Shown: in pieces, positions 1-64,000 of the stretch
Numbering within the stretch: position 1 is the stretch's first letter
Layout of the letters: every line of letters starts with the position of its first letter
NCBI GenBank assembly: GCA_946402275.1
Contig: CAMIVY010000011.1
Location: 1-64,000 of the forward strand
Reading direction: 5' to 3'
Length of the DNA: 64,000 nt
Origin: an uncultured Prevotella sp.
GTDB taxonomy: Bacteria > Bacteroidota > Bacteroidia > Bacteroidales > Bacteroidaceae
Notes under the pieces: model-generated
What the model saw: the letters and a program-made list of their open reading frames with translations, nothing else
Database searches by the model: none
Told to the model about the DNA's origin: nothing
Position numbers and translations under genes: made by a program

Positions 1-292
1 AAGGGCTTGCCCTTGATATAGCCCACTATAACTACGAGCTTCGCTTTCGTAGTTAGTGGGCTCTTCCGAGGGACTCAGGGCTTTGCCCTAAGAACCCACC
101 AAGGGCTGCTTGCCCTATGGAACCTCGCAAGGGGGTGACCCTCCCCCTTGACCGCCCCGCTCAGTGGCGTCTGCCCCTAAGAACCCTGAGCAGGAAGTGA
201 CTCTCTCCCTGCATCCTCCAATCAGGGTTAACACCCCGATACCCCTTTGGGGCAATAGCACAATAATATAAACGTATTAAACAGGAAAAGAT
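1..292. other. Hairpin-rich oriT-like region upstream of mob gene
   Basis: This non-coding stretch precedes a relaxase gene and is dense in inverted repeats. The clearest is a long hairpin at 22-60, with 14-bp arms (CCCACTAACTACGA type, one insertion). Several smaller palindromes built on AAGGGC/GCCCTT and CCCC/GGGG follow, for example near 1-14, 80-93, 128-147 and 229-252. MobV-type relaxases nick an origin of transfer that normally lies just upstream of their own gene and carries inverted repeats, so an oriT here is a reasonable inference. The nic site cannot be pinpointed from sequence alone. The window starts inside this region, so it may extend further left. Confidence 0.5.
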
Positions 293-1615
293 ATGGCTAC
301 AATAGCAAAAGCATCTGAGCATATCAAGCCGTGCAACATTGCTCAGTGCGAACGACACAACAGAAGGGACGAGGACTATATCAAGTCTCTCGATCCAGCA
401 CGGATATATGTACGTCTTGAATTGACCCACAACAACGAAATCTATATTGCACCAGGCATGGAAGGCGTTACCCTTCAGCAGCACTACGACCGTTTGAAGG
501 CATTGGTCAAGGAAAAAACTGGCAGGGCAATGCAGGAGAAGGATGTGGAGTATAAGGACAAGAATGGTAAAACGAGAGTTCGTAAAGGCAGCAGTCCCAT
601 TCGTGAGGGTGTGGTGAACATCAAGCCTGACACTAAGATGGAGGACTTGCTGAACTATGTCAATCGAGTGCATGAGAAGTGGGGTATCAGAGCCATCCAG
701 ATACACATGCACAGAGACGAGGGACATTATGAAAACCCAAAGGACAAATCTACATGGAAATCAAACCTCCATGCACATATCATTTGGGACTGGATAGACC
801 ACCAGACAGGCAAATCCTTCAAACTGAAAGCCGAGGACATGTCCCAAATTCAGGATATGGTAGCAGAGACTTTGGAGATGGAGAGAGGCAAACGCAAGGA
901 AGAGACGGGTGCCAAACATTTGGAACGGAACGATTTTATCTTGGCTAATCAGAGGAAACAGAGTGCCGAACTCGACAATGAGATTGCTGAGAAGCGAGAC
1001 AGACTTGATGCAGAGAATGGCAATGCCATCAAATCAGGTGTCGCCAATCTCTTCGGAAAGGGCAAGTATGCTGAGATGGAGAAAGAGAACAAACGGCTGA
1101 AAGAAGAACTGCCAAAGCAAAAAGCAGCTTTACAGCAGAAATATCAGCAAACCTTAGAAGCAGAACGAGTCCAACAAAGCCAACAACTCACGGAGAAAGA
1201 CAAGAAAATTGAAGAACTTCAGACTCTGTTAAAGAGTGAGGTGCTCCGTCATCAGCAGGACAATCAGGAGAAAGACAGAATAATCAATCAGCAAAAACGC
1301 ATTATCACTGATTATCGCGAACGGCTTGGTCATTATCTGTCAACTCTTTCTGAACTTCTACGTGGTGCTGTTAAGGCTGTTATTGATTATGTCCAGTCCG
1401 GCTATCGCAATTTCACCTATCGTCAAGAGGGCGACATCAAACGCTATATGAATGGCCAGCCCGATAAGGAGGAAGCCGCAGGTACTGTGTACAATGCCTC
1501 ACTCCCCTTTCTGAAAGCGGATGAATGTGAGCGTGTGAAGGGACAACTCTCTGATATTGCCCAGGATATGAAGGAAGAACAACAGCAAAGTCGAAGCCGG
1601 GGCCTTCATTTGTAA
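293..1615 (+). CDS. MobV-family relaxase / plasmid mobilization protein
   Basis: A 440-residue Mob/Pre-type relaxase, expected to nick oriT of a mobilizable element and stay attached to the transferred strand. Family features: a His-rich motif at residues 138-146 (HMHRDEGHY), then SNLHAHIIWDW at 157-167, the metal-binding histidine cluster of MobV enzymes. Residues about 225-345 form a long charged coiled coil, usual for the C-terminal half of this family. The start ATG follows an AT-rich leader containing an A-rich GGAAAAG stretch. No replication, integrase or cargo gene accompanies it in the window, so it may be the edge or a remnant of a mobilizable transposon or integrated plasmid. The family call is firm; activity is not testable here. 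Confidence 0.88.
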   Translation: MATIAKASEHIKPCNIAQCERHNRRDEDYIKSLDPARIYVRLELTHNNEIYIAPGMEGVTLQQHYDRLKALVKEKTGRAMQEKDVEYKDKNGKTRVRKGSSPIREGVVNIKPDTKMEDLLNYVNRVHEKWGIRAIQIHMHRDEGHYENPKDKSTWKSNLHAHIIWDWIDHQTGKSFKLKAEDMSQIQDMVAETLEMERGKRKEETGAKHLERNDFILANQRKQSAELDNEIAEKRDRLDAENGNAIKSGVANLFGKGKYAEMEKENKRLKEELPKQKAALQQKYQQTLEAERVQQSQQLTEKDKKIEELQTLLKSEVLRHQQDNQEKDRIINQQKRIITDYRERLGHYLSTLSELLRGAVKAVIDYVQSGYRNFTYRQEGDIKRYMNGQPDKEEAAGTVYNASLPFLKADECERVKGQLSDIAQDMKEEQQQSRSRGLHL

Positions 1616-1620
1616 AACTA

Positions 1621-1674
1621 CATATCAACACAATCCAGCCGATAATTATTGTCGTCTGGATTGTTGTTGATGTG
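1621..1674 (+). terminator. Large inverted repeat after the mob gene
   Basis: Arms at 1621-1638 and 1656-1674 pair almost perfectly (CATATCAACACAATCCAG against CTGGATTGTTGTTGATGTG) around a 17-nt AT-rich loop, six bases after the mob stop codon. There is no clear U-tract, so it may be a terminator, an mRNA-stabilising hairpin, or a terminal inverted structure of the mobile element. Confidence 0.45.
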
Positions 1675-1741
1675 AGGGCGTACCGCTTTGTTATACGAAA
1701 TAATAAGCAGAGAAGATTCCCAGGAGATTGCATTAGTTTCC

Positions 1742-1914
1742 AGATCAGGGGACGGTTCTGATCCGTCCAGAACTTAGAAAAGAAACAACGAAACAAAATC
1801 ATAAAAGGGTTATGCGATCAGGGAGCTGGATTCAGACAACTGGCCCGAATAACGGGCATCAGTTACGGGATTATTCAAAGAGTAGCAATAGATCAGAGAA
1901 CCGTCCCCTGATCT
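1742..1914. mobile_element. RAYT-derived palindromic mini-element (REPIN/MITE-like)
   Basis: The element is bounded by 18-bp perfect inverted repeats, AGATCAGGGGACGGTTCT at 1742-1759 and its complement at 1897-1914, plus an inner GATC pair. Inside, on the + strand, an open frame from about 1768 to the TGA at the right repeat reads KGLCDQGAGFRQLARITGIS and onwards. I recognise this as the C-terminal helix-turn-helix of IS200-like REP-associated transposases (RAYT). The N-terminal catalytic HUH domain is absent, so the element is non-autonomous. The core GGGGACGGTTCT recurs in the 42-bp array at 15.3-15.6 kb. Confidence 0.65.
1803..1911 (+). pseudogene. C-terminal fragment of a RAYT (IS200-like) transposase
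   Basis: About 36 codons specify a HTH-type peptide (GAGFRQLARITGISYGIIQR) typical of the tail of REP-associated tyrosine transposases. The stop codon falls inside the right terminal repeat. No start codon, catalytic His-hydrophobic-His motif or tyrosine is present upstream, so it cannot make a transposase. The identification rests on the HTH resemblance only. Confidence 0.5.
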
Positions 1915-1928
1915 AGTTAGTAACAACA

Positions 1929-2083
1929 AATCTTCTCTGGCCCGCTAAAGCCACGCAAACATGTTGAAACTGCCAATGCCCACGCCCCGAAGGGTGTGAG
2001 CTGGCAGCTGTCTTTCCGTTTGCGTCCTTTTGAATTAGCGGTTCGAGAAGATTGCAAAGAAAGCTGCTGCTTCTTCAATTCGT
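1929..2083 (-). ncRNA. Candidate rod-shaped structured RNA
   Basis: Nested complementary segments fold into one continuous rod. 1929-1937 pairs with 2045-2053 (AATCTTCTC/GAGAAGATT), 1942-1948 with 2035-2041 (CCGCTAA/TTAGCGG), 1953-1960 with 2018-2025 (ACGCAAAC/GTTTGCGT), and 1970-1975 with 2002-2007 (CTGCCA/TGGCAG). The apical stem is 1978-1987 with 1992-2001. On the minus strand the apex is C(UUCG)G, the extra-stable tetraloop, which favours minus-strand transcription. A TAnnTTTGC-type box (TACTTTTGC) at 2095-2087 on the minus strand would start the RNA near 2083. I cannot place it in a named family. The 3' end is not defined; no U-tract follows. Confidence 0.55.
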
Positions 2084-2086
2084 GCT

Positions 2087-2095
2087 GCAAAAGTA
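2087..2095 (-). promoter_or_regulatory. -7 box TACTTTTGC for the candidate structured RNA
   Basis: On the minus strand TACTTTTGC matches the Bacteroidetes -7 consensus TAnnTTTG. It sits about 30 nt before the outermost helix of the rod-like RNA at 1929-2053. No good TTTG -33 element is seen 19-21 nt further upstream. Confidence 0.4.
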
Positions 2096-2192
2096 CAAAT
2101 TATATTTGAGATTACGATGTATCTTGAAAGATTTTCTCCATTTTTGATAAAATTTGATTGCGTTTTCACAATAGCACAATGATAATACTAGC

Positions 2193-2978
2193 CTACAATC
2201 TGAACCTTTCTATCCAGTTGACGGCGAAATCTACGAGTTCGCGCTGGCGCATCAGACGGAGCGTGGCATTGCCTAGCGTTACCTTTCTGACGGTGTGCGT
2301 CTGCTCAAAAGCCTCGCCGATTTGCACGAAATCGTGGCCATCTACATAGAGCGTCTCATAGGCTTTCCACACTCGTTTGCCAGACTCGTAGACGGCGCTA
2401 TGCTCCAAGGAATTGTGCTTGCCGGGGTAGTTGGCGCGGGCGTCAGCTAAGTGGAGCGAGGTGTTCTTGTCATAGCCCACGCCAATGAGCAGTACGTAAG
2501 CATCGAGATTGTAAAGGCGACCTATTGGAGAACCGTCGCCAAAGATATTCTGTAGGTCATGGCTCTTCGTCAGCCGCCGGGCGTGCCTGCCGTTGGCAGC
2601 GACGGAGCGGGCGGGATGGTCGCTGCGGAGCGTCCCTGGCCACTGCCGGAACATCTCAGCCACGGTTCCCATCGTCTGCGTCGGGGTCAGCCGCTTGTCG
2701 TAGGCTGGCCAGTGGTCGCGGAGTCTCTGCCAGTCGGCTTCACTTATTTCGCTGTGTACCCCAACGTCGGGGTCGAGATTCTTCCACGATTGCGTGGGCA
2801 TCACGATGGTCCCCTCACGGGTAACCGTTTCCAACAAGGCTTCGATGACTGTCTGCGCGCCGCCGCAGACGTAGCCGAGGCTACTCAGTGAGGTGTGCGT
2901 CATCACCGTCATTCCCTGCCGTATCCCGAGTTCACGGAATGCAGCGAGAATGTCTTCTTTTAAGATAAGCGGTTTCAT
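2193..2978 (-). CDS. AAC(3)-family aminoglycoside N-acetyltransferase-like protein
   Basis: A 261-residue member of the antibiotic_NAT (AAC(3)/YokD) fold, which transfers acetyl from acetyl-CoA to an amine. Recognisable family blocks are the N-terminal MTHTSLSSLGYVCGG, then IVMPTQSW, the DHPARS segment, and GVGYDKNTSLHLADARANYP, whose NTSLHLAE-type motif lines the active site. Length is normal for the family. The ATG overlaps the stop of the upstream amylase gene by 4 bp (ATGA), so the two are translated together from one mRNA. Chromosomal homologues in Bacteroidetes often have no proven resistance role; whether this one acetylates aminoglycosides is unknown. Confidence 0.82.
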   Translation of the reverse strand: MKPLILKEDILAAFRELGIRQGMTVMTHTSLSSLGYVCGGAQTVIEALLETVTREGTIVMPTQSWKNLDPDVGVHSEISEADWQRLRDHWPAYDKRLTPTQTMGTVAEMFRQWPGTLRSDHPARSVAANGRHARRLTKSHDLQNIFGDGSPIGRLYNLDAYVLLIGVGYDKNTSLHLADARANYPGKHNSLEHSAVYESGKRVWKAYETLYVDGHDFVQIGEAFEQTHTVRKVTLGNATLRLMRQRELVDFAVNWIERFRL

Positions 2979-5287
2979 AATTCAAGGATTAACGTTTCAC
3001 GGGGTTGCAGTTGGATATCTTTGCTGATGTCAACGGTACAGCCACAGACGATGTCGGTGGCTTGGCGATGCTGGCCGATGACTTCGCGATAGCGGCTGAC
3101 GGGCATGGTGGTGACGTGGTTGGTGCCATTGAGGATGGTCAGTACGGTCTTTCCCGTGTACTGCCGCGCGATGACATAGATGCCGCGATGAGGGATGAAC
3201 TGCGTCATACTGCCTTTGGCGATAACCTCATTGCCCTGTCGCCAATGCAGCAGACGGCTCAGCCAGCGGAACATGCTGTTTTCTGCAGCAGTGCGCCCTT
3301 CAGTGGTGAAAGCATTGCGACTGTCGTCCCAGAATCCGCCGGGGAAGTCCTGGCGCACGTTGCCGTCGCTCTTTTCTTTGGTTCCGTTTAGTAGAATTTC
3401 TACGCCATAATATAATTGTGGAATGCGCGGTATGGTCAGAAGCAAAGCCAGTGCCTGTCGCAGTGCTAATGTGTCACAGCCGTCAGCGAGAAAGCGGTCG
3501 GTGTCGTGATTCTCGATGAAGGCCATCACGCTGCGGGGATTGGGATACAGGTAGTCATAGACCAGTGAGTTATAGATGCGGTTGAGGCCACGGCCATAGT
3601 CATTAGTGTCCTCACCGGCAGCCTGCACCATGCGGTCGTAGAAGGCGAAGTCCATCACAGTCGGCAGATGGGGATTCACCTTCGTCAGCCGGTTGTCCTT
3701 TTGCCACGAGGCGGTGTAGGCAGGCTCTGTCACCCAGGTCTCGCCCACCACGTTGTAGTTGGGGTATTCCTCGTTGATAGCCTGCATCCACCTGGACATG
3801 GCATCCTCGAAAGCGTAAGGGTAAGTATCCATGCGGATGCCGTCGATGCCGATTGTCTCAATCCACCAGATGGAGTTCTGAATCAAATAGCGCAGCACGT
3901 GTGGATTGTGCTGGTTAAGGTCGGGCATCGTCGGCACAAACCAACTCTTCGTTGTTTCGTGCAGGTCTATCTCAGAGGCATAAAGGTCGCGTACGGGTGT
4001 TAACTGGTAGCTGGTCTGCTGATATTTTGCATTGGGTGTTGGTTCGCCCTTGGCATCCTCCAGCCATTCTGGGCAGTTGAACCAGTCGCGGCTGGGTATG
4101 TCAGCCACCCAGGGATGCTCAAAGCCACAATGGTTGAAAATCATGTCCATCACCATTTTCAGCCCATGCTCGTGTGCTTCGTCGCAGAGTCGGCGGTAGT
4201 CATCATTGCTGCCGAAGCGAGGGTCTATCTGATAATAATTCGTGGGGGCATAGCCATGATAGGTACTATAGCCGTCACGGTCGGGAGAGTTGTTCTCCAA
4301 GACAGGCGTGAACCACAGGGCTGTCACGCCCAGCTCATTGAAATAATCGAGGTGTTGGCGGATGCCCTCGAGGTCGCCGCCATGCCGGAGATTGGGGTTG
4401 GAACGGTCGCACTGGTAGCGGTTCATCGTGATGAGTTGGTCGTTCTCCACCGTGCCGGAGGCAAAGCGGTCGGGCACCAGTTGGTAGAGCACATCGGAGC
4501 AGGTGAAACCGATGCGCTCCTCACCGCGCTTCTCACGCTGTTTCAACTGGTATCGAATCCGTTTCCCGTTAACTCTCAGCATCATCTCGCCAGCCTGTGC
4601 ATCGGCGATGTTCAGATAGACCAGCAGATAGTTGGGACTGTCGAGACGGACTATCGAATCGACTCTGACGCCAGGATAGTCTGTTCTGACTGTAGCATCA
4701 CCTACATCTTTCCCATAGAGCATCAGTTGCAGCGTAGGGTTCTTCAGACCTACATACCAGTCTGTCGGCTCTATGCGTATCGGGGCTGATGCAATGACAT
4801 TGGATGATACGCCCGCCAACAGACATAAAATGAGGACAGGCTTGCTCTTTTCAGATTTAGACAACACGCGTCTAAGTTCTTTTGCCATGAACCAGATAAC
4901 CATAGCGACTACGGTAGCGGTCACAACCAAAGCTGACGTATAGGCAAAAGACTGAACAGAAACATCAGGTCGGGAAAGCAGTTCATAACATAGCCAAGGG
5001 AACCACAGCAGCGCCCACAACAGTCCAATAACAACATCTCTTGTCTTCTTCCGTTCTACAGAAACAAACAATCCGCTCATAAAGGATAAAATAACAAGAG
5101 CCATAGTTCCATAAGCAAAAGGCTTGGGCATATGGCAGTTGTCAACATACACCAACCACACGACGGCTGAGGCAGTCATAGCTGCGCAAAGTTTCTTAAC
5201 AATGGCTATGCAACTTACATGCGAAGGGCCTGAACTACTGGATTGTGTACAATCGTCTAACTTTCTTTCTTGGATATTTTTCTCCAT
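2975..5287 (-). CDS. GH13 alpha-amylase/neopullulanase with fused N-terminal membrane domain
   Basis: 770 residues. From about 170 on it is a complete SusA-like cyclomaltodextrinase/neopullulanase: an N-terminal Cyc-maltodext_N-like beta domain (DWYVGLKNPTLQLMLYG), then the GH13 barrel. The nucleophile is in GIDGIRMDTYPYAF, the acid/base in NVVGETWV and the third acid in FIENHDTDRF. It should hydrolyse starch-like alpha-1,4 glucans. Residues 1-145 are unusual: four hydrophobic helices (about 27-47, 57-76, 84-104, 114-135). A former signal peptide, KPVLILCLLAGVSSNVIAS, is still visible internally at 149-167. The protein therefore looks like a gene fusion that anchors the enzyme in the inner membrane, facing the periplasm. 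It is first gene of an operon with the downstream acetyltransferase. Confidence 0.85.
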   Translation of the reverse strand: MEKNIQERKLDDCTQSSSSGPSHVSCIAIVKKLCAAMTASAVVWLVYVDNCHMPKPFAYGTMALVILSFMSGLFVSVERKKTRDVVIGLLWALLWFPWLCYELLSRPDVSVQSFAYTSALVVTATVVAMVIWFMAKELRRVLSKSEKSKPVLILCLLAGVSSNVIASAPIRIEPTDWYVGLKNPTLQLMLYGKDVGDATVRTDYPGVRVDSIVRLDSPNYLLVYLNIADAQAGEMMLRVNGKRIRYQLKQREKRGEERIGFTCSDVLYQLVPDRFASGTVENDQLITMNRYQCDRSNPNLRHGGDLEGIRQHLDYFNELGVTALWFTPVLENNSPDRDGYSTYHGYAPTNYYQIDPRFGSNDDYRRLCDEAHEHGLKMVMDMIFNHCGFEHPWVADIPSRDWFNCPEWLEDAKGEPTPNAKYQQTSYQLTPVRDLYASEIDLHETTKSWFVPTMPDLNQHNPHVLRYLIQNSIWWIETIGIDGIRMDTYPYAFEDAMSRWMQAINEEYPNYNVVGETWVTEPAYTASWQKDNRLTKVNPHLPTVMDFAFYDRMVQAAGEDTNDYGRGLNRIYNSLVYDYLYPNPRSVMAFIENHDTDRFLADGCDTLALRQALALLLTIPRIPQLYYGVEILLNGTKEKSDGNVRQDFPGGFWDDSRNAFTTEGRTAAENSMFRWLSRLLHWRQGNEVIAKGSMTQFIPHRGIYVIARQYTGKTVLTILNGTNHVTTMPVSRYREVIGQHRQATDIVCGCTVDISKDIQLQPRETLILEL

Positions 5288-5315
5288 ACCTTTATTATTT
5301 TAGTGAAACATTTCG

Positions 5316-5324
5316 TATCTTTGC
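5316..5324 (+). promoter_or_regulatory. -7 box TATCTTTGC for the LuxR-type regulator gene
   Basis: A perfect TAnnTTTGC box 74 nt before the regulator ATG, giving a start near 5328. It faces the minus-strand box at 5355-5347, so the two promoters overlap head-on. Confidence 0.7.
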
Positions 5325-5346
5325 ACCAGAGGAATAAAAGTGCGGT

Positions 5347-5355
5347 GCAAAGGTA
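5347..5355 (-). promoter_or_regulatory. -7 box TACCTTTGC for the amylase operon
   Basis: On the minus strand TACCTTTGC matches the Bacteroidetes -7 box, with a start near 5343 and a leader of about 55 nt to the amylase ATG at 5287. The TTTGCACC sequences of this and the opposing promoter form an inverted repeat (5320-5327 and 5344-5351). Confidence 0.7.
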
Positions 5356-5397
5356 CGAGGTTTCCTTCAGCCGTGCAATACTGATTTTTAACTATTT

Positions 5398-6168
5398 ATG
5401 GATGTACTAAGACGAGAACTACAGGAGATTTTCCACCGTCAGCCGTTCGACACGACGCGGCTTTCCGGGCAGGATGTGGAAAAGTGCCGCTACATCATCA
5501 AGGCCTTTACAGATGTCAGTCAAGGCTGTGCTATACTGACTGATATAGCCGTGGGCAACAGCTATTCCTCTATTGGCAGGTTGGCCAATAAACTGGGGCT
5601 ACATCAAAACACCGCATTGGAAGAGCTGACCGACGTCGATGAGGACTTTATCTATGAGCGCATCCATCCGGAAGATCTGGTGGACAAGCGCATGCTCGAA
5701 GTGAAATTCTTCGAACAGGTAGAACATCTACCCTCAGAGGAGCGTCTCAAATACCATGCCACTTGTCGTATCAGGATGCGCGATGATGTTGGGAACTACG
5801 TCTACGTTTCGAATCTGACGCGCATACAATCCAACTCGACTGACGGATATATGCGACTGGTAGTCTGCACCTACGAGCTTTCGCCTGAGCAGGAACCCAT
5901 TCACGGCATCAATCCCCACATTATCAACATGGAGACCGGCCAGTCTGTTACCCCTTTCCTCTATGAAGAACGCTTCGACATTCTGACCCGCAGGGAAAAG
6001 GAAATCTTAGGTCTCATCCGCCAGGGAATGTTGAGCAAGGAGATTGCAAGCACCCTGCACATCAGCATCTTCACTGTGAACAAGCATCGGCAGAATATCC
6101 TCGAAAAACTCTCTGTGGATAATTCAATGGAGGCCGTTCAGACAGCATTAGCAATGAAACTGATATAG
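5398..6168 (+). CDS. LuxR-type transcriptional regulator with PAS-like N-terminal domain
   Basis: 256 residues. The C-terminal 62 residues (RREKEILGLIRQGMLSKEIA and the following recognition helix ending in KLSVDN) are a standard LuxR/NarL HTH. The first 180 residues have a PAS-like pattern (ILTDIAVGNSYSSIGRL and ERIHPEDLVDKRMLEVKFF), as in many Bacteroidetes regulators of this architecture, and may bind an unknown small molecule. It is divergent from the amylase/acetyltransferase operon and shares an overlapping promoter region with it, so it may regulate that operon. That link is inferred from position only. Confidence 0.85.
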   Translation: MDVLRRELQEIFHRQPFDTTRLSGQDVEKCRYIIKAFTDVSQGCAILTDIAVGNSYSSIGRLANKLGLHQNTALEELTDVDEDFIYERIHPEDLVDKRMLEVKFFEQVEHLPSEERLKYHATCRIRMRDDVGNYVYVSNLTRIQSNSTDGYMRLVVCTYELSPEQEPIHGINPHIINMETGQSVTPFLYEERFDILTRREKEILGLIRQGMLSKEIASTLHISIFTVNKHRQNILEKLSVDNSMEAVQTALAMKLI

Positions 6169-6292
6169 TTTTGCAAAGATATATTAAAGTTGAGAAGACT
6201 CTTGGGTGAGCATCTTATATTGCTTTTAATGAGAATGCCATATCGAAACTAATCCTCTGTCCGCTGTCAACTAGCAAAGTGGAAACTACCAA

Positions 6293-7405
6293 ATGTGTCT
6301 GGACTATGGAAGAAAGGCGTTGGAATACATCTTACGAATAGGGAGAAGGAGTTCCATTTGTGGTGCATATATGCAAATAGCCACAACATTTGCCTTTTTG
6401 CAACAGACGGATAGTGCTGCCTTCTATACTGACAAGGCAATACCTTATCTGAAAGATTACAAGAATGTCGTTGGCGAAAACATTCATCCTGACTTTTTTT
6501 CAAACATAGGCTACAATTATATGGTAGTCGGGAGGTATGAAGAGGCAAAACAATATTTGGAGCAGTCGCTGATGGTGAAGGTAACGGCTGTCGCTTGCAA
6601 CTATCTGGCATGGATATATAAAAAGGAGGGGGATGAGGAACAATCTCATCTGTGGTATTTGAAAGCACATGAGATAAAGGATAACTGGCCTAAAGATAAA
6701 ATTCTGTTTTCTTTACTGCAATATGACATTGCGCATAAGAATATGGAGGGTGCACAAGAGAAACTGAAAAGAATGATGACAATCTCGGACAGCCTCCATA
6801 AAGTGCAAATGGACCGTACAATACTTGAGTATCAACATCGGTTTGATGAACAAGCCGCACAGGAGGCTCACCAACGGAAAATGATATGGGTAGGAATCGC
6901 TTTGGGCGTTCTGCTGTTTGTCATCGTGCTCTTGGCTCTTTATATCCGCTATCGAAGGACGAAAGAGCAGGTTGCACTCACCGAGAAGCAGATGCTTATC
7001 AACAACTATGTCAACGAGATAGCCCAGTTGAAGAGCCAACAGAACGACACCGACGTCGCGGAACAGATAGAGGAACTGAACGGCAAGATTCGTGAACTGG
7101 TGGAACAGAATTCACCACGTCTTGTCAGGGGCAAGATGCTATACGATGACATCAAGAAGGACGGCACCACTTCGGGATGGTCGAACGACGACTACAAATG
7201 CTTCATCGACTACTACAAGGCCATCGACTTCCCCGCTTTCTGCCGCATCCAAAAGAAATACGCTCCCAAGACCGCCCACAACACTTTCTTCCTCATTCTC
7301 TATGAAATGGGTATGGGCGACAAGGACGTGCGCCGCATCATGGGCATCACTCAAGAGGCCATCCGCTCCACAAGGCACAGAATTCAGCAGAATACAAAGA
7401 AGTGA
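6293..7405 (+). CDS. TPR-transmembrane-HTH sensor protein, probably N-terminally truncated
   Basis: 370 residues: TPR-like helices (about 1-175), one transmembrane helix (about 198-217, WVGIALGVLLFVIVLLALYI), a cytoplasmic coiled coil (to about 275), and a C-terminal domain ending in a putative HTH (MGDKDVRRIMGITQEAIRST). This is a common Bacteroidetes one-component membrane sensor layout. Relatives as I know them start with a signal peptide and several more TPRs. Here the first residues already lie inside a repeat, and an in-frame TAG occurs at 6272 with no signal sequence. No promoter box is seen in the 124-bp gap before it. It is probably a decayed gene with the 5' part lost. If translated from this ATG, the TPR part would have no export signal. 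Confidence 0.7.
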   Translation: MCLDYGRKALEYILRIGRRSSICGAYMQIATTFAFLQQTDSAAFYTDKAIPYLKDYKNVVGENIHPDFFSNIGYNYMVVGRYEEAKQYLEQSLMVKVTAVACNYLAWIYKKEGDEEQSHLWYLKAHEIKDNWPKDKILFSLLQYDIAHKNMEGAQEKLKRMMTISDSLHKVQMDRTILEYQHRFDEQAAQEAHQRKMIWVGIALGVLLFVIVLLALYIRYRRTKEQVALTEKQMLINNYVNEIAQLKSQQNDTDVAEQIEELNGKIRELVEQNSPRLVRGKMLYDDIKKDGTTSGWSNDDYKCFIDYYKAIDFPAFCRIQKKYAPKTAHNTFFLILYEMGMGDKDVRRIMGITQEAIRSTRHRIQQNTKK

Positions 7406-7414
7406 GAAATAAAG

Positions 7415-8317
7415 TTATTGCCATAGCGGCTCGCTCTCCCATCCGCGAGGGAAGCCCATTGCCGCAATATCTATATCAGGATAGTTCGCAAGTAGTGTAT
7501 CTATCTTAACTTTCATGTCATTTTGCGGTGAAATGACATCCAAAAAGTATTTGATAATACACAGATTGAAATAGATACGAAGTGGATCTGTAGGTAGAGA
7601 AATCCAATGTCCAGTCATACGATTTGGCATCATAGGACGGATTGTGTTCTGTTTGTTCCAAACACGTGCATGATGGCAACATGAGTTACGAGTCAGAGCA
7701 ACAATTGTAAGCCATGATTCAAAAGGAGCAACTTGCAAGCCAAACTTCTGGGCTATACGTTTCTTTATCCGAGGAACCCGAATATTGCTATATATATTGG
7801 TGAGGACACCGAAAGGTAGCACTTCTGCCAGAATCCATGCAGGAGGATAGGCATCTGAATATGTCTGTTTGAAATGGTCGATAAAATCCTCTCGTGAGCG
7901 ACGTAACTCTGCATCAATCAAATCCATAGTATGCCGAAATTTCCCTGCATCGATGAAGTTGCGACTTTCTGTCATCCAAAATGGGTCATTTGTCATCTCA
8001 CTGCCTATATTAACTATAGCACTGCGAACAGCTACCTCTATCTTTTCAATCTCATTGAAGATAAGCAGACGCAACTTCTTATCAAAGCGATAGAGCATCA
8101 TCACCTGATTAAAGGACGTATTGGGCTTATAGCGGTGCTGATTCTTTGGCATCTGCAATAATGGGTACATATAGGCAGACAAACGATAATAGCCTATATA
8201 CTCAAGGTAACTTTCTGCCTTGGCAGTATCTGTAACTGTCAAACCACGTGACTGCAATAACCTGACAAGGTCATGCGCATTGGTATAAGATTTCAGAAAT
8301 GGTACTCTGTTGCTCAT
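7415..8317 (-). CDS. Abi_2 (AbiD/AbiF-like) HEPN abortive-infection protein
   Basis: 300 residues of the Abi_2 family, linked in other bacteria to abortive phage infection. The HEPN ribonuclease signature R-N-x3-H-H is present in VALTRNSCCHHARVWN, and the N-terminal block SRGLTVTDTAKAESYLEYIGYYRLSAY is typical. I chose the ATG at 8317 (MSNRVPFLKSYT) rather than one 27 bp upstream, because the upstream codon lies inside the paired region of the leader RNA. A TACCTTTGC promoter box (8390-8382) gives a leader of about 60 nt with a hairpin and U-rich tail. HEPN proteins of this family are thought to cleave RNA; the target here is unknown. The AAATAAAG spacing to the preceding convergent gene is only 9 bp. 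Confidence 0.85.
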   Translation of the reverse strand: MSNRVPFLKSYTNAHDLVRLLQSRGLTVTDTAKAESYLEYIGYYRLSAYMYPLLQMPKNQHRYKPNTSFNQVMMLYRFDKKLRLLIFNEIEKIEVAVRSAIVNIGSEMTNDPFWMTESRNFIDAGKFRHTMDLIDAELRRSREDFIDHFKQTYSDAYPPAWILAEVLPFGVLTNIYSNIRVPRIKKRIAQKFGLQVAPFESWLTIVALTRNSCCHHARVWNKQNTIRPMMPNRMTGHWISLPTDPLRIYFNLCIIKYFLDVISPQNDMKVKIDTLLANYPDIDIAAMGFPRGWESEPLWQ

Positions 8318-8324
8318 TGTATAA

Positions 8325-8380
8325 AAATAAAACGACCCGCACATTTGAGCATCGTTGAGAGGCTTGGCGGGTTCTAGTGG
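8325..8380 (-). ncRNA. Structured leader RNA of the Abi_2 gene (abiF-motif-like)
   Basis: The leader runs from about 8378 to 8318. It contains ACCCGC (8372-8367) pairing with GCGGGT (8340-8335) around a 26-nt loop region, followed directly by CGTTTTATTTTT. Hairpin plus U-tract before the start codon could act as an attenuator or as the 3' end of a short separate RNA. A conserved 'abiF' RNA motif upstream of Abi_2 genes in Bacteroidetes has been described from comparative genomics, and position and shape fit. I did not compare it with the published consensus. Confidence 0.6.
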
Positions 8381-8381
8381 T

Positions 8382-8390
8382 GCAAAGGTA
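8382..8390 (-). promoter_or_regulatory. -7 box TACCTTTGC for Abi_2 leader/gene
   Basis: Minus-strand TACCTTTGC matches the Bacteroidetes -7 consensus and would start transcription near 8378, just before the structured leader. Confidence 0.65.
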
Positions 8391-8430
8391 CGAATAATTC
8401 TTGAACAACCAAAGAATTTCCTTAGAAATA

Positions 8431-9393
8431 TTAAGTATTTCGCGAATTTTTAACGTTTATACCCTGAGCTTCCCAATAGGTATCAATGATTTCAAGCATT
8501 TTGTCTGGACCACTTAACTTTTTCACAATTGTACTTTCCTCTGTATTCGCAAATGGATCCGCAAAAACCTCTTTAATGAAATCGACACAAGCTTTGTTGT
8601 CTTCCCCTATCAAATAAAGAGCACTACAAATCTCAATGATGCGATTATGGCTATATAGCTTATTATTTTGAACAACAACTGTCGGCGGAGAAAATTTACC
8701 TTCATTCACGAAGTCTATCGCACAGACTTTTATGGCATTTCTCTCTTCCACACCATATTGATTTAACTGAGCTAAAAACCAGGGCATCACTTTCCCAATA
8801 AGTTCTTCCCTTTGCATTCTTTCTTCTTCAGTCAATGCGTCTTTGTTATCATCTTTAGCGTCATCCTTGAGCTCATTATCAGTTTCATCCCCAACATCAT
8901 CTATTTCTTCCGCTTCTGTCACATTTGCCGAGGCCTCTTCTTTACAGCCAGTAATTTCTTTGTTACCAACATCTGTGTTTACGTCATTAGCTTTAATAAC
9001 ATCAGTATTTTCAGCATTAACGCAGACAGCATCGTCATTGACTGCGTCTGTATCCGTTTGCTTGTTTTCATTTGTAACAAGAACAGCAGGATTTACTTGA
9101 TTCTCCATAGGTGCAGTATTGGTTATAGGCTTAACCAAGTCCATAAACCCTACACCTGCTAACACCAAAGCAGCCAGGACACCTACCCCACCTAATAGAT
9201 ACCAGTCAAGAGGTTGACCTGCCCCATTTGGATGCCACATCATAATATATAATAGGTATGCGATGGATATAAATGAAAGTCCAAAGCATAGCCACTTTCG
9301 CATTGGCGACTTGAAACGAGCCATCAATACAAAGATAGCGAGAAATAGTAGCACTACCAATGCAACCAACCAAGGAAACGTTAATGTTATCAT
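8431..9393 (-). CDS. Membrane protein of unknown function with acidic linker
   Basis: 320 residues from the ATG at 9393 (MITLTFPWLV). An ATG 33 bp further upstream would lie before the likely transcription start, because a TAATTTTGC box sits at 9421-9413. Three hydrophobic helices lie in the first 90 residues. They are followed by a long Asp/Glu/Asn-rich low-complexity linker (about 95-195, repeats of the type ENTDVIKANDVNTDVGNKE), then a folded helical C-terminal domain (LTEEERMQREELIGKVMPWF onward). I do not recognise the C-terminal domain. It sits beside the Abi_2 gene and is transcribed toward it, but has its own promoter. Confidence 0.7.
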   Translation of the reverse strand: MITLTFPWLVALVVLLFLAIFVLMARFKSPMRKWLCFGLSFISIAYLLYIMMWHPNGAGQPLDWYLLGGVGVLAALVLAGVGFMDLVKPITNTAPMENQVNPAVLVTNENKQTDTDAVNDDAVCVNAENTDVIKANDVNTDVGNKEITGCKEEASANVTEAEEIDDVGDETDNELKDDAKDDNKDALTEEERMQREELIGKVMPWFLAQLNQYGVEERNAIKVCAIDFVNEGKFSPPTVVVQNNKLYSHNRIIEICSALYLIGEDNKACVDFIKEVFADPFANTEESTIVKKLSGPDKMLEIIDTYWEAQGINVKNSRNT

Positions 9394-9617
9394 AACAATC
9401 TTTTTACGGAGTGCAAAATTACACAATAAAAACCATAACCAAATAGTGTTGAAAATAAAAATCCAAAATTTAACACTTCAGCCTGACACACATGAAGGAT
9501 GACATACATGATACTAATTGCGAACTTCACAGTTAAACAATCTAAATGACTATAAGCCGAAAAACGATACTTATGGATGCTTATTGCTACGCACTATCTA
9601 CTATTAAAAAATTGGGA

Positions 9618-9745
9618 TATATTTGCGACACGCTGCTGTATCTTACTGATTTTCAACCACAATTATTTTCGAGGAGGTGAAGTAATTCACAGAGAATTAT
9701 CAGATAGGAATCGTGCAGCTCATACGGGCTGCACGATTTATTTTT
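9618..9745 (+). ncRNA. Candidate small RNA with own promoter and terminator
   Basis: In the 378-bp gap between two minus-strand genes, a perfect TATATTTGC box (9618-9626) on the + strand is followed about 80 nt later by a strong terminator (9709-9745). The implied transcript of about 115 nt (9630-9745) contains GAGGAGGTGAAG, an SD-like run that is rare in Bacteroidetes. A short frame crosses it but shows no protein-like composition. No named family was recognised. Confidence 0.45.
9709..9745 (+). terminator. Intrinsic terminator
   Basis: 11-bp stem AATCGTGCAGC / GCTGCACGATT with an 8-nt loop, followed by TATTTTT on the + strand. No + strand gene ends nearby, which is why a small RNA is proposed upstream. 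Confidence 0.75.
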
Positions 9746-9771
9746 CCTGCTGGTATCCTTGCACCATGATT

Positions 9772-11037
9772 CTATAACATATTCAGGAAAATGGAGATGA
9801 CGCCCGTGTTGATGAGGTCGGCGAACATGGCGCCAATGATGGGAACGATGAGGAAGGGCTTGACGGTATAGCGGTATTTATAGCATACTGCACTCATATT
9901 GGCCATGGCATTGGGGGTGGCGCCAAGACCGAAACCACATATTCCTGCGCAGAGGATGGCAGCATCGTAGTCGCGACCTAACAGGGGGAAGGCTACGAAA
10001 TAAGCCAAGAGTGCCATCATGACAACCTGAGAGACCAAAATAACAATCAATGGCAGGGCGAGGCTTTGCAGTTCCCACAACTTCAAGGATATCATGGCCA
10101 TACCGAGGAACAAGGACAGACAGATGTTGCCGACACTGATAATGCGGTCCATATCCAACATCTTGTCGGCTTTAACCCATTTGCCGTCTTCCTTGTATCT
10201 AAAGAGTCCTATGGTGTTACGGACAATGGCAGCAAGAATCAAGGCACCAAAATAGGTCGGGAACGTGATACCCGACTTTGCAAACAGCCAACTCAAGAAG
10301 GTGCCACCGCCCATGACGATAATAATACCATAGGAAGCCTTGGCATATTGCTGGAACTCCTGCTCGTTGGTACTGATACGCTTGGCACGGCCTGTTGGTG
10401 ACGCCTCGTCGCTCTCAATACCAGCCATGGCAGGGTCAATCTCAGCGTCTTGCTGTATCTGTTCGTGTGTCAGTTTCGTGCGGATAATCCTCTCCGCCAG
10501 CGGACCGCCTATCATGGAACCGGCTATCAGCCCAAAAGTTGCTGCTGCCATACCGATGGTGCCTGCGCCATGCAGTCCCATCTGCTCCAGAACACTTGCA
10601 AAACCGCCTGCCGTTCCGTGACCACCCGTCATAGAAATACTTCCTGACGCCATGCCTATCAGAGGATGAGCTCCCATGAGTCGCGTAATGAGCATTGGCA
10701 TCAAGTTCTGCATGGCTATGATGAATACCAGCAAGCCAAGCATGATAGCCAGCAGTTTTCCTCCCTGTCGGATGACTTTCAGATCGCTCTGGAACCCCAC
10801 GCTGGTAAAGAAGGCCAGCATGAAGACATCCTTCAACGTATCGTCGAACGACACTTCGATGTGGAACCAGCTATAGAGTATCAGGGTAACCAACGAGAAG
10901 ATGAGACCACCGCTCACTGGCGACGGCATGCAGAACTTTTGCAGGAAAGCGACCTTTCGCGTCAATGCCATGCCAACGGTAAGTGCCAAGGCACCTATGC
11001 CGGCTGTCTGTATCATGTTTAGCTCAATCGTTGTCAT
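9772..11037 (-). CDS. gltS: GltS sodium/glutamate symporter
   Basis: 421 residues with about ten hydrophobic segments and the typical GltS blocks: TGGHGTAGGFASVLEQMG (the Gly-rich re-entrant loop), GLIAGSMIGGPLAERII, and near the end GFGLGATPNAMANMSAVCYKY, the second re-entrant motif. A charged cytoplasmic loop of about 45 residues lies in the middle, as in other family members. It should import glutamate with Na+ across the inner membrane. It begins 20 bp after the stop of the outer-membrane barrel gene on the same strand, so both probably form one transcript. Confidence 0.92.
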   Translation of the reverse strand: MTTIELNMIQTAGIGALALTVGMALTRKVAFLQKFCMPSPVSGGLIFSLVTLILYSWFHIEVSFDDTLKDVFMLAFFTSVGFQSDLKVIRQGGKLLAIMLGLLVFIIAMQNLMPMLITRLMGAHPLIGMASGSISMTGGHGTAGGFASVLEQMGLHGAGTIGMAAATFGLIAGSMIGGPLAERIIRTKLTHEQIQQDAEIDPAMAGIESDEASPTGRAKRISTNEQEFQQYAKASYGIIIVMGGGTFLSWLFAKSGITFPTYFGALILAAIVRNTIGLFRYKEDGKWVKADKMLDMDRIISVGNICLSLFLGMAMISLKLWELQSLALPLIVILVSQVVMMALLAYFVAFPLLGRDYDAAILCAGICGFGLGATPNAMANMSAVCYKYRYTVKPFLIVPIIGAMFADLINTGVISIFLNML

Positions 11038-11057
11038 ATTCTACACCTTATTATATA

Positions 11058-12647
11058 TTAGAATCTATACTGCAACTTGATATTAGCGGCATGTCGGTTG
11101 ACTTTGGCCTTTGTGCAGAAGGCATCGAACATGTCGTGCCAGTCAATGCCCATGTGCCAATGCTTGCCCAACTGCTTGTTGACAGACAGGCATCCATACA
11201 CAGGTGTGCCGAACGCTTCACGATATGGAGCCTTGTCAGTATAATATACCAACTGCATGCCTATCTGCCACGAATGAGGAAGATAGGCGGTAGGGGCAAG
11301 ACGCAATGAGGTAAAGACATCACTTGCGGCTATATACAGATTGGCACCGCCCGTCAGCGTGAGCCATTTCGTTTTCCAGTAGGCGGAAGCAAAAACCTCG
11401 GCGAAGTTGTCATCGCCTTCAACCAGGTAATAGCTAGTCTCCGTCTGTACTGTGAATTTCGGCTTGCTATAGGTATAGGCAAACTTTATCTGGTTGATAT
11501 CCCATTCTTCCAGGTTTTGCCTAACATACAACCAGTCATTATACCCGAGCGAAACGGTATTCAGGAAGAGAGCCTCGTAGGCGGGATTATAATACTTTCG
11601 ATAATAGCCCAACTGAAACTGGTTGCGGTTGTCGGGCACATAAATGGCGCAGGCATTGGTATTGTTGCGGGTGTCATCATAATCCCTGTTATCACCCTCG
11701 TCGGTCAGTCTGTAGCCATAGAACATGATTCGGTTACCAGCCGTGAAACGCCATTGGGGTAAGGTATAGGTGAACTGCAGGTAGATGTCATTATTAAAGA
11801 TGCGCCAATTCCAGTCCCTGGACTTTTGACTGGTCATGAGGTAATCACCTTCAACGCCCAGCATCATAGACAGCCGCTTGGTAAACAACGGGGTATTCAG
11901 CTCGACAGTGTACATCGGCAGCTTGTTGGTAACGAACTGTTCGCTGGAATACTGATAACCACCCACGAGGAGCAGCTCGGTGCCTATGTCATTGAAGGTA
12001 TGGAAATATCGTGCCCTGCCCAGCACTTTTCGCATCATTTTATTGGGCTGTTCAATAAACTGCTGAGTGAAATAGGTCAACAGTTTGTTGCGGTCATCAA
12101 AGCGGTTAGTCATGTGGAGCGTCAAATACTCCCTACTCCCCTCCTTATAGCGATAGGTTGCATTAGCATAGACATCGGTGCTTTTACTGCCATAAAGCGC
12201 ATTGATGGTTCCGCTCCCTTCAGCATTCTTGCCAAAACCTCCCTGTCCCTCGACGAAGCCTTTCAGCCCAGCGGGCGTCTTCATGTTGATATCCAGCACA
12301 TTACCCGTACCAATAGTACCCTTGGCAACGCCCGTATTGTCACAAATCTGGATCTTTTCAATATCCTTGGCCTTCATCTGGCTTAGGATAAGCCTGTCGT
12401 CGCCATTGAACGGGACATTGTCAATGCGGAGGTTGTAAAAAGTGATAATTTCTTCATAGTCCGTAATCAACAAGTCGGGCACCATCTGCAGCACATCCAT
12501 CAACGTCTCTTCACCCGTCAGTTCCATGCGCTGTGGATAGATAATGTTCCTGTCGGCCTTGATTTCCACGATGGGCAAGCTGTCATCTGCAAACCCGGAG
12601 GTAGATAAAAGCCAGAAAGCTATCAATATCAGGAGACAACGATGCAT
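11058..12647 (-). CDS. Short TonB-receptor-like outer-membrane barrel protein
   Basis: 529 residues. Signal peptide (1-20, ending TSGFADD), a TonB-receptor plug-like domain (about 25-135; ELTGEETLMDVLQMVPDLLI, then GTGNVLDINMKT), then a barrel with many amphipathic Tyr/Trp strands and a final aromatic residue (KLQYRF), the usual outer-membrane insertion signal. It is much shorter than SusC-type receptors and lacks the carboxypeptidase-like N-terminal domain. Substrate is unknown. A TATCTTTGT box at 12691-12683 gives the promoter. Downstream in the same operon is GltS, so a role in getting amino acids or peptides through the outer membrane is possible but only inferred. Confidence 0.78.
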   Translation of the reverse strand: MHRCLLILIAFWLLSTSGFADDSLPIVEIKADRNIIYPQRMELTGEETLMDVLQMVPDLLITDYEEIITFYNLRIDNVPFNGDDRLILSQMKAKDIEKIQICDNTGVAKGTIGTGNVLDINMKTPAGLKGFVEGQGGFGKNAEGSGTINALYGSKSTDVYANATYRYKEGSREYLTLHMTNRFDDRNKLLTYFTQQFIEQPNKMMRKVLGRARYFHTFNDIGTELLLVGGYQYSSEQFVTNKLPMYTVELNTPLFTKRLSMMLGVEGDYLMTSQKSRDWNWRIFNNDIYLQFTYTLPQWRFTAGNRIMFYGYRLTDEGDNRDYDDTRNNTNACAIYVPDNRNQFQLGYYRKYYNPAYEALFLNTVSLGYNDWLYVRQNLEEWDINQIKFAYTYSKPKFTVQTETSYYLVEGDDNFAEVFASAYWKTKWLTLTGGANLYIAASDVFTSLRLAPTAYLPHSWQIGMQLVYYTDKAPYREAFGTPVYGCLSVNKQLGKHWHMGIDWHDMFDAFCTKAKVNRHAANIKLQYRF

Positions 12648-12682
12648 ACGACTAGAGCAAATAAAAGTGTTAGTAATATGTC

Positions 12683-12691
12683 ACAAAGATA
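12683..12691 (-). promoter_or_regulatory. -7 box TATCTTTGT for the barrel-gltS operon
   Basis: A Bacteroidetes-type -7 box 36 nt upstream of the barrel gene start codon on the minus strand. Confidence 0.6.
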
Positions 12692-12845
12692 CGAAGAATA
12701 ATTGATTGTTCTTTATTTTTTTGTTTTTTTAAGTTTTCCTAGTGCCCATTCCGTTTGGAAAACACAGCCGCACCACTGATGACTTTTGCCTATTTCATAC
12801 GTCTTCAAAAATAAAGAACAAACAAATCAAAAAAAGGAGAAAATT

Positions 12846-13733
12846 ATGAACAACAGCAAGTATCATGGCGTGGTGGTACCCATGGTGACCCCCGTCACTC
12901 AGGACGGACGACTGGACACAGAGGCCGTAAAAAAGATTATCAATTTCTTTGCTGAGAACAAGGTGGCACCTCTGCTCATGGGAACGACCGGCGAGGGAAA
13001 CAGTGTGAGCCAGGCTGACGGCCAGCTGATGGTGGACACCGCAGTGCAGGCGGCAAACGGCAGGATTCTGATATATGCCGGACTGACTGGCAACTGCTTC
13101 AGCGAACAAGTGCAACAGGCAGAAGTTTATTCAGCTTTGGGTGCCGACGTGATTGTTGCCACGCTGCCCACGTATTATGCGTTGACTGACGATCAGATGT
13201 ATGAATACTACAAGACGTTGGCCGACTGCATCACGGGTCCGCTGATGCTTTATAACATCTTGGCAACAACCCACATGTCTATTCCCGTGGATGTCATCAA
13301 GCGGCTGGCCGACCATCCCAACATCGTGGGTCTGAAGGATTCCGAGCGCGACCTTGAGCGCATGGCTCAGTGCATCGAGATTACCAAGACGCACGACGAT
13401 TTCGCCTACTTCTGCGGCTGGGCTGCACAGAGTGCCCACTCGCTGGAACTGGGAGGCAACGGCATCGTTCCCTCCACAGGCAACTACGTTCCCGATATGT
13501 TCCAACAGCTGTTCGAGGCTGCTGTGGCAGGCGACTGGGCAACGGCCAACCGTCTGCAGGACGAGACCAACGAGATTGCCAAGATTTACCAGAAGGACCG
13601 CACGCTCGGCCAGAGCCTTAGCGCCCTGAAGGTGATGATGCAGACGAAAGGGCTCTGCGAGCCTTGGATGCTCATGCCACTGACGAGGCTCACTGCCGAC
13701 GAAGAAAAAGCCATCAAGGACCAACTGAAGTAA
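12846..13733 (+). CDS. DapA/NanA-superfamily aldolase (dihydrodipicolinate synthase family)
   Basis: 295 residues, normal for the class I aldolase family that includes DHDPS, N-acetylneuraminate lyase and KDG-type aldolases. Motifs: GTTGEGNS at 46-53 (carboxylate binding), Tyr136 in LMLYNILAT, and the Schiff-base Lys164 in VGLKDSE. I use the ATG at 12846, preceded by an AAGGAGAAAATT ribosome-binding region, rather than an ATG 60 bp upstream. With an SSS transporter 3 bp downstream and a C4 sugar-acid kinase/dehydrogenase further on, a catabolic sugar-acid aldolase is more likely than lysine synthesis. The exact substrate cannot be read from sequence. Confidence 0.8.
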   Translation: MNNSKYHGVVVPMVTPVTQDGRLDTEAVKKIINFFAENKVAPLLMGTTGEGNSVSQADGQLMVDTAVQAANGRILIYAGLTGNCFSEQVQQAEVYSALGADVIVATLPTYYALTDDQMYEYYKTLADCITGPLMLYNILATTHMSIPVDVIKRLADHPNIVGLKDSERDLERMAQCIEITKTHDDFAYFCGWAAQSAHSLELGGNGIVPSTGNYVPDMFQQLFEAAVAGDWATANRLQDETNEIAKIYQKDRTLGQSLSALKVMMQTKGLCEPWMLMPLTRLTADEEKAIKDQLK

Positions 13734-13736
13734 GCC

Positions 13737-15290
13737 ATGCATATTATAGACTACATCATCGTCATTTTGTCGATAGCCGCCGCTATCGTCGTGGGCATGT
13801 ACTTCGCCCACAAGCAGAAAGACACGTCGCAGTATTTTGCCGGAGGTGGCAAGATTCCCGCCTGGGCGGTGGGCATCAGCATCTTCGCCACGCTGATATC
13901 GAGTGTCACGTTCCTCGCCTACCCGGGTGCCGCGTATGCCGACAACTGGATACTCTTGGTGCAGGGACTGATGGTTCCGATTGTCCTGTTGGCGCTCGTC
14001 GGCATCATCGTGCCGCTGTTCCGCAAGGTCATCCGCCTCAGCACCTACGAGTACTTCGAGCGGCGCTTCGGACTCTTTGCGCGTCTCTACTCGTCGTTTG
14101 CCTTCACGCTGGGCCACTTCTCGAAGGCCGGCACGGTGTTCTTCCTTGTCAGCATGGCCCTGGCCACCTTCCTCAATATCGACATCTATGCCATCGTGCT
14201 CATCCTGGGCATTACGATTATCATCCTGACGCTGTTTGGCGGCATGGAGGCCATCGTGTGGATGGACGTGGCGCAGGGGTTCCTGCTCATCGGCGGCGGC
14301 ATTATCTGCATCGGCATCCTGCTGTTCGGCATCGAGGGCGGACCGGCGGAGACGTTCCGCATCGCCTCGGAGTACGACAAGATTTCGTTCGGTCCCTACG
14401 ACTGGGACCTGACGCAGCTGACGTTCATCGTGATGGTGCTCAACGGCATCTTCTACGCCTTGCAGAAATATGGCACCGACCAGACCATCGTGCAGCGCTA
14501 TCTGGCTGCCAAGAACGACCACGAGGCGAAGAAGGCGGCGTACATCGGCGTGCTGATGTCGGTACCCATCTGGGCACTGTTCATGTTCATCGGCACGGCG
14601 CTCTTTGCCTACTACCATGCCGAGGGCGCGCCCCTCTTGCCTGAGGGCATCAAGGCCGACGAGGTGTTCCCCTACTTCATCGCCCATGAGTTGCCCGTAG
14701 GCATCCGCGGACTCATCATCGCAGCCCTGGCGGCGGCAGCCATCTCGTCGCTGGACTCAGACCTGAACTGCCTGTCGGCCATTGCCGTACAGGACTACTA
14801 CAAGCGTTTCCGCAAAGAGGCTACCGACCAGCAGCAACTGCGCTTCGGCCGTTGGATGGTGGTGGCTGCCGGCGTGGGAGCCATCGGGGTAGCCTGTCTC
14901 TATATCTCCTGGGGCGGCGAAGGCGTGCTGGGAGCCCTGTTCTCGCTCTACGCCATCTTCTCGGCGGGTATCGTGGGTATCTTCATCCTCGGACTGTTCT
15001 CGCGTCGTGCCAACAAGCAGGGCCTCTACATCGGCATTGCCGCTGCCGTGCTCTATACCGCATACGCCGTGCTGACCTCGACGAAGGTGGATATCGATGG
15101 CGACGGCGTGAAACAGACGCTGATAGACCTGGGCAACTGGAACTTCGCACACCATAAATACATGTTGGGCGTTTATAGTCACCTCATCGTCCTCGTCGTG
15201 GGCTATGTGGCCAGTTTCTTCTTCAAGACGCCGCTGGCCGACAAGGAACTGACCATCTGGGGCTACTTGGAGGAGCGGAAAAAAGCCTGA
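13737..15290 (+). CDS. SSS-family sodium:solute symporter
   Basis: 517 residues with about 13-14 transmembrane helices. Family blocks: the N-terminal DTSQYFAGGGKIPAWAVGIS, STYEYFERRFG, the Na+-site helix AALAAAAISSLDSDLNCLSAI, and a periplasmic loop. The relatives are SLC5-type transporters for sugars, sialic acid or organic acids; given the neighbours a sugar acid is likely. It starts 3 bp after the aldolase stop, so they are co-transcribed. The stop TGA is followed by 128 sense codons in the same frame through two 42-bp repeat arrays. Confidence 0.88.
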   Translation: MHIIDYIIVILSIAAAIVVGMYFAHKQKDTSQYFAGGGKIPAWAVGISIFATLISSVTFLAYPGAAYADNWILLVQGLMVPIVLLALVGIIVPLFRKVIRLSTYEYFERRFGLFARLYSSFAFTLGHFSKAGTVFFLVSMALATFLNIDIYAIVLILGITIIILTLFGGMEAIVWMDVAQGFLLIGGGIICIGILLFGIEGGPAETFRIASEYDKISFGPYDWDLTQLTFIVMVLNGIFYALQKYGTDQTIVQRYLAAKNDHEAKKAAYIGVLMSVPIWALFMFIGTALFAYYHAEGAPLLPEGIKADEVFPYFIAHELPVGIRGLIIAALAAAAISSLDSDLNCLSAIAVQDYYKRFRKEATDQQQLRFGRWMVVAAGVGAIGVACLYISWGGEGVLGALFSLYAIFSAGIVGIFILGLFSRRANKQGLYIGIAAAVLYTAYAVLTSTKVDIDGDGVKQTLIDLGNWNFAHHKYMLGVYSHLIVLVVGYVASFFFKTPLADKELTIWGYLEERKKA

Positions 15291-15326
15291 GCAGGAGCTA
15301 TTTTTTATTACCCAGTATGGGAAATT

Positions 15327-15578
15327 AAACCAAAGGGGTGTTTTCTTTATTCCGCCTCCGTCGGTATAAAGCCGAAGGGGGCGGTTCTTTATTATACAAT
15401 TTGTAAAATTAAGCCGAAGGGGGCGGTTCTTTATTATACAATTTGTAAAATTAAGCCGAATGGGGCGGTTCTTTATTATACAATTTGTAAAATTAAGCCG
15501 AAGTGGGCGGTTCTTTATTCCTCAATGTTGGAAATTAAGCCGAAGGGGACGGTTCTTTATTTTACAATGTGGGGCATA
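15327..15578. repeat. Tandem 42-bp repeat array, six units
   Basis: Units begin at 15327, 15369, 15411, 15453, 15495 and 15537, each exactly 42 bp. The middle three are almost identical (AAGCCGAAGGGGGCGGTTCT then an AT-rich half). The first and last are more degenerate. The GC half carries a GGGGNCGGTTCTTT core also found in the RAYT-type element at 1742-1914. Since 42 is a multiple of three, one frame reads IKPKGAVLYYTICK repeatedly without stops. Confidence 0.9.
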
Positions 15579-15686
15579 AGTACTTGCTCATCGAGTACTG
15601 TCCGCAAAGCCGTAGCCATAAACACTCGTCTGCCGAGTTCTGTCCGCCAAGCCACGGCGATAAAACTCAGTTGACCGAGTTTTTAC
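15575..15686. repeat. Second tandem 42-bp repeat, about 2.7 units
   Basis: Two complete units (15575-15616 and 15617-15658) share the pattern CATAA...CTGTCCGC.AAGCC...GC, and a partial third runs to about 15686. The sequence is unrelated to the preceding array but has the same 42-bp period (four helical turns) and directly abuts it. It ends 33 bp before the -7 box of the AraC-type gene. Confidence 0.75.
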
Positions 15687-15718
15687 GAAAAAGTATTGGC
15701 GGTAAAAAATCTTTTTCG

Positions 15719-15727
15719 TATCTTTGC
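15719..15727 (+). promoter_or_regulatory. -7 box TATCTTTGC for the AraC-type gene and downstream catabolic genes
   Basis: A perfect TAnnTTTGC box 31 nt before the ATG at 15758, immediately downstream of the 42-bp repeat arrays. Confidence 0.7.
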
Positions 15728-15757
15728 AAACGAAACCCCTTTTAAACCCCCAAGACA

Positions 15758-16222
15758 ATGGAAGCAATCAAGAAACTGACCGTCAACGACCTCTACATCT
15801 CGCCGTTCACCGCCCGCCGCGTGTACAACGAAGACGGCGTGATGAGCTACGTGCCCGTCGAGCGCAACACGAAGCCCACCGGACAGGGCATCATCGACCG
15901 GCTGGCGCAGGAAATGGCTGCCGGCAACACCGACCACCAGCGGCTGGCTCACATCATGGGCTGCACCCGCGAGGAGTTCAGCGGATTCATACGCGTGATT
16001 ACCGGCATGTCGTTCGCCGACTTCCGCCGCCAGTACATCTTCCGCTTTGCCGACGACCTGCTGAGATACACCGACCTGTCCGTGGACAAGATAGCCCGCC
16101 GCATCGGCGCCTACTCGGCATCCAGCCTCTGCCAGCAGTTCATAGAATACCGCCACTTCACGCCCAAGCAGCGGCGCATCGCACTGCAACAGCCGCGCGA
16201 CGCCGGACGGTACCGCATGTAG
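15758..16222 (+). CDS. Small AraC-type HTH regulator
   Basis: 154 residues. The second half has the AraC HTH pattern: a first helix-turn-helix in DHQRLAHIMGCTREEFSGFI and FADFRRQYIFRFADDLL, then DLSVDKIARRIGAYSASSLC with FIEYRHFTPKQRRI, matching the conserved second HTH and 'F.P..YR'-like end. The first 55 residues are not a recognised sensing domain. It is encoded between the transporter and the Fe-ADH and is probably the local regulator of the sugar-acid genes. The codons are markedly GC-rich. Confidence 0.75.
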   Translation: MEAIKKLTVNDLYISPFTARRVYNEDGVMSYVPVERNTKPTGQGIIDRLAQEMAAGNTDHQRLAHIMGCTREEFSGFIRVITGMSFADFRRQYIFRFADDLLRYTDLSVDKIARRIGAYSASSLCQQFIEYRHFTPKQRRIALQQPRDAGRYRM

Positions 16223-16277
16223 TGACAAAACACGGCGTCGAACGTCTGAAATATAAAACAAACAAAAGAAACGAAAT

Positions 16278-17459
16278 ATGAAAGCAATCACACTACTGCA
16301 GCCGCAGAAAATCGTGTTCGGCACGGGCTGCATCGAGACATTCACAGACGATTACAAGCAAATGGGCCTGCAGCGCCTCTTCGTGCTGACGGCTCCTCCC
16401 ATCCGCCCGCTCATCGAAGGCACGCTGGACGAGCTGAAGGCCGCCGGCATCGCCGTTGAGATTTTCCAGGACATCGTGGCAGAGCCCACCGTCAACGACT
16501 TCAAGAAGATTCTCGAGGTAGCACGCCAGTTTCAGGCCGACAGCGTGGCAGGCATCGGTGGCGGAAGCGTGCTCGACGTGACGAAGCTCGTGGCAGCTTT
16601 CATCGATAGCGACCAGCAGGTGGAGGACTGCTTCGGCACGGGATTCATCCGCCAGAAGGGACTCTGGTTCGCCTGTCTGCCCACCACAGCAGGAACGGGC
16701 AGCGAGGTGTCGCCCAACGCCATCCTCCTGGACGAGCGCGACCATCTGAAGAAGGGCATCGTGTCGCCTTTCCTCATTGCCGACGTGGCTTATGTTGACC
16801 CCAAGCTGACGTGGACCGTACCCGCCAAGGTGACTGCCGATACCGGTATGGACGCGCTGACCCATTGCATCGAGGCATACACCAACAAGTTCGCACATCC
16901 ATCGGTCGATATCTACGCCCTGCAAGGCATCCGACTGATTGCCGCCAACCTAGAGCGGGCCGTCACACTAGCTCGCGACAACAAACCCGCCGACCTCAGC
17001 GACAACCCCGCCTACGTCGAGGCGCGCGAGGCTCTGGCCTTCGGTTCGCTCTATGGCGGACTCTGCCTCGGACCTGTCAACACCGCCGCCGTCCATGCCC
17101 TGAGCTATCCCCTCGGTGGCGAATTCCACATCCCCCACGGACTCAGCAACGCCATCCTCTTGCCCTCCGTCATGAAGTTTAACATGCCTTCTAACATCAA
17201 GCGCCATGCTGACGTCGCCATTGCCTTGGGCTGTGAGCCTGGCAAGAACGACGAAGAGACCGCCCAGCGTGGTGTCGATTTCATCTACCGCTTGGCCGCT
17301 GCCGTCGGCATTCCCGACAAACTGACCGCCCTCGGCATCCCCCAGACCGCCGTCGATGGCATGGCAAAAGCCGCCATGCAGGTACAGCGCCTGCTGAAGA
17401 ACAATCCCCGCGAAGTCACCGAGCAAGACGCCCGCGCCATCTACAACTCCCTCTATTAA
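16278..17459 (+). CDS. Iron-containing (group III) alcohol dehydrogenase
   Basis: 393 residues, typical Fe-ADH length. The nucleotide-binding GIGGGSVLDVTK is at 93-103, the TTAGTGSEVS loop at 136-145, and the metal site is Asp192 and His196 (TGMDALTHCIEA) plus histidines in HALSYPLGG and EFHIPHG. It should oxidise or reduce a hydroxyl/carbonyl substrate with NAD(P). Between an AraC regulator and PdxA2/DUF1537 genes, it probably handles a sugar-acid or aldehyde intermediate. The exact substrate is unknown. A 55-bp AT-rich gap separates it from the AraC gene, so co-transcription is likely. Confidence 0.85.
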   Translation: MKAITLLQPQKIVFGTGCIETFTDDYKQMGLQRLFVLTAPPIRPLIEGTLDELKAAGIAVEIFQDIVAEPTVNDFKKILEVARQFQADSVAGIGGGSVLDVTKLVAAFIDSDQQVEDCFGTGFIRQKGLWFACLPTTAGTGSEVSPNAILLDERDHLKKGIVSPFLIADVAYVDPKLTWTVPAKVTADTGMDALTHCIEAYTNKFAHPSVDIYALQGIRLIAANLERAVTLARDNKPADLSDNPAYVEAREALAFGSLYGGLCLGPVNTAAVHALSYPLGGEFHIPHGLSNAILLPSVMKFNMPSNIKRHADVAIALGCEPGKNDEETAQRGVDFIYRLAAAVGIPDKLTALGIPQTAVDGMAKAAMQVQRLLKNNPREVTEQDARAIYNSLY

Positions 17460-17470
17460 TCATTCACCGT

Positions 17471-17489
17471 CTGCTGCGATTCCATCGCA
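17471..17489 (+). terminator. Hairpin between Fe-ADH and PdxA-like genes
   Basis: GCTGCGA / TCGCAGC 7-bp stem with a 5-nt loop, followed by an A-rich rather than T-rich tail and then TTTAATTTTTAATTTTTAAT repeats. It could be a weak terminator or an mRNA processing hairpin within the operon. Confidence 0.4.
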
Positions 17490-17546
17490 GCCATAAAAAA
17501 TCTGAAGCGAAGCGAAATTTAATTTTTAATTTTTAATCTTTAATCT

Positions 17547-18578
17547 ATGACCCCCATATTAGCCATCACGATGGGCGACCCCGCAGGCATCGGTCCTGAA
17601 ATCACCGTGCGCGCCCTCAACAGAAAAGAAACCTACGAGAAGTGCCGCCCCGTCGTCACCGGCGACGCCGCCATCATGCGCCAAGCCGTCCAGTTGCTGG
17701 GCTTCGACCTGCAGGTGAACGCCATCCAAGACGTGAAGGATGCCAAATTCGAGTTTGGCACCATCGACGTCATCGACCTACAGTGCGTTGACCTCGCCAC
17801 CTTTGAGTTTGGCAAGGTGCAGCCACAGTGTGGCAATGCCGCCTTCCAATACATCAAGAAAGCCATCGAACTGGCCATGGCCGACGAGGTGGACGGCACC
17901 GTAACCGCCCCGCTGAACAAGGAGGCGCTCAATCTGGCTGGTCATCACTACGACGGTCATACCGAGATTTACGCCACCTTCACCAACACCAAGAAGTACG
18001 CCATGATGCTGGCCGACGAGAACATCCGCGTCATCCACGTCTCGACGCACGTCCCCTTGCGCAAGGCCTGCGACTTGGTAAAGAAGGCCCGCGTCATCGA
18101 GTGCGTGGAACTCATCGACGATGCCTGTCGTCAGTTTGGCATAGAAAAACCCCACATCGGTGTGGCAGGTCTGAACCCCCACTCCAGCGAGAACGGCATG
18201 TTCGGTTATGAGGAAGCCCAGGAAATCATTCCTGCCATCGAGGAGCTCCAGCAGCGAGGCTTCGACGTGGAAGGCCCCGTACCGCCCGACAGCATCTTCG
18301 CCAAGGCTAAATGCGGCAAGTTCGACGGCTGCGTAGCCATGTATCACGATCAGGGCCACATCCCCCTCAAAGTATGCGCCTTCAACTGGAACAAGGAAAC
18401 GGGCAAGATGGAGTCGGCCAGTGGTGTGAACATCACGCTCGGTCTGCCCATCATCCGTGTCAGCGTTGACCACGGCACCGCCTTCGACGTGGCAGGCAAG
18501 GGCATTGCCAACGACTCTGCTATGACGCTTTCCATTGACTATGCCACAAGGATGGCGATATATCGCAAAAATAAGTAA
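17547..18578 (+). CDS. PdxA2-like 4-phospho-D-threonate/erythronate dehydrogenase
   Basis: 343 residues of the PdxA family. Start ITMGDPAGIGPEI (nucleotide/phosphate site), metal-binding histidines in HHYDGHTEIYA and AMYHDQGHIPLK, and the tail VSVDHGTAFDVAGKGIA are diagnostic. PdxA acts in vitamin B6 synthesis, but paralogues next to DUF1537 kinases (PdxA2) convert 4-phospho-D-threonate or D-erythronate to DHAP plus CO2. The adjacent DUF1537 gene makes the catabolic role more likely here. Whether another pdxA exists in the genome cannot be seen from this window. Confidence 0.85.
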   Translation: MTPILAITMGDPAGIGPEITVRALNRKETYEKCRPVVTGDAAIMRQAVQLLGFDLQVNAIQDVKDAKFEFGTIDVIDLQCVDLATFEFGKVQPQCGNAAFQYIKKAIELAMADEVDGTVTAPLNKEALNLAGHHYDGHTEIYATFTNTKKYAMMLADENIRVIHVSTHVPLRKACDLVKKARVIECVELIDDACRQFGIEKPHIGVAGLNPHSSENGMFGYEEAQEIIPAIEELQQRGFDVEGPVPPDSIFAKAKCGKFDGCVAMYHDQGHIPLKVCAFNWNKETGKMESASGVNITLGLPIIRVSVDHGTAFDVAGKGIANDSAMTLSIDYATRMAIYRKNK

Positions 18579-18651
18579 TCGACGAAGTCGCTTTGTACCT
18601 TTAGGTCAAAGAAATAAAAAATAAAAATGAGAGGTGAAAAGTAAGGAGCGT

Positions 18652-19806
18652 ATGATAGTGATTGCCGATGACATCACGGGGGCTGCCGAAATAGCAGGTA
18701 TCGCTCATGCCCACGGACAGCAGGCGCGACTCGTCTGCGCCTGTCCCGCCGATGGTGAGTCTGGTTCCGTATACTGCGACTCAGTCGCAGTCACCACCGT
18801 CATCGCTACCGACACCCGCTCTATGTCGGAGGCCGATGCGGCAGCCGAGATCCGCCGCATCGCCTCTTCATTTCTCATTTCTCATTCCTCATTTCTCATT
18901 TTCAAGAAGACTGACTCCGCTCTCCGCGGCCACGTCGTCGCAGAGCTCTCGGCCCTGATGCAGACTACCGGCTATCAACGTGCCGTCTATCTGCCAGCCA
19001 ACCCCTCGAAAGGCCGCATCATCCGCAATGGCGTATATTATATAAAAGAGGCAAGCGGTAAGGGGCAAGAGGTAAGAGAAGTCCCCATCCACGAGACCGC
19101 CTTTAGCTACGATCCCGAGTTCCCCGCCAAAACCTCCGTGTTGAAAGAGCGCTTCCCCGATGCTGAAGCCAAGGGTATCATTATGCCTGATGCAGAAAGT
19201 GAAGCAGATATCCGCAAGGTTATTCAGCAATATGACGATGGAAAGACTATCTTCGCAGGTGCTGCCGACCTGTTCCGTGCTACCCTCCTCCAAAACCCCA
19301 TTGGTCCCAGTCCCATCAGCCCCATTGGTCCCATCAGCCCCACCAACCTCCTCATTCTCTGTGGCAGCACACAAAGCAAGCCTTTAGACCTGGGAATTCC
19401 CATTGCCCCTATGCCCCGCGAGGTTTACGACGGAGAACAAGGAGCCGACTATTGGTTCCAATCGCTCACCTCCTCGCTCTCCGCTCGAGCCAGCTCGCCT
19501 TCCGAAGAAGGCCCTCTCGCCTCACTAATCCTCACCATTCCCCATACTCATCGTACGGGCAAGGAAACTGCCGTTCATCTGCGCACCGTGATGGCAGAAA
19601 TGGCGCAACGCTTGGTCAGCAAGCATTGTCCCGACCACCTTATCATCGAGGGAGGAGCCACCGCCTGGGCTACACTTCAAGCCCTCGGCTGGACGGACTT
19701 CCAGATAAAGCGACAGATAGCACCTGGCGTGGTACAAATGAGCGCCACCAATGGAACACTGGTGACGCTCAAGCCTGGCAGTTATTCTTGGGGAGGACTG
19801 TTTTAG
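18652..19806 (+). CDS. DUF1537 four-carbon acid-sugar kinase carrying in-frame repeat insertions
   Basis: 384 residues from the ATG at 18652 (MIVIADDITGAAEIAG), which follows TAAGGAGCG; a GTG 18 bp upstream is an alternative. Family motifs are ADDITGA near the N-terminus, KKTDSALRGHV, the PANPSKGRIIRNG block, and a C-terminal nucleotide-binding part (LIIEGGATAWA). Such kinases phosphorylate D-threonate, D-erythronate or L-threonate, feeding PdxA2 just upstream. The gene is unusual in holding at least three low-complexity insertions that keep the frame: SSFLISHSSFLIF (18868-18902), EASGKGQEVREV (19048-19081) and PIGPSPISPIGPISP (19294-19340). A fourth possible one is near 19470-19520. The stop overlaps the convergent SIMPL gene. 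Confidence 0.8.
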   Translation: MIVIADDITGAAEIAGIAHAHGQQARLVCACPADGESGSVYCDSVAVTTVIATDTRSMSEADAAAEIRRIASSFLISHSSFLIFKKTDSALRGHVVAELSALMQTTGYQRAVYLPANPSKGRIIRNGVYYIKEASGKGQEVREVPIHETAFSYDPEFPAKTSVLKERFPDAEAKGIIMPDAESEADIRKVIQQYDDGKTIFAGAADLFRATLLQNPIGPSPISPIGPISPTNLLILCGSTQSKPLDLGIPIAPMPREVYDGEQGADYWFQSLTSSLSARASSPSEEGPLASLILTIPHTHRTGKETAVHLRTVMAEMAQRLVSKHCPDHLIIEGGATAWATLQALGWTDFQIKRQIAPGVVQMSATNGTLVTLKPGSYSWGGLF

Positions 19807-20507
19807 TCCTTCAGCGAATAAGTTACTGTTGTTACTACACGAACCTTTTTGATATAAGGAGTATTGTCGTCGCGGTTGTCTATAGAGAACTGTCCCTGAT
19901 CGGCACTGACTATCTTGTTCAGCTTCGAATGCGAGTTCTCGGCAAACTGCTGAGCCGTCTTCTCCGCATTCTCGATAGCCTCCTGCATCATCTTCGGCTT
20001 CATTTCCTTAAACGCCACAAACTCATACTTAACAGGATTCTCATAGCCGCCATCCACAATGGCGACGCCCTCCTTCAGCAAGTCGCCCTGACGGGCTATA
20101 ATCTTACGCACCTGCTTCACGTTCTGGCTGGTCACAGTGATAACCGAGGTGACGATATAGCGATAGGCCTTGTTGTTATCACTATACTCACGAGCCTGCA
20201 GGTCAACCACCTGAGGAGCATTCTCCGTCAGCTCTTCCTGTTTGATGCCACTACTCAAGAGGAACGACTTGATTTTCTTCTGGGTGCTCCCTATCTTGTC
20301 GTACAATGCAGGCAAGTCATTACCCACCTCTTTCGATACGATAGGCCATGTTACCTTGTCAGCCTCCACTTCCTGTTCGGCCAGTCCCTTCACGTTCACC
20401 TTCCGGTCTTTCTCCGAAAAGTTGTCGATACCAGCCTTGATAAACCAGCCCATACACACCAGTCCCAGTGCTATCAGGGCTGCACCCAATACATTTGTTT
20501 CTTTCAT
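19803..20507 (-). CDS. SIMPL (DUF541) domain protein
   Basis: 234 residues: an N-terminal membrane anchor (about 5-26, VLGAALIALGLVCMGWFIKA) and a periplasmic SIMPL domain (KVNVKGLAEQEVEADKVTWPI, then SITVTSQNV-like and VSAD blocks). Family function is poorly defined; some members are linked to envelope stress or signalling. Its stop codon overlaps that of the convergent kinase gene, and its start overlaps the end of the metalloprotease gene (20504-20507), so it is translated with that gene. Confidence 0.8.
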   Translation of the reverse strand: MKETNVLGAALIALGLVCMGWFIKAGIDNFSEKDRKVNVKGLAEQEVEADKVTWPIVSKEVGNDLPALYDKIGSTQKKIKSFLLSSGIKQEELTENAPQVVDLQAREYSDNNKAYRYIVTSVITVTSQNVKQVRKIIARQGDLLKEGVAIVDGGYENPVKYEFVAFKEMKPKMMQEAIENAEKTAQQFAENSHSKLNKIVSADQGQFSIDNRDDNTPYIKKVRVVTTVTYSLKD

Positions 20508-22960
20508 TTTACAATTACCTTTTTAACCTCACTACCCTGCTTGCGGATTAACAGGCCCTTGGTATCGCCGGAAACCTCGCGACCCTGCAGGTCGAAATAG
20601 CGAACGGTGTTGTCGTTGGCAACCTTCGCGCTGATGCTCTGGATGCCGGTAACGCCGTATGTCAGTGTCCTCTCCTCGCTCCAGCCGGAATACTGACCAT
20701 TCCCGCCTATGGCACGCAAACGATAGTTATATACTTTGTTTATATCTAAATTGTTGAATGTGTAGCTATTCGTGTTCGACGAATAAGTTTCAGTCGATAC
20801 AGCACGACGGGAGGCCTGCGAAGATTGAGAACCATCGAGACCTAACTCTTCGGCTGTCCAACGCCCCTGATAGACTGCCAGATAGTTCATATACATCTGG
20901 TCATCAGGAAGAAAATACAAAGCATAGTAATCGGCATTTACCGTTCCAATGTGGAACAATTGCGTCTCCTTTCCTTTCACATTAATATCCTTCACATCAC
21001 CAGTTGAAAAATATTTATCCTCTTCGTTAACATACAAAAAGTAAAGGTAACCAGAGACTTTTGAGCCTTCTGACTCTGCCCCCACAACTACTGTGATATC
21101 TGCCGAAGAGGGCATCTTCCATTCTGGTGTCATCAAGTGACCCTGCGGTTTTATGGCCAGTTTTTTAGGCGAGGTGTAAAGATCACTTCCACGCCAATTT
21201 TCCAAGCCATAATCCTTGAGCGAGTTACTAATGTCTTTAGTGCCCATCATCGCGCTATAACACAGATCGAAGGAAGTTTCATAATCTGCCTTTTTGTCCT
21301 TTGCAGTCACCTCCAACTCATATCCGGTAGCTCCGCCCACAGCATTCCATGTAATAGTCACTGTGTTTCCTTCAACCTGTTCCGAAGCTTTACTAATCTC
21401 TGGAGCAGACAGTTCCTGACTACCAACCACGAACGATACTGTCATAGCATTTGCGTCTTCCGTGATATTGCTGATGGGCATATTCATCAGTTTTTTCCCG
21501 TCCGTATTGGCTCGATAAAGCGTGGCCGCAGGAGTCGTATTATTGCCTAATATAGTATTACCCGTAACACCAGGCCAAGGATCACCTGCCAAACTCCTTT
21601 TTGAATGATAATCATAGTCATTGTCTGCGGCAATAATCGTCAGATGCTGATGATCTTGCTTATTACTGTTTATTTTATTGTTAGACCATGCATTCGAATC
21701 ATAGTCAACATGAAGGATGAGCAGTCCGTGACCAGGAAGCTTCTTGTCAAAACCAACAGGCTGACGGTTCTCCAACAAGTAATATTCGCCTTTGATACCT
21801 TGACTTCGTGTCGCCTTGTTATATATCACGAATGTCTTGGAACCTTTCTCCGCCAAAGGACGCATATTCTCAATCTGAGTCACACTATTAATCTCTTCGG
21901 GTTCTTTCCATCCGACAAACCAACGCTCGTAAGAAGTAAAACCAGCCGGTGTGCATGAATTGTCAAGATAGGAGCCGCTGTCCATTACATCCCAATCACA
22001 CATTCCAAAGTTCTCCTGTCCATCTGTGTCGTACATATCGGGCAGTCCCAAGCAATGAGAGAACTCGTGGCAGGCCGTTCCGATACCATCTATATGACCA
22101 GTTTCATTCACACCATCGCCTCTCAACTCCGCAGCACAAGCATAGGTATAAATCTTCTTGCCGTTATAGGTACGTCTGTATTCACCCATTAAAACCCACT
22201 CATGAGGCCAAATGGTCTCTGAAGCAGCACCCTGGGCCTCCGAATAGCCAGCAAAGATGACAAACACCTGATCTACTTCACCGTCATTATCCCAGTCATA
22301 TTTCGAAAAGTCAACTCCTTCCAAATGAGCAGCATCAACAGCCTCTGCCACCATTGCCTGAGCCAAGGTATCATTTTGCTCTTTACCACCTTTTTCTGTA
22401 TAACGTTTCCCATAATACGCCATATTATGTTTGGTGGTAAAAGGGCCCACCACGTCAAAGTTGATTTCCAGCTTATCCTCGCTCTGTGCCAGGAAATAGT
22501 CACGTACAGAGCCTGACATACCATACTCGCTATAGCCCACCTCGTTAAAGAATCGCGTAAACGTCTGTTTGGGCGAAGAAGTCACAAATGACTTGTTTGG
22601 AAATTGCATCAGGATAACTAAACCATTCTGCTTGCCCGTAGTCTTATTTGAGGGAGTTCCGGTTCTACGCGAAGTTCTGCCACCCTCATTGACATTCATA
22701 CGCTCTGCCCTTCGAGCCGTCCACGTCTGAGCAACCTCCTCTTGGGTCATCTTAATCATTTCACCATTAACAACCTGGCAGGCATTACCTGTTGCATCAA
22801 CGTAGTATGAGAAATGCTCATCGCCACGTAGCGACAGTTCCACGGTTGTACCGTCCTTCAGCATAACCTTCTTCTTCAAGCCAGGCTTGGCAGGTACAGC
22901 CAACATGGATACTGTCACCAGCATCAGGGCTGTCATAGTTATTAATAGCCTTTTCTTCAT
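20504..22960 (-). CDS. Secreted M6-family metalloprotease with C-terminal sorting domain
   Basis: 818 residues. Signal peptide (1-21), a propeptide, then the M6 (immune inhibitor A-like) catalytic domain with the zinc motif HEFSHCLGLPD near residue 310 and the later MDSGSY Met-turn. Beyond about 530 come a fibronectin-like segment and a carbohydrate-binding-like region. The last 35 residues (YFDLQGREVSGDTKGLLIRK onward) are the conserved C-terminal domain shared with five other secreted enzymes here and resemble type IX secretion signals. Its ATG lies one base after the stop of the HEPN gene, and no separate promoter is visible, so it may be transcribed with the toxin-antitoxin genes or from within them. 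Confidence 0.88.
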   Translation of the reverse strand: MKKRLLITMTALMLVTVSMLAVPAKPGLKKKVMLKDGTTVELSLRGDEHFSYYVDATGNACQVVNGEMIKMTQEEVAQTWTARRAERMNVNEGGRTSRRTGTPSNKTTGKQNGLVILMQFPNKSFVTSSPKQTFTRFFNEVGYSEYGMSGSVRDYFLAQSEDKLEINFDVVGPFTTKHNMAYYGKRYTEKGGKEQNDTLAQAMVAEAVDAAHLEGVDFSKYDWDNDGEVDQVFVIFAGYSEAQGAASETIWPHEWVLMGEYRRTYNGKKIYTYACAAELRGDGVNETGHIDGIGTACHEFSHCLGLPDMYDTDGQENFGMCDWDVMDSGSYLDNSCTPAGFTSYERWFVGWKEPEEINSVTQIENMRPLAEKGSKTFVIYNKATRSQGIKGEYYLLENRQPVGFDKKLPGHGLLILHVDYDSNAWSNNKINSNKQDHQHLTIIAADNDYDYHSKRSLAGDPWPGVTGNTILGNNTTPAATLYRANTDGKKLMNMPISNITEDANAMTVSFVVGSQELSAPEISKASEQVEGNTVTITWNAVGGATGYELEVTAKDKKADYETSFDLCYSAMMGTKDISNSLKDYGLENWRGSDLYTSPKKLAIKPQGHLMTPEWKMPSSADITVVVGAESEGSKVSGYLYFLYVNEEDKYFSTGDVKDINVKGKETQLFHIGTVNADYYALYFLPDDQMYMNYLAVYQGRWTAEELGLDGSQSSQASRRAVSTETYSSNTNSYTFNNLDINKVYNYRLRAIGGNGQYSGWSEERTLTYGVTGIQSISAKVANDNTVRYFDLQGREVSGDTKGLLIRKQGSEVKKVIVK

Positions 22961-22961
22961 A

Positions 22962-23384
22962 TTAATTGTTTATATTTGTTTTGCTATTATTAAATATATA
23001 ACTTGACACCTTATCAATAAGTCTTTTAGCAGGCTCTATCATAGGTTCTATCTCTTGCTGAGTTGCATCATAGGAACAATTATAATCACTATTATTTCGC
23101 ATAGTTTGCAAATCAGAATACAACCTTCCGTCCTCTGAGGCAAAAATACCTGTACGAACATAATAGTTACCAAACATGGCTATCACACCTCTATGAGTGT
23201 TTACAGGATGACCGTCATAAATCAACAAAGCATTTACAGCATGAAACACAGCATAATAAAGTCTATTAGCAATATTATCCCAATAGCCTAATTTTTGAAG
23301 CTCAGGGATTTGTGTCATTGTATTAGTTGCTTTTTCCAGTTCAAGTTTTACAATTATCCTACGTTCCTCTTCATTTAAGCTCAT
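22962..23384 (-). CDS. HEPN-domain toxin of a HEPN-MNT pair
   Basis: 140 residues, all-helical HEPN fold: the N-terminal LELEKATNTMTQIPELQKLG helix, NRLYYAVFHAVNALL, THRGVIAMFG, and a C-terminal LQTMRNNSDYNCSY where the R-x4-6 motif ends in Tyr rather than His. In this family the HEPN protein is usually the toxin (an RNase or RNA-binding protein). It overlaps the nucleotidyltransferase gene by 4 bp and abuts the metalloprotease start. Function is inferred from family and gene pairing. Confidence 0.8.
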   Translation of the reverse strand: MSLNEEERRIIVKLELEKATNTMTQIPELQKLGYWDNIANRLYYAVFHAVNALLIYDGHPVNTHRGVIAMFGNYYVRTGIFASEDGRLYSDLQTMRNNSDYNCSYDATQQEIEPMIEPAKRLIDKVSSYIFNNSKTNINN

Positions 23385-23695
23385 AATAAAACAATTTTAT
23401 CATGTTCAACATTTTTATGATAAGGCAGGTAAGACCAGGACTCCCATTGTTTCTTCGTATAAAGGGAAGGATTAAGATCTTCGCCTATCTCCCAGCCAAG
23501 TTCACGAAAAGGATAAGCAACTCCATAATCAGCAGCCTCTAAAGACTGTTTATCTAGGAGAATCAGCAAGTCCCAGTCAGACTCATCATGATAGTCGCCT
23601 CGGGCTCTTGAACCATAAAGATAGAGTGTACTACCTTTTGGCAATACTCGCGAAGCAACCTGCTGAATATCCTTGATTACTTGTTCTCTATCCAT
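23381..23695 (-). CDS. MNT-type minimal nucleotidyltransferase (antitoxin partner)
   Basis: 104 residues. The polymerase-beta-like active-site motif GSRARGDYHDESDWDLLI (GSxARG...SDxDL) is intact. In HEPN-MNT systems the MNT protein neutralises HEPN, in characterised cases by adenylylating a Tyr on it. It is the first gene of the pair, with a TATCTTTGC promoter box at 23722-23714 and a very short leader. Confidence 0.85.
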   Translation of the reverse strand: MDREQVIKDIQQVASRVLPKGSTLYLYGSRARGDYHDESDWDLLILLDKQSLEAADYGVAYPFRELGWEIGEDLNPSLYTKKQWESWSYLPYHKNVEHDKIVLL

Positions 23696-23713
23696 CTTTC
23701 ACTATTTCTCGCT

Positions 23714-23722
23714 GCAAAGATA
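23714..23722 (-). promoter_or_regulatory. -7 box TATCTTTGC for the MNT-HEPN(-protease) genes
   Basis: Perfect minus-strand TAnnTTTGC box 19 nt upstream of the MNT start codon. Confidence 0.65.
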
Positions 23723-23953
23723 CGAATAAGCGAGAAGAATGCAAAATAAATACCTATTTATTTTCATTCTCGAGCGAAAGTATCTTCGACGACAGTCAGC
23801 AGCTGTTTTTGCTTAAATACAATCTTTAAGTGACAGATTTTTGGCAAAAACGATTGCAATTTGGAAAAATATCACTATCTTTGTAACCGACATTAAATTA
23901 ATGCATATTAAATTAACTGATATCAGGATCGCAAGGGACAGAATGAAATAGAC

Positions 23954-24118
23954 ATGATTGCACTTAACGATATCGACAAAACTGCGGTAATAGCGGAAAT
24001 AAAACGTCAGCATAGGAAATTCAACCCTACGGAACTTGCAGAAAAGGCGGCAACGCTGAACAAGGAGTTGTCGAAATATACCGTTACACAGATAGGCTTG
24101 TCTATGGAAGATATGTAA
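23954..24118 (+). CDS. Small protein of unknown function (54 aa)
   Basis: An ATG at 23954 opens 54 codons (MIALNDIDKTAVIAEIKRQH, ending GLSMEDM). The peptide is charged, helical and protein-like, with no transmembrane segment. A TATCTTTGT promoter box at 23876-23884 lies about 70 nt upstream, and a TTTG element precedes it. A 16-codon frame sits between the promoter and this gene. I do not recognise the family. The promoter and composition support a real gene. Confidence 0.55.
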   Translation: MIALNDIDKTAVIAEIKRQHRKFNPTELAEKAATLNKELSKYTVTQIGLSMEDM

Positions 24119-24136
24119 ATCCAGTAATTATTTTCA

Positions 24137-24195
24137 TTCCCAACGTGGGAATGTTTTATTCCCAGCCTGGGAATATTTTGTTCCCAAGGTGGGAA
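24137..24195. repeat. Three palindromes TTCCCA-N3-TGGGAA at 22-bp spacing
   Basis: Copies at 24137-24151 (AAC... centre), 24159-24173 and 24181-24195 each read TTCCCAnnnTGGGAA with varied centres, exactly 22 bp apart. They follow the small gene's stop. They could be a protein-binding array (same face of the helix) or decoys for processing. The rest of 24196-24299 shows nothing recognisable. Confidence 0.8.
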
Positions 24196-24299
24196 TAAAA
24201 GGAGAGTTAGGTCTTTACTGTGTCTCACCCTAGAAGAAAGAGGTTACTCATAAGAAGTCTATATTATGAAGATATTGCAAAATACTCTTGGAGTAACAA

Positions 24300-24360
24300 A
24301 AATTACTTTCGGAGAAAATTTATTTCTATTCGGAGTATTGGAAATTACTTTCGGAGTATT
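24300..24360 (+). repeat. Outer inverted repeat, left copy
   Basis: About 60 bp built on ATTACTTTCGGAG repeats. The reverse complement recurs at about 41194-41253 with one clear mismatch. Together with the homologous terminators and C10 gene ends at 24385-24540 and 40995-41169, it forms the outer boundary of the mirror-image SusCD block. Confidence 0.85.
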
Positions 24361-24384
24361 GGGGGCAGGTCTTTTCATGAATAA

Positions 24385-24420
24385 AACAGGGCAAGAACGT
24401 ACATTGTTCCTGCCCTGTTG
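24385..24420 (-). terminator. Terminator after the left C10 protease gene
   Basis: AACAGGGCA(A)GAAC / GTTCCTGCCCTGTT stem-loop 26 bp after the protease stop on the minus strand. The right-hand protease gene ends with a homologous hairpin (41134-41169). Confidence 0.7.
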
Positions 24421-24445
24421 ATTATCTACAGATAAAAGAATTCTG

Positions 24446-26131
24446 TTATTTTATAATCACCTTACGAACGGTATTGCCCTGCTTACGAATTACCAAACCT
24501 TTGGACGGTCCATTCAGCTCACGTCCCTGTAGGTCATAGTAACGGGTGGTAGCATCTTCCGAAGAATATGATATCGGATGGATAGCTGTCGGCAACACAT
24601 CTGTCTCCTCTTTCTTGTCTATTGTTACGGAACGGTCTTCATGGATCGTAATAGTATAGACATTGTATTTTCCACCAATCTGCCTAAGAGCCTGATATGT
24701 TGGTTCCTGAATTGCCTTGGATGCAAAATATGCGTAGTAAGTGCCTACAGAAAGCTCAGCAAGAAGATGTTCACTTGACTCAAAACTATATCCAGTGCCG
24801 CTTAATACGGGTTCGAAGTCTTTACTTGTATCAAGGAATGGCAGTAAAAAACGTTCGCTACCATCAGTCTTTTCAAAATAGAGACCCATAACCCCATAGA
24901 AGGTTAAATGATGGATGTTAAAAGCAGTAAAACCAGAAATTTTCAGCCTCTTAAACACACTTTGCGACAGTGTTTCTGCAACAGTAACACCCCATGTGGA
25001 TTTGTATTCCTCTTCTTCTGTAGGAACAGGATTCGTTCTAAGTCCTATCACCATGCTTTGATCCTCGGAAAAAGAAGAATTCTCACCTTCCGGAGTTAAC
25101 ACATCAATAGCTGTCCAACAGTCACCTTTTCCACTCCATCCCCAGTTCACGAAAACATTGTCTTCTTCGTCAATGCCATGTAGCACAAAAGCATGTCCCC
25201 CTTCAGCAGCATCCTGTCCGCCATAAAGAATAGGACGACCTGCTTCTAACTCCGCACGAATAAGCTGCATCCATTCCTCATTACCACAAAACTTACGTTC
25301 CAAAGCACGTACAGCCAGAGAGTCGCACTTGAAGTTATGACTTAATGCTGCTCCTGTTCTAGAAAGGATAGCTCCACTGGCCTTAGCATCGTAATTCATA
25401 TGAACAGCTACACCACAATCATATAGCAATTGAGCTATGGCCTCTTTTTTTTCCTCTGGAAGGAAGATTGGATTGAAATATGTGTCTTCATACAATGTCC
25501 AATCGTAAGTGCTGTTTAACTCAACGTAATGTTGGACTTTACCATCGGAAATAGTGTAATACCCTTCCCCCTCACTACTGTCAGGATATTTGTAATAATA
25601 GAGCACCTGAGCCAATGCAGTAGCTACACAGCCTGATGGAGGAAGAGTTCCTTTTTCATCAACAGCAGGACATTTCTTGTTAAAAGGATCTTTTTGATTC
25701 CATTTGCATGTCAGAAATGGCTCAACCTTGATTTTAGAAGCACGATGAGACAAGGCATAATCTGTCTTGCCAGATGCCAAATCCCTTGCCAGAACCTGAG
25801 ATATGGCATTGAGCCACCATTTCATGCCACAAGGAATATCATTGAAATCAAAAAACTGATCAGAGTAAGCCAATACCGGGCGTAAACGCTGATCGTTGCT
25901 TACAACAACAAATCCCGAATTGTCACTTCCCAATATAGTGTACATAGGATCTTGTTTTAGCACCTCAATAGCGTTCAGTTCTTGCGCTCTATGCAGTGAA
26001 CCATCAATACCATGCAGCTTTTGTAACTTCTGCAAAGCTATCTGCTTCATTTCCTGTTGACTGCGAGTCTGCGCAGAAGCTGTTACGGTAAACGCCAGTA
26101 AAGTAAAAACTAATGCAAATAATCTTGTCAT
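24446..26131 (-). CDS. Secreted C10-family (streptopain-like) cysteine protease, left arm
   Basis: 561 residues. Signal peptide (1-20), Spi-like propeptide, and a C10 papain-like domain with catalytic Cys168 in PPSGCVATALAQ and His313 in GGHAFVLHG, followed by NVFVNWGWSG. It ends with the YYDLQGRELN...KVIIK sorting domain, identical but for one residue to that of the right-arm protease, while the catalytic parts differ strongly. It is last in the left SusC-SusD-lipoprotein operon but behind a terminator hairpin, and no promoter box is seen in the 85-bp gap, so read-through probably controls its level. It likely cuts host or dietary protein, or targets acting with the SusCD importer. Confidence 0.88.
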   Translation of the reverse strand: MTRLFALVFTLLAFTVTASAQTRSQQEMKQIALQKLQKLHGIDGSLHRAQELNAIEVLKQDPMYTILGSDNSGFVVVSNDQRLRPVLAYSDQFFDFNDIPCGMKWWLNAISQVLARDLASGKTDYALSHRASKIKVEPFLTCKWNQKDPFNKKCPAVDEKGTLPPSGCVATALAQVLYYYKYPDSSEGEGYYTISDGKVQHYVELNSTYDWTLYEDTYFNPIFLPEEKKEAIAQLLYDCGVAVHMNYDAKASGAILSRTGAALSHNFKCDSLAVRALERKFCGNEEWMQLIRAELEAGRPILYGGQDAAEGGHAFVLHGIDEEDNVFVNWGWSGKGDCWTAIDVLTPEGENSSFSEDQSMVIGLRTNPVPTEEEEYKSTWGVTVAETLSQSVFKRLKISGFTAFNIHHLTFYGVMGLYFEKTDGSERFLLPFLDTSKDFEPVLSGTGYSFESSEHLLAELSVGTYYAYFASKAIQEPTYQALRQIGGKYNVYTITIHEDRSVTIDKKEETDVLPTAIHPISYSSEDATTRYYDLQGRELNGPSKGLVIRKQGNTVRKVIIK

Positions 26132-26165
26132 AGGTGTTATTAATAAGAGATAGATTTAAAAACGG

Positions 26166-26200
26166 GAAAAAGTGCGCAACTAACATTGCGCACTTTTTTA
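26166..26200. terminator. Bidirectional terminator between left lipoprotein and protease genes
   Basis: AAAAAGTGCGCAA / TTGCGCACTTTTTT, a 13-bp stem with A/T tracts on both sides. It stands before the protease gene in the direction of operon transcription, as does a different hairpin in the right arm. Confidence 0.8.
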
Positions 26201-26216
26201 TAGATTGCAAAAGAAA

Positions 26217-27194
26217 TTACTTTGCACCAGGCCAACCATCAGTCCACTGGAATGCGAATGTGAAGCCTTGATAATAGCCATCACCATTCCAGATACCGAA
26301 CATACTTGCTTGATAAATATTCTCCTGACGCACAATAGTGAAGCGAGAAGCATATTTCTCAGGCCAGCAGAATACGAAGGAGCCCTCAGAAGCATGAGTA
26401 AACTGAGACACGATTCCGCTAGCACTACCATCAGTTACCAACGTCATATCATAGTTCTCATCAAGTGTAAACTCAATGTCAGTTGCACCAGAGCAATCAC
26501 TTCCATACAAGTAACTCCAAGGAGTTACAATACGGTACTTGTTGGTACCCAGACCATTTAGGATGGGCACATTCTCTGCCATTGCTGGATCTGCAAATAC
26601 TGTATAATCCACAAACATACATGAACCACACTGAACCCACGTCAGATTCTTCTTGAAAGTGATAGTGGTCTGGAGTTTATAGTTTTCCAACTTCTTCTGG
26701 TAAGTTGCATAAGCAACCGACTGAATTTCGTATGCGACAGAATCCTCATGTGTAGATTGCTTGGTCAAAGGTTCTGGCTCTTCAACCTCCTCAAAACCAA
26801 ATTTCTCAGGATCAAGCGTCAGCCTTACTTGTTGATTAACTCCAGGAACAAGTTCCTCTTTGAAGTGAATAGGGAATAAAGCTGTGTTAGAACCATCTTC
26901 AAACGTAACTTCAGCAGGTGTAGAAATCACACTGGGATCTGTCATTGCTACCTTTACAGGAATTGTAACCTTGCCACTTTTAGTACCACGGGTAATTGTA
27001 ACATTTATATCCGTATCCTTCAGTTGGTCACTTCCCTCGAAGGTGTAAGACGCCGTTGAGTTATTAAAGCTATAGGTTTCACCATTGCCCAACTCTGCAG
27101 AAGACGCCTGCTCCCAATATCCGCTGTCACTGCACGATGTCAGCATTCCGCTGAGCAGTGCGGCTGCAACTAATAATGATTTATTAAGTTTCAT
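26217..27194 (-). CDS. SusE-like surface lipoprotein, left arm
   Basis: 325 residues with a lipoprotein signal (LLSGMLTSCSDS; lipid Cys at about 21, followed by acidic/Ser residues as in surface lipoproteins). A beta-rich N-terminal domain of the Calx-beta/DUF type (VTFEDGSNTALFPIHFKEEL) is followed by a C-terminal domain rich in aromatics. It stands in the third position of a SusC-SusD operon, where SusE/F-type binding lipoproteins occur. Its right-arm counterpart has the same order of domains but low identity. Ligand unknown; with a linked protease, a peptide or glycopeptide is possible. Confidence 0.75.
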   Translation of the reverse strand: MKLNKSLLVAAALLSGMLTSCSDSGYWEQASSAELGNGETYSFNNSTASYTFEGSDQLKDTDINVTITRGTKSGKVTIPVKVAMTDPSVISTPAEVTFEDGSNTALFPIHFKEELVPGVNQQVRLTLDPEKFGFEEVEEPEPLTKQSTHEDSVAYEIQSVAYATYQKKLENYKLQTTITFKKNLTWVQCGSCMFVDYTVFADPAMAENVPILNGLGTNKYRIVTPWSYLYGSDCSGATDIEFTLDENYDMTLVTDGSASGIVSQFTHASEGSFVFCWPEKYASRFTIVRQENIYQASMFGIWNGDGYYQGFTFAFQWTDGWPGAK

Positions 27195-27220
27195 AATCTA
27201 ATCGTTTTTTAGTGTTTAAA

Positions 27221-28885
27221 TTAGTTTACAGGAACTGGAACAAGAGTTGGTGTTCCCAAGTTGTTATCACGCTCATTAATGAGTTTGTTAGACTGAATCT
27301 CCTCGTTAGGAATCTGAAAAATCAGATAGTTGATATCAGTTCCTGTTACACTACCATTACCATTCTTAACAGTCTGGATAGCAGCACGCTCACCCTCTAC
27401 CGTATCTTCAATACGATAGTTGTAGTTCTTCAGCTTCTCGTCAATCGAAGCAAACTTCGTGCTGGCACGGTCAATACCCTTACGCAGACGGAGCAAATCG
27501 AAGTAAGAAAGGCCCTCACCCCAAAGCTCGATTCGACGCTGAATCCATACCTCATCTTGAATTTCTTTATCTGAAGAACCTTCGCAAGAATAATCTGGGT
27601 CACGATAGGTCTTCACAAAAGTTTCAAGAGTAGTCTTTCCCTGAGAAGCATTACCACTCATAGCCTGAGCCTCAGCGAGAATAAGGTACATCTCCTCAAT
27701 ACGCATCAAAGGAATATCATTGGCATTGGTTGAAGTACCCAGTTCTTCCTTATAAGGAGCAAACTTAACCTGAGCATAAGGAGGAATATCTTTAGAATTT
27801 ACATAAGTCTGCTGCTGAGTTGAAAGGTTATTGCTCTTACAATTTGCATCAAGGAACCAGCCCTTACGTGCATCAGAAGGATTAATCTCCTCATACAGCG
27901 AAGGATTAATCATACGCCAAGCACCTACACTGGCATAACCATAGTTGAACGAACCCATGTGAGAAGGCCAGTTAACAATAGCCGATGTAACAACACGATC
28001 AGTCTCTGAAATAAAGATACCCCACATCCAGTTGTTCTCAGTCATCTTGATGAAACCTGGCTTCTTAGCAGCCTCGAATGAAAGCGGAGTAGCATCTGAG
28101 TTATCAATAGCAGCCTGAGCATCTGCAGCTGCAGCACTCCAGTTCTGCATTACCAGATTAACACGGGCACGAAGACCATAAGCTACAGCCAAATCCACAT
28201 AGCGCTTGTCTGAACGTATCTCACTGGAAGCTGTAAGAAGTTTAATGGCCAAATCCAGATCCTTCATGATCTGTTCGTAAACTTCACCAACTGTGTTACG
28301 GGCGATACCGTTAACACCAGCCTCAGTAGCATTGGTCTCAAGAATAATAGGTACACCAGGAGCGTCCTCGTTACCTTTATAGGTAAACTGGAACTGCTGA
28401 ATCAGATTGAAATAATCAAACGCACGGATGCACAATGCCTGAGCCAGATAGAACTGCAATGTAGAATTCTCCGTTTCTGCATCAATCTGACCTACCACAG
28501 CATTTGCGGCATAAACCTGATTATAATAGTTAACCCATGCATAGTAAGATCCATAAGCACTCAAGCCGCGGTCGCCCAATGACAAACCAGAAGCATACCA
28601 GTTATAGCCAATATCGAAACCTATAAAGTCAATGCCTCGGCTGTCGAGAAACAACATCATTGACGCATGTCCAAAGTCATGATGAGCAGTAAAACTCTTC
28701 TGATAAACACTGAACATGGTTGTGATACCCGTCACACTTGCACTTACTTTCGACGGGTCGTTGGCAGCAACTTCGGCCTTCTGGTCAGCAGTAACCGTAC
28801 TTCCTTGAGGAGCTGTGTCCAAATCAGCACAGCTTACTGTCAACATACTGGCAACAGCCAGATAAAATATTTTGTTCATTTTCAT
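27221..28885 (-). CDS. SusD/RagB-family surface lipoprotein, left arm
   Basis: 554 residues. Lipoprotein signal with Cys at about 20 (TVSCADLD), TPR-type helical scaffold of SusD (RAFDYFNLIQQFQFTY, YGLRARVNLVMQNWSAAAAD), the LMRIEEMYLILAEA helix, and the terminal SusD domain (WIQRRIELWGEGLSYFDLLR). SusD caps the SusC channel and binds the ligand outside the outer membrane. The gene lies 22 bp downstream of SusC. The right-arm SusD is a clear paralogue. Confidence 0.93.
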   Translation of the reverse strand: MKMNKIFYLAVASMLTVSCADLDTAPQGSTVTADQKAEVAANDPSKVSASVTGITTMFSVYQKSFTAHHDFGHASMMLFLDSRGIDFIGFDIGYNWYASGLSLGDRGLSAYGSYYAWVNYYNQVYAANAVVGQIDAETENSTLQFYLAQALCIRAFDYFNLIQQFQFTYKGNEDAPGVPIILETNATEAGVNGIARNTVGEVYEQIMKDLDLAIKLLTASSEIRSDKRYVDLAVAYGLRARVNLVMQNWSAAAADAQAAIDNSDATPLSFEAAKKPGFIKMTENNWMWGIFISETDRVVTSAIVNWPSHMGSFNYGYASVGAWRMINPSLYEEINPSDARKGWFLDANCKSNNLSTQQQTYVNSKDIPPYAQVKFAPYKEELGTSTNANDIPLMRIEEMYLILAEAQAMSGNASQGKTTLETFVKTYRDPDYSCEGSSDKEIQDEVWIQRRIELWGEGLSYFDLLRLRKGIDRASTKFASIDEKLKNYNYRIEDTVEGERAAIQTVKNGNGSVTGTDINYLIFQIPNEEIQSNKLINERDNNLGTPTLVPVPVN

Positions 28886-28907
28886 AATTCTATACGTTTT
28901 CTGTTGT

Positions 28908-31900
28908 TTAGAATGTTACTTTAACACCACCGCTAATGGAACGGATAGCTGAGTAGTACTTGTTCTGCGAAGAAATTACGCCAATACGTGGGTCAAGACC
29001 CTTGCGAGCACTAAACAAGGCAACATTGTCAGCTGAGCAATAGAAGCGAACAGCATCCAACTTGATACGTCTTGTGATAGACTTGGGTAAGGTATAGCCC
29101 ACCGTTATGTTGTTAATTGACAAATAGTTTGAAGATACCAACCAACGGTCAGACTGCGCATTGGTGTAAAGATCACCTACTGCAATACGAGGAACATTAG
29201 TATTCGTATTGGTTGGAGTCCAAGCATTCAAGATATCCTTGTGCCAAGCCTGACCTGTGGTACTGCTGGTACCAGAATGCATCAAACTCTGATAACCGTT
29301 ATCAAAAAGCTTACCACCTAACTGATAAGAAGCCTGGAAGGAAACATCAAAGCCATAAGCCTCCAAAGATGCGCCAAAACCACCATTGAATTTAGGCTGC
29401 AGATTACCAGTAGCCTGACGGTTAGAAGTACGAGCCACATTCCAGTCGGTAGTAGCATACTCTACGTCATTATCATCCTTGGCCCAATAGAGAGCCATAC
29501 CGGTAGCAGGATCAACACCTGCATACTTAACCAAATAATACTCATACATAGAGTGACCCTCACGATAGATGCGAGAACCATCAATCAGCTCTCCTTCAAG
29601 GTCGGGATGGAGCTCGAGAATCTCATTGCTGTTGTGAGTGATGTTGAAATCAAGGGCCAAACTAACATCCTTAGTGTTAATCAGCTTAGAGTGTAACTCA
29701 ATTTCAATACCACGGTTACGCATAGAACCGATATTCATTGGGATTGATGCATAACCATTTGATGGAGCAACAGGCTTATTGTACAACATGTCCTTGGTAG
29801 TACGATTATAGTAGTCGATAGAACCTGAGAGCTTGCCACCCCAGAATTCAAAATCTACAGCCAAGTCGAAGGCATTACTCTTCTCCCATGTCAACTCCTT
29901 GTTACCTTTATAAGTCAAAGTTGCGTCTGAGAACACACCATCTGCACCAGTCATTGAGTACTGATCAACATAAGCATAGCTATTGCCGATATTGTCATTA
30001 CCCTGCTGACCGAAAGAAGCACGGAGTTTCAGGAAATCAATCCACTTAGCGTTCTCCAAGAATTTCTCCTTACCCAAGTTCCATGCAGCAGAAGCAGACC
30101 AGAAGGTACCCCAACGGTTGTCCTTGTGGAAACGTGAAGAACCGTCAGTACGCAAGCTGACGCTAGCAAAATACTTCTCCATAAAATCGTAATTAATACG
30201 ACCAATCCAAGAACGCATTGCATAGGAACCCTCAGAACCATAACCACGACGCTGGTCGATAGAATTATTTACAGCCCATGAACCTGCACGATAAAGGTTC
30301 TTACCATAAGCAGTTGACGACTCTGATTTGTAGTCATAGGTCTCATATACACCTAAGATGTCAAAACTGTGCTTGTCTGCAAAGGTATGACGATAAGTTG
30401 CCATATACTGCTGAGTGATACCCAAAGTACGATCGTGCTCCTGCTCGGCCTCACCACCTGAAGCCTTGCTTTGTCCATAAAGAGGACTGGTAGCCATATG
30501 GAAACGGGTATTGTCAAGGTTAACACCCAGGTTATAAGTCAGTTTCAACCCCTGAATAGGAGTGATATCAACACCCCAACGGCTGTTGAAGATATCCATC
30601 AAATAATCATTTGTCTGATAGGTCAGGTCACCGATTGGGTTGGCAATAGCCATCGTATTACGAGTGAAGTTTCCAGTTGTACCATCACCATAATCGTAAA
30701 CAGGATTACTTCCATTATACATAATCTGTCCATCGGCATCACGAGTATAGAAAGGATATACAGGACCCAGCGTAGCAGCAACACCGAAAGCATTACCAGA
30801 AGAGTTGCTCTCAGTCTGGTCGTCAGGATAGTTGCTAGTAGAGTTGGTATAACTAACATTAGCACGTAAATTCAACCAGTCCTTTGCCTTGTACTCAACA
30901 TTCAAACGAGTAGAGATACGCTCGAAACCAGAACCAACAATAACACCTTCATCTTTCAGATAACCAGCTCCGAAGTAATATGACAGGCGGTCTGTACCAC
31001 CACTTACACCTGCCTTATATTCCTGACGCAGGCCATTACGGAAACTTTCCTTCTGCCAATCATCAGGAGTATAGAAATACATACCATCGCTATAACCCAG
31101 CTTGGCATTGGGGTTTAATGCACCATCTACATTAAACAGGCTCTCACCGTCAGGAAGTGTCCAGATACGATAACCCGTAGAGTTAGGAACGACACTGTTG
31201 GCAAAAGCGTGAGCATCAGCAATATTGTAGCCTAAGTTATAAATAGCATTATTGTAGTTGGTACGATAAAGCTGCTCATAGTACTGTGCAGTATTCTCAA
31301 TCACATCCATTGTGGTAAACTCACGAGAGTTTGAACCCCAACTAGCTTCAAATGTCACCTTAGCCTCTGTGTTGGTACGACCACGCTTAGTGGTAATCAT
31401 AACAACACCGTTAGCACCACGGGCACCATAAAGTGAAGCAGCGGCAGCATCCTTCAAAACAGAAATCTGCTCAATGTCCTGTGGGTCGATAGCAGAAATA
31501 TCACCATCATAAGGCATACCATCCAACACATACAATGGAGACATACTAGCATTGATTGATCCATAACCACGAATGCGAAGAGTAGAAGAAGTACCGGGCT
31601 GACCTGTTGAAGAGGTAGCTGTTACACCTGCAATGTTACCTGCCAATGCATTTGTAATGTTAGATACCTGGCGAACTTCAATCTTACTAGCATCAATAGC
31701 AGATGCAGCACCAGTGAACTGTGACTTCTTGGCAGTACCATAAGCCACAACAATCACCTCATCGAGGGCTTTCTGATCGCTAGTCAGCATGATACGCATG
31801 TTGGGACGAGCCGTAATTTCAATTGGCTCCATACCTACGTAAGTGATACGCAAGGTATTCTTACCTGCAGGACATGTCAGTGAGAAGCGACCGTCTGCAT

Positions 31901-32063
31901 CTGTTACAGTACCTACCTGTGTTCCCACCACCAATACAGAAGCACCAATAACGGGCTGTCCGTCGTCCTGTGAGGTCACGGTACCATTAACTTTTGTCTG
32001 GGCCAATGCTGTTCCTACCATGAGGAAGAGCGCGGCCAAAAACATCATTAGTCTTTTTTCCAT
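28908..32063 (-). CDS. SusC/RagA-family TonB-dependent transporter, left arm (promoter-proximal as read)
   Basis: 1051 residues from ATG 32063 (a GTG lies two codons upstream). Signal peptide ending at ALAQ, carboxypeptidase-D regulatory-like domain (TKVNGTVTSQDDGQPVIGAS), TonB-box region (EVIVVAYGTAK), plug (LYVLDGMPYDGD, SVLKDAAAASLYGARGANGV), then a 22-strand barrel ending in aromatic VKVTF. It imports a ligand across the outer membrane with SusD. The first about 118 residues are nearly identical to the right-arm SusC, and the DNA from 31976 to 32082 is a perfect inverted copy of 33449-33555. A promoter at 32161-32193 points into this gene, so the left operon appears ON. Confidence 0.94.
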   Translation of the reverse strand: MEKRLMMFLAALFLMVGTALAQTKVNGTVTSQDDGQPVIGASVLVVGTQVGTVTDADGRFSLTCPAGKNTLRITYVGMEPIEITARPNMRIMLTSDQKALDEVIVVAYGTAKKSQFTGAASAIDASKIEVRQVSNITNALAGNIAGVTATSSTGQPGTSSTLRIRGYGSINASMSPLYVLDGMPYDGDISAIDPQDIEQISVLKDAAAASLYGARGANGVVMITTKRGRTNTEAKVTFEASWGSNSREFTTMDVIENTAQYYEQLYRTNYNNAIYNLGYNIADAHAFANSVVPNSTGYRIWTLPDGESLFNVDGALNPNAKLGYSDGMYFYTPDDWQKESFRNGLRQEYKAGVSGGTDRLSYYFGAGYLKDEGVIVGSGFERISTRLNVEYKAKDWLNLRANVSYTNSTSNYPDDQTESNSSGNAFGVAATLGPVYPFYTRDADGQIMYNGSNPVYDYGDGTTGNFTRNTMAIANPIGDLTYQTNDYLMDIFNSRWGVDITPIQGLKLTYNLGVNLDNTRFHMATSPLYGQSKASGGEAEQEHDRTLGITQQYMATYRHTFADKHSFDILGVYETYDYKSESSTAYGKNLYRAGSWAVNNSIDQRRGYGSEGSYAMRSWIGRINYDFMEKYFASVSLRTDGSSRFHKDNRWGTFWSASAAWNLGKEKFLENAKWIDFLKLRASFGQQGNDNIGNSYAYVDQYSMTGADGVFSDATLTYKGNKELTWEKSNAFDLAVDFEFWGGKLSGSIDYYNRTTKDMLYNKPVAPSNGYASIPMNIGSMRNRGIEIELHSKLINTKDVSLALDFNITHNSNEILELHPDLEGELIDGSRIYREGHSMYEYYLVKYAGVDPATGMALYWAKDDNDVEYATTDWNVARTSNRQATGNLQPKFNGGFGASLEAYGFDVSFQASYQLGGKLFDNGYQSLMHSGTSSTTGQAWHKDILNAWTPTNTNTNVPRIAVGDLYTNAQSDRWLVSSNYLSINNITVGYTLPKSITRRIKLDAVRFYCSADNVALFSARKGLDPRIGVISSQNKYYSAIRSISGGVKVTF

Positions 32064-32112
32064 AAACACTCTCTTGTTATTAAATTAATATATAATTGTC
32101 ACTCTATGTTTT

Positions 32113-32133
32113 ATAACCTCCTTCCCGGAGGTG
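32113..32133 (-). repeat. Left crossover site of the invertible segment
   Basis: 21-bp sequence identical to 33389-33409 in opposite orientation, holding the ACCTCC/GGAGGT arms. It lies in the leader of the left SusC mRNA, about 50 bp before the start codon. Confidence 0.85.
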
Positions 32134-32160
32134 CATAGTTCCAGTAAGGAAAATTTTCGT

Positions 32161-32193
32161 GCAAAGGTAATGCTTTCATTTGTAAACAACAAA
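32161..32193 (-). promoter_or_regulatory. Invertible promoter, TTTG-N20-TACCTTTGC
   Basis: On the minus strand, TTTG (32193-32190), 20 nt, then TACCTTTGC (32169-32161): a full match to the Bacteroidetes -33/-7 promoter. The start is expected near 32157, giving a leader of about 94 nt to the left SusC. It is located inside the inverted sites, so it would drive the right operon after inversion. Confidence 0.85.
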
Positions 32194-32395
32194 TAAAAAT
32201 TATAAAAAATGCACATTTTTACTCAATTATTTAACATTATCCCCTTTTTTTGTGCAAAATAATGCGAAAATGTTGCAAAAAAGTTGCATTCCGTTAAAAA
32301 CTGAAACATATACATTTAGTACTCTCTTTCGTTATAATAAATATAATGTACGCGCGAGAAGAATTATCATTATTAAAATTTAAAAAGAAGTAATT

Positions 32396-33361
32396 ATGAT
32401 AAGAGTCGTATTCAATTTCAGTATCCGCATTTATCATGAAGGGCAGAAAAAAGAAAAGAAGCGGAAACACAGAGGGCCTAAATTTTTGGATATAGTGGAC
32501 AATACTATCAAGACGCTCTTAGCCACACGAGGGAAGAGTACTATAGACAATTATCGTACAGCCATTGCCTCATTTGTCCGATATGCAGGAAGCAATGTTT
32601 CAGTTGGGGACATCAGCAAGCAGATGGTTGAAGGCTGGCAATTGTGGTTGAAGGAACAAGGTGTGAAATTGAACACTATTTCCTGCTATATGCGTTCTCT
32701 ACGCTCTATCATTAACCTTTCTGACATGCCTTCCATTGTATCAAATGCATTCAATACAGTATTTACGGGCAATCTTAAGACGGACAAACGCTCAATGTCC
32801 ACCAGCGATTTACAGAAACTACGTACGATACAGCTGCCAAAGGGCTCCTCTCTCTGCTTTGCCCGCGATTTGTTTCTTTTCTGTGTTTATGCCCTCGGTA
32901 TGCCCTTCGTTGATGTGGCTTTCCTGCGAAAGAAGCAGATAGTTAATGGATATATTGAGTATCAGCGTCACAAAACAAGACAACCCATAAGGGTTAAAAT
33001 AGAACCGCAGATGCAACGCATTATCAAACGTTACAGTCTTCCTGACAGTGCTTACGTATTCCCTGTCTTAACAACAGGTTCCATGAAAGAGTATGAAACA
33101 GCCCGCAATCGATATAACCGTCACTTGCGACAAATATCAAAGATTGCAGGTCTTCGTCGTTCACTCACCTCATATGTTGCCCGACATTCATGGGCAAGTA
33201 TGGCTTACAGCAATAACGTTGATCTGGCAGTCATCTCGAAAGCATTGGGGCATTCCAATACGGAGACGACTATGGTTTATATTCGTGAGATTGACGACAA
33301 TAGAATTGACATGGCCAACCATAAGCTATTAGGAACCATTACGAAAGCCACATATCATTAG
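32396..33361 (+). CDS. Tyrosine site-specific recombinase (DNA invertase of the SusCD switch)
   Basis: 321 residues. Core-binding SAM-like domain (about 30-125), then the catalytic domain with Lys193 (RHKTRQP), Tyr260-x-x-Arg263-His264 (TSYVARHSW), His286 (LGHSNTETT) and nucleophile Tyr295 (MVYIREID). Bacteroidetes relatives that invert promoters or surface-protein genes share this YVARHSW block and usually have RGMSFVD where this protein has ALGMPFVD (166-173), so a usual Arg is Leu. It is enclosed in the segment it probably inverts, transcribed opposite to the promoter and toward the right SusC. Its own promoter is unclear; a poor box (TACATTTAG) lies near 32310. Confidence 0.88.
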   Translation: MIRVVFNFSIRIYHEGQKKEKKRKHRGPKFLDIVDNTIKTLLATRGKSTIDNYRTAIASFVRYAGSNVSVGDISKQMVEGWQLWLKEQGVKLNTISCYMRSLRSIINLSDMPSIVSNAFNTVFTGNLKTDKRSMSTSDLQKLRTIQLPKGSSLCFARDLFLFCVYALGMPFVDVAFLRKKQIVNGYIEYQRHKTRQPIRVKIEPQMQRIIKRYSLPDSAYVFPVLTTGSMKEYETARNRYNRHLRQISKIAGLRRSLTSYVARHSWASMAYSNNVDLAVISKALGHSNTETTMVYIREIDDNRIDMANHKLLGTITKATYH

Positions 33362-33388
33362 AACAAATATCGCCTCTCCATAAACGCC

Positions 33389-33409
33389 CACCTCCGGGAA
33401 GGAGGTTAT
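33389..33409 (+). repeat. Right crossover site of the invertible segment
   Basis: Identical to 32133-32113 read on the other strand. It starts 28 bp after the recombinase stop and lies 58 bp before the right SusC start codon. Confidence 0.85.
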
Positions 33410-33448
33410 CAGACATAAAGTGGCAATTATATATTTTTAATGTATTTA

Positions 33449-33555
33449 TAATAACAAGAGAGTGTTTATGGAAAAAAGACTAATGATGTTTTTGGCCGCG
33501 CTCTTCCTCATGGTAGGAACAGCATTGGCCCAGACAAAAGTTAATGGTACCGTGA
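33449..33555 (+). repeat. 107-bp perfect inverted repeat covering SusC 5' end (mate at 31976-32082)
   Basis: From the end of the leader (TAATAACAAGAG) through the signal-peptide codons to GGTACCGTGA, the two SusC genes are identical over 107 bp in opposite orientation. Beyond it the homology decays to about 90% at the protein level until residue 118, then to ordinary paralogue levels. Such identity suggests recent exchange between the arms. Confidence 0.85.
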
Positions 33556-36500
33556 TCTCACAGGATGACAATCAACCTGTCATCGGCGCGTCTGTTCTTG
33601 TTGTGGGAACACAAATAGGTACTGTTACTGACGTAGAAGGTCGCTTCTCGCTGACTGTTCCAGAAGGCAAGAAGACCTTGCGTATCACTTATGTAGGTAT
33701 GGAACCTATCGAGGTGAGTGCTCGTCCAAACATGCGTATCATGTTGACTAGTGATCAGACTGCCCTCGACGAGGTGATTGTTGTGGCTTATGGTACGGCC
33801 AAGCGTTCGGCATTCACTGGTTCTGCCTCTGAAATCAAATCGGCTGAGATTACGAACCACGTTTCTTCTACAGCCACTAGTGCACTAGTAGGTTCTGTTG
33901 CTGGTGTTCAGGCTACATCATCATCAGGTGCACCAGGCAGTGCGCCCGAAATTACAATTCGTGGTATTGGTTCTTATCTGGCATCTTCTTCTCCTTTGTA
34001 TATTATTGATGGTGTGCCTATGGAACAGAGCGTTTCTACGGTTAACCCACAAGATATCGAATCAATATCTGTATTGAAAGATGCTTCAGCTTCTGCAATT
34101 TATGGTAATCGTGGTGCAAATGGTGTTGTGATTATTACCACCAAAAAAGCCAAGGGTGCTGCTAAAGATGCTGAGGTGAAGTTTGATGCCAAGTGGGGTG
34201 GCAATTCTCGTCTCCTGCCTCGCTATGATGTGATTACTGATCCCGGTCAGTATTATGAAACACAATATCGCGCTATGTTCAATAGCGTTGCTTATAATGG
34301 TGGTACAGCTGCTGACGCATATGCTTTCGCTGACGCTAACCTGTTTAACGAAAACAATGGCGGTTTGGGTTATCAAGTATTTACTGTACCCGATGGTGAG
34401 AAATTAATTGGTACAAACTTCAAGTTAAATCCTCATGCTAAGCTTGGATACAACGATGGTACTTTTACATATATGCCAGACAACTGGTATGATGAGACCA
34501 TTCACAGTGCTTTCCGTCAGGAGTACAATGTCAGTGTAAGTGGTAATACTGGTCGCTTGAGTTATTTTGCAAGTGGTAGTTATCTGAATGACGGAGGACA
34601 GGTAGAGAAATCAAAGTTTGAACGTTATACAGCCCGTACTAATGTGGAGTATCAAGCAAAGTCTTGGTTGAAGTTAGTAACCAATATGGCATTTACTCAC
34701 CGCATCAGCCAGACCCCATCATACGGTTCTACCTATGGCAGTTCCACTAATATGTTCTACTATGCGAACTCCATGGGTGCTATTTACCCATTGTATGTTC
34801 GTGATAATGAAGGAAATATCATGTACGAAGCTGGTCGCACCGTTTATGATGCCAACCAGACAGGTTTCAGACGTCCTAATTTCATGGGTAATGCAGTACG
34901 TGACAATGCCAACAATGACTATCAGTACTATGGAGATATTTTTACTGGTCAGTGGGGTGCGGTTATCACACCAATTGATGGGTTGAATATCACCGCCAAT
35001 ATCAGTGCAAACAGCCTCAACTATCGTTATCGTTATCTCTATAGCCGTTTTGGTAGTGGATCAAGTACTGATGGCATATCCAGTGTGGAATCTGATCGCA
35101 CGTTTACTAGCAACCAGCAGTATTTGGCCAGTTATACGCGCACTATTGCCGATAAGCATAATTTCAGTATTTTGGCAGGTTATGAGCAGTACAATGTAAA
35201 AGACCAAGTTCTCTCTGCTTCAAATACCCATCTTTACGACCCGTTTATTGGTGAAATCGATAATGCTGTAGGTCCTAACGAAGACATGTCTATGTCGTCA
35301 TATACGGACACTTATATGACGGAGGGTTTCTTGGCTCGTTTGAACTACGACTACGATGATCGTTATTTTTTGAATGGTTCTATTCGTCGTGATGCTTCTT
35401 CTAAATTCGCTCCTGGTCATCGTTGGGGTACCTTCTGGTCAATTGGCGCTGCTTGGCAAATTAACAAAGAGAAATTCATGGAGGATGTAAAGTGGGTTGA
35501 CCTGTTAAAACTGAAGGTGTCATATGGCCAAAATGGTAATGATCAGGGCATGGGCTACCACGCATATTCAGACCGTTATAGAGCAACTTATAATAAGGAT
35601 TCCAAGACATACTCTTTGACCATGAGTTCAAAAGGTAATGATGACTTGACATGGGAAACCAAGAAATCATGGAATGTTGGTATTGACTTCTCACTGTTCA
35701 AATACCGTCTGAATGGTACTATCGAATTCTATTCAAGTACTACAAGCGACCTGTTGTGGTCAAAGACAGTACCTTTGTCGTCTGGTCTGATGGTTTCTAG
35801 TTATCCAGCAAACATCGGTAGTCTGCGCAACACGGGTATTGATATCACATTGAACGGAACTGTTATTAAAACTAAGGATATTGAGTGGGGACTGAATTTT
35901 GTGATGTCACACAACAAGAACAAGTTTACCGAATTAGATGAAGCAATTCAGGAAACAGGTCTTCGTTACTCTAACCAAATTATCCGTTTGGATGGTTCAA
36001 GTTATCAGGCATATATGGTTAAGTATGCAGGTGTTGATCCTTCTAATGGTCGTGCTCAGTTCTGGAAAGCATATACATGGGATCCCTCAGAGGAAAATAT
36101 GGCAAAGCCAGAAAGTGAGCGTACACTTGTGGCCATGACTAACACATATGGTGCTGGTCCAATTGTCAAGGAAGAGTTGACTTACGATGTCACTGAGGCT
36201 TCGAAGTACGATGTAGGCGATGTACTGCCTACAGTACAAGGCGGCTTTGGTACAACCTTGAATGCTTATGGTTTTGACTTAAGTGCACAGTTCTCGTTCC
36301 AACTTGGCGGTAAATTCTATGATGGTGCTTATCAGCAGTTGATGCATAATGGTCAACAAGTTGGTCATGCAATGCACAAGGATCTTCTGAATGCATGGAG
36401 TCCTGAAAATACAACTTCAGACATTCCTCGTCTCAGTACTGCTGCCATCGATGACCCAGGTGTCAAATCACAGACAGCACAGGATCGTTTCCTGACTAGT

Positions 36501-36749
36501 TCTAACTATCTCTGTCTGAATAACTTGACACTCGGTTATACTCTGCCAAAGAAATGGTCACAGGCACTTACAATGAAGAGCGTTCGTGTATATTTTTCTG
36601 GCGAGAATCTTTTCCTGTTGACTAAACGTCAGGGTATGGATCCACGTTACAATCATGGTATTGGTTCTATGACATCTGGTGGTGGTCTTGCTTCAGGTAG
36701 TTATTCAGCTATGCGTTCTATCACTGGTGGTGTGACTGTAACCTTCTAA
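33468..36749 (+). CDS. SusC/RagA-family TonB-dependent transporter, right arm (no promoter as read)
   Basis: 1093 residues. Same architecture as the left copy: signal peptide, carboxypeptidase-D regulatory-like domain, TonB box region, plug (LYIIDGVPMEQS, SVLKDASASAIYGNRGANGV) and barrel ending GGVTVTF. The N-terminal 118 residues match the left protein closely; the plug and barrel have diverged, implying a different ligand. No TAnnTTTG box lies between the recombinase and the ATG at 33468, so expression would need inversion of the segment or read-through from the recombinase gene. Codons end in T more often than in the left arm. Confidence 0.93.
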   Translation: MEKRLMMFLAALFLMVGTALAQTKVNGTVISQDDNQPVIGASVLVVGTQIGTVTDVEGRFSLTVPEGKKTLRITYVGMEPIEVSARPNMRIMLTSDQTALDEVIVVAYGTAKRSAFTGSASEIKSAEITNHVSSTATSALVGSVAGVQATSSSGAPGSAPEITIRGIGSYLASSSPLYIIDGVPMEQSVSTVNPQDIESISVLKDASASAIYGNRGANGVVIITTKKAKGAAKDAEVKFDAKWGGNSRLLPRYDVITDPGQYYETQYRAMFNSVAYNGGTAADAYAFADANLFNENNGGLGYQVFTVPDGEKLIGTNFKLNPHAKLGYNDGTFTYMPDNWYDETIHSAFRQEYNVSVSGNTGRLSYFASGSYLNDGGQVEKSKFERYTARTNVEYQAKSWLKLVTNMAFTHRISQTPSYGSTYGSSTNMFYYANSMGAIYPLYVRDNEGNIMYEAGRTVYDANQTGFRRPNFMGNAVRDNANNDYQYYGDIFTGQWGAVITPIDGLNITANISANSLNYRYRYLYSRFGSGSSTDGISSVESDRTFTSNQQYLASYTRTIADKHNFSILAGYEQYNVKDQVLSASNTHLYDPFIGEIDNAVGPNEDMSMSSYTDTYMTEGFLARLNYDYDDRYFLNGSIRRDASSKFAPGHRWGTFWSIGAAWQINKEKFMEDVKWVDLLKLKVSYGQNGNDQGMGYHAYSDRYRATYNKDSKTYSLTMSSKGNDDLTWETKKSWNVGIDFSLFKYRLNGTIEFYSSTTSDLLWSKTVPLSSGLMVSSYPANIGSLRNTGIDITLNGTVIKTKDIEWGLNFVMSHNKNKFTELDEAIQETGLRYSNQIIRLDGSSYQAYMVKYAGVDPSNGRAQFWKAYTWDPSEENMAKPESERTLVAMTNTYGAGPIVKEELTYDVTEASKYDVGDVLPTVQGGFGTTLNAYGFDLSAQFSFQLGGKFYDGAYQQLMHNGQQVGHAMHKDLLNAWSPENTTSDIPRLSTAAIDDPGVKSQTAQDRFLTSSNYLCLNNLTLGYTLPKKWSQALTMKSVRVYFSGENLFLLTKRQGMDPRYNHGIGSMTSGGGLASGSYSAMRSITGGVTVTF

Positions 36750-36788
36750 GAGTGCATTTAAACGAAAAAGACTAAATATTAAAGAAAT

Positions 36789-38444
36789 ATGAAAATATAT
36801 AAGATTTCCCTTTTTATGCTTGGTGTGACCATGTTGACAACAGCATGTAACGACATCGACAAACAGAATCCCGAAAGAGGAACACTTACCAAGGATCAAG
36901 TTCAGGCTACGAACGAGGCAATACCTGAACGTATGCAGGCAACCTTCTCTGGCATGTTCTCAATGATGGGACGTCCTCACGGCACATGGCCTACGGGTGG
37001 AAACGCAAACCGTGCTGACGACTTTGGATTTATTATGTCTGCATTATCACTAGACCTAGAAGGTGCAGATATGCATATTCCTGATGTTGGTTATAACTGG
37101 TTTTCTACTTGTGGTGAGTATAGTAGCCGTAATGCAAACTATGCCAATCCATATATCCGTTATGTGACTCCTTATCGACAGATTGGAATCTGTAATGAAA
37201 TTATAGCGTCTTATGCAGCTGATACACAGGATCCTGATGCAATCAACCAGATAGCTCAAGCTCGCGCCATGCGTGCTTTTGACTACATGGCATTGGCTCC
37301 CTACTTTCAGTTTACTTATGCGCAAGCTAAGGATTCCCCCTGTATTCCTATCTTGAAAGATGGTGTTGACTATGCCAATAATCCCCGTGCTACAGTAGAG
37401 GAAGTGTGGAATTACATCTTGGATGATCTCAACTATGCAGTTGAGCACCTTACAGCAGAGCGTACCACCAAAGATAAAATCAATCAAAATGTAGCTTATG
37501 GATTACGTGCTCGTGCAAATTTGGTAATGCAGAATTGGAGTGCTGCAGTTTCTGATGCTGAAAAAGCAATGGAAGGATATACACCTGCTACGATTAGTGA
37601 GGTAAGCAAACCTGCCTTTGTTGATATTAATGAACACAACTGGATATGGGGTATTAATATTACAACAGAGTTGCAGGCTCTTGGTGCATATTGTACGTCT
37701 TCTTCATGGGTTTGTGCTTTTAGCGGTGATAGCTATGCAGCAGCTACTCAGTGCACCCCTATGATTAATGTGCTACTCTATGATAAGATTCCTGAAACAG
37801 ACGTACGTAAGGGATGGTGGCTTGACGAGAACTTGCATTCACCAAACTGGGCCGATCTCTCTTGGACAGATCCGAAAACAGGTGTTACTGCTGTTGGTGA
37901 CCAACTTGGCGAGTTCTATATTGAAGACGTTAAAGAACCATATCTTCCATATACCAATATCAAATTTGGTATGAAGAGTGGTGTTGGTTCAACCATTAAC
38001 AATAATGACTGGCCTTTGATGCGTGTAGAAGAAATGATCCTCATTAAGGCTGAGGCTTTGGCAAAAGGCGGTAACGAGGCTCAAGGTCGTCAGGTGCTGG
38101 AAGATTTTGTAAAGAAATATCGTGATCCTTCCTATTCTTCTACTGCCAGTGGTCGTTCTTTCGAGAATGAAGTGTGGTTTCAGCGTCGTGTAGAGTTGTG
38201 GGGTGAAGGTTTCTTCATGTTTGATGCCCGTCGTTTGAGCAAGCCTATTGTTCGCTTCCAGGCTTCTAAGGCTTCGAATCTTTCGGATGCTTTCATTTTT
38301 AATATATCTTCTGATGACCAATGGCTTAACATGCGCTTCCCTCAGACTGAGATAGACAACAACTTTGGTATTATCGATAACACAGGCAGTCAGATACCAT
38401 CAGCTGGACAAAATCCAAATCTGCGCGATGGCGTTACTGACTAA
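36789..38444 (+). CDS. SusD/RagB-family surface lipoprotein, right arm
   Basis: 551 residues. Lipoprotein signal with Cys at about 20 (LTTACNDID), helical SusD core (ARAMRAFDYMALAPYFQFTYA, YGLRARANLVMQNWSAAVSD) and terminal WFQRRVELWGEGFFMFDARRL. It is the paralogue of the left-arm SusD, with different binding-side loops, and pairs with the right SusC located 39 bp upstream. Confidence 0.92.
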   Translation: MKIYKISLFMLGVTMLTTACNDIDKQNPERGTLTKDQVQATNEAIPERMQATFSGMFSMMGRPHGTWPTGGNANRADDFGFIMSALSLDLEGADMHIPDVGYNWFSTCGEYSSRNANYANPYIRYVTPYRQIGICNEIIASYAADTQDPDAINQIAQARAMRAFDYMALAPYFQFTYAQAKDSPCIPILKDGVDYANNPRATVEEVWNYILDDLNYAVEHLTAERTTKDKINQNVAYGLRARANLVMQNWSAAVSDAEKAMEGYTPATISEVSKPAFVDINEHNWIWGINITTELQALGAYCTSSSWVCAFSGDSYAAATQCTPMINVLLYDKIPETDVRKGWWLDENLHSPNWADLSWTDPKTGVTAVGDQLGEFYIEDVKEPYLPYTNIKFGMKSGVGSTINNNDWPLMRVEEMILIKAEALAKGGNEAQGRQVLEDFVKKYRDPSYSSTASGRSFENEVWFQRRVELWGEGFFMFDARRLSKPIVRFQASKASNLSDAFIFNISSDDQWLNMRFPQTEIDNNFGIIDNTGSQIPSAGQNPNLRDGVTD

Positions 38445-38475
38445 ATAAACTTAACATAATAAGAATATAGATAAT

Positions 38476-39312
38476 ATGAAAAATAAAAAATTATTCTTAA
38501 TGACATGTATCGCCTCACTGAGTCTAGGTTTGACATCATGCAGTGATGATAACAACTACTCTGCTGGTCCTGAGGCGGGTAAGGATGTTGTAACCTTCGA
38601 CAATGAGGAAAATGTTGTTCTCGGTATCGATGAGACAGACTTTACAGTAACTGTAACACGTTCTGATGGTGCAAGTGCTTTGACCGTGCCCATACAGGTT
38701 GTTTCTGCTCCTCCTACAACGACTGTTCCTGAGTCAGTGTCATTTGCAGCAGGTGAGACATCTAAGGAAATTACTGTTAGTGTTGGTGATGGGATCTTGC
38801 CATTCACAAAGTATTTACTTGTTCTCTCTATTCCTATCGAGTATGCGGGAAACACCTACAAGGCAGATCCTGACACATATCCTCGCTACAATGTGAGCGT
38901 TCTCCGTGAAGATTATAAGCCTTGGGCTAAGTGTACCTATGCTGCAGGTGCATTCTATAATCCCTTCCCAATGGAGATTGAATATTCTGAATTGTTGGAT
39001 CTTTATCGTTTGCCAGATTTGTTCAGCGATGGTGTTTCTTGGTTCTTTAAGTGGGATGGTACAAGCGGTGATGATCAGCTTTTCTACATCGCTGATGAAA
39101 ATGGTAATCCTATTTCGAAGTTCTTCTCGGGAATTGTTCATCCTTCCTATGGTAATGTAACTGCAAATATCTTGACAAAAGAAGAAGCAGGTTATCTAGG
39201 TTACTATGAATTCGAAACTGGCCCTGAATTTGTATTCGGTTGTGAATATACCGTTAGTGCAGGATCATTTGGCGCAAAGATAGTTGAAATTTACGATATA
39301 GTTAAGTATTAA
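38476..39312 (+). CDS. SusE-like surface lipoprotein, right arm
   Basis: 278 residues. Lipoprotein signal (LGLTSCSDDNN), a Calx-beta-like domain with VTFDNEENVVLGIDETDFTV and ESVSFAAGETSKEITV, and a C-terminal aromatic domain (KPWAKCTYAAGAFYNPFP). It is in the same position as the left-arm lipoprotein but shorter and only distantly similar. It probably extends the ligand-binding surface of the SusCD complex. Confidence 0.72.
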   Translation: MKNKKLFLMTCIASLSLGLTSCSDDNNYSAGPEAGKDVVTFDNEENVVLGIDETDFTVTVTRSDGASALTVPIQVVSAPPTTTVPESVSFAAGETSKEITVSVGDGILPFTKYLLVLSIPIEYAGNTYKADPDTYPRYNVSVLREDYKPWAKCTYAAGAFYNPFPMEIEYSELLDLYRLPDLFSDGVSWFFKWDGTSGDDQLFYIADENGNPISKFFSGIVHPSYGNVTANILTKEEAGYLGYYEFETGPEFVFGCEYTVSAGSFGAKIVEIYDIVKY

Positions 39313-39326
39313 GATTTAGTAAAATA

Positions 39327-39371
39327 AAAAACGGACGTGTTTCTGCCATAAACAGAACACGCCCGTTTTTA
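39327..39371. terminator. Terminator between right lipoprotein and protease genes
   Basis: AAAACGG-CGTGTTCTG type stem against CAGAACACG-CCGTTTT with a T-tract on the + side. As in the left arm, it stands between the lipoprotein and the C10 protease, though the sequences of the two hairpins differ. Confidence 0.8.
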
Positions 39372-39389
39372 CATTTAAACCTAATAAAT

Positions 39390-41108
39390 ATGAAGAAGCT
39401 ACTTACACTATTTGTATGTCTACTCGCAACAGTATGCTCTAAGGCTGATCCTGTTGGTTTGGAGGTTGCCAAAAATGTTGCTCAAAAAGTTTTGGGCAAG
39501 CAAGTGCGACTGTTGGGAAATAGTAATTCACATAGAGCTACGAAACAGATAGAGGCAAATCCAACGTATTATATGTTTAATGCGGAAGATGGTAGTGGAT
39601 TTGCTTTGATTACAGGCGATGATATGCTTCCTCAGGTTTTGGGCTACTCAAGTACAGGTAAGTTATCAGAGAAGTGTGATTTGCCAGAAGCTCTCGCTAC
39701 TTACTTGGACATTTACGACCAGTATGTTAATGCGGTTCGTAACGGGCAGTTATCAGATACAGAAGATTTGACAAATGCCTTTGCTCTTAGACGTGGTGCA
39801 GGTGCGCCATTCCTTTGTGAATCAGAGTGGGGCCAAGGTGACCCATATAACAGGCTATGTCCTGTATTGAAAGATATTAGGTGTCCAGTAGGATGTGTGG
39901 CAACTGCGTTAGCTCAAACGATGTTTTATTGGAAATGGCCTATTAAAGGTCAAGGTTATGGTCAAGGAAAAGACACGGATGGTGAAACACATCATGGAAC
40001 ACTAGAGCACACCTATGACTGGGACATTATGAAAAATACTCGCGTTGAAAACCTTGCATCCGACGAGGCATGTGCCGCTGTTTCGCAACTTTCATATGAC
40101 TGTGGATTGGCTGTTGGTATGACGTGGGGAACAAATGGTAGTGGTGCTGGCACACCTGTTTGTATCAAGGCCTTATATACCAATTTCGGATACATACCTA
40201 CAACGCTACGTCCTCGTATGCGCGAATGCTATGACTCAGAAAAAGATTATTTAACGGTTATTGCCGAAGAAATAGATGCTGGAAGGCCTGTCATTCAGTC
40301 TGCTTCCTCAAAAACAGGTACTGATGGGGACGCTGCAGGTCATGCCTATGTGATAGACGGTTACGATGCCAATGGTTTTGTACATGTGAACTGGGGATGG
40401 AACGGTGATGCGAATGGATACTTTGATTTGGCAAAAATGAATCCAATGGGTTATACGTTCACTTTGTCGCAAACTACTATTACAGGTATTGTACCTGCTA
40501 AAAATGGGGAGACAGGTACTCCAACAGAATATCCTTATTTGGCATATTCACCTAAGTCAGACCGTAAACTAGGTGATAAGATACGTTGGAAATCAGTATC
40601 TTTTAAAGCTACTGTAGGTGGTGTTTATAATTACAATGGTAATGCGCATACTTGGACGATGGCACTTGGTGTGTATGATAATAATAACCGACTTATAGGT
40701 CAGATTAGTGACCCACGTAACACCATAACAATCTCCTTAGAGCCAAGTCATTATTATAAAGAGGATGCTTTCTCAAATATAGAATGCAAACTAAATAAGG
40801 AATTGGAAAATGGTGAATATGCTGTTCGCGTGATGTTTAAAGAGAATAATGGTGAATGGATATTGCCAGATATGGCAGGTGGTATGAAAAAAAATGCTAT
40901 TTACTTTAAGTTAGAGGGTAATTATATTACATTTACCGATGGAACTGAATATAATGCCACGACTAGCATTTCAAGTCTAAAACGGGACGAATCACTCGAC
41001 TCGTCACTCCGTTATTACGACTTACAGGGACGTGAACTGAATGTACCATCCAAAGGTCTGGTAATTCGTAAGCAGGGCAACACCGTTCGTAAGGTGATTA
41101 TAAAATAG
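39390..41108 (+). CDS. Secreted C10-family (streptopain-like) cysteine protease, right arm
   Basis: 572 residues. Signal peptide (1-19), propeptide, and a C10 catalytic domain with Cys169 (PVGCVATALAQ), His317 (AAGHAYVIDGYD) and HVNWGWNG after it. The C-terminal sorting domain YYDLQGRELNVPSKGLVIRK is one residue different from that of the left protease. The gene has no promoter box of its own and lies behind a terminator, so it probably depends on read-through from the right SusCD operon. It should be secreted or surface-attached through the type IX route. Confidence 0.88.
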   Translation: MKKLLTLFVCLLATVCSKADPVGLEVAKNVAQKVLGKQVRLLGNSNSHRATKQIEANPTYYMFNAEDGSGFALITGDDMLPQVLGYSSTGKLSEKCDLPEALATYLDIYDQYVNAVRNGQLSDTEDLTNAFALRRGAGAPFLCESEWGQGDPYNRLCPVLKDIRCPVGCVATALAQTMFYWKWPIKGQGYGQGKDTDGETHHGTLEHTYDWDIMKNTRVENLASDEACAAVSQLSYDCGLAVGMTWGTNGSGAGTPVCIKALYTNFGYIPTTLRPRMRECYDSEKDYLTVIAEEIDAGRPVIQSASSKTGTDGDAAGHAYVIDGYDANGFVHVNWGWNGDANGYFDLAKMNPMGYTFTLSQTTITGIVPAKNGETGTPTEYPYLAYSPKSDRKLGDKIRWKSVSFKATVGGVYNYNGNAHTWTMALGVYDNNNRLIGQISDPRNTITISLEPSHYYKEDAFSNIECKLNKELENGEYAVRVMFKENNGEWILPDMAGGMKKNAIYFKLEGNYITFTDGTEYNATTSISSLKRDESLDSSLRYYDLQGRELNVPSKGLVIRKQGNTVRKVIIK

Positions 41109-41133
41109 CAGATTCTTTTATCTGTATATAATC

Positions 41134-41169
41134 AACAGGGCAGGAACTAACATTGTTCTTGCCCTGTTT
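41134..41169 (+). terminator. Terminator after the right C10 protease gene
   Basis: AACAGGGCAGGAAC / GTTCTTGCCCTGTT hairpin, an inverted homologue of 24385-24420, followed by TTTA. Confidence 0.75.
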
Positions 41170-41193
41170 AACGTCCCATGACTATGGCATAGT

Positions 41194-41253
41194 GAATACT
41201 CCGAAAGTAATTTCCAATACTCCGAATAGAAATTAATTTTCTCCGAAAGTAAA
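41194..41253 (-). repeat. Outer inverted repeat, right copy
   Basis: Reverse complement of 24300-24360 with about one substitution, built from AATACTCCGAAAGTAA-type units. It closes the 17-kb mirror-image block. Confidence 0.85.
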
Positions 41254-41291
41254 TTCTGTCATAATCAGTTTGTGGTTTCAAAATATAATTG

Positions 41292-41300
41292 TATCTTTGC
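41292..41300 (+). promoter_or_regulatory. -7 box TATCTTTGC, almost leaderless start
   Basis: A perfect TAnnTTTGC box ends 6 nt before the ATG at 41307. Bacteroidetes transcription starts 4-7 nt after this box, so the mRNA should be leaderless or nearly so. Confidence 0.7.
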
Positions 41301-41306
41301 AAGCGT

Positions 41307-41957
41307 ATGGACGTCGCTTTTCTACTAAATAAGTATTTCAATGGTGCCAAGGATGTTTCTATTGATGTCTTTGATGCACAAACGCTTAACAATGTTTATC
41401 AAGATGTTGTCAGTGCATTGACAGCCCACTTAGAGATTGAGGTCAGTGTGCTACAGGCACTGAGTTATTGTCTCTATGAGATGATGGATAATGTGCATAT
41501 CCACTCTGGCAAATCACTTGGGACTGCAATGACATATTACGATAGCGAGTGTAGGAGTGTTCGCGTCCTTATTGCTGACGACGGAATAGGAATTAAAGCC
41601 TCACTAGCAGAGAACATTAAATACAAGGACATCACAGAGCCAGATGCTCTTAGAATATGTCTTGAAGACAAAATAACAGATGGCAAAGGAATGGGATTTG
41701 GACTATATACTACGTCAAAATTAGTTGATTGCATTGGGAAAAAGTTCGTTCTGCATTCTGGAAGCCACAAGCTTATCATACAAAGTGGACAAACCTCTGT
41801 GGTTGAAAATGGCTATTGGCAAGGGACACTTATCTATATGGAAATAAATACGGCAATTGAAATCGACCCCAATCAGGTTGTCGATAACAGGTCTGATATT
41901 GCCGATGAGTATAATGAAACATTTGTTGAAACAGGAGAATTGGAGCAACTATGGTAG
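41307..41957 (+). CDS. HATPase (GHKL) protein, anti-sigma-kinase-like
   Basis: 216 residues from ATG 41307 (MDVAFLLNKYF). An in-frame ATG 18 bp upstream would precede the promoter start. GHKL ATPase boxes are visible: N-box-like LYEMMDNVHIHS, G1 ADDGIGI, and G2 DGKGMGFGLYTTSKL. There is no dimerisation/His-phosphotransfer domain, so it is not a classical sensor kinase. The next gene overlaps by 7 bp and encodes a STAS-like DUF4325 protein; such pairs resemble SpoIIAB/SpoIIAA-type partner switches. The target is unknown. The gene lies directly outside the SusCD mirror block. Confidence 0.78.
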   Translation: MDVAFLLNKYFNGAKDVSIDVFDAQTLNNVYQDVVSALTAHLEIEVSVLQALSYCLYEMMDNVHIHSGKSLGTAMTYYDSECRSVRVLIADDGIGIKASLAENIKYKDITEPDALRICLEDKITDGKGMGFGLYTTSKLVDCIGKKFVLHSGSHKLIIQSGQTSVVENGYWQGTLIYMEINTAIEIDPNQVVDNRSDIADEYNETFVETGELEQLW

Positions 41958-42256
41958 AATTCAAATTCATAGAATACGGAACTGACTTCGGGACACGAGA
42001 CATGGGACAAAAGCTTCGGCTAAAGCTTTTGCCTCTTATCAAGGGCAACGAGAAAGTTGTTTTAGACTTTACAGGAGTCAATGTCGTGTCAAATTCCTTT
42101 GCAGACGAGTGCATTGCTAAATTGCTTCTGGAGATGCCTTTAGACGAACTCAAAAAACGCACTACTTTCCAGGGGTTGAACACAATGGCTGAACGTAGTA
42201 TCTTAGTAGCATTGCAAAGAAGATACAAGGTAATAAAAGAATCTGTCACAAAATAA
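41951..42256 (+). CDS. STAS-like DUF4325 protein
   Basis: 101 residues, matching the STAS-like DUF4325 family: MVEFKFIEYGTDFGTRDMGQ, the strand VVLDFTGVNVVSNSFADECI and FQGLNTMAE. The Ser in the SNSF segment is where STAS antagonists are phosphorylated. It overlaps the HATPase gene, suggesting that the two proteins interact. The role, whether regulatory or in stress/defence, is not known. Confidence 0.75.
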   Translation: MVEFKFIEYGTDFGTRDMGQKLRLKLLPLIKGNEKVVLDFTGVNVVSNSFADECIAKLLLEMPLDELKKRTTFQGLNTMAERSILVALQRRYKVIKESVTK

Positions 42257-42320
42257 ACGTAACTATGCAGTTCCCCTTGGATAAAATTGAATTTTAGAGA
42301 CTAAGAACACATTAAAATAA

Positions 42321-42353
42321 ATGGGCTCCCTCATCGGAAGCCCATCGTTTTTA
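42321..42353. terminator. Bidirectional terminator
   Basis: ATGGGCTCC / GGAAGCCCAT stem-loop (42321-42345) with T-tracts on both strands. It serves the STAS gene (+) and the ferredoxin gene (-). Confidence 0.8.
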
Positions 42354-42375
42354 ACCACATAATTCAGCTTATTCC

Positions 42376-42543
42376 TTAGGGAAGGCTGATTGCCTCTGAC
42401 GGACAAACGTCAGCGCATGTGCCGCACTCTGTGCAAACATCGGGGTTGATTGAATACTTGTCGCCCTCAGAGATTGCTCCAGCGGGGCATTCATCGATAC
42501 ATGTACCGCATGCGATGCAGTCGTCACCAATTACGTATGCCAT
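42376..42543 (-). CDS. 2[4Fe-4S] ferredoxin
   Basis: 55 residues starting MAYVIGDDCIACGTCIDECP, with a second cluster motif DVCTECGTCADVCP. Both CxxCxxCxxxCP motifs are complete, as in clostridial-type bacterial ferredoxins. It is a small cytoplasmic electron carrier for low-potential reactions such as pyruvate:ferredoxin oxidoreductase. A TATCTTTGC box at 42598-42590 is its promoter, and the terminator at 42321-42353 ends the monocistronic mRNA. Confidence 0.93.
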   Translation of the reverse strand: MAYVIGDDCIACGTCIDECPAGAISEGDKYSINPDVCTECGTCADVCPSEAISLP

Positions 42544-42589
42544 AACTTAATTACTTTTAATAGATTAATAAATACTTAATATTTGTGAT

Positions 42590-42598
42590 GCAAAGATA
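42590..42598 (-). promoter_or_regulatory. -7 box TATCTTTGC for the ferredoxin gene
   Basis: Perfect minus-strand TAnnTTTGC box 46 nt upstream of the ferredoxin start codon. Confidence 0.7.
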
Positions 42599-42701
42599 GG
42601 CATTTATTTTGAGAATTACCTAAAAATGATGAGAGTTTTTTTATAATTTATACATAGTCGAAATAATAATTAGGGGTTTATTTACGTTATTATGGATATA
42701 A

Positions 42702-43448
42702 ATGAAACGATTTTTGACGCTTTTATTAACGGGATTGATGGTCCTGAATGCTGCTGCACAGATGGACCGTCGAGTGCAGAACAAGCCTTATATAGACTTG
42801 CGTCCGCTACATTTCGGCATCCTGATTGGTACGCACCTGCAGGATATAGAGCTGGAGAATGTGGGACCATACATGATGACTGATGACGACGGGAACGTAA
42901 CCGAACAGTATATCATGTGCGATGCTGACAAGTGGAACCAGGGATTCTCCGTGGGAGTACTGGCAGAAATGCGACTGAGCGAACATTTCTCCTTGCGACT
43001 CACCCCATCGATGCACTTTGGAGGCAAGCACCTGACGTTTCTGAACATGAAACAGTTAGACCCTCAGGGTCGGCCCCTCCAGCAGACACAGGACATGAAG
43101 AACACGTATGTATCGATTCCGCTGGACATCAAGTTTGCAGCTCCACGTTGGAACAACCACCGTCCTTACATCATGGCTGGCATCAATCCAATGATAAACC
43201 TGACGGGGGGTGACCAAGACATGATTCGCATCAAAAACTACAATACCATGGTGGAAGTGGGACTGGGATGTGACTTCTACCTGCCCTTTTTCAAACTGAT
43301 TCCTGAACTGAAATTCTGTTTCGGACTGGGGGATGTGCTGGACAAAAACCATATTAACGAATTGCGCGACGCCAACCTACGGGCCTATGCGGGTAGTGTC
43401 AGCAGCGCGCAATCGAAGATGTTTGTCCTAACGTTCTACTTTGAGTAA
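42702..43448 (+). CDS. porT: PorT-like outer-membrane protein (type IX secretion)
   Basis: 248 residues. Signal peptide (1-20, ending AAAQ), then a small beta-barrel pattern ending in aromatic FVLTFYFE. The segment YIDLRPLHFGILIGTHLQDIEL and the later NTYVSIPLDIKFAA with GINPMINL resemble PorT, an outer-membrane protein required for type IX secretion. That fits the many proteins in this window carrying C-terminal sorting domains. It stands alone; the convergent gene downstream ends 37 bp later, with TCTAGA-rich repeats between. Confidence 0.72.
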   Translation: MKRFLTLLLTGLMVLNAAAQMDRRVQNKPYIDLRPLHFGILIGTHLQDIELENVGPYMMTDDDGNVTEQYIMCDADKWNQGFSVGVLAEMRLSEHFSLRLTPSMHFGGKHLTFLNMKQLDPQGRPLQQTQDMKNTYVSIPLDIKFAAPRWNNHRPYIMAGINPMINLTGGDQDMIRIKNYNTMVEVGLGCDFYLPFFKLIPELKFCFGLGDVLDKNHINELRDANLRAYAGSVSSAQSKMFVLTFYFE

Positions 43449-43484
43449 ACTAGATATTCTAGATTGTCTAGTTATTCTAGAAGA

Positions 43485-44336
43485 TTATTTAAGATCGACT
43501 ACCAAGCGACCTACGAAGACGGCCGACTTGCCATTCTGATCAACAGGAATGGGTTTGCCATCCATATTATTGCAATATTCCAGTTGCGTCATATAGGTAT
43601 GAGAATGACCTCCCAGCACCAAATCGATGTTGCGAGAGCCTTGTATCATATACTGGTCGTCCCCTTCACGATTGATATCCCAGCCGAGGTGTGAGATGCA
43701 GATAACCATATCGCACTTCTGCTGTTGCTTCAACATAGTGGCTGTTTCTAGGGCCACCTTGGCAGGATCCAGGTATTTCACTCCCACGCAATTCTTATCG
43801 CTTACCAAGCCTTTTAGCTTCGGACATACGGCAAAGACTCCTATTTTCAAGCCATTACGCTTGATAATAATCCACGGTTTGCAGATGCCTTCCATCACAG
43901 TGCCCGTGAAGTCGTAGTTAGCACAGAGAATGGGGAAGTTGGCTTGCTTAAACACGCGAGCCATGTTTTCGAGTCCGAAGTCAAACTCATGATTGCCAAT
44001 GGTGGAGGCATCGATGCCCATCTGATTCATAAGACCTACTTCCACATCACCCTTGAACATGGTGAAATAGGCAGAACCTTGGAAAAAGTCGCCGCTATCG
44101 AAATAGAGGAGGTCTGGATGCTTCGCGCGTTCCTCTTTTAACATAGCAATACGACGAAGGAAACCTCCACGACCTGCCTTCATCGTGTCAGGCAACTGCG
44201 CATTGATAGGCAGGATGGCAGAATGGGTATCGTTGGTGTGTAGAATCACCAATTGCTTGTGTTTCTTGGCCTGACCGCTAAGCGATACCAGAGCCAACAA
44301 CATTACGAGGAAATATCTTGTTTTCATACTTAACAT
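43485..44336 (-). CDS. UshA-type metallophosphoesterase (N-terminal half of 5'-nucleotidase)
   Basis: 283 residues. Signal peptide (1-23), then the calcineurin-like phosphoesterase domain of 5'-nucleotidases with LVILHTNDTHS (metal ligands), DSGDFFQGS, GNHEFDFG, VICISHLGWD and DLVLGGHSHTYM. The C-terminal substrate-recognition domain that normally follows in the same protein is absent here and is encoded by the gene immediately upstream on the same strand. The two should act together to dephosphorylate nucleotides or other phosphoesters in the periplasm. Confidence 0.85.
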   Translation of the reverse strand: MLSMKTRYFLVMLLALVSLSGQAKKHKQLVILHTNDTHSAILPINAQLPDTMKAGRGGFLRRIAMLKEERAKHPDLLYFDSGDFFQGSAYFTMFKGDVEVGLMNQMGIDASTIGNHEFDFGLENMARVFKQANFPILCANYDFTGTVMEGICKPWIIIKRNGLKIGVFAVCPKLKGLVSDKNCVGVKYLDPAKVALETATMLKQQQKCDMVICISHLGWDINREGDDQYMIQGSRNIDLVLGGHSHTYMTQLEYCNNMDGKPIPVDQNGKSAVFVGRLVVDLK

Positions 44337-44360
44337 TTTTCACTGTTCACTATTCACTAT

Positions 44361-45125
44361 TCACTTTACTACCACTCTTCCTTCTATCTCGGAGTCAACT
44401 TCCTTTCCTTGCTTCATCATCTCACGGAAGTAATTCATAATGATAAAGCGGGTATTGTTGTCTGCCGCCTTAGGAGCATTGATGTCTCGTCCTTTCTTGA
44501 ATGCTTCCATCTTATCGGTACCACCCAACAGATAGTCAATGGTGGCAATACGATAGTCTTTCTGAGGCTCAACAGGCTGACCATTGATGGTGGCACTTAC
44601 CAAACGCCCATCTTTCGTAATAACCAAACGAACGGAATGGCTGAGACCTTCGCCTCCCACAACTGCCATCTGTTGGAAAAGTTCCAAGACATCGGCACCA
44701 CTCATGGTGATGAAGGATATCTTGTTTTCAAAGGGGGCTACATCGAGCACATCGCCATAGGTCACATCGCCCTTAGGCAAATCGGCTCGTACACCTCCCA
44801 TATTGTAAACACCAAAGTCGGGCTTTTCATTATATTCCTTTGCTGCCCAAACCAATATGTCGGACAGCAAGTTGGGAAGGGTTCCCTCGGGACGTTGAGT
44901 AGTCATATACCTGGCAGAACGACCCACGACAGGCCCCATCACACTATCCACAACGTGCTTAAAAGGTTGCAGGAACTCAGCAGCCCGGGCATCTGGCTTG
45001 ACATCATAACGGGCATCCACCACGATACGGTCGCGCTGAACAGAGGCCACCTCATAATGCGACTTGCACGATGCCAGCATCAGAAACGGCATCAAAGCGA
45101 GCAAAACAGTCTTTCTATTCATCAT
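44361..45125 (-). CDS. 5'-nucleotidase C-terminal domain lipoprotein
   Basis: 254 residues with a lipoprotein signal (MLASCKS; Cys at about 20) and a 5_nucleotid_C domain: NLLSDILVWAAKEY, DFGVYNMGGVRADLP, FENKISFITMSGADVLELF, YRIATIDYLLGGTD. In UshA-like enzymes this domain binds the nucleoside and is fused behind the metallophosphoesterase. Here it is a separate gene, placed first in a two-gene operon. The 24-bp gap to the phosphoesterase contains a TTCACTATTCACTATTCAC simple repeat. Confidence 0.85.
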   Translation of the reverse strand: MMNRKTVLLALMPFLMLASCKSHYEVASVQRDRIVVDARYDVKPDARAAEFLQPFKHVVDSVMGPVVGRSARYMTTQRPEGTLPNLLSDILVWAAKEYNEKPDFGVYNMGGVRADLPKGDVTYGDVLDVAPFENKISFITMSGADVLELFQQMAVVGGEGLSHSVRLVITKDGRLVSATINGQPVEPQKDYRIATIDYLLGGTDKMEAFKKGRDINAPKAADNNTRFIIMNYFREMMKQGKEVDSEIEGRVVVK

Positions 45126-45426
45126 TTATTAGGAATTATTTTAGGTTCAGACTGCAAATTTACGAAAAATATCCAGAAAATCACATTGCGGAAGCAAATT
45201 TTTCACTTTTCACTTTTCTCTTTTCACTTTTTTCGCACCTTTGAAACTACGTTTCGAAAGTACTTTCACTCGAAAAAACAAAGAAAATTGAGGTTTTCTT
45301 TGGTTTTTTGCTCGTTTATTCGTACCTTTGCACCCGCTTTTCGGCGTAATCGCTGGCAGGAAGTTTCGAGTTGCCTGTTATGTTGCGTTGGAACGATAAC
45401 AACAATTTTAAACGATTAAAGAAAAA
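45126..45426. other. Intergenic region with L19 promoter and simple repeats
   Basis: Contents: TTTTTCACTTTTCACTTTTC-type simple repeats (about 45195-45230), a perfect palindrome GAAAGTACTTTC near 45257, the L19 promoter (45299-45331), and an L19 leader of about 90 nt that could hold an autoregulatory structure, though none was recognised with confidence. Confidence 0.6.
45299..45331 (+). promoter_or_regulatory. Promoter of rplS, TTTG-N20-TACCTTTGC
   Basis: TTTG at 45299-45302 and TACCTTTGC at 45323-45331 with 20-nt spacing, the full Bacteroidetes vegetative consensus. The start is near 45336. Confidence 0.8.
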
Positions 45427-45795
45427 ATGGATTTAATTAAAGTTGCTGAAGAAGCATTTGCAACCGGCAAGCAGCACCCCAGTTTCAAAGCTGGTGATAC
45501 TGTAACTGTCGCTTACAAAATTATCGAGGGTTCAAAGGAGCGTATCCAGCTCTTCCGTGGCGTAGTCATCAAGATTAACGGTCATCAGGAGAAGAAGCGT
45601 TTCACCGTACGCAAGATGTCAGGCACCGTTGGTGTAGAGCGTATTTTCCCCATCGAGTCACCCAACATCGACTCTATCGAGGTCAACAAGGTTGGTAAGG
45701 TTCGTCGCGCTAAGCTTTACTATCTGCGTAAGCTCACTGGTAAGGCTGCCCGTATTAAGGAGAAGCGTAGCGGTGCACGTGCTACTGCTGAGTAA
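45427..45795 (+). CDS. rplS: Ribosomal protein L19
   Basis: 122 residues; the L19 pattern is complete: [54 protein letters not shown] and [20 protein letters not shown]. It is a component of the 50S subunit at the 30S interface. It is monocistronic here, with a strong promoter upstream and a terminator hairpin 26 bp after the stop. The highly biased codon usage fits a highly expressed gene. Confidence 0.97.
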
Positions 45796-45820
45796 ATCTC
45801 AGACGAGACCTGCACGACAT

Positions 45821-45857
45821 AAAAAGAGACACTCAAGTTTTGGGTGTCTCTTTTTTA
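45821..45857 (+). terminator. Terminator of rplS
   Basis: AAAAAGAGACACTCAA / TTGGGTGTCTCTTTTTT stem-loop with a T6 tract. It overlaps the 3' end of the small minus-strand gene 45833-46045. Confidence 0.85.
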
Positions 45858-46045
45858 TTGGGATGATGCCCTCCGTAAATAGTTTCTCCGCCAAGGTCAC
45901 CATGCAATGTCTCTTGGAAGGAGTCCCAGTCCTGAAACCCAGCCAATAGCGACAAGCGGTCCAACGTCTTACGGTCAGGCTTGTGCAGCAACTCTTTCTC
46001 CACTGCCTCTAGAAGTTTGCGCAGTGCATGTCTCTTTTTCTCCAT
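45833..46045 (-). CDS. Small conserved-looking protein of unknown function (70 aa)
   Basis: 70 residues: a charged helical N-terminal half (MEKKRHALRKLLEAVEKELL), then RLSLLAGFQDWDSFQETLHGD and a polar tail. A TAATTTTGT box at 46061-46053 gives an mRNA starting only a few nucleotides before the ATG. The composition is protein-like and I regard it as probably real. The last codons run through the L19 terminator on the other strand, so the 3' end may be variable. No family recognised. Confidence 0.55.
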   Translation of the reverse strand: MEKKRHALRKLLEAVEKELLHKPDRKTLDRLSLLAGFQDWDSFQETLHGDLGGETIYGGHHPNKKETPKT

Positions 46046-46134
46046 ATCGCGTACAAAATTACATATAAAATTGAAAAGTGGAAAGTGAAAGATGAAAAAA
46101 TTGCCTACGCTACCAAAAATTCATAATTATTTCG

Positions 46135-46143
46135 TAATTTTGC
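46135..46143 (+). promoter_or_regulatory. -7 box TAATTTTGC for the AICAR transformylase gene
   Basis: Matches TAnnTTTG; located 32 nt before the start codon. Confidence 0.55.
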
Positions 46144-46174
46144 ATGCGGAAACGAAACATACACCTTATATATA

Positions 46175-47362
46175 ATGAAAGAATTAGCACTTAAGTACGG
46201 ATGTAATCCGAACCAGAAACCCTCTCGCATCTTCATGACAGAGGGTGAGCTACCCATTGAAGTGATTAACGGTCGTCCTGGCTACATCAACTTTCTTGAT
46301 GCCTTGAACGCATGGCAGTTAGTGAAAGAACTGAAAGAAGCTACTGGTCTGCCTGCTGCAGCATCGTTCAAGCATGTCAGTCCTGCTGGTGCTGCTGTGG
46401 GCCTGCCCCTAAGCGACACGCTGAAGAAAATTTACTTCGTTGATGATGTGAAGGGACTGGACGAGAGTCCTGTTGCTTGTGCCTATGCTCGTGCACGTGG
46501 TGCCGACCGCATGTCGAGCTATGGTGACTTCGTGGCTTTAAGCGACACCTGCGATGCCACTACTGCCCTACTCTTGAAGCGCGAGGTAAGTGATGGCGTG
46601 ATTGCCCCTGACTATACTGCTGAGGCTATCGAGATACTGAAAGACAAGCGCAAAGGTACTTACAACGTCATCAAGATTGACCCCAGCTACAAGCCGGAGC
46701 CTATTGAGCGTAAACAATGCTTTGGTGTGACTTTCGAACAGGGTCGCAACGAGATTAAACTGGACGATCCTGCACTCTTTGAGAATATCCCTACACAGAA
46801 CAAGACATTCACAGCTGAGGCCAAGCGCGACTTGATTATCGCCTTGATCACGTTGAAATACACCCAGTCTAACTCTGTATGCTATGTAAAGGACGGACAG
46901 GCTATCGGTATTGGTGCCGGTCAGCAGAGTCGTATTCACTGCACCCGTCTGGCAGGCAACAAGGCTGACATCTGGTGGTTGCGCCAGCATCCAAAGGTGA
47001 TGAGCCTGCCTTTCAAGGAGGGTATTCGCAGGGCTGACCGTGACAATACGATTGACGTTTACATCTCTGAGGATGAGCACGACGACGTACTGCGTGACGG
47101 AGCCTGGCAGCAGTTCTTCACCAAGCAGCCCGAGGTACTGACATTGGCAGAGAAGAAAGAATGGATTGCCAAGAACACCAAGGTGGCATTGGGTTCTGAT
47201 GCCTTCTTCCCCTTTGGTGACAACATTGAGCGTGCCCACAAAAGTGGCGTAGAGTTCATCGCACAGGCTGGCGGCTCTGTTCGCGACGATCATGTTATCA
47301 TGACTTGCGACAAATACGGCATTGCAATGACATTCACAGGTGTACGTTTGTTCCATCATTGA
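46175..47362 (+). CDS. Stand-alone AICAR transformylase (PurH C-terminal-type)
   Basis: 395 residues, corresponding only to the AICARFT domain of PurH: it starts ELALKYGCNPNQKPSRIF and carries the catalytic Lys-His in ASFKHVSPAGAAVG, then TQSNSVCYVKDGQAIGIGAG and AGGSVRDDHVIMTCDKYGIA. The N-terminal IMP cyclohydrolase domain of bifunctional PurH is missing. It should formylate AICAR to FAICAR in purine synthesis. A bifunctional PurH may exist elsewhere in the genome. Confidence 0.88.
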   Translation: MKELALKYGCNPNQKPSRIFMTEGELPIEVINGRPGYINFLDALNAWQLVKELKEATGLPAAASFKHVSPAGAAVGLPLSDTLKKIYFVDDVKGLDESPVACAYARARGADRMSSYGDFVALSDTCDATTALLLKREVSDGVIAPDYTAEAIEILKDKRKGTYNVIKIDPSYKPEPIERKQCFGVTFEQGRNEIKLDDPALFENIPTQNKTFTAEAKRDLIIALITLKYTQSNSVCYVKDGQAIGIGAGQQSRIHCTRLAGNKADIWWLRQHPKVMSLPFKEGIRRADRDNTIDVYISEDEHDDVLRDGAWQQFFTKQPEVLTLAEKKEWIAKNTKVALGSDAFFPFGDNIERAHKSGVEFIAQAGGSVRDDHVIMTCDKYGIAMTFTGVRLFHH

Positions 47363-47404
47363 TTCTAAATGAGGAATGAGAAATGTAAATGAAGAAATGA
47401 AGGA

Positions 47405-47602
47405 ATGAGTAAGGAAGACGACTTTCAGAGTATTCTGGAGAATGGTATCAGCTTCGGACGCGGAGGCGGTCCTCGCAAGGAAGAGGACAAGATAAAGACC
47501 AAGGCCAAGAAGAAAAAATACATCACTGGTGCTCACGGTAGTGGCTCTGCGCGACAGAAAGCCAAATACCGTGAGCAACGGGCTAACAGGCATAAAAAGT
47601 GA
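47405..47602 (+). CDS. Small basic protein of unknown function (65 aa)
   Basis: 65 residues, an acidic start (MSKEDDFQSILENGISFGRG) then a strongly basic, Gly/Lys-rich remainder (KAKKKKYITGAHGSGSARQK). It may bind nucleic acid, but no domain is recognised. It follows the AICAR transformylase by 42 bp, through an AAATGAGGAATGAGAAATG simple repeat, and precedes the GH53 gene by 28 bp. Confidence 0.6.
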   Translation: MSKEDDFQSILENGISFGRGGGPRKEEDKIKTKAKKKKYITGAHGSGSARQKAKYREQRANRHKK

Positions 47603-47630
47603 AAAGTGAAAATACAAATCTACTAACGAT

Positions 47631-48953
47631 ATGAAGAAAACACTACTAACACTAATTACACTTATCGCTATCACCACCGTATCAGCACAGAAATACGTGG
47701 GCGGCGATATTTCGTTATTGACGAAATACGAAGCGAATGGAGCTAAATATTTCGATCTCAATGGTAATAGTATTACTGATTTGCTGACATTCCTGAAGAA
47801 TCAAGGACTCAACTCCATGCGTGTCCGTCTATTCGTAGATCCCAATAATGCTACCAGAGCAGAAAAAGGGCAAGGTGTTTGCCAAGATATTGAATTCGTA
47901 AAGACACTTGGCAAGAAAATCAAGGATGCAGGACTTTCCTTCATGCTTGACTTTCATTACAGTGATACATGGGCTGATCCCTCCAAACAGTGGACACCAA
48001 AGGACTGGGAGACCATGAATAATGACCAGCTATATACCAAAATTTACGAATACACCAAAGATTGCCTAAAAGCACTGAAAGATGCTGGAGCTGCCCCTGA
48101 TTTCATCCAGACAGGTAACGAAATTAGTTATGGAATGCTTTATGGAAAAGGTATTATCATAGAGGATGTCTATGAGGGGAACAACAGATATACAACTTAT
48201 AAAGAAAGTGACCCTTCGTATAAAAAGGTATATGCAGGAGAATCGGCAAACTGGGCACGATTTATCAACCTTCTGAAACATGCAGGAAATGCTTGCAGGG
48301 AGATGTGCCCGAATGCAAAAATTATTCTCCACACCGAGCGTGTTCCCAATACGAACTATCTAAATACCTATTATAATTTATTGAAGAATGAGGGTGTAGA
48401 CTTCGACATTATCGGACTTAGCTATTATCCGTATCATCATGGTACCCTCGCAAATCTGAATAATGCTCTAAACATTCTAGAGACTAACTTCGACAAAGAC
48501 ATCATGATTGTCGAAACAGGATACTATCATGCCTACTACCCTACTACAGGAGTAAAATACCCCAAATCCACTTTCCCATCATGGCCTGACACAGAGACGG
48601 GACAGCAACAATTCACCAAAGACCTGATAGAACAACTTAACAATCACACGAAAGTCAAAGGTCTTTACTGGTGGTTTCTCGAAGCAAATGAATACGGACT
48701 GGATTGGAGTACAAAACGTGTTACTGATAGTTGGTATAATGCTAGTCTTTTTGACAACAATACAGGTAAGGCTATGTCATCTATTAACGAACTCAAGAAC
48801 TTCCTTGACGATCCTAGTGGCATTGAGACCATTAACCGCGAACCATTAACCGTGAACCAGCATGCCTGGTACACGCTGGATGGCAGAAAACTGAATGGAC
48901 AGCCTAGTACAAAGGGGCTTTACATCCACAATGGTAAGAAAATCATAAAATAA
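47631..48953 (+). CDS. GH53 arabinogalactan endo-beta-1,4-galactanase
   Basis: 440 residues. Signal peptide (1-19), GH53 barrel with KYVGGDISLLTKYEANGAKY at the start, MRVRLFVDP, the acid/base Glu in IQTGNEISYG and the nucleophile Glu in IMIVETGYY. It cuts beta-1,4-galactan side chains of pectin. The C-terminal AWYTLDGRKLNG...KKIIK is a short type IX-like sorting domain. Its stop overlaps the comM start (TAATG). Together with the CE8 and GH95 genes 4-12 kb downstream it suggests pectin use. Confidence 0.92.
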   Translation: MKKTLLTLITLIAITTVSAQKYVGGDISLLTKYEANGAKYFDLNGNSITDLLTFLKNQGLNSMRVRLFVDPNNATRAEKGQGVCQDIEFVKTLGKKIKDAGLSFMLDFHYSDTWADPSKQWTPKDWETMNNDQLYTKIYEYTKDCLKALKDAGAAPDFIQTGNEISYGMLYGKGIIIEDVYEGNNRYTTYKESDPSYKKVYAGESANWARFINLLKHAGNACREMCPNAKIILHTERVPNTNYLNTYYNLLKNEGVDFDIIGLSYYPYHHGTLANLNNALNILETNFDKDIMIVETGYYHAYYPTTGVKYPKSTFPSWPDTETGQQQFTKDLIEQLNNHTKVKGLYWWFLEANEYGLDWSTKRVTDSWYNASLFDNNTGKAMSSINELKNFLDDPSGIETINREPLTVNQHAWYTLDGRKLNGQPSTKGLYIHNGKKIIK

Positions 48954-50524
48954 TGTTGGTAAAAACATATTGCGCAGCTGTTAACGGCTTGGAAGTTACC
49001 ACAGTAACCGCTGAGGTTAGCATGTCACGAGGCATCCAGTTTCACCTCACCGGCTTGGCTGACACAGCGGTAAAGGAAAGCTACGACCGCATCAAGGCCG
49101 CATTGGTGAACAATGGTTTTAAAATGCCCTCCATGGACATCACCATCAACTTGTCGCCTGCTGACATCAAGAAGGAAGGCAGCGGCTATGACCTACCTTT
49201 GGCCATAGGCATTCTTTCTGCCAACGGCAAGGTTGAAAGCGACAAACTGGATAAATATATGATGGTGGGCGAACTGGGACTGGATGGTCATCTGCAACCT
49301 GTTCGCGGAGCATTGCCTATCGCCATCAGGGCACGTGCCGAAAAGTTCAAGGGACTCATCGTTCCCAAACAGAACATCCGAGAAGCCGCCGTGGTAAACC
49401 AGCTGGAGGTTTATGGTATGGACACACTGATGGATGTGGTGCAATTCCTGAATGGCAACGAAACTTTTGAACCTACCATCATAGATACACGCAAGGAGTT
49501 TTACGAACAACAAAACCACTATGAATTAGATTTTAGCGATGTCCGTGGACAGGAAAGTGTGAAGAGAGCTCTTGAAGTAGCTGCTGCTGGTGGACATAAC
49601 CTGATAATGATAGGACCTCCAGGTAGCGGAAAATCGATGCTCGCCAAACGACTGCCCTCTATTCTTCCACCACTTTCATTGGCAGAAAGCTTGGAGACGA
49701 CGCAGATTCACAGTGTTGCAGGCAAGTTGAATCGCGACACCAGCCTCATCAGTCAACGTCCCTTCCGTGCGCCTCATCATACGATATCGCAAGTGGCCTT
49801 GGTCGGTGGTGGCAATAATCCACAGCCAGGCGAAATCAGCCTCGCCCATAATGGTGTCCTCTTTCTCGACGAGATGCCCGAGCTTTCGCGTAGCGTCCTG
49901 GAAGTATTGCGCCAACCGTTAGAAGACCGCAAGATAAGTATTTCCCGTGCCAAGTACAGTGTAGAATACCCTTGCTCATTCATGCTCGTGGCATCTATGA
50001 ATCCTTGTCCCTGTGGCTATTATGGCGACCCCACACACAACTGCGTTTGTACACCAGGCCAGATTCAGCGCTACATGAACAAAATCAGTGGTCCCTTACT
50101 CGACCGTATTGACATCCACTGCGAGATACAGGCCGTGCCCTTCGCCCAGCTCTCGCAGATGAAACCCGGCGAGCCGTCGGCGGTCATCCGCGAACGAGTG
50201 ATAAAAGCCCGCCAGATACAGACCGAGCGCTTCAGCTCCCTCCCTACAGGGGAGGGCGGGGGGAGGGGCCGCATCCACTGCAACGCCCAGATGACCGAGC
50301 GCATGCTCCACGAGTTTGCCGAGCCTGATGCCGCCAGCCTCGACATGCTTCGCATGGCCATGGAGCGTCTGAAACTGAGTGCCCGCGCCTACAGCCGCAT
50401 CTTGAAAGTCGCAAGGACAATAGCCGACTTGGACAATTCTGAGCGTATACAATCACAACATATCGCTGAAGCCATCGGCTACCGTAACCTTGACAGAGGC
50501 GACTGGGCAGAGAGAGGGATTTAA
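48953..50524 (+). CDS. comM: ComM/YifB-type Mg-chelatase-like AAA+ ATPase
   Basis: 523 residues. N-terminal ChlI-like domain (VSMSRGIQFHLTGLADTAVK), AAA+ core with Walker A GPPGSGKSML, Walker B VLFLDEMPE and sensor MNPCPCGYYG, then the C-terminal Mg_chelatase_C domain (LSARAYSRILKVARTIADL to the end). In competent bacteria ComM is a branch-migration helicase for integrating incoming DNA. An in-frame insertion SLPTGEGGGRGR (about 50235-50270) is absent from the diverged copy at 60661-61073. The start overlaps the GH53 stop. Confidence 0.92.
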   Translation: MLVKTYCAAVNGLEVTTVTAEVSMSRGIQFHLTGLADTAVKESYDRIKAALVNNGFKMPSMDITINLSPADIKKEGSGYDLPLAIGILSANGKVESDKLDKYMMVGELGLDGHLQPVRGALPIAIRARAEKFKGLIVPKQNIREAAVVNQLEVYGMDTLMDVVQFLNGNETFEPTIIDTRKEFYEQQNHYELDFSDVRGQESVKRALEVAAAGGHNLIMIGPPGSGKSMLAKRLPSILPPLSLAESLETTQIHSVAGKLNRDTSLISQRPFRAPHHTISQVALVGGGNNPQPGEISLAHNGVLFLDEMPELSRSVLEVLRQPLEDRKISISRAKYSVEYPCSFMLVASMNPCPCGYYGDPTHNCVCTPGQIQRYMNKISGPLLDRIDIHCEIQAVPFAQLSQMKPGEPSAVIRERVIKARQIQTERFSSLPTGEGGGRGRIHCNAQMTERMLHEFAEPDAASLDMLRMAMERLKLSARAYSRILKVARTIADLDNSERIQSQHIAEAIGYRNLDRGDWAERGI

Positions 50525-50546
50525 CAAAAATGCTATTGGGGCAATC

Positions 50547-52955
50547 ATGAAACGACTACTGATAACCATCACTATCCTATTGATTACTTCCGTCGTCACG
50601 GCTCACAAGTCTGAGGAGGTGCGAATCACCCATTTCAGTGAAGCCGATGGGTACGGCCAAGACATTGTGTCTTGTGCCGTACAGGACCATGACGGCTACG
50701 TATGGATTGGCACGTGGAACGGACTATGCCGATACGATGGCTACCGCTTCCAGAACTATCGCATGCGGCCTGGCGACAACAGTCCGCTGCGTACCAATCG
50801 CATTGGCAGCATCCGCGAGCTGCCCGACCACGACTTAGAGTGTACCACCAATGACAGTCTAATATTCGTGTTTCATCGCAAAACGGGACGCTTCGAACAG
50901 ACCGATGGTGACTACAGCCAGCGGCCACGGCCATACAAGGCTGACGATGCCACCTTGGCAAAGCTGAAAAGCCTGCCCCAGTTCGCCAATGTCTATACCA
51001 GCATCCTGTTGGTAGACCGTCAAGGGGGCATCTGGGTCGATACGCACAGCGGCCTCTATCGCGTATGGTTTGGTGCCAAGCCCTTGCAGCCCGTGAAATT
51101 CTCGGAGGCCGCCGAGGAGGAGGTGCGCTGCCTTTATGTTGACAAAAAAGGGCGTACATGGGTGGCTGACAAGAATGGGTATGTCCATGTTGGTGACAGG
51201 TTCCTCACGCCGAAAGGAGAACTGTCAACGGCGCCCGTCGCTTTCGGACAGAATGTTTACTGCATCCTCGAAGACTCACGGGGTGACCTGTGGTTAGGGG
51301 CGAAGCCGGAGGGGCTGACACGGCTCATAGCCTCGGAAACGGGAGAAGGCTACATTGTCAAGCGTTACATTCATGACGAGAGCGACCCCAACAGCCTGAG
51401 TTGCAACAACATCTACGACATAGTCGAAGACCGTCAGCAGCGTCTTTGGATTGCCACCTACAAAGGAGGGTTGAACATGTACGACTTGCGCCAACAGCAC
51501 GACTGGCACGACGTATTCGTGCATAGAGACAATGGTCTGTCAGGGTGGCCGGCCGACGAGGAGAGCAACAAGATGCGCTGTCTGTACATTACCCCAGAAC
51601 AGGTGTTGATGGCAGGCACGCTGAACGGGCTCTACACTTGTTCGCTGGAGGAAAGCCCCCGAGACATGAAGTTCTGGCATCATTGCCGCCGGCCTGACGA
51701 TGCCGCGTCGCTTAGCTACAACTGGGTAGTGGACATTGAGCCTCTTCGTGACCATACGGTAGCCATTGCCACCAGTGGCGGCGGGTTCTGTCTGACTGAC
51801 GACCGGCAGTTGCTGAGCGACCGCACCCCTTTCAACACCTTCACCACCGACCAGGGCCTGCCCTCCGACGTGTGTCTGAGCCTGTTCTTCAAACCTGACC
51901 ACGGACTCTACATCGTCTCGCAGACCTCCATCAGCTGCTTTTCGCTGAGCGACAGCACGGTCACCAACTACACCCGTGGTACGTTGGGCGAACACTTCAA
52001 ACTGTTAGAGACAAAGCCCGTTTTCGTCTCTTCTCAAAAAGATTCTGATGAGGGCAGTTTACTCTTTGGCACTACACAAGGCGTGCTGAGCGTCAGCCCG
52101 CAGGAAATGCAGAAGAGCAGCTACCAGCCTCCCCTTGTCTTCGACTGCTCTTCAGACATCAGGCTGTCACCCGACGAGCGCAGCCTCACCATTCAGTTTG
52201 CAGCTCTCGACTTCAACAAGAATGTACCTATCACCTACGCCTACCGCATTGAGGGCATGGACAATCGCTGGATCTATATTACCGACAACCACATCACCCT
52301 GCCCGACATTCCTGCCGGAACCTTCCGACTGCATCTACGATCCACCAATGGAGACGGTGTTTGGGCTGACAACGAGCACATATTGACCATCCACCGGCGG
52401 GCCGCTTTCCACGAGACACCGTGGGCTTGGATGCTCTACGGCCTGCTGCTGGCATTGCTGGTCATCGGCATATATCGTGTAGTGCGTTACATCCGCCTGC
52501 TGCAGAATGAGATTAAGGACATCCGCCTGACCAGCAACCAGCGCATTGAGGTGATGAGCGAGCGCATCCGTGAGTTGCTGTCCATCAAGGAAGCGGTAGA
52601 GAAAATAGAGCAAGTAGAAGTTGTCGAGAATGAAGAGGACCGTCTGTTTGCCGAACGTGTGAAGACGTTCGTCAACGAGCACTTAGGCGACTCCGACCTG
52701 TCAATGCAGGACTTTGCCCAGGCTATGGCAATTAGCCGCACCCTGCTTTTCGCCCGCATGAAGAGCGTCTTCAACACCTCTCCTAACAACTACCTGCTCA
52801 ATCAACGTATAGAACGTGCAAAAACGATGCTGCGCCAGCCCAATGTACTTGTAGCTGACGTAGCATACCGTTGCGGGTTCTCAGACCCTAAGTATTTCAG
52901 CAAGTGCTTCAAGAAACTCACCGGGCAAACACCCAGTGAGTTCCAGAAGTCTTGA
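50547..52955 (+). CDS. Reg_prop/Y_Y_Y membrane sensor with AraC HTH, no kinase domain
   Basis: 802 residues from ATG 50547 (MKRLLITITILLITSVVTA, signal/anchor). Periplasmic two-component-regulator propeller repeats (DHDGYVWIGTWNGLCRYDG, DSRGDLWLGAKPEGLTRL, DRQQRLWIATYKGGLNMYD), a Y_Y_Y domain (DFNKNVPITYAYRIEGMDNR), a transmembrane helix (about 640-660), a short coiled coil, then an AraC HTH (LLNQRIERAKTMLRQPNVLV and VAYRCGFSDPKYFSKCFKKL). The histidine kinase and receiver domains of hybrid two-component systems are absent, so signal must pass directly through the membrane. It probably controls the convergent pectinesterase/GH95 operon. Confidence 0.88.
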   Translation: MKRLLITITILLITSVVTAHKSEEVRITHFSEADGYGQDIVSCAVQDHDGYVWIGTWNGLCRYDGYRFQNYRMRPGDNSPLRTNRIGSIRELPDHDLECTTNDSLIFVFHRKTGRFEQTDGDYSQRPRPYKADDATLAKLKSLPQFANVYTSILLVDRQGGIWVDTHSGLYRVWFGAKPLQPVKFSEAAEEEVRCLYVDKKGRTWVADKNGYVHVGDRFLTPKGELSTAPVAFGQNVYCILEDSRGDLWLGAKPEGLTRLIASETGEGYIVKRYIHDESDPNSLSCNNIYDIVEDRQQRLWIATYKGGLNMYDLRQQHDWHDVFVHRDNGLSGWPADEESNKMRCLYITPEQVLMAGTLNGLYTCSLEESPRDMKFWHHCRRPDDAASLSYNWVVDIEPLRDHTVAIATSGGGFCLTDDRQLLSDRTPFNTFTTDQGLPSDVCLSLFFKPDHGLYIVSQTSISCFSLSDSTVTNYTRGTLGEHFKLLETKPVFVSSQKDSDEGSLLFGTTQGVLSVSPQEMQKSSYQPPLVFDCSSDIRLSPDERSLTIQFAALDFNKNVPITYAYRIEGMDNRWIYITDNHITLPDIPAGTFRLHLRSTNGDGVWADNEHILTIHRRAAFHETPWAWMLYGLLLALLVIGIYRVVRYIRLLQNEIKDIRLTSNQRIEVMSERIRELLSIKEAVEKIEQVEVVENEEDRLFAERVKTFVNEHLGDSDLSMQDFAQAMAISRTLLFARMKSVFNTSPNNYLLNQRIERAKTMLRQPNVLVADVAYRCGFSDPKYFSKCFKKLTGQTPSEFQKS

Positions 52956-52966
52956 GAGGAGTGGAG

Positions 52967-55900
52967 TTATCTGACAATCATTTTTTTACCATTCAATAAG
53001 TATATGCCACGCTGCAACTGGCTGTCGGCCATCTTGCGGCCCTGCAGGTCATAGACCTGAGTTTCGACGAAAGGGACCTGTATGTTCTTTTCGGCCTGAA
53101 TGCCAGTCGTCATGGCTTCCGTCACTTCAAAATTGGTGCTCTCACCTAAGCTGCCATACTCATTGACAGAACGGAGGGTGTATGTACCTGCCTCGGCAAT
53201 AGCATACTCATCATCCTTGGTCATTCCCACCACGTTGCCTTCAGCATCCATCACCAGATAGCAGATGGCGTATGGGACAGCTTTCCAAGTCAGTTTTCCG
53301 TTGGCATAGACAACCTCAGTCGGTGCTTCTACAGGCTCAAAAAACTTGCGCGGGTTCCAGTCGTCATTGCCAGATGTGACAGCCTCGTAGGTGTATTTGG
53401 CAGCCTCTTCGGCACTAAGTATCGCCTGTCGTGTGACGGGGCTGGTCTCGCCAGGAGCCAGTTTGTCGTCGTCTACCTTATAGGTCGTGCGGCGGTTGTT
53501 CAGGTCTACGGGTTGGCCGTCGGCATCCATGGTGTTATACTCGGCAAAGAGCTTCGGTGCAATATGCCACTCGCTCCATCCCTCGGCGGCAATAGTAGTC
53601 TTCAGCGTGGTGTTGATCCATACAGCCATCGGCTGGTTCTGCCAAGCACGCCCCAGCTGGTTGCGTCCGCCCTTGCCGTCAATCACATTGTTCACCATGA
53701 CATAGCCCCACTTGGTACCTGCTGCATGGCTGGGAGCCACGATGACGCTACCCTCGCGGGCCAGGCGGAAGGTGCTGTTCTCTATATAGTTGTCACCGGC
53801 ACCATAGTAGAAGTCCACTGCACCCTCAATGAGACAGTTGTTGACATACTGACGGGCACTGCTGTTGCGGACATCGGTATACCATGTGTCCTGATAAGAA
53901 CGGAACTGGCAGTTGTTGAAAGCCTGTCGGTCGTTGCGGCTGCTCATGGCCAGACCCATGGGACCTGCCTGACGCTCCACACCATAGCTGTCGATATAGG
54001 AGATATTCTCGGTATAGAAGTCGGTGCTGTTTACCTGAACAACCCCTTGCTTGCCGTAGGTTTTGGAATTGGGGTTATTGGTGGAGTATTCCCAACCGAT
54101 GTCGTTCGTACCACCGTTGTTGATCCAGTAGCAGACGACGGTCTTCTCTTTATCCTGACCGATAAGATGTATGAAGGGCTTATTCTCAGGAATGGTCACC
54201 AGTTCCTCATAGGTGCCGTTCTTGACGAAGATGAGCCAGGGGGCGATGCGTCCTGTAGGAGCAGCATCAATAGCCTCCTGCACTGTCTTATAGTTGCCAG
54301 TGCCGTCTTGTGCAACCACGGCATCAAATACTTTTGCTATGGGCTGCGGGCGTTCCATCACGGTGAATGTGATGTCACGTGCGGGGAAGGCATTGCCGCT
54401 GAGGTCGGTGATGGCATCAGTGCCGATGCTGAGCGTGTACTGCTGGCCGTAGGAGAGTCCGTGGTAAGCATAGGTAACGCTCTTGCTGCCGAAAGACCCG
54501 GTAAGCCCTTCACCATTCAGCGTGACGCTGCCCGTACCGGCCTTGACACGTTCGTTGAAGCTGAGCACGATGTTGCCGCGTGCCGAAGCGCTGGTGCTGC
54601 CCTCTGCGGGCGAGCTGCTGACAAGTTGTGGAGCCTCTGTGTCGTCTGCAGCTGTTTGGTCAGCAAAGATGATGACGTCGGCCAAGTAGAAACCCTCGGT
54701 ACTGCTGTGGTTGCCACCGTCGAAGAAGTCACTCGTCTCGTCTTCTATCCAGCGGATGTACACCATGCCGTCGATGGCCTTGGTGTCCAGTTCATAGTCC
54801 ATATTGACCCACTCGCTGCTGGGGTTTTCAGAAAGGGTTAGCGTTTTGAGAGTGGTGAAGCCCTCAGTGCTGCTGGTAGTGCTCAACTGCAGCAGCTGAC
54901 GTTCGCGCACGCAGTTGTTGTTGGCGGCCACGAGGCTGTGAATCTTAATCAGGTCGTAATCCTTTACGCTGAACGAGGCCACGAAGGCGCGCGGAATCTG
55001 TTCGTCCTTGCTGTAGTCGGTGTAGCGGCGTGCTGCCCACAGCTGGCGACCGCCGAAGGAGGCCTTGCCGCTGCCCCAGTTGGTGCTGGCACAGTTGGCT
55101 CCCTGATAGAACAGCATGACACCGGTGTTGTCGGTGGCAAAGGCATAGTCGGCCTCACGGTTGCCGCGCGACGTATTCTTGTCGTTGTTGAAGTCCCATG
55201 CCACGATGAACGGGATGACATCGAACGTGGCAGTCACCTCCGTATTGCCATTGACGGTGACCACGCGGCTCAGTGCGGCACTGTTGTCTTCCCAAGTCAG
55301 GAAGTTGGTCACGTTGTTGGGAATGACGGTCAGCGTCACCTCCGTACCGGCATCGTACTTGCCGTTGATGGGTTCCGGCGACATGACCACCTCGCCCCAC
55401 TTGGCACCGTCGCCAGTCTTGTTGACTGTCAGCGTATAGGTCTCGATAGTGGTGAAGACAGCTGCCACGGTGGTATTGCCACTGACGGTTGTCGTATAGT
55501 CTTGCGTCTTGGCCAGCGTATTGCCTGTACCGTTCTGCCACTCCTTAATCTGGTAGCCCGACAGGTTCTTGGCCGTAAACTTCAGCTCCGTACCAGCGAC
55601 GGCCGATGTGCCTACGGGCGACATGGCCACATAGCCTGCCTCGGCCGGTGTGGCAGTGGCAGAAAGGGCATAGACGGCATCACTGCCAAGAGCCTCACCC
55701 GTCACCTTGAAGCTGTTCAGATACATGTCGCCAGTGGCTCCTGCGTCGTAGCCTATCAGGGCGCGCACCTTTACACTGCTCTGGCCGTCGACGGCCAGAG
55801 CGGCTTTCGTCTCGTTGAAGTTGCTCCAGCTGCTGCCGGTACTGTTCAGCGTACTGGATGGCAGCCATGTGGCACCACCGTCGGTGGACACCAGTACATA

Positions 55901-56374
55901 GACGGGCAGTGTCCTGCTGTTGTTACCCGATATGCGGCACGAGAACTGCAGGTTCTTGTAGCCCGCGGCCGACAGTTCCACCTCTGCATAATTGTAGTGC
56001 TGGGCGGCATCGGTGGGGTTTGTTATCACTTTCGGCGATGCAGTATACATGCGCAATGCACCGTTGTTGAAGTTGGAGATGTACCATTTTTTGTTGGTGT
56101 CGCTCGACCAGATGGTCAGCGTACCGTTGGTCAGTGCCCCCGATGTAGGATAGAAGAAGGGCTGCTGGGCGGAGAAACTGTACTCCATGTTCTCCTTTGT
56201 GTTGGCTGAGGCGGTATAGTACGTCTTGCCGCCGTCGGTAGCCGATGCGGTGTACTTCACATCGTTAGCAAAGTCCCACGCCGCCAGCGTCACCTGCTCT
56301 GCATGCGTCTGCGCCATCCCTGCCAGCAGGGCAAAGGATGCCATGACGCTTCTCAATAATTGTTTTTTCATCAT
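52967..56374 (-). CDS. Multidomain CE8 pectin methylesterase with sorting domain
   Basis: 1135 residues. Signal peptide (1-25), an N-terminal carbohydrate-binding-like module repeated twice (AWDFANDVKY near 33, VAWDFNNDKN near 390), Big-type repeats between them, a Big_5-like domain (APQLVSSSPAEGSTSASARG), and the CE8 beta-helix from about 690. Its motifs are NGTYEELVTIPENK, QAFNNCQFRSYQDTWY (catalytic Gln and Asp region), GAVDFYYG (Asp) and LGRAW (Arg). A fibronectin-like part and the C-terminal VYDLQGRKMAD sorting domain follow. It removes methyl esters from homogalacturonan at the cell surface. It is second in an operon after GH95, 28 bp apart. Confidence 0.9.
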   Translation of the reverse strand: MMKKQLLRSVMASFALLAGMAQTHAEQVTLAAWDFANDVKYTASATDGGKTYYTASANTKENMEYSFSAQQPFFYPTSGALTNGTLTIWSSDTNKKWYISNFNNGALRMYTASPKVITNPTDAAQHYNYAEVELSAAGYKNLQFSCRISGNNSRTLPVYVLVSTDGGATWLPSSTLNSTGSSWSNFNETKAALAVDGQSSVKVRALIGYDAGATGDMYLNSFKVTGEALGSDAVYALSATATPAEAGYVAMSPVGTSAVAGTELKFTAKNLSGYQIKEWQNGTGNTLAKTQDYTTTVSGNTTVAAVFTTIETYTLTVNKTGDGAKWGEVVMSPEPINGKYDAGTEVTLTVIPNNVTNFLTWEDNSAALSRVVTVNGNTEVTATFDVIPFIVAWDFNNDKNTSRGNREADYAFATDNTGVMLFYQGANCASTNWGSGKASFGGRQLWAARRYTDYSKDEQIPRAFVASFSVKDYDLIKIHSLVAANNNCVRERQLLQLSTTSSTEGFTTLKTLTLSENPSSEWVNMDYELDTKAIDGMVYIRWIEDETSDFFDGGNHSSTEGFYLADVIIFADQTAADDTEAPQLVSSSPAEGSTSASARGNIVLSFNERVKAGTGSVTLNGEGLTGSFGSKSVTYAYHGLSYGQQYTLSIGTDAITDLSGNAFPARDITFTVMERPQPIAKVFDAVVAQDGTGNYKTVQEAIDAAPTGRIAPWLIFVKNGTYEELVTIPENKPFIHLIGQDKEKTVVCYWINNGGTNDIGWEYSTNNPNSKTYGKQGVVQVNSTDFYTENISYIDSYGVERQAGPMGLAMSSRNDRQAFNNCQFRSYQDTWYTDVRNSSARQYVNNCLIEGAVDFYYGAGDNYIENSTFRLAREGSVIVAPSHAAGTKWGYVMVNNVIDGKGGRNQLGRAWQNQPMAVWINTTLKTTIAAEGWSEWHIAPKLFAEYNTMDADGQPVDLNNRRTTYKVDDDKLAPGETSPVTRQAILSAEEAAKYTYEAVTSGNDDWNPRKFFEPVEAPTEVVYANGKLTWKAVPYAICYLVMDAEGNVVGMTKDDEYAIAEAGTYTLRSVNEYGSLGESTNFEVTEAMTTGIQAEKNIQVPFVETQVYDLQGRKMADSQLQRGIYLLNGKKMIVR

Positions 56375-56402
56375 TGTATTTAGTTTGGTTATAGTGTTTT
56401 AC

Positions 56403-59400
56403 TTAATTGCGAACGTATTTCCGACCGCCCACAACGACCAGCCCTTTATAGCTGTTGCTGACGCGACGGCCGTCCAGGGCATAGGCGACATCCGTCGTGG
56501 GTCGCTGCTGTTCGGCGCTTAACACCTCCTGAATGGCAGTAGTGCCATCAAGGTCAATCAGCTCTATTTCCTGTCCCACGGTGGTGGGAATGTCATACAG
56601 GTAAGTTTCTGGCAATTTAGTGGCGGGAATCTTCGAGGGATCAGCCACGATGGGGTCTGGCATCAGGTAGGGCTGCATCAGCGGGTTGCTGTTGTCGCCG
56701 GTGGCTGTAGCCAGTGCCGTGCCGTTGGCCGTCTTCAGGGCGTTAGCGGTGCGCAGGCGCAGGTTGCCGCCCAGCGTCGACTTCACCTTCAGGCTGACTA
56801 CCTTGCCGTCCTTCCACTGCATGTCGGTGACCTCAAATCCGCCACGGGCGCGCAGTCCCTTCACCTCGCCATCGGCCCATGCTTTCGGCAGGGCTGGCAG
56901 CAGATGAATGAAGCCGGCGTGACTCTGCAACAGCATCTCAGCGATACCGGCACAGCACCCGAAGTTTCCGTCAATCTGGAACGGAGCGTGGGCATCGAAC
57001 ATGTTGGCGTATGTACCTCCGTCGGCATCGTTCATAGTAGCGTTCGGGTCCATCAGGCGCAACTGGTTCTTGATGATAGTCAGCGCATGGTCGCCGTCAA
57101 GCATACGGGCCCATTGGCATACCTTCCAGCCCATCGACCAGCCACGGGCAGCATCGCCACGGCCCACGAGCGACTTATGTACGGCCTGATAGACGGTGGG
57201 ATTCGTGTAGGGAGACACTTGGTTGCCTGGGTAGGCGCCCCAGAGGTGCGACAGGTGACGGTGTGAGTTGTTTTCCTTGTCCCAGTCCTCCTGCCATTCC
57301 TGTATCTGTCCATACTTACCAATCTTATAGGGAGTCAGTTGCGCCTTCAGCGCATCCAGTTGGTCGGCCAGTTCGGCATCGGTTCCTAAGATGCGGGCAG
57401 CCTCTGCAGTGTTCTTCAATACATCATAGACCATTTGATTATCCATAGCCACACCACCGAAGAGGGCGCAGTTCATGTTCTTACCGTTGTCATCGGTATA
57501 GCTGCCAATGCCCGGATGGTTCTCAGGAGAATTGCTGGGACATACCACCATGTAGCCCGTATTGGGGTCTTTCACCAGAAAATCCTGGAAGAACTGAGCA
57601 CATCCCTTCAGCACGGGGTACACCTCGGCCAGATACTGCTGGTCACCAGAGAAGAGGTATTTCTCCCACAGGTGCGAGCAGAACCAAGCATTACAGGTAG
57701 GCCATACCCCCACAGAACCGTTGTCCACGGCACCAGTGGTACGCCAGAGGTCAGTATTGTGGTGTAGCGTCCAGCCACGGGCACCATACATCTGCTGAGC
57801 CGTCTCGGCCCCCGTGATGCTGACATCCTTCACCATCTCAATGAACGGGTTGTGACACTCCGAGAGGTTAGCCACCTCGGCGGGCCAGTAGTTCATCTCG
57901 ACGTTGATATTCGACGTATACTTCGAGTCCCATGCCGGATACTGGCGGGCGTTGGGGTTCCAAATGCCCTGCAGGTTGGCGGGCTGGGTGCCAGGCTGTG
58001 AGGAGGAGATGAGCAGATAGCGACCAAACTGGAAGTAGTTGGCTATCAAGCCCGGATCATTGCCTCCTACGGAGCGGAACTCCTTGATGCGAGTCTCGGT
58101 GTCTTTCGATTCCCGCTCACTGTTCATACCCAGGTCAAGGCTGACGCGATCAAACTGTTCACGGTATTTGGCAGCATGGTCGGCCAGTGCCGAGGCAAAG
58201 CTCTTACCGCTGTTCAGATAGCTGTTCATTAAGAAAAGTGCCTTGGCCTCTGCGTCAGCGCTGATGTCATTGTAGTTAACGAAGTTGGTGGCCGACGAGA
58301 TGATGATGGTGGCTGCCGTGGCTCCACTCACCTCAATGGCAGGTGCAGTCGTATTGGCTGCTACAAGTCCGCCCTGCATCACGTTCTGTGTGGTGCTGGT
58401 CTGCGTGCCACCTTCGTTCATTACCTTAATAAAGGTATAGCATTGTAGTTTGTTGCTAACATTTTCCGACTGGTCACGGGCAGGAATGAGCGAGGCCTCA
58501 ATCATGCCGTCAGTGGTCATCTTGTTGATGCCCAACTTCTCCATATTGGTCTTGCTGGGAGCTGCAAAGCAGAGGTTGAAGTCCAGTTTTCCTGCCTCAG
58601 AGGCTTCTATACGCATCAGTGTCACATTGTCGGTGAGCGATGTGAATACTGTACGTGTATAGGTGACACCGTTCACGACGTAGGTGGTAACGGCGGTAGC
58701 ATTGTTCATGTCCAGCGAGCGCACATAGCCCTGTGCGTCCACTGCACCGTCGATCTGTCCAGACTCCTCGTCATCATAGCGGTGTCCGGGAAATCCTAAG
58801 AGCACGCAGCCGGCTGCTTGATACTGTGCACCGTGTGAGGCTTGCGACATCCAATTGGGAATAGCCAGTTTTTGGGCGGCGGCATAGTCCTTATTGAAAA
58901 TGAGCTGCTGCACCTGTGCCAACACGTTCTTGGCATTGGCATTGTAGTTCTTGTTGGGCGACTGTCCCCAGAAGGTGTCCTCGTTCAATTGAAGCGTGTC
59001 CTTCGCCACGCTACCGCTGACCATCGCTCCCAGGCGGCCGTTGCCAAGGGGCAACGCCTCTTCCCAGTAACCGGCGGGACGGTGGTACCACAGCCGGTTG
59101 TGGCTGTCGAGTACGGGAGGCGGAACAGGACGAGTGTCGCCTGTTGTGAAGGTGATGACGATTGCTTCGTCGAAAGCATTGCCAGCCATGTCGGAAAGTG
59201 AGTTGGCAGGCAGCGTGAGGGTATAAGAGGTACTCAGATCGAGGTCGGCATACGCAAACGACACCTTATTAATATTAATGACAGGTGTGAGGATCTGACT
59301 TGACTGTGTGCTGTTGTTAGTCAGCGTGGTTTTGGCACCCGACTTCATCTGCACGCCCTCGTTGAAGAGTATGACGACCTTACCCGTAGGCAACACTCCT

Positions 59401-60146
59401 GTATCACCATTTGCCGGGGTGAAGCTCTGCAACTTGGGAGCCTGTGTGTCCTCTGCCAGAATGTTGACATATTTCAGGTTATAGTTGCTGGTCTTCGTGG
59501 CACTCTGGATGAGCATACGGACGATGAGCTGTTCCTTGTTGTCGGCATTCAGATTGTAATTGGCATCAACCCATGTATTCCAGTGGGCACCAGCGGTATA
59601 GTCGTCAAGTACGGTCCAAGTCTGGCCACCATCAACGGAGTAGACAACTCCAAACTTTGTGCTCGAACTGCTGCCGTCGCCGATGGCAAAGTTCAGTTTC
59701 AGGTTGCTCAGTGATGTCGTAGGTAGCGAGACCTCAAAATACTGGTCGTGTTTCGAGCCGTCCGTATAGTCTGCCTTAGTTGTGAACTTGTCGATAGAAG
59801 CCGTGTTCAGCCGCAGGTGGTAGTTGGGGGCAGAACCGCTGGTACACACCTGCCACTTGCCGTCGCTGGTATGGACGGTAACCCTGCAGTCCTCAGGCAC
59901 CAGCCCACACTCGTTAGGCAGGAAATAGGGCTGCTGTGTCGTCCACTTGGTATTGGCTATCGCCGACCACCCTAACGTGTTGGGGGTATAGATGGCGGTG
60001 GTGCCGCTCTTCTCCACGTCGTAACCTGTTGTAAACTCCCAATGGGCCACCACCGTCTGAACAGCGGCAACCCTCATTGCGCACAAGAGCAATGTCAGCA
60101 GTGCCGACATCCGATGCGCTCTTCTCATCATTTGTTTTAGTTTCAT
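56403..60146 (-). CDS. GH95 alpha-L-fucosidase/galactosidase-like enzyme with accessory domains
   Basis: 1247 residues. Signal peptide, an N-terminal binding-like module ([17 protein letters not shown]) and a Big_5-like domain ([20 protein letters not shown]), then the GH95 catalytic region from about 345: [31 protein letters not shown], the (alpha/alpha)6 domain with [32 protein letters not shown] and [22 protein letters not shown]95 enzymes remove alpha-1,2-L-fucose or alpha-L-galactose; which of the two cannot be told. It ends in the YALDGRRVS sorting domain. Its promoter has a weak TTCTTTTGC box (60190-60182) and an upstream pair of direct repeats, suggesting activation by the AraC-type sensor. 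Confidence 0.9.
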
Positions 60147-60219
60147 CTTTTACTTGCTTTGTTGATTATCGTAATTCGGCTGCAAAAGAACAGACAATTA
60201 CAAAAAAGAAGGTGTATTT

Positions 60220-60251
60220 TAGTACGTATTGAATCAAAAATAGTACGATTG
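60220..60251. promoter_or_regulatory. Direct repeats TAGTACG(T)ATTG, 21-bp spacing, upstream of GH95
   Basis: Copies at 60220-60231 and 60241-60251, 21 bp apart (two helical turns), lie about 30-60 bp upstream of a weak -7 box (TTCTTTTGC, 60190-60182). Two same-face direct repeats are the usual AraC-family operator layout, and an AraC-HTH sensor gene is in the same locus. Confidence 0.5.
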
Positions 60252-60296
60252 TACAAAAATCCACTACTATTTCCACCTTTAACGATGGATTAAACA

Positions 60297-60344
60297 CTCT
60301 GCCCGTACCTACAGCCGCATCCTGAAGGTCGCCCGTACCATCAG
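60297..60344 (+). pseudogene. Micro-fragment of comM 3' region
   Basis: About 48 bp encode SARTYSRILKVARTIS, matching the ComM segment SARAYSRILKVARTIAD. No surrounding homology is seen on either side. It is a relic of recombination at comM-like sequence. Confidence 0.6.
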
Positions 60345-60462
60345 TCCAGAGCCAACATACTACCGAAGCCATAGGGTATAGTCCATCACCATCAGCTCGA
60401 CATTCTATCGAATCATAACTGAACAAGTCTCATTGTAAAACATGTCAGTTGGAAATAACAAG

Positions 60463-60497
60463 CATCCTGCCAGAATAAAGCAGGATGTTTCCGTTTT
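60463..60497 (+). terminator. Terminator-like hairpin
   Basis: CATCCTGC / GCAGGATG stem with a 9-nt loop, followed by TTTCCGTTTT. It stands upstream of the promoter of the comM-fragment gene. Confidence 0.6.
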
Positions 60498-60551
60498 CTC
60501 CTAAATAATCAAAAATATCATTCCACCTTTTATAAAATAGATAATAATTGC

Positions 60552-60560
60552 TATCTTTGC
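60552..60560 (+). promoter_or_regulatory. -7 box TATCTTTGC before the chimeric comM fragment
   Basis: Perfect TAnnTTTGC box 19 nt before the ATG at 60579, so the fragment gene is probably transcribed. Confidence 0.65.
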
Positions 60561-60578
60561 ACAAACAAAGACAAATAA

Positions 60579-61073
60579 ATGGTGAATATCACTTTAAGTA
60601 TGATCGCTGCAATGCTGACAATTACCCTTCTCACAAGAATGAAAAATTCTTATAAATGGGGTTACAAAATCTTCGACCACATCGACATTCATTGCGAAAT
60701 ACAAGCTGTACCATTTGCCCAATTGTCTCAGATGCAACCTGGCGAGCCTAGCGAGAAGATTCGCGAGCGTGTCATTGCTGCCCGCAAGATTCAGGAGGAA
60801 CGCTTCAAGTCCTTCAAGGGCATCCACTGCAATGCGATGATGACCGAGCGCATGCTCCATCAGTTTGCAGAGCCCGATGCCCAAAGTCTTGATATGCTGC
60901 GTATGGCGATGGAACGACTGAAACTATCCGCCCGTGCCTATAGTCGCATCCTCAAGGTAGCACGCACGATTGCTGACCTTGCAGGCTCCGAGAAAGTAGA
61001 GTCTATGCACATTGCCGAAGCCATTGGCTATCGTAACCTAGACCGAGGCGACTGGGCTGAGCGAAGGATATAA
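60579..61073 (+). pseudogene. Chimeric ORF: hydrophobic leader joined to a ComM C-terminal fragment
   Basis: 164 codons. Residues 1-30 (MVNITLSMIAAMLTITLLTR...) are hydrophobic and unrelated to ComM. From about residue 33 (DHIDIHCEIQAVPFAQLSQM) it is the C-terminal third of ComM, complete to the normal end GDWAERRI. The AAA+ core is missing, so ATPase activity is impossible. DNA identity to the full comM at 48953-50524 is only roughly three quarters by eye, so this is not a recent copy of it. It also lacks the GEGGGRG insertion of that gene. With its own promoter it may be expressed, but most likely it is a relic of insertion at comM. Confidence 0.7.
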
Positions 61074-61080
61074 AACGAAA

Positions 61081-63228
61081 TCATTCGTCTTGTTGCTGGG
61101 CAGCCTTTGCGGCTTCTTTTGCTGCTTTTCGAGCTTCCTTCTCAGCCCGCCGTGCTGCATCTCGGGCATCCCTCTCAGCCTGTCGGGCTGCTTTTGCAGC
61201 CTCCTTTTCAGCCTTTCTGGCAGCTCTCTCTTCTTCCCTTTGAGCTTTGAGGACTTCCCTTTCTGCATTGCGAGCAACCCTTTCCTCTGCTCTTTGAGCA
61301 ATACGGGCAGCCTTGAGTTCGGCATCTGAGACTTCAGGCTCTTCACGTTTTGCCTTTTTTCCACCCAGCAGGCCATGGAACTTGAGTTTCGGCTTTATCT
61401 TTATTTTATTCATCTCGTTGGTGTTGGTGAACGAGAACGTGCAGAGCACGTCAAGACGCTTACCACGAATGTTCACATCGCCTTCAGCCACGGCACCGTT
61501 ACTCTTGATGGAAACCACGGTATTACGAACGTGAATCAACTTGTATTTAGCATCATTAACCTCAGCATACACCTCGCCCATAGGCAGTTTTCCGCCCACC
61601 TTGCGACGCATAATGGCAGTTCGGGGCTTGGAGATATCGAACTTGAAGGTAGCCTGACACGACACTTTCTTTAGGTCGGGCATATCCATCGCCTGTCCCA
61701 GTTCAAAAGAATCAGTACGAACGGTACCTTCTACATATTTTGTATTCTCATTCAGGGCAAAGCTGAAGTTGATATTACCCGGTTTGGTTATTAGAAGACC
61801 TGCAAATTGCTCACGCTTCCACAACACGTCGAAAGTTCCTATATAACCAATAGTTCCTAGGTTATGAAGCTGTTTCATCATAAACTTCTTAACGGGGAAA
61901 TGGCTGATGATACGCTCCTTGGAATCACCTTGAGCCGTCATGCGGTTCACATCAAAATGCACATGCAACTTATACTTGTCCTTGAGACCACTGATATAGC
62001 CCTTGGCATTGATGGTAAGGTCTTTCTGCTTCGTATTAACCTTGACATTGCTGAACTGCATACCCTCGTCGTTGCCAGTCAAAGTGGTTTGAAGATACAG
62101 GGGTTCCGTGAAGTTCTTCAAGACAGGAGCAAATACGCGTGAGATGTCCTTCAGCAAGGTAGAACCCGTAATGAGCGAGGTCTTATAGGCTAACTTGCGT
62201 CCCTGCTTCTTGCTGGGCAACTGCAAGGTGGCTTCGTCGAACTTTAAGGTGGTATTAGGCAGGCTGATTCTAAACTTCTTGATATGAGCCACCTTCTTAT
62301 TGGCTTCTATATGAGCCTTCAACTCGCGGACATCAATGCCTGAGACGGAATCCTTAACCTGACAACGAGTAATTTCAGCCACCACACTATCCTTTCCCGT
62401 GTAAAGCACATTAACATCCATTTCAGCAAGGAGGTCCAAATGACCTACATCGAAGAAACCGCGCTTAGGCTTGCCGGCATTCTTGCGCGGCTTACCATTG
62501 TCGGTGATATAGCGGATGCCTCCGATGTTCAACAGATGCTGTTCATCATGGTTGGACAAACGGATGGTGCCGATGTGCAAACGGGTATCAACAAGTCCCT
62601 TCTTGGTCTTTTGTATCCACGAAGAAGCCAGGTCGTGCACCTCGCCCATCAGCATATCATTCTTATCCTTGCGGATGAACAGGCTACCTAGTGAAGCTGA
62701 CTCTTTGTTGTAGGTCACCTTGATATCCTCGAGTTTCACCTTATCGAAGTCAATGTTCATCTTATGTTTCTTCACAGTGTCCTTTTTCACCTCCTGAGCC
62801 TTCTTTTTATGCTTTTTCTTGAAAGCATCAATGAAGAACTGATAGTTGGCTACTGTATCCGTCGAGTCCTTATAGAGATGAGCCTCCAATCCCTTCACTT
62901 TGGCATCAGTAATCCTGATTTCACGGTCAAGAAGACGCCAAAGGTCGAGTTCTACTCCCAATTCTTTCAATATAAACATTTTGCGGTGCTGAAGGTCTTC
63001 TATCTCCACATCTTCGAGTCGGATATCCTGTCCGATAAGCCTCACTTGGAACCTGCCAACCTTCACTTCCGTCTGCAGTTTCTCCTTCAGTGCCCCAACG
63101 GCTTCTTCCACCAAACGACCTTGAACCATGCTGGTGTTTAATAACAAGACAGCAACTACCAACAGCAAAACAATGCCCAGCAAGGTGCCAGCCAACCATC
63201 TCAACAATCGCTTCATCGTTTTCTTCAT
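61081..63228 (-). CDS. AsmA-like inner-membrane protein with charged repetitive tail
   Basis: 715 residues. One N-terminal transmembrane anchor (about 8-30, LAGTLLGIVLLLVVAVLLLN), followed by the AsmA/TamB-type N-terminal pattern (GRLVEEAVGALKEKLQTEVK, VGRFQVRLIGQDIRLEDVEI) and long beta-rich periplasmic repeats. Such proteins bridge the envelope and are thought to move phospholipid. The family's large C-terminal domain is absent. Instead the last 75 residues are an Arg/Lys/Glu/Ala-rich helical repeat (AERDARDAARRAEKEARKAA type), an unusual ending for a periplasmic protein. It is followed on the same strand by nothing within the window; the upstream thioredoxin-like gene ends 7 bp before its start. 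Confidence 0.75.
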   Translation of the reverse strand: MKKTMKRLLRWLAGTLLGIVLLLVVAVLLLNTSMVQGRLVEEAVGALKEKLQTEVKVGRFQVRLIGQDIRLEDVEIEDLQHRKMFILKELGVELDLWRLLDREIRITDAKVKGLEAHLYKDSTDTVANYQFFIDAFKKKHKKKAQEVKKDTVKKHKMNIDFDKVKLEDIKVTYNKESASLGSLFIRKDKNDMLMGEVHDLASSWIQKTKKGLVDTRLHIGTIRLSNHDEQHLLNIGGIRYITDNGKPRKNAGKPKRGFFDVGHLDLLAEMDVNVLYTGKDSVVAEITRCQVKDSVSGIDVRELKAHIEANKKVAHIKKFRISLPNTTLKFDEATLQLPSKKQGRKLAYKTSLITGSTLLKDISRVFAPVLKNFTEPLYLQTTLTGNDEGMQFSNVKVNTKQKDLTINAKGYISGLKDKYKLHVHFDVNRMTAQGDSKERIISHFPVKKFMMKQLHNLGTIGYIGTFDVLWKREQFAGLLITKPGNINFSFALNENTKYVEGTVRTDSFELGQAMDMPDLKKVSCQATFKFDISKPRTAIMRRKVGGKLPMGEVYAEVNDAKYKLIHVRNTVVSIKSNGAVAEGDVNIRGKRLDVLCTFSFTNTNEMNKIKIKPKLKFHGLLGGKKAKREEPEVSDAELKAARIAQRAEERVARNAEREVLKAQREEERAARKAEKEAAKAARQAERDARDAARRAEKEARKAAKEAAKAAQQQDE

Positions 63229-63235
63229 TTTTTTC

Positions 63236-64000
63236 TTAATCTAGCAGGGCATTTACTTTATTCTTCAGCATCAGTTCGTTCACACGCCCCTCCAGCTTCT
63301 GAGGCTGCAGGTTGCGTTCTAATATGACACCTTTCTCATCGATAATCAGGTTTGCAGGCACATCAGCCAGTCCGAATTTAGCCAACAGAGGAGTTTCCCA
63401 CATACGCCCATCGCAAATGGTGGACCATTTCAGCGAATCGCGTTCCACGAGATTCTTGCATTCTGCAGGACGCCCGTCAATGCAAATGCTAAGAATCCCC
63501 AGTTTGTCGCCATACTTATCCTTGAGTACTTTTAATTTACGCTGCTGGTCCATGCTGTTATAGCTCCATGTGGCCCAAACAGACACTACGTTTAACTTGC
63601 TCTTCAGGTTTTTCTCCGACACCTTACGTCCTTTCACATCAGTAGCTGTAAAGGCTGCCAGTTTGCTTTTCAACGCCCCACCCTGCAAGTTTCTCAACTG
63701 TTTCTGCAAACGCATCAGTTGACCGTTCTCAGGATTTTCCTTCAGCATCATGTTCACCAGTTTCTGGGCCTGCCGGTAGTCCGGTGTGTGTGTCAGGAGG
63801 AAATAGCGTTGCAACAGGTAGATGCTGGTTGGTGATTCCAGGTGCTCCTTGATATATTCACTGACCACTTTAGGCACATCAGGAGGAGCCGTCTCGTTCA
63901 GCTCCATTCGCAATTCCGTCATGCGCTCATTGTCGTCAGTTCCCTCGATAATCATTTCCTTCAAGTGAGTGGCATCACCTTTGATATGTACCTTCTCGCC
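63236..64000 (-). CDS. Thioredoxin/TlpA-like protein without active-site cysteines (partial at window edge)
   Basis: The reading frame is open to the last base of the window, so the N-terminus lies outside; 254 codons are visible. The first part (from GEKVHIKGDATHL) looks like the DUF4369-type domain common in Bacteroidetes thiol-disulfide proteins. A TlpA/AhpC-like fold follows (FTATDVKGRKVSEKNLKSKL, LNVVSVWATWSYNSMDQQRK). Where relatives have WCxPC, this protein has WSYNS, so both redox cysteines are absent and disulfide exchange is unlikely. It may have a structural or binding role. It is probably in an operon with the AsmA-like gene 7 bp downstream. Confidence 0.75.
   Translation of the reverse strand, partial: GEKVHIKGDATHLKEMIIEGTDDNERMTELRMELNETAPPDVPKVVSEYIKEHLESPTSIYLLQRYFLLTHTPDYRQAQKLVNMMLKENPENGQLMRLQKQLRNLQGGALKSKLAAFTATDVKGRKVSEKNLKSKLNVVSVWATWSYNSMDQQRKLKVLKDKYGDKLGILSICIDGRPAECKNLVERDSLKWSTICDGRMWETPLLAKFGLADVPANLIIDEKGVILERNLQPQKLEGRVNELMLKNKVNALLD

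Follow-up and report, generated by a model that had tools for sequence, protein, structure and literature searches.

Inversion of SusC/SusD systems is not in itself new. The B. fragilis Tsr0667 system is reportedly a SusC/SusD shufflon (Nakayama-Imaohji, 2009). Another reference point is Hin, a serine recombinase whose outward promoter drives one operon. According to the portions available of two papers, inversion by B. fragilis Tsr0667 alters which SusC/SusD is expressed, and Tsr0667 acts as a master invertase whose targets are three SusC/SusD clusters plus nine further regions and whose multiple inversion is of the shufflon type (PMC4747536, PMC11852207). In B. intestinalis, PVR3 and others are large inversions of TonB-transporter/SusD clusters, often with a dedicated recombinase gene (PMC8375218, partial text), and invertible-segment orientations near SusC/SusD genes have been reported to differ in IBD (PMC10939037, partial text). 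The Salmonella flagellar switch carries the Hin recombinase inside its own invertible segment (PMC5903667, partial text). C10 peptidase genes, the other component of the locus below, have been reported in B. fragilis (PMC2873492, partial text).

The locus described here lies in a 64,000-nucleotide stretch of DNA (hereafter the window, positions 1-64,000; all coordinates follow its numbering unless another locus is named), the source being in all likelihood a Prevotellaceae of the rumen. We consider it likely, from the arrangement of sites, genes and promoter, that the encoded recombinase flips positions 32134-33388 and that a promoter in this segment thereby drives either the left or the right SusC-SusD-lipoprotein operon. 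We further infer that flipping would occur in living populations and that one operon would be expressed to the exclusion of the other. As in the Tsr0667 system, so far as the available text describes it, recombinase-driven inversion (here predicted) would change the SusC/SusD system expressed; unlike that system, the recombinase lies inside one promoter segment, the site pair occurs once in its genome, and two fixed operons are involved. The B. intestinalis inversions, on the partial account at hand, resemble it in affecting TonB-transporter/SusD clusters with a dedicated recombinase gene. They differ in that whole clusters invert and the recombinase flanks them, whereas here a 1.3-kb segment would move and the operons would stay. 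With Hin the locus shares a recombinase gene within its own segment and an outward promoter; it departs from Hin in having a tyrosine recombinase and an operon at both ends. Like Bacteroidetes invertible promoters, it has a promoter between inverted repeats beside a surface operon, and both orientations occur among relatives.

The two 21-bp sites, at 32113-32133 (minus strand, where it reads CACCTCCGGGAAGGAGGTTAT) and 33389-33409 (plus strand), are inverted copies with the same arms and centre, and CACCTCCGGGAAGGAGGTTAT occurs once per side. A preliminary description of this DNA had placed the recombinase gene and promoter between two identical inverted sites, each with 6-bp arms around a 5-bp centre, and both statements were borne out, ACCTCC-N5-GGAGGT being matched at each site. 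The predicted invertible segment between them is 1255 bp long (32134-33388); the prediction draws on the inverted sites and on opposite orientations in two pairs of related loci, L055/L057 and L050/L056. The 17-mer core of the site has 2 matches in the window at three or fewer mismatches, against 0.04 expected from shuffles. Within the 3.38-Mb genome from which the window comes, ACCTCC-N5-GGAGGT marks these two sites only; the looser ACCTC-N7-GAGGT occurs at five places, with a centre common to these two only. The Tsr0667-type trait of more than two sites, multiple inversions and distant loci was thus absent from this genome (89% complete), which has two identical-centre sites. The centre, GGGAA, is asymmetric and would therefore fix inversion as the outcome. 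Outside the sites the mirror symmetry continues, over 47 bp at 91% and over 763 columns at 76%: the left inner mirror (31387-32133), made up of the leader and the 5' part of SusC, aligns to the right inner mirror (33389-34144), with an exact 107-bp run at 31976-32082.

The recombinase gene (32396-33361, plus strand) encodes 321 amino acids with matches to PF00589 and PF13102. The PF00589 score is 50.8 bits, the catalytic domain has Arg II, His III and Tyr, and domain matches in the protein were to tyrosine recombinases only, with no serine recombinase domain. Residues K193, R263, H286 and Y295 are invariant in all 59 aligned recombinase relatives. The canonical Arg I is absent: GMP stands in place of GLR, and all 19 switch recombinases have P170. 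Where outgroup recombinases carry the alternative RGM arginine (in the region of residues 157-173), the switch recombinases have L, M or F. With both arginines missing, the chemistry of the recombinase is not fully accounted for. R191, present in 19 of 19, and R157, present in 18 with K in the remaining one, are candidates for the Arg I role. A substituted Arg I has been described in the IntCTnDOT group (PMC8138268, partial text). Judged by dN/dS, the recombinase is under purifying selection: the ratio is 0.133 for the window against L033, its closest relative compared at the DNA level, and 0.150, 0.070 and 0.229 in three other pairs, the fifth pair (window against L036) being saturated. We rejected the idea that the switch recombinases form one clade, as their label changes 8 times on the 59-row tree; shuffled labels gave a mean of 16.2 changes, and none of 500 shuffles was as low as 8. 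A recombinase protein search returned 26 clusters at 89% identity or more among the matches listed, and a scan of IMG/VR with the recombinase and with the 21-bp site gave no match.

Between them, the two ends of the segment carry a single complete promoter box, TTTG-N20-TACCTTTG, which lies at 32162-32193 on the minus strand and faces the left operon. One further match to it was found in the window, at 45299 (0.19 expected). No complete box occurs in the 200 nt at the segment's right end, in agreement with the earlier claim that the promoter is aimed at the left SusC and that the right SusC has none. The predicted state in this assembly is thus left operon ON and right operon OFF. A terminator scan of 33362-33461, between the recombinase gene and the right SusC, found none, so the OFF operon may leak from recombinase transcripts.

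Could the segment instead be frozen in this lineage, a former switch that now serves as a fixed promoter for the left operon? The window and L033 (recombinase 91% identical) have the segment in one orientation, and the 95-kb source contig was assembled across the locus, as a frozen segment would allow. We nevertheless regard freezing as unlikely, given that the sites are perfect and the recombinase is intact, with the low dN/dS against L033 (0.13). In addition, matches to the recombinase tend to lie on segment-sized contigs, which weakly suggests movement. Among clusters seen in Logan only, the longest contig was 1.6 kb or shorter in 43 of 51 for the recombinase and in 5 of 28 for PdxA from the same genome; this compares the best 120 of 866 recombinase matches with the best 120 of 7415 PdxA matches, and identity falls to about 50% among the recombinase rows but no lower than 78% among the PdxA rows. 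Short contigs would fit assemblies that break at the segment ends, for which the mirror leaders alone may suffice.

The same architecture recurs in related genomes (whose loci carry L numbers). The first sample comprised the window, L033, L034 and 60 stretches fetched around recombinase relatives, 63 in total; dropping L034, the same locus as L038, left 62 stretches, in which L044 and L045 are identical stretches from two genomes. L035, a 4.8-kb contig, stands outside the 62-stretch counts. A second sample added 10 more genomes, and for all promoter-direction and flank counts the loci were re-oriented to the recombinase strand. SusC genes point away on both sides in 22 of the 62 stretches and in 6 of the 10 further genomes, giving 28 distinct loci, window included. 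No such pairing was seen in 20 additional regions from 18 genomes, of which 17 regions (15 genomes) belong to other genera of the family; in this small sample the architecture is confined to genus g1, itself probably Prevotella.

The sites of these loci follow a common rule. Choosing sites by their arms alone (ACCTC-N7-GAGGT, at most one mismatch in 10) yielded exactly one site per side in 19 of the 22 loci. The 7-nt centres are identical, in inverted sense, within all 19 of these loci but between loci in just 2 of 171 pairs, and 17 distinct centres occur among the 19. Strand exchange by tyrosine recombinases needs matching DNA between the cuts, so this co-variation of centres is an expected mark of their sites. 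Identical-centre pairs whose arms vary are present in four later loci (L119, L121, L122 and L126); the search rule for these and for L038 included the centre, and they are hence no test of the centre rule. With them, the segment of 24 of the 28 loci lies between two inverted sites of about 17 bp that share one centre. Under the rules used, the other four (L046, L048, L118 and L125) gave no identical-centre pair, L048 having a near pair.

Some loci are more elaborate. The perfect site pair of L038 is 8.7 kb apart (9471-18159 on the recombinase strand), with the promoter 17 nt inside the outer site; its segment encloses an additional complete SusC operon together with a VapE-like gene, and near-identical promoters lie at 13180 and 18109. 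Five longer segments contain genes for VapE-like proteins (two), AAA-type ATPases (two) and a PD-(D/E)XK transposase (one), which we set aside as parts of the switch, their families pointing to likely insertions. Two loci, L046 and L122, have on the right a further, more remote SusC that is matched by the left SusC's mirror leader (97% over 406 bp and 80% over 395 bp), which hints at loci with more than two operons.

The promoter is as regular as the sites. Each of the 24 loci with a site pair has an outward-facing complete box with 20-nt spacing at one end of its segment, 16-77 nt inward from the site, whereas the 200 nt next to the other site hold no such box. In the 19 strict loci the -7 box is TAnnTTTG, a TTTG or TTCG stands exactly 20 nt upstream of it, and the distance inward from the site is 16-43 nt; L038 and the four later loci have the same one-ended promoter 17-77 nt inside it. 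When spacings of 19-21 nt are permitted, the promoter is one-ended in 23 of 24, as L042 has a second, weaker box at its other end, 142 nt in. The box lies 5' of the recombinase gene in four loci (window, L033, L036 and L037) and 3' of it in 20. The layout described earlier from the window alone, one promoter for two operons, is therefore repeated in 24 loci, window included.

The preliminary description had suggested searching relatives for a flipped segment, and two pairs provide it. L055 and L057 share a 1,250-bp segment at 95% identity, with recombinases 96% identical and the same site, and the segment is opposite relative to one shared operon (4.8 kb, 89%), while the second operons differ. 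In L055 the promoter faces the shared operon; in L057 it faces the other one. In the second pair, L050 and L056, both operons (84% and 83% over about 5 kb each) are on swapped sides, and the recombinases are 64% identical. Swapped arrangements of this kind could also come from homologous recombination in the mirror leaders or from operon exchange. Beyond the shared operon of the first pair, a 1.75-kb stretch (L055 11109-12862, L057 762-2515, both numbered on the recombinase strand; 93%) is also turned round, and may be a second invertible or mobile unit.

Comparison of close relatives shows that the operons differ even where the segment is shared. Between the window and L033 the right operon is 99.3% identical over 5,781 columns and the segment 91.5%, and the left operons are unlike beyond the 5' end of SusC. 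(Near its 5' end, around 7123-7174, the right SusC of L033, from RUG11543, is missing 49 bp that the window has, and its listed frame begins later, at a TTG at 7232, either a real lesion or an assembly artefact.) L062 and L063 are alike in the recombinase (99.4% of residues) and in one of the operons (97.7%), but not in the other. Conversely, similar operons occur beside distant recombinases: the left operon of L038 is the right operon of L041 at 96%, with recombinases 57% identical, and the left operon of L033 is the right operon of L039 at 87%, with recombinases 51% identical. The 200 nt outside the sites average 82% identity within a locus (range 0.66-1.0, 19 loci) against 49% between loci (168 pairs, three close pairs left out). 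Taken together, these comparisons show that operons pass between loci as cassettes, replacement via the mirrored leaders being the simplest reading.

An alternative is that general homologous recombination between the mirror leaders inverts the segment, with the recombinase a relic or acting elsewhere. The leaders can be long (763 columns at 76% in the window; L057 has 431 bp at 93%), and the operons of near relatives differ on one side only. We think this explanation improbable, however, on several grounds. The recombinase is under purifying selection. Centres are the same within loci and different between them while the arms are conserved, a pattern that only site-specific exchange needs. 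The leaders of L041 and L049 are just 66-70% identical and yet their sites are perfect, and 6 of 27 loci have no mirror match at the blastn threshold used. Site-specific inversion by the encoded recombinase remains our preferred reading. Least credible of all is that a small mobile element, ending in inverted repeats and encoding a tyrosine recombinase, inserted between divergent SusC operons and switches nothing: although the recombinase, inverted-repeat ends and length of about 1.3 kb resemble a compact element, and related recombinases occur at loci without SusC, SusC flanks both sides in 28 loci, an outward promoter lies beside one site in 24 of 24, orientations differ between relatives, and the motif pair is present once in its own genome.

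What would such a recombinase switch between? As had been described, the gene order running outward is the same on both sides, SusC, SusD, putative lipoprotein, hairpin and C10 peptidase, as judged by Pfam and TIGRFAM profiles and lipobox-like starts. The left operon, on the minus strand, consists of a SusC/RagA-type transporter (28908-32069; TIGR04056, 813 bits), SusD (27221-28885; PF14322, PF07980), a putative surface lipoprotein with an LTSC lipobox-like start and no Pfam family (26217-27194), a hairpin at the lipoprotein/C10 junction (26167-26198) and a C10 peptidase with I69 prodomain (24446-26131; PF01640, PF13734; PDB match interpain A 3bb7; Cys motif GCVATALAQ). Its counterparts on the plus strand are a SusC/RagA-type transporter (33462-36749; TIGR04056, 787 bits), SusD (36789-38444; PF07980, PF14322), a putative surface lipoprotein, again with an LTSC start and no Pfam family (38476-39312), a hairpin at the same junction (39327-39370) and a C10 peptidase with I69 prodomain (39390-41108; PF01640, PF13734; interpain A 3bb7). 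The transporters resemble RagAB-type importers: in the PDB, RagA (6sli) ranks first among the matches of the left SusC and second among those of the right one. We know of no such switch at ragAB.

The two operons encode clearly different proteins. Left and right SusC are 47% identical, SusD 37% and C10 31%, while the lipoproteins align over no more than 127 residues, at 26%. The two sides are nearly alike, by contrast, in their leaders and at the start of SusC, over its first 100 residues (48 of 50, then 41 of 50, in the first two blocks). Far from the switch there is a second mirror: the left outer mirror (24296-24545), covering the 3' end of C10 and the sequence downstream, aligns over 254 columns at 85% to the right outer mirror (41009-41259). 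It spans about 250 bp at the outer ends of the two C10 genes, whose proteins have near-identical C-terminal tails despite 31% identity overall. An outer mirror at both operons is clear in the window alone among 27 loci compared, fetched stretches often stopping too early; L036 has a 60-bp outer mirror near the edges of its stretch. Elsewhere in the window, an abiF RNA (8335-8371, minus strand; Rfam RF03085, 58.5 bits) adjoins an open reading frame of 309 aa (7415-8344, minus strand), and the two are perhaps an abortive-infection unit.

Both C10 proteins have the C10 domain, the I69 prodomain and the catalytic Cys and His motifs, the combination of prodomain and motifs that is also found in interpain A and streptopain (PDB). 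They differ from known C10 peptidases in their setting, behind a hairpin in operons under a predicted switch. No T9SS tail (TIGR04183) was matched in these two proteins, and a C10 protein of L049 gave one weak match below the cut-off. As for the terminators that had been claimed before C10, folding gave strong hairpins on both sides, and a consensus terminator scan listed the left one only. From hairpin to C10 start codon (ATG) 19 and 35 nt remain, which leaves little room for a separate promoter, so coupling of C10 to the switch would need read-through. The hairpin is not universal, as 5 of 9 other junctions folded with one and 4 without, and three of the four hairpin-less junctions have gaps of 20 nt or less. 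C10 and Mx1 peptidases recur in switch operons, and the proposed coupling of the switch to C10 peptidases is tempered by the intervening hairpin, with its dependence on read-through.

The extent of that recurrence can be gauged from the genes behind SusD. A profile scan covered 48 such genes: the 4 of the window, plus 44 taken in 15 loci from a list of 54 genes spread over 17 loci. It found 12 C10 peptidases, 5 Mx1 metallopeptidases and 5 DUF4302 proteins, and no glycoside hydrolase among the 22 Pfam families matched. The scan omitted four genes no longer than 225 aa, a pair of near-copies in L063, three genes of L038 (two of which were scanned separately) and one of L048. Among switch loci, C10 genes are present in 9 of the first 22 and in 4 of the 6 later ones. 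Within 10 kb downstream, C10 follows 9 of 18 switch SusC genes and 2 of 111 other SusC genes (Fisher p about 1e-7), counted by eye in 9 genomes that were chosen by the analyst, five of them for C10-bearing switches, with G049 left out; by plain distance, the switch count is 10 of 18. The genome of the window itself has 12 SusC genes above the family cut-off and three C10 genes, two of which are in this locus. RagA is a peptide importer. The peptidase cargo, the absence of glycoside hydrolases among the scanned genes and the RagA matches in the PDB all suggest that the switched systems are probably for peptides rather than polysaccharides.

In the mechanism that we propose, the recombinase would flip the segment at the two sites by strand exchange within the asymmetric centre GGGAA, and the operon facing the promoter would alone be strongly transcribed. 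The two operons would import different peptides, and each C10 peptidase would be made from read-through past the hairpin, at a level below SusC/SusD. The operons are probably joined to the switch through the mirror leaders and act over evolution as cassettes that can be exchanged. The literature searched, a partial coverage with many subscription papers outside it, contained no recombinase and promoter flipping between two fixed SusC/SusD-peptidase operons, and the available portions of PMC12632263, PMC8748976, PMC12959208, PMC12548429 and PMC11868660 held nothing closer. The novelty claimed in the preliminary description thus applies to the combination, whereas SusC/SusD inversion and a recombinase inside its own segment (Hin) were each already known.

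If this reading is true, phase variation in Prevotellaceae goes beyond on/off and picks between two whole systems of peptide uptake and secreted protease. It would also mean that switch and cargo evolve apart, the recombinase segment staying in place as operons are exchanged between genomes. The paired co-variation of centres at each locus would keep one switch from cross-reacting with another. New members can be sought with a simple rule that is usable on metagenomes: an inverted ACCTC-N7-GAGGT pair with identical centres, a PF13102/PF00589 gene and one outward TTTG-N20-TAnnTTTG. The widest interpretation, to which we give about even chances, is a genus-wide family of "socket" switches, in which peptide-uptake/peptidase operons are cartridges exchanged across species at the mirror leaders, giving each strain its own two-way choice of diet and surface antigen. 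Such switches may bear on rumen protein breakdown and on escape from phages that use SusC receptors.
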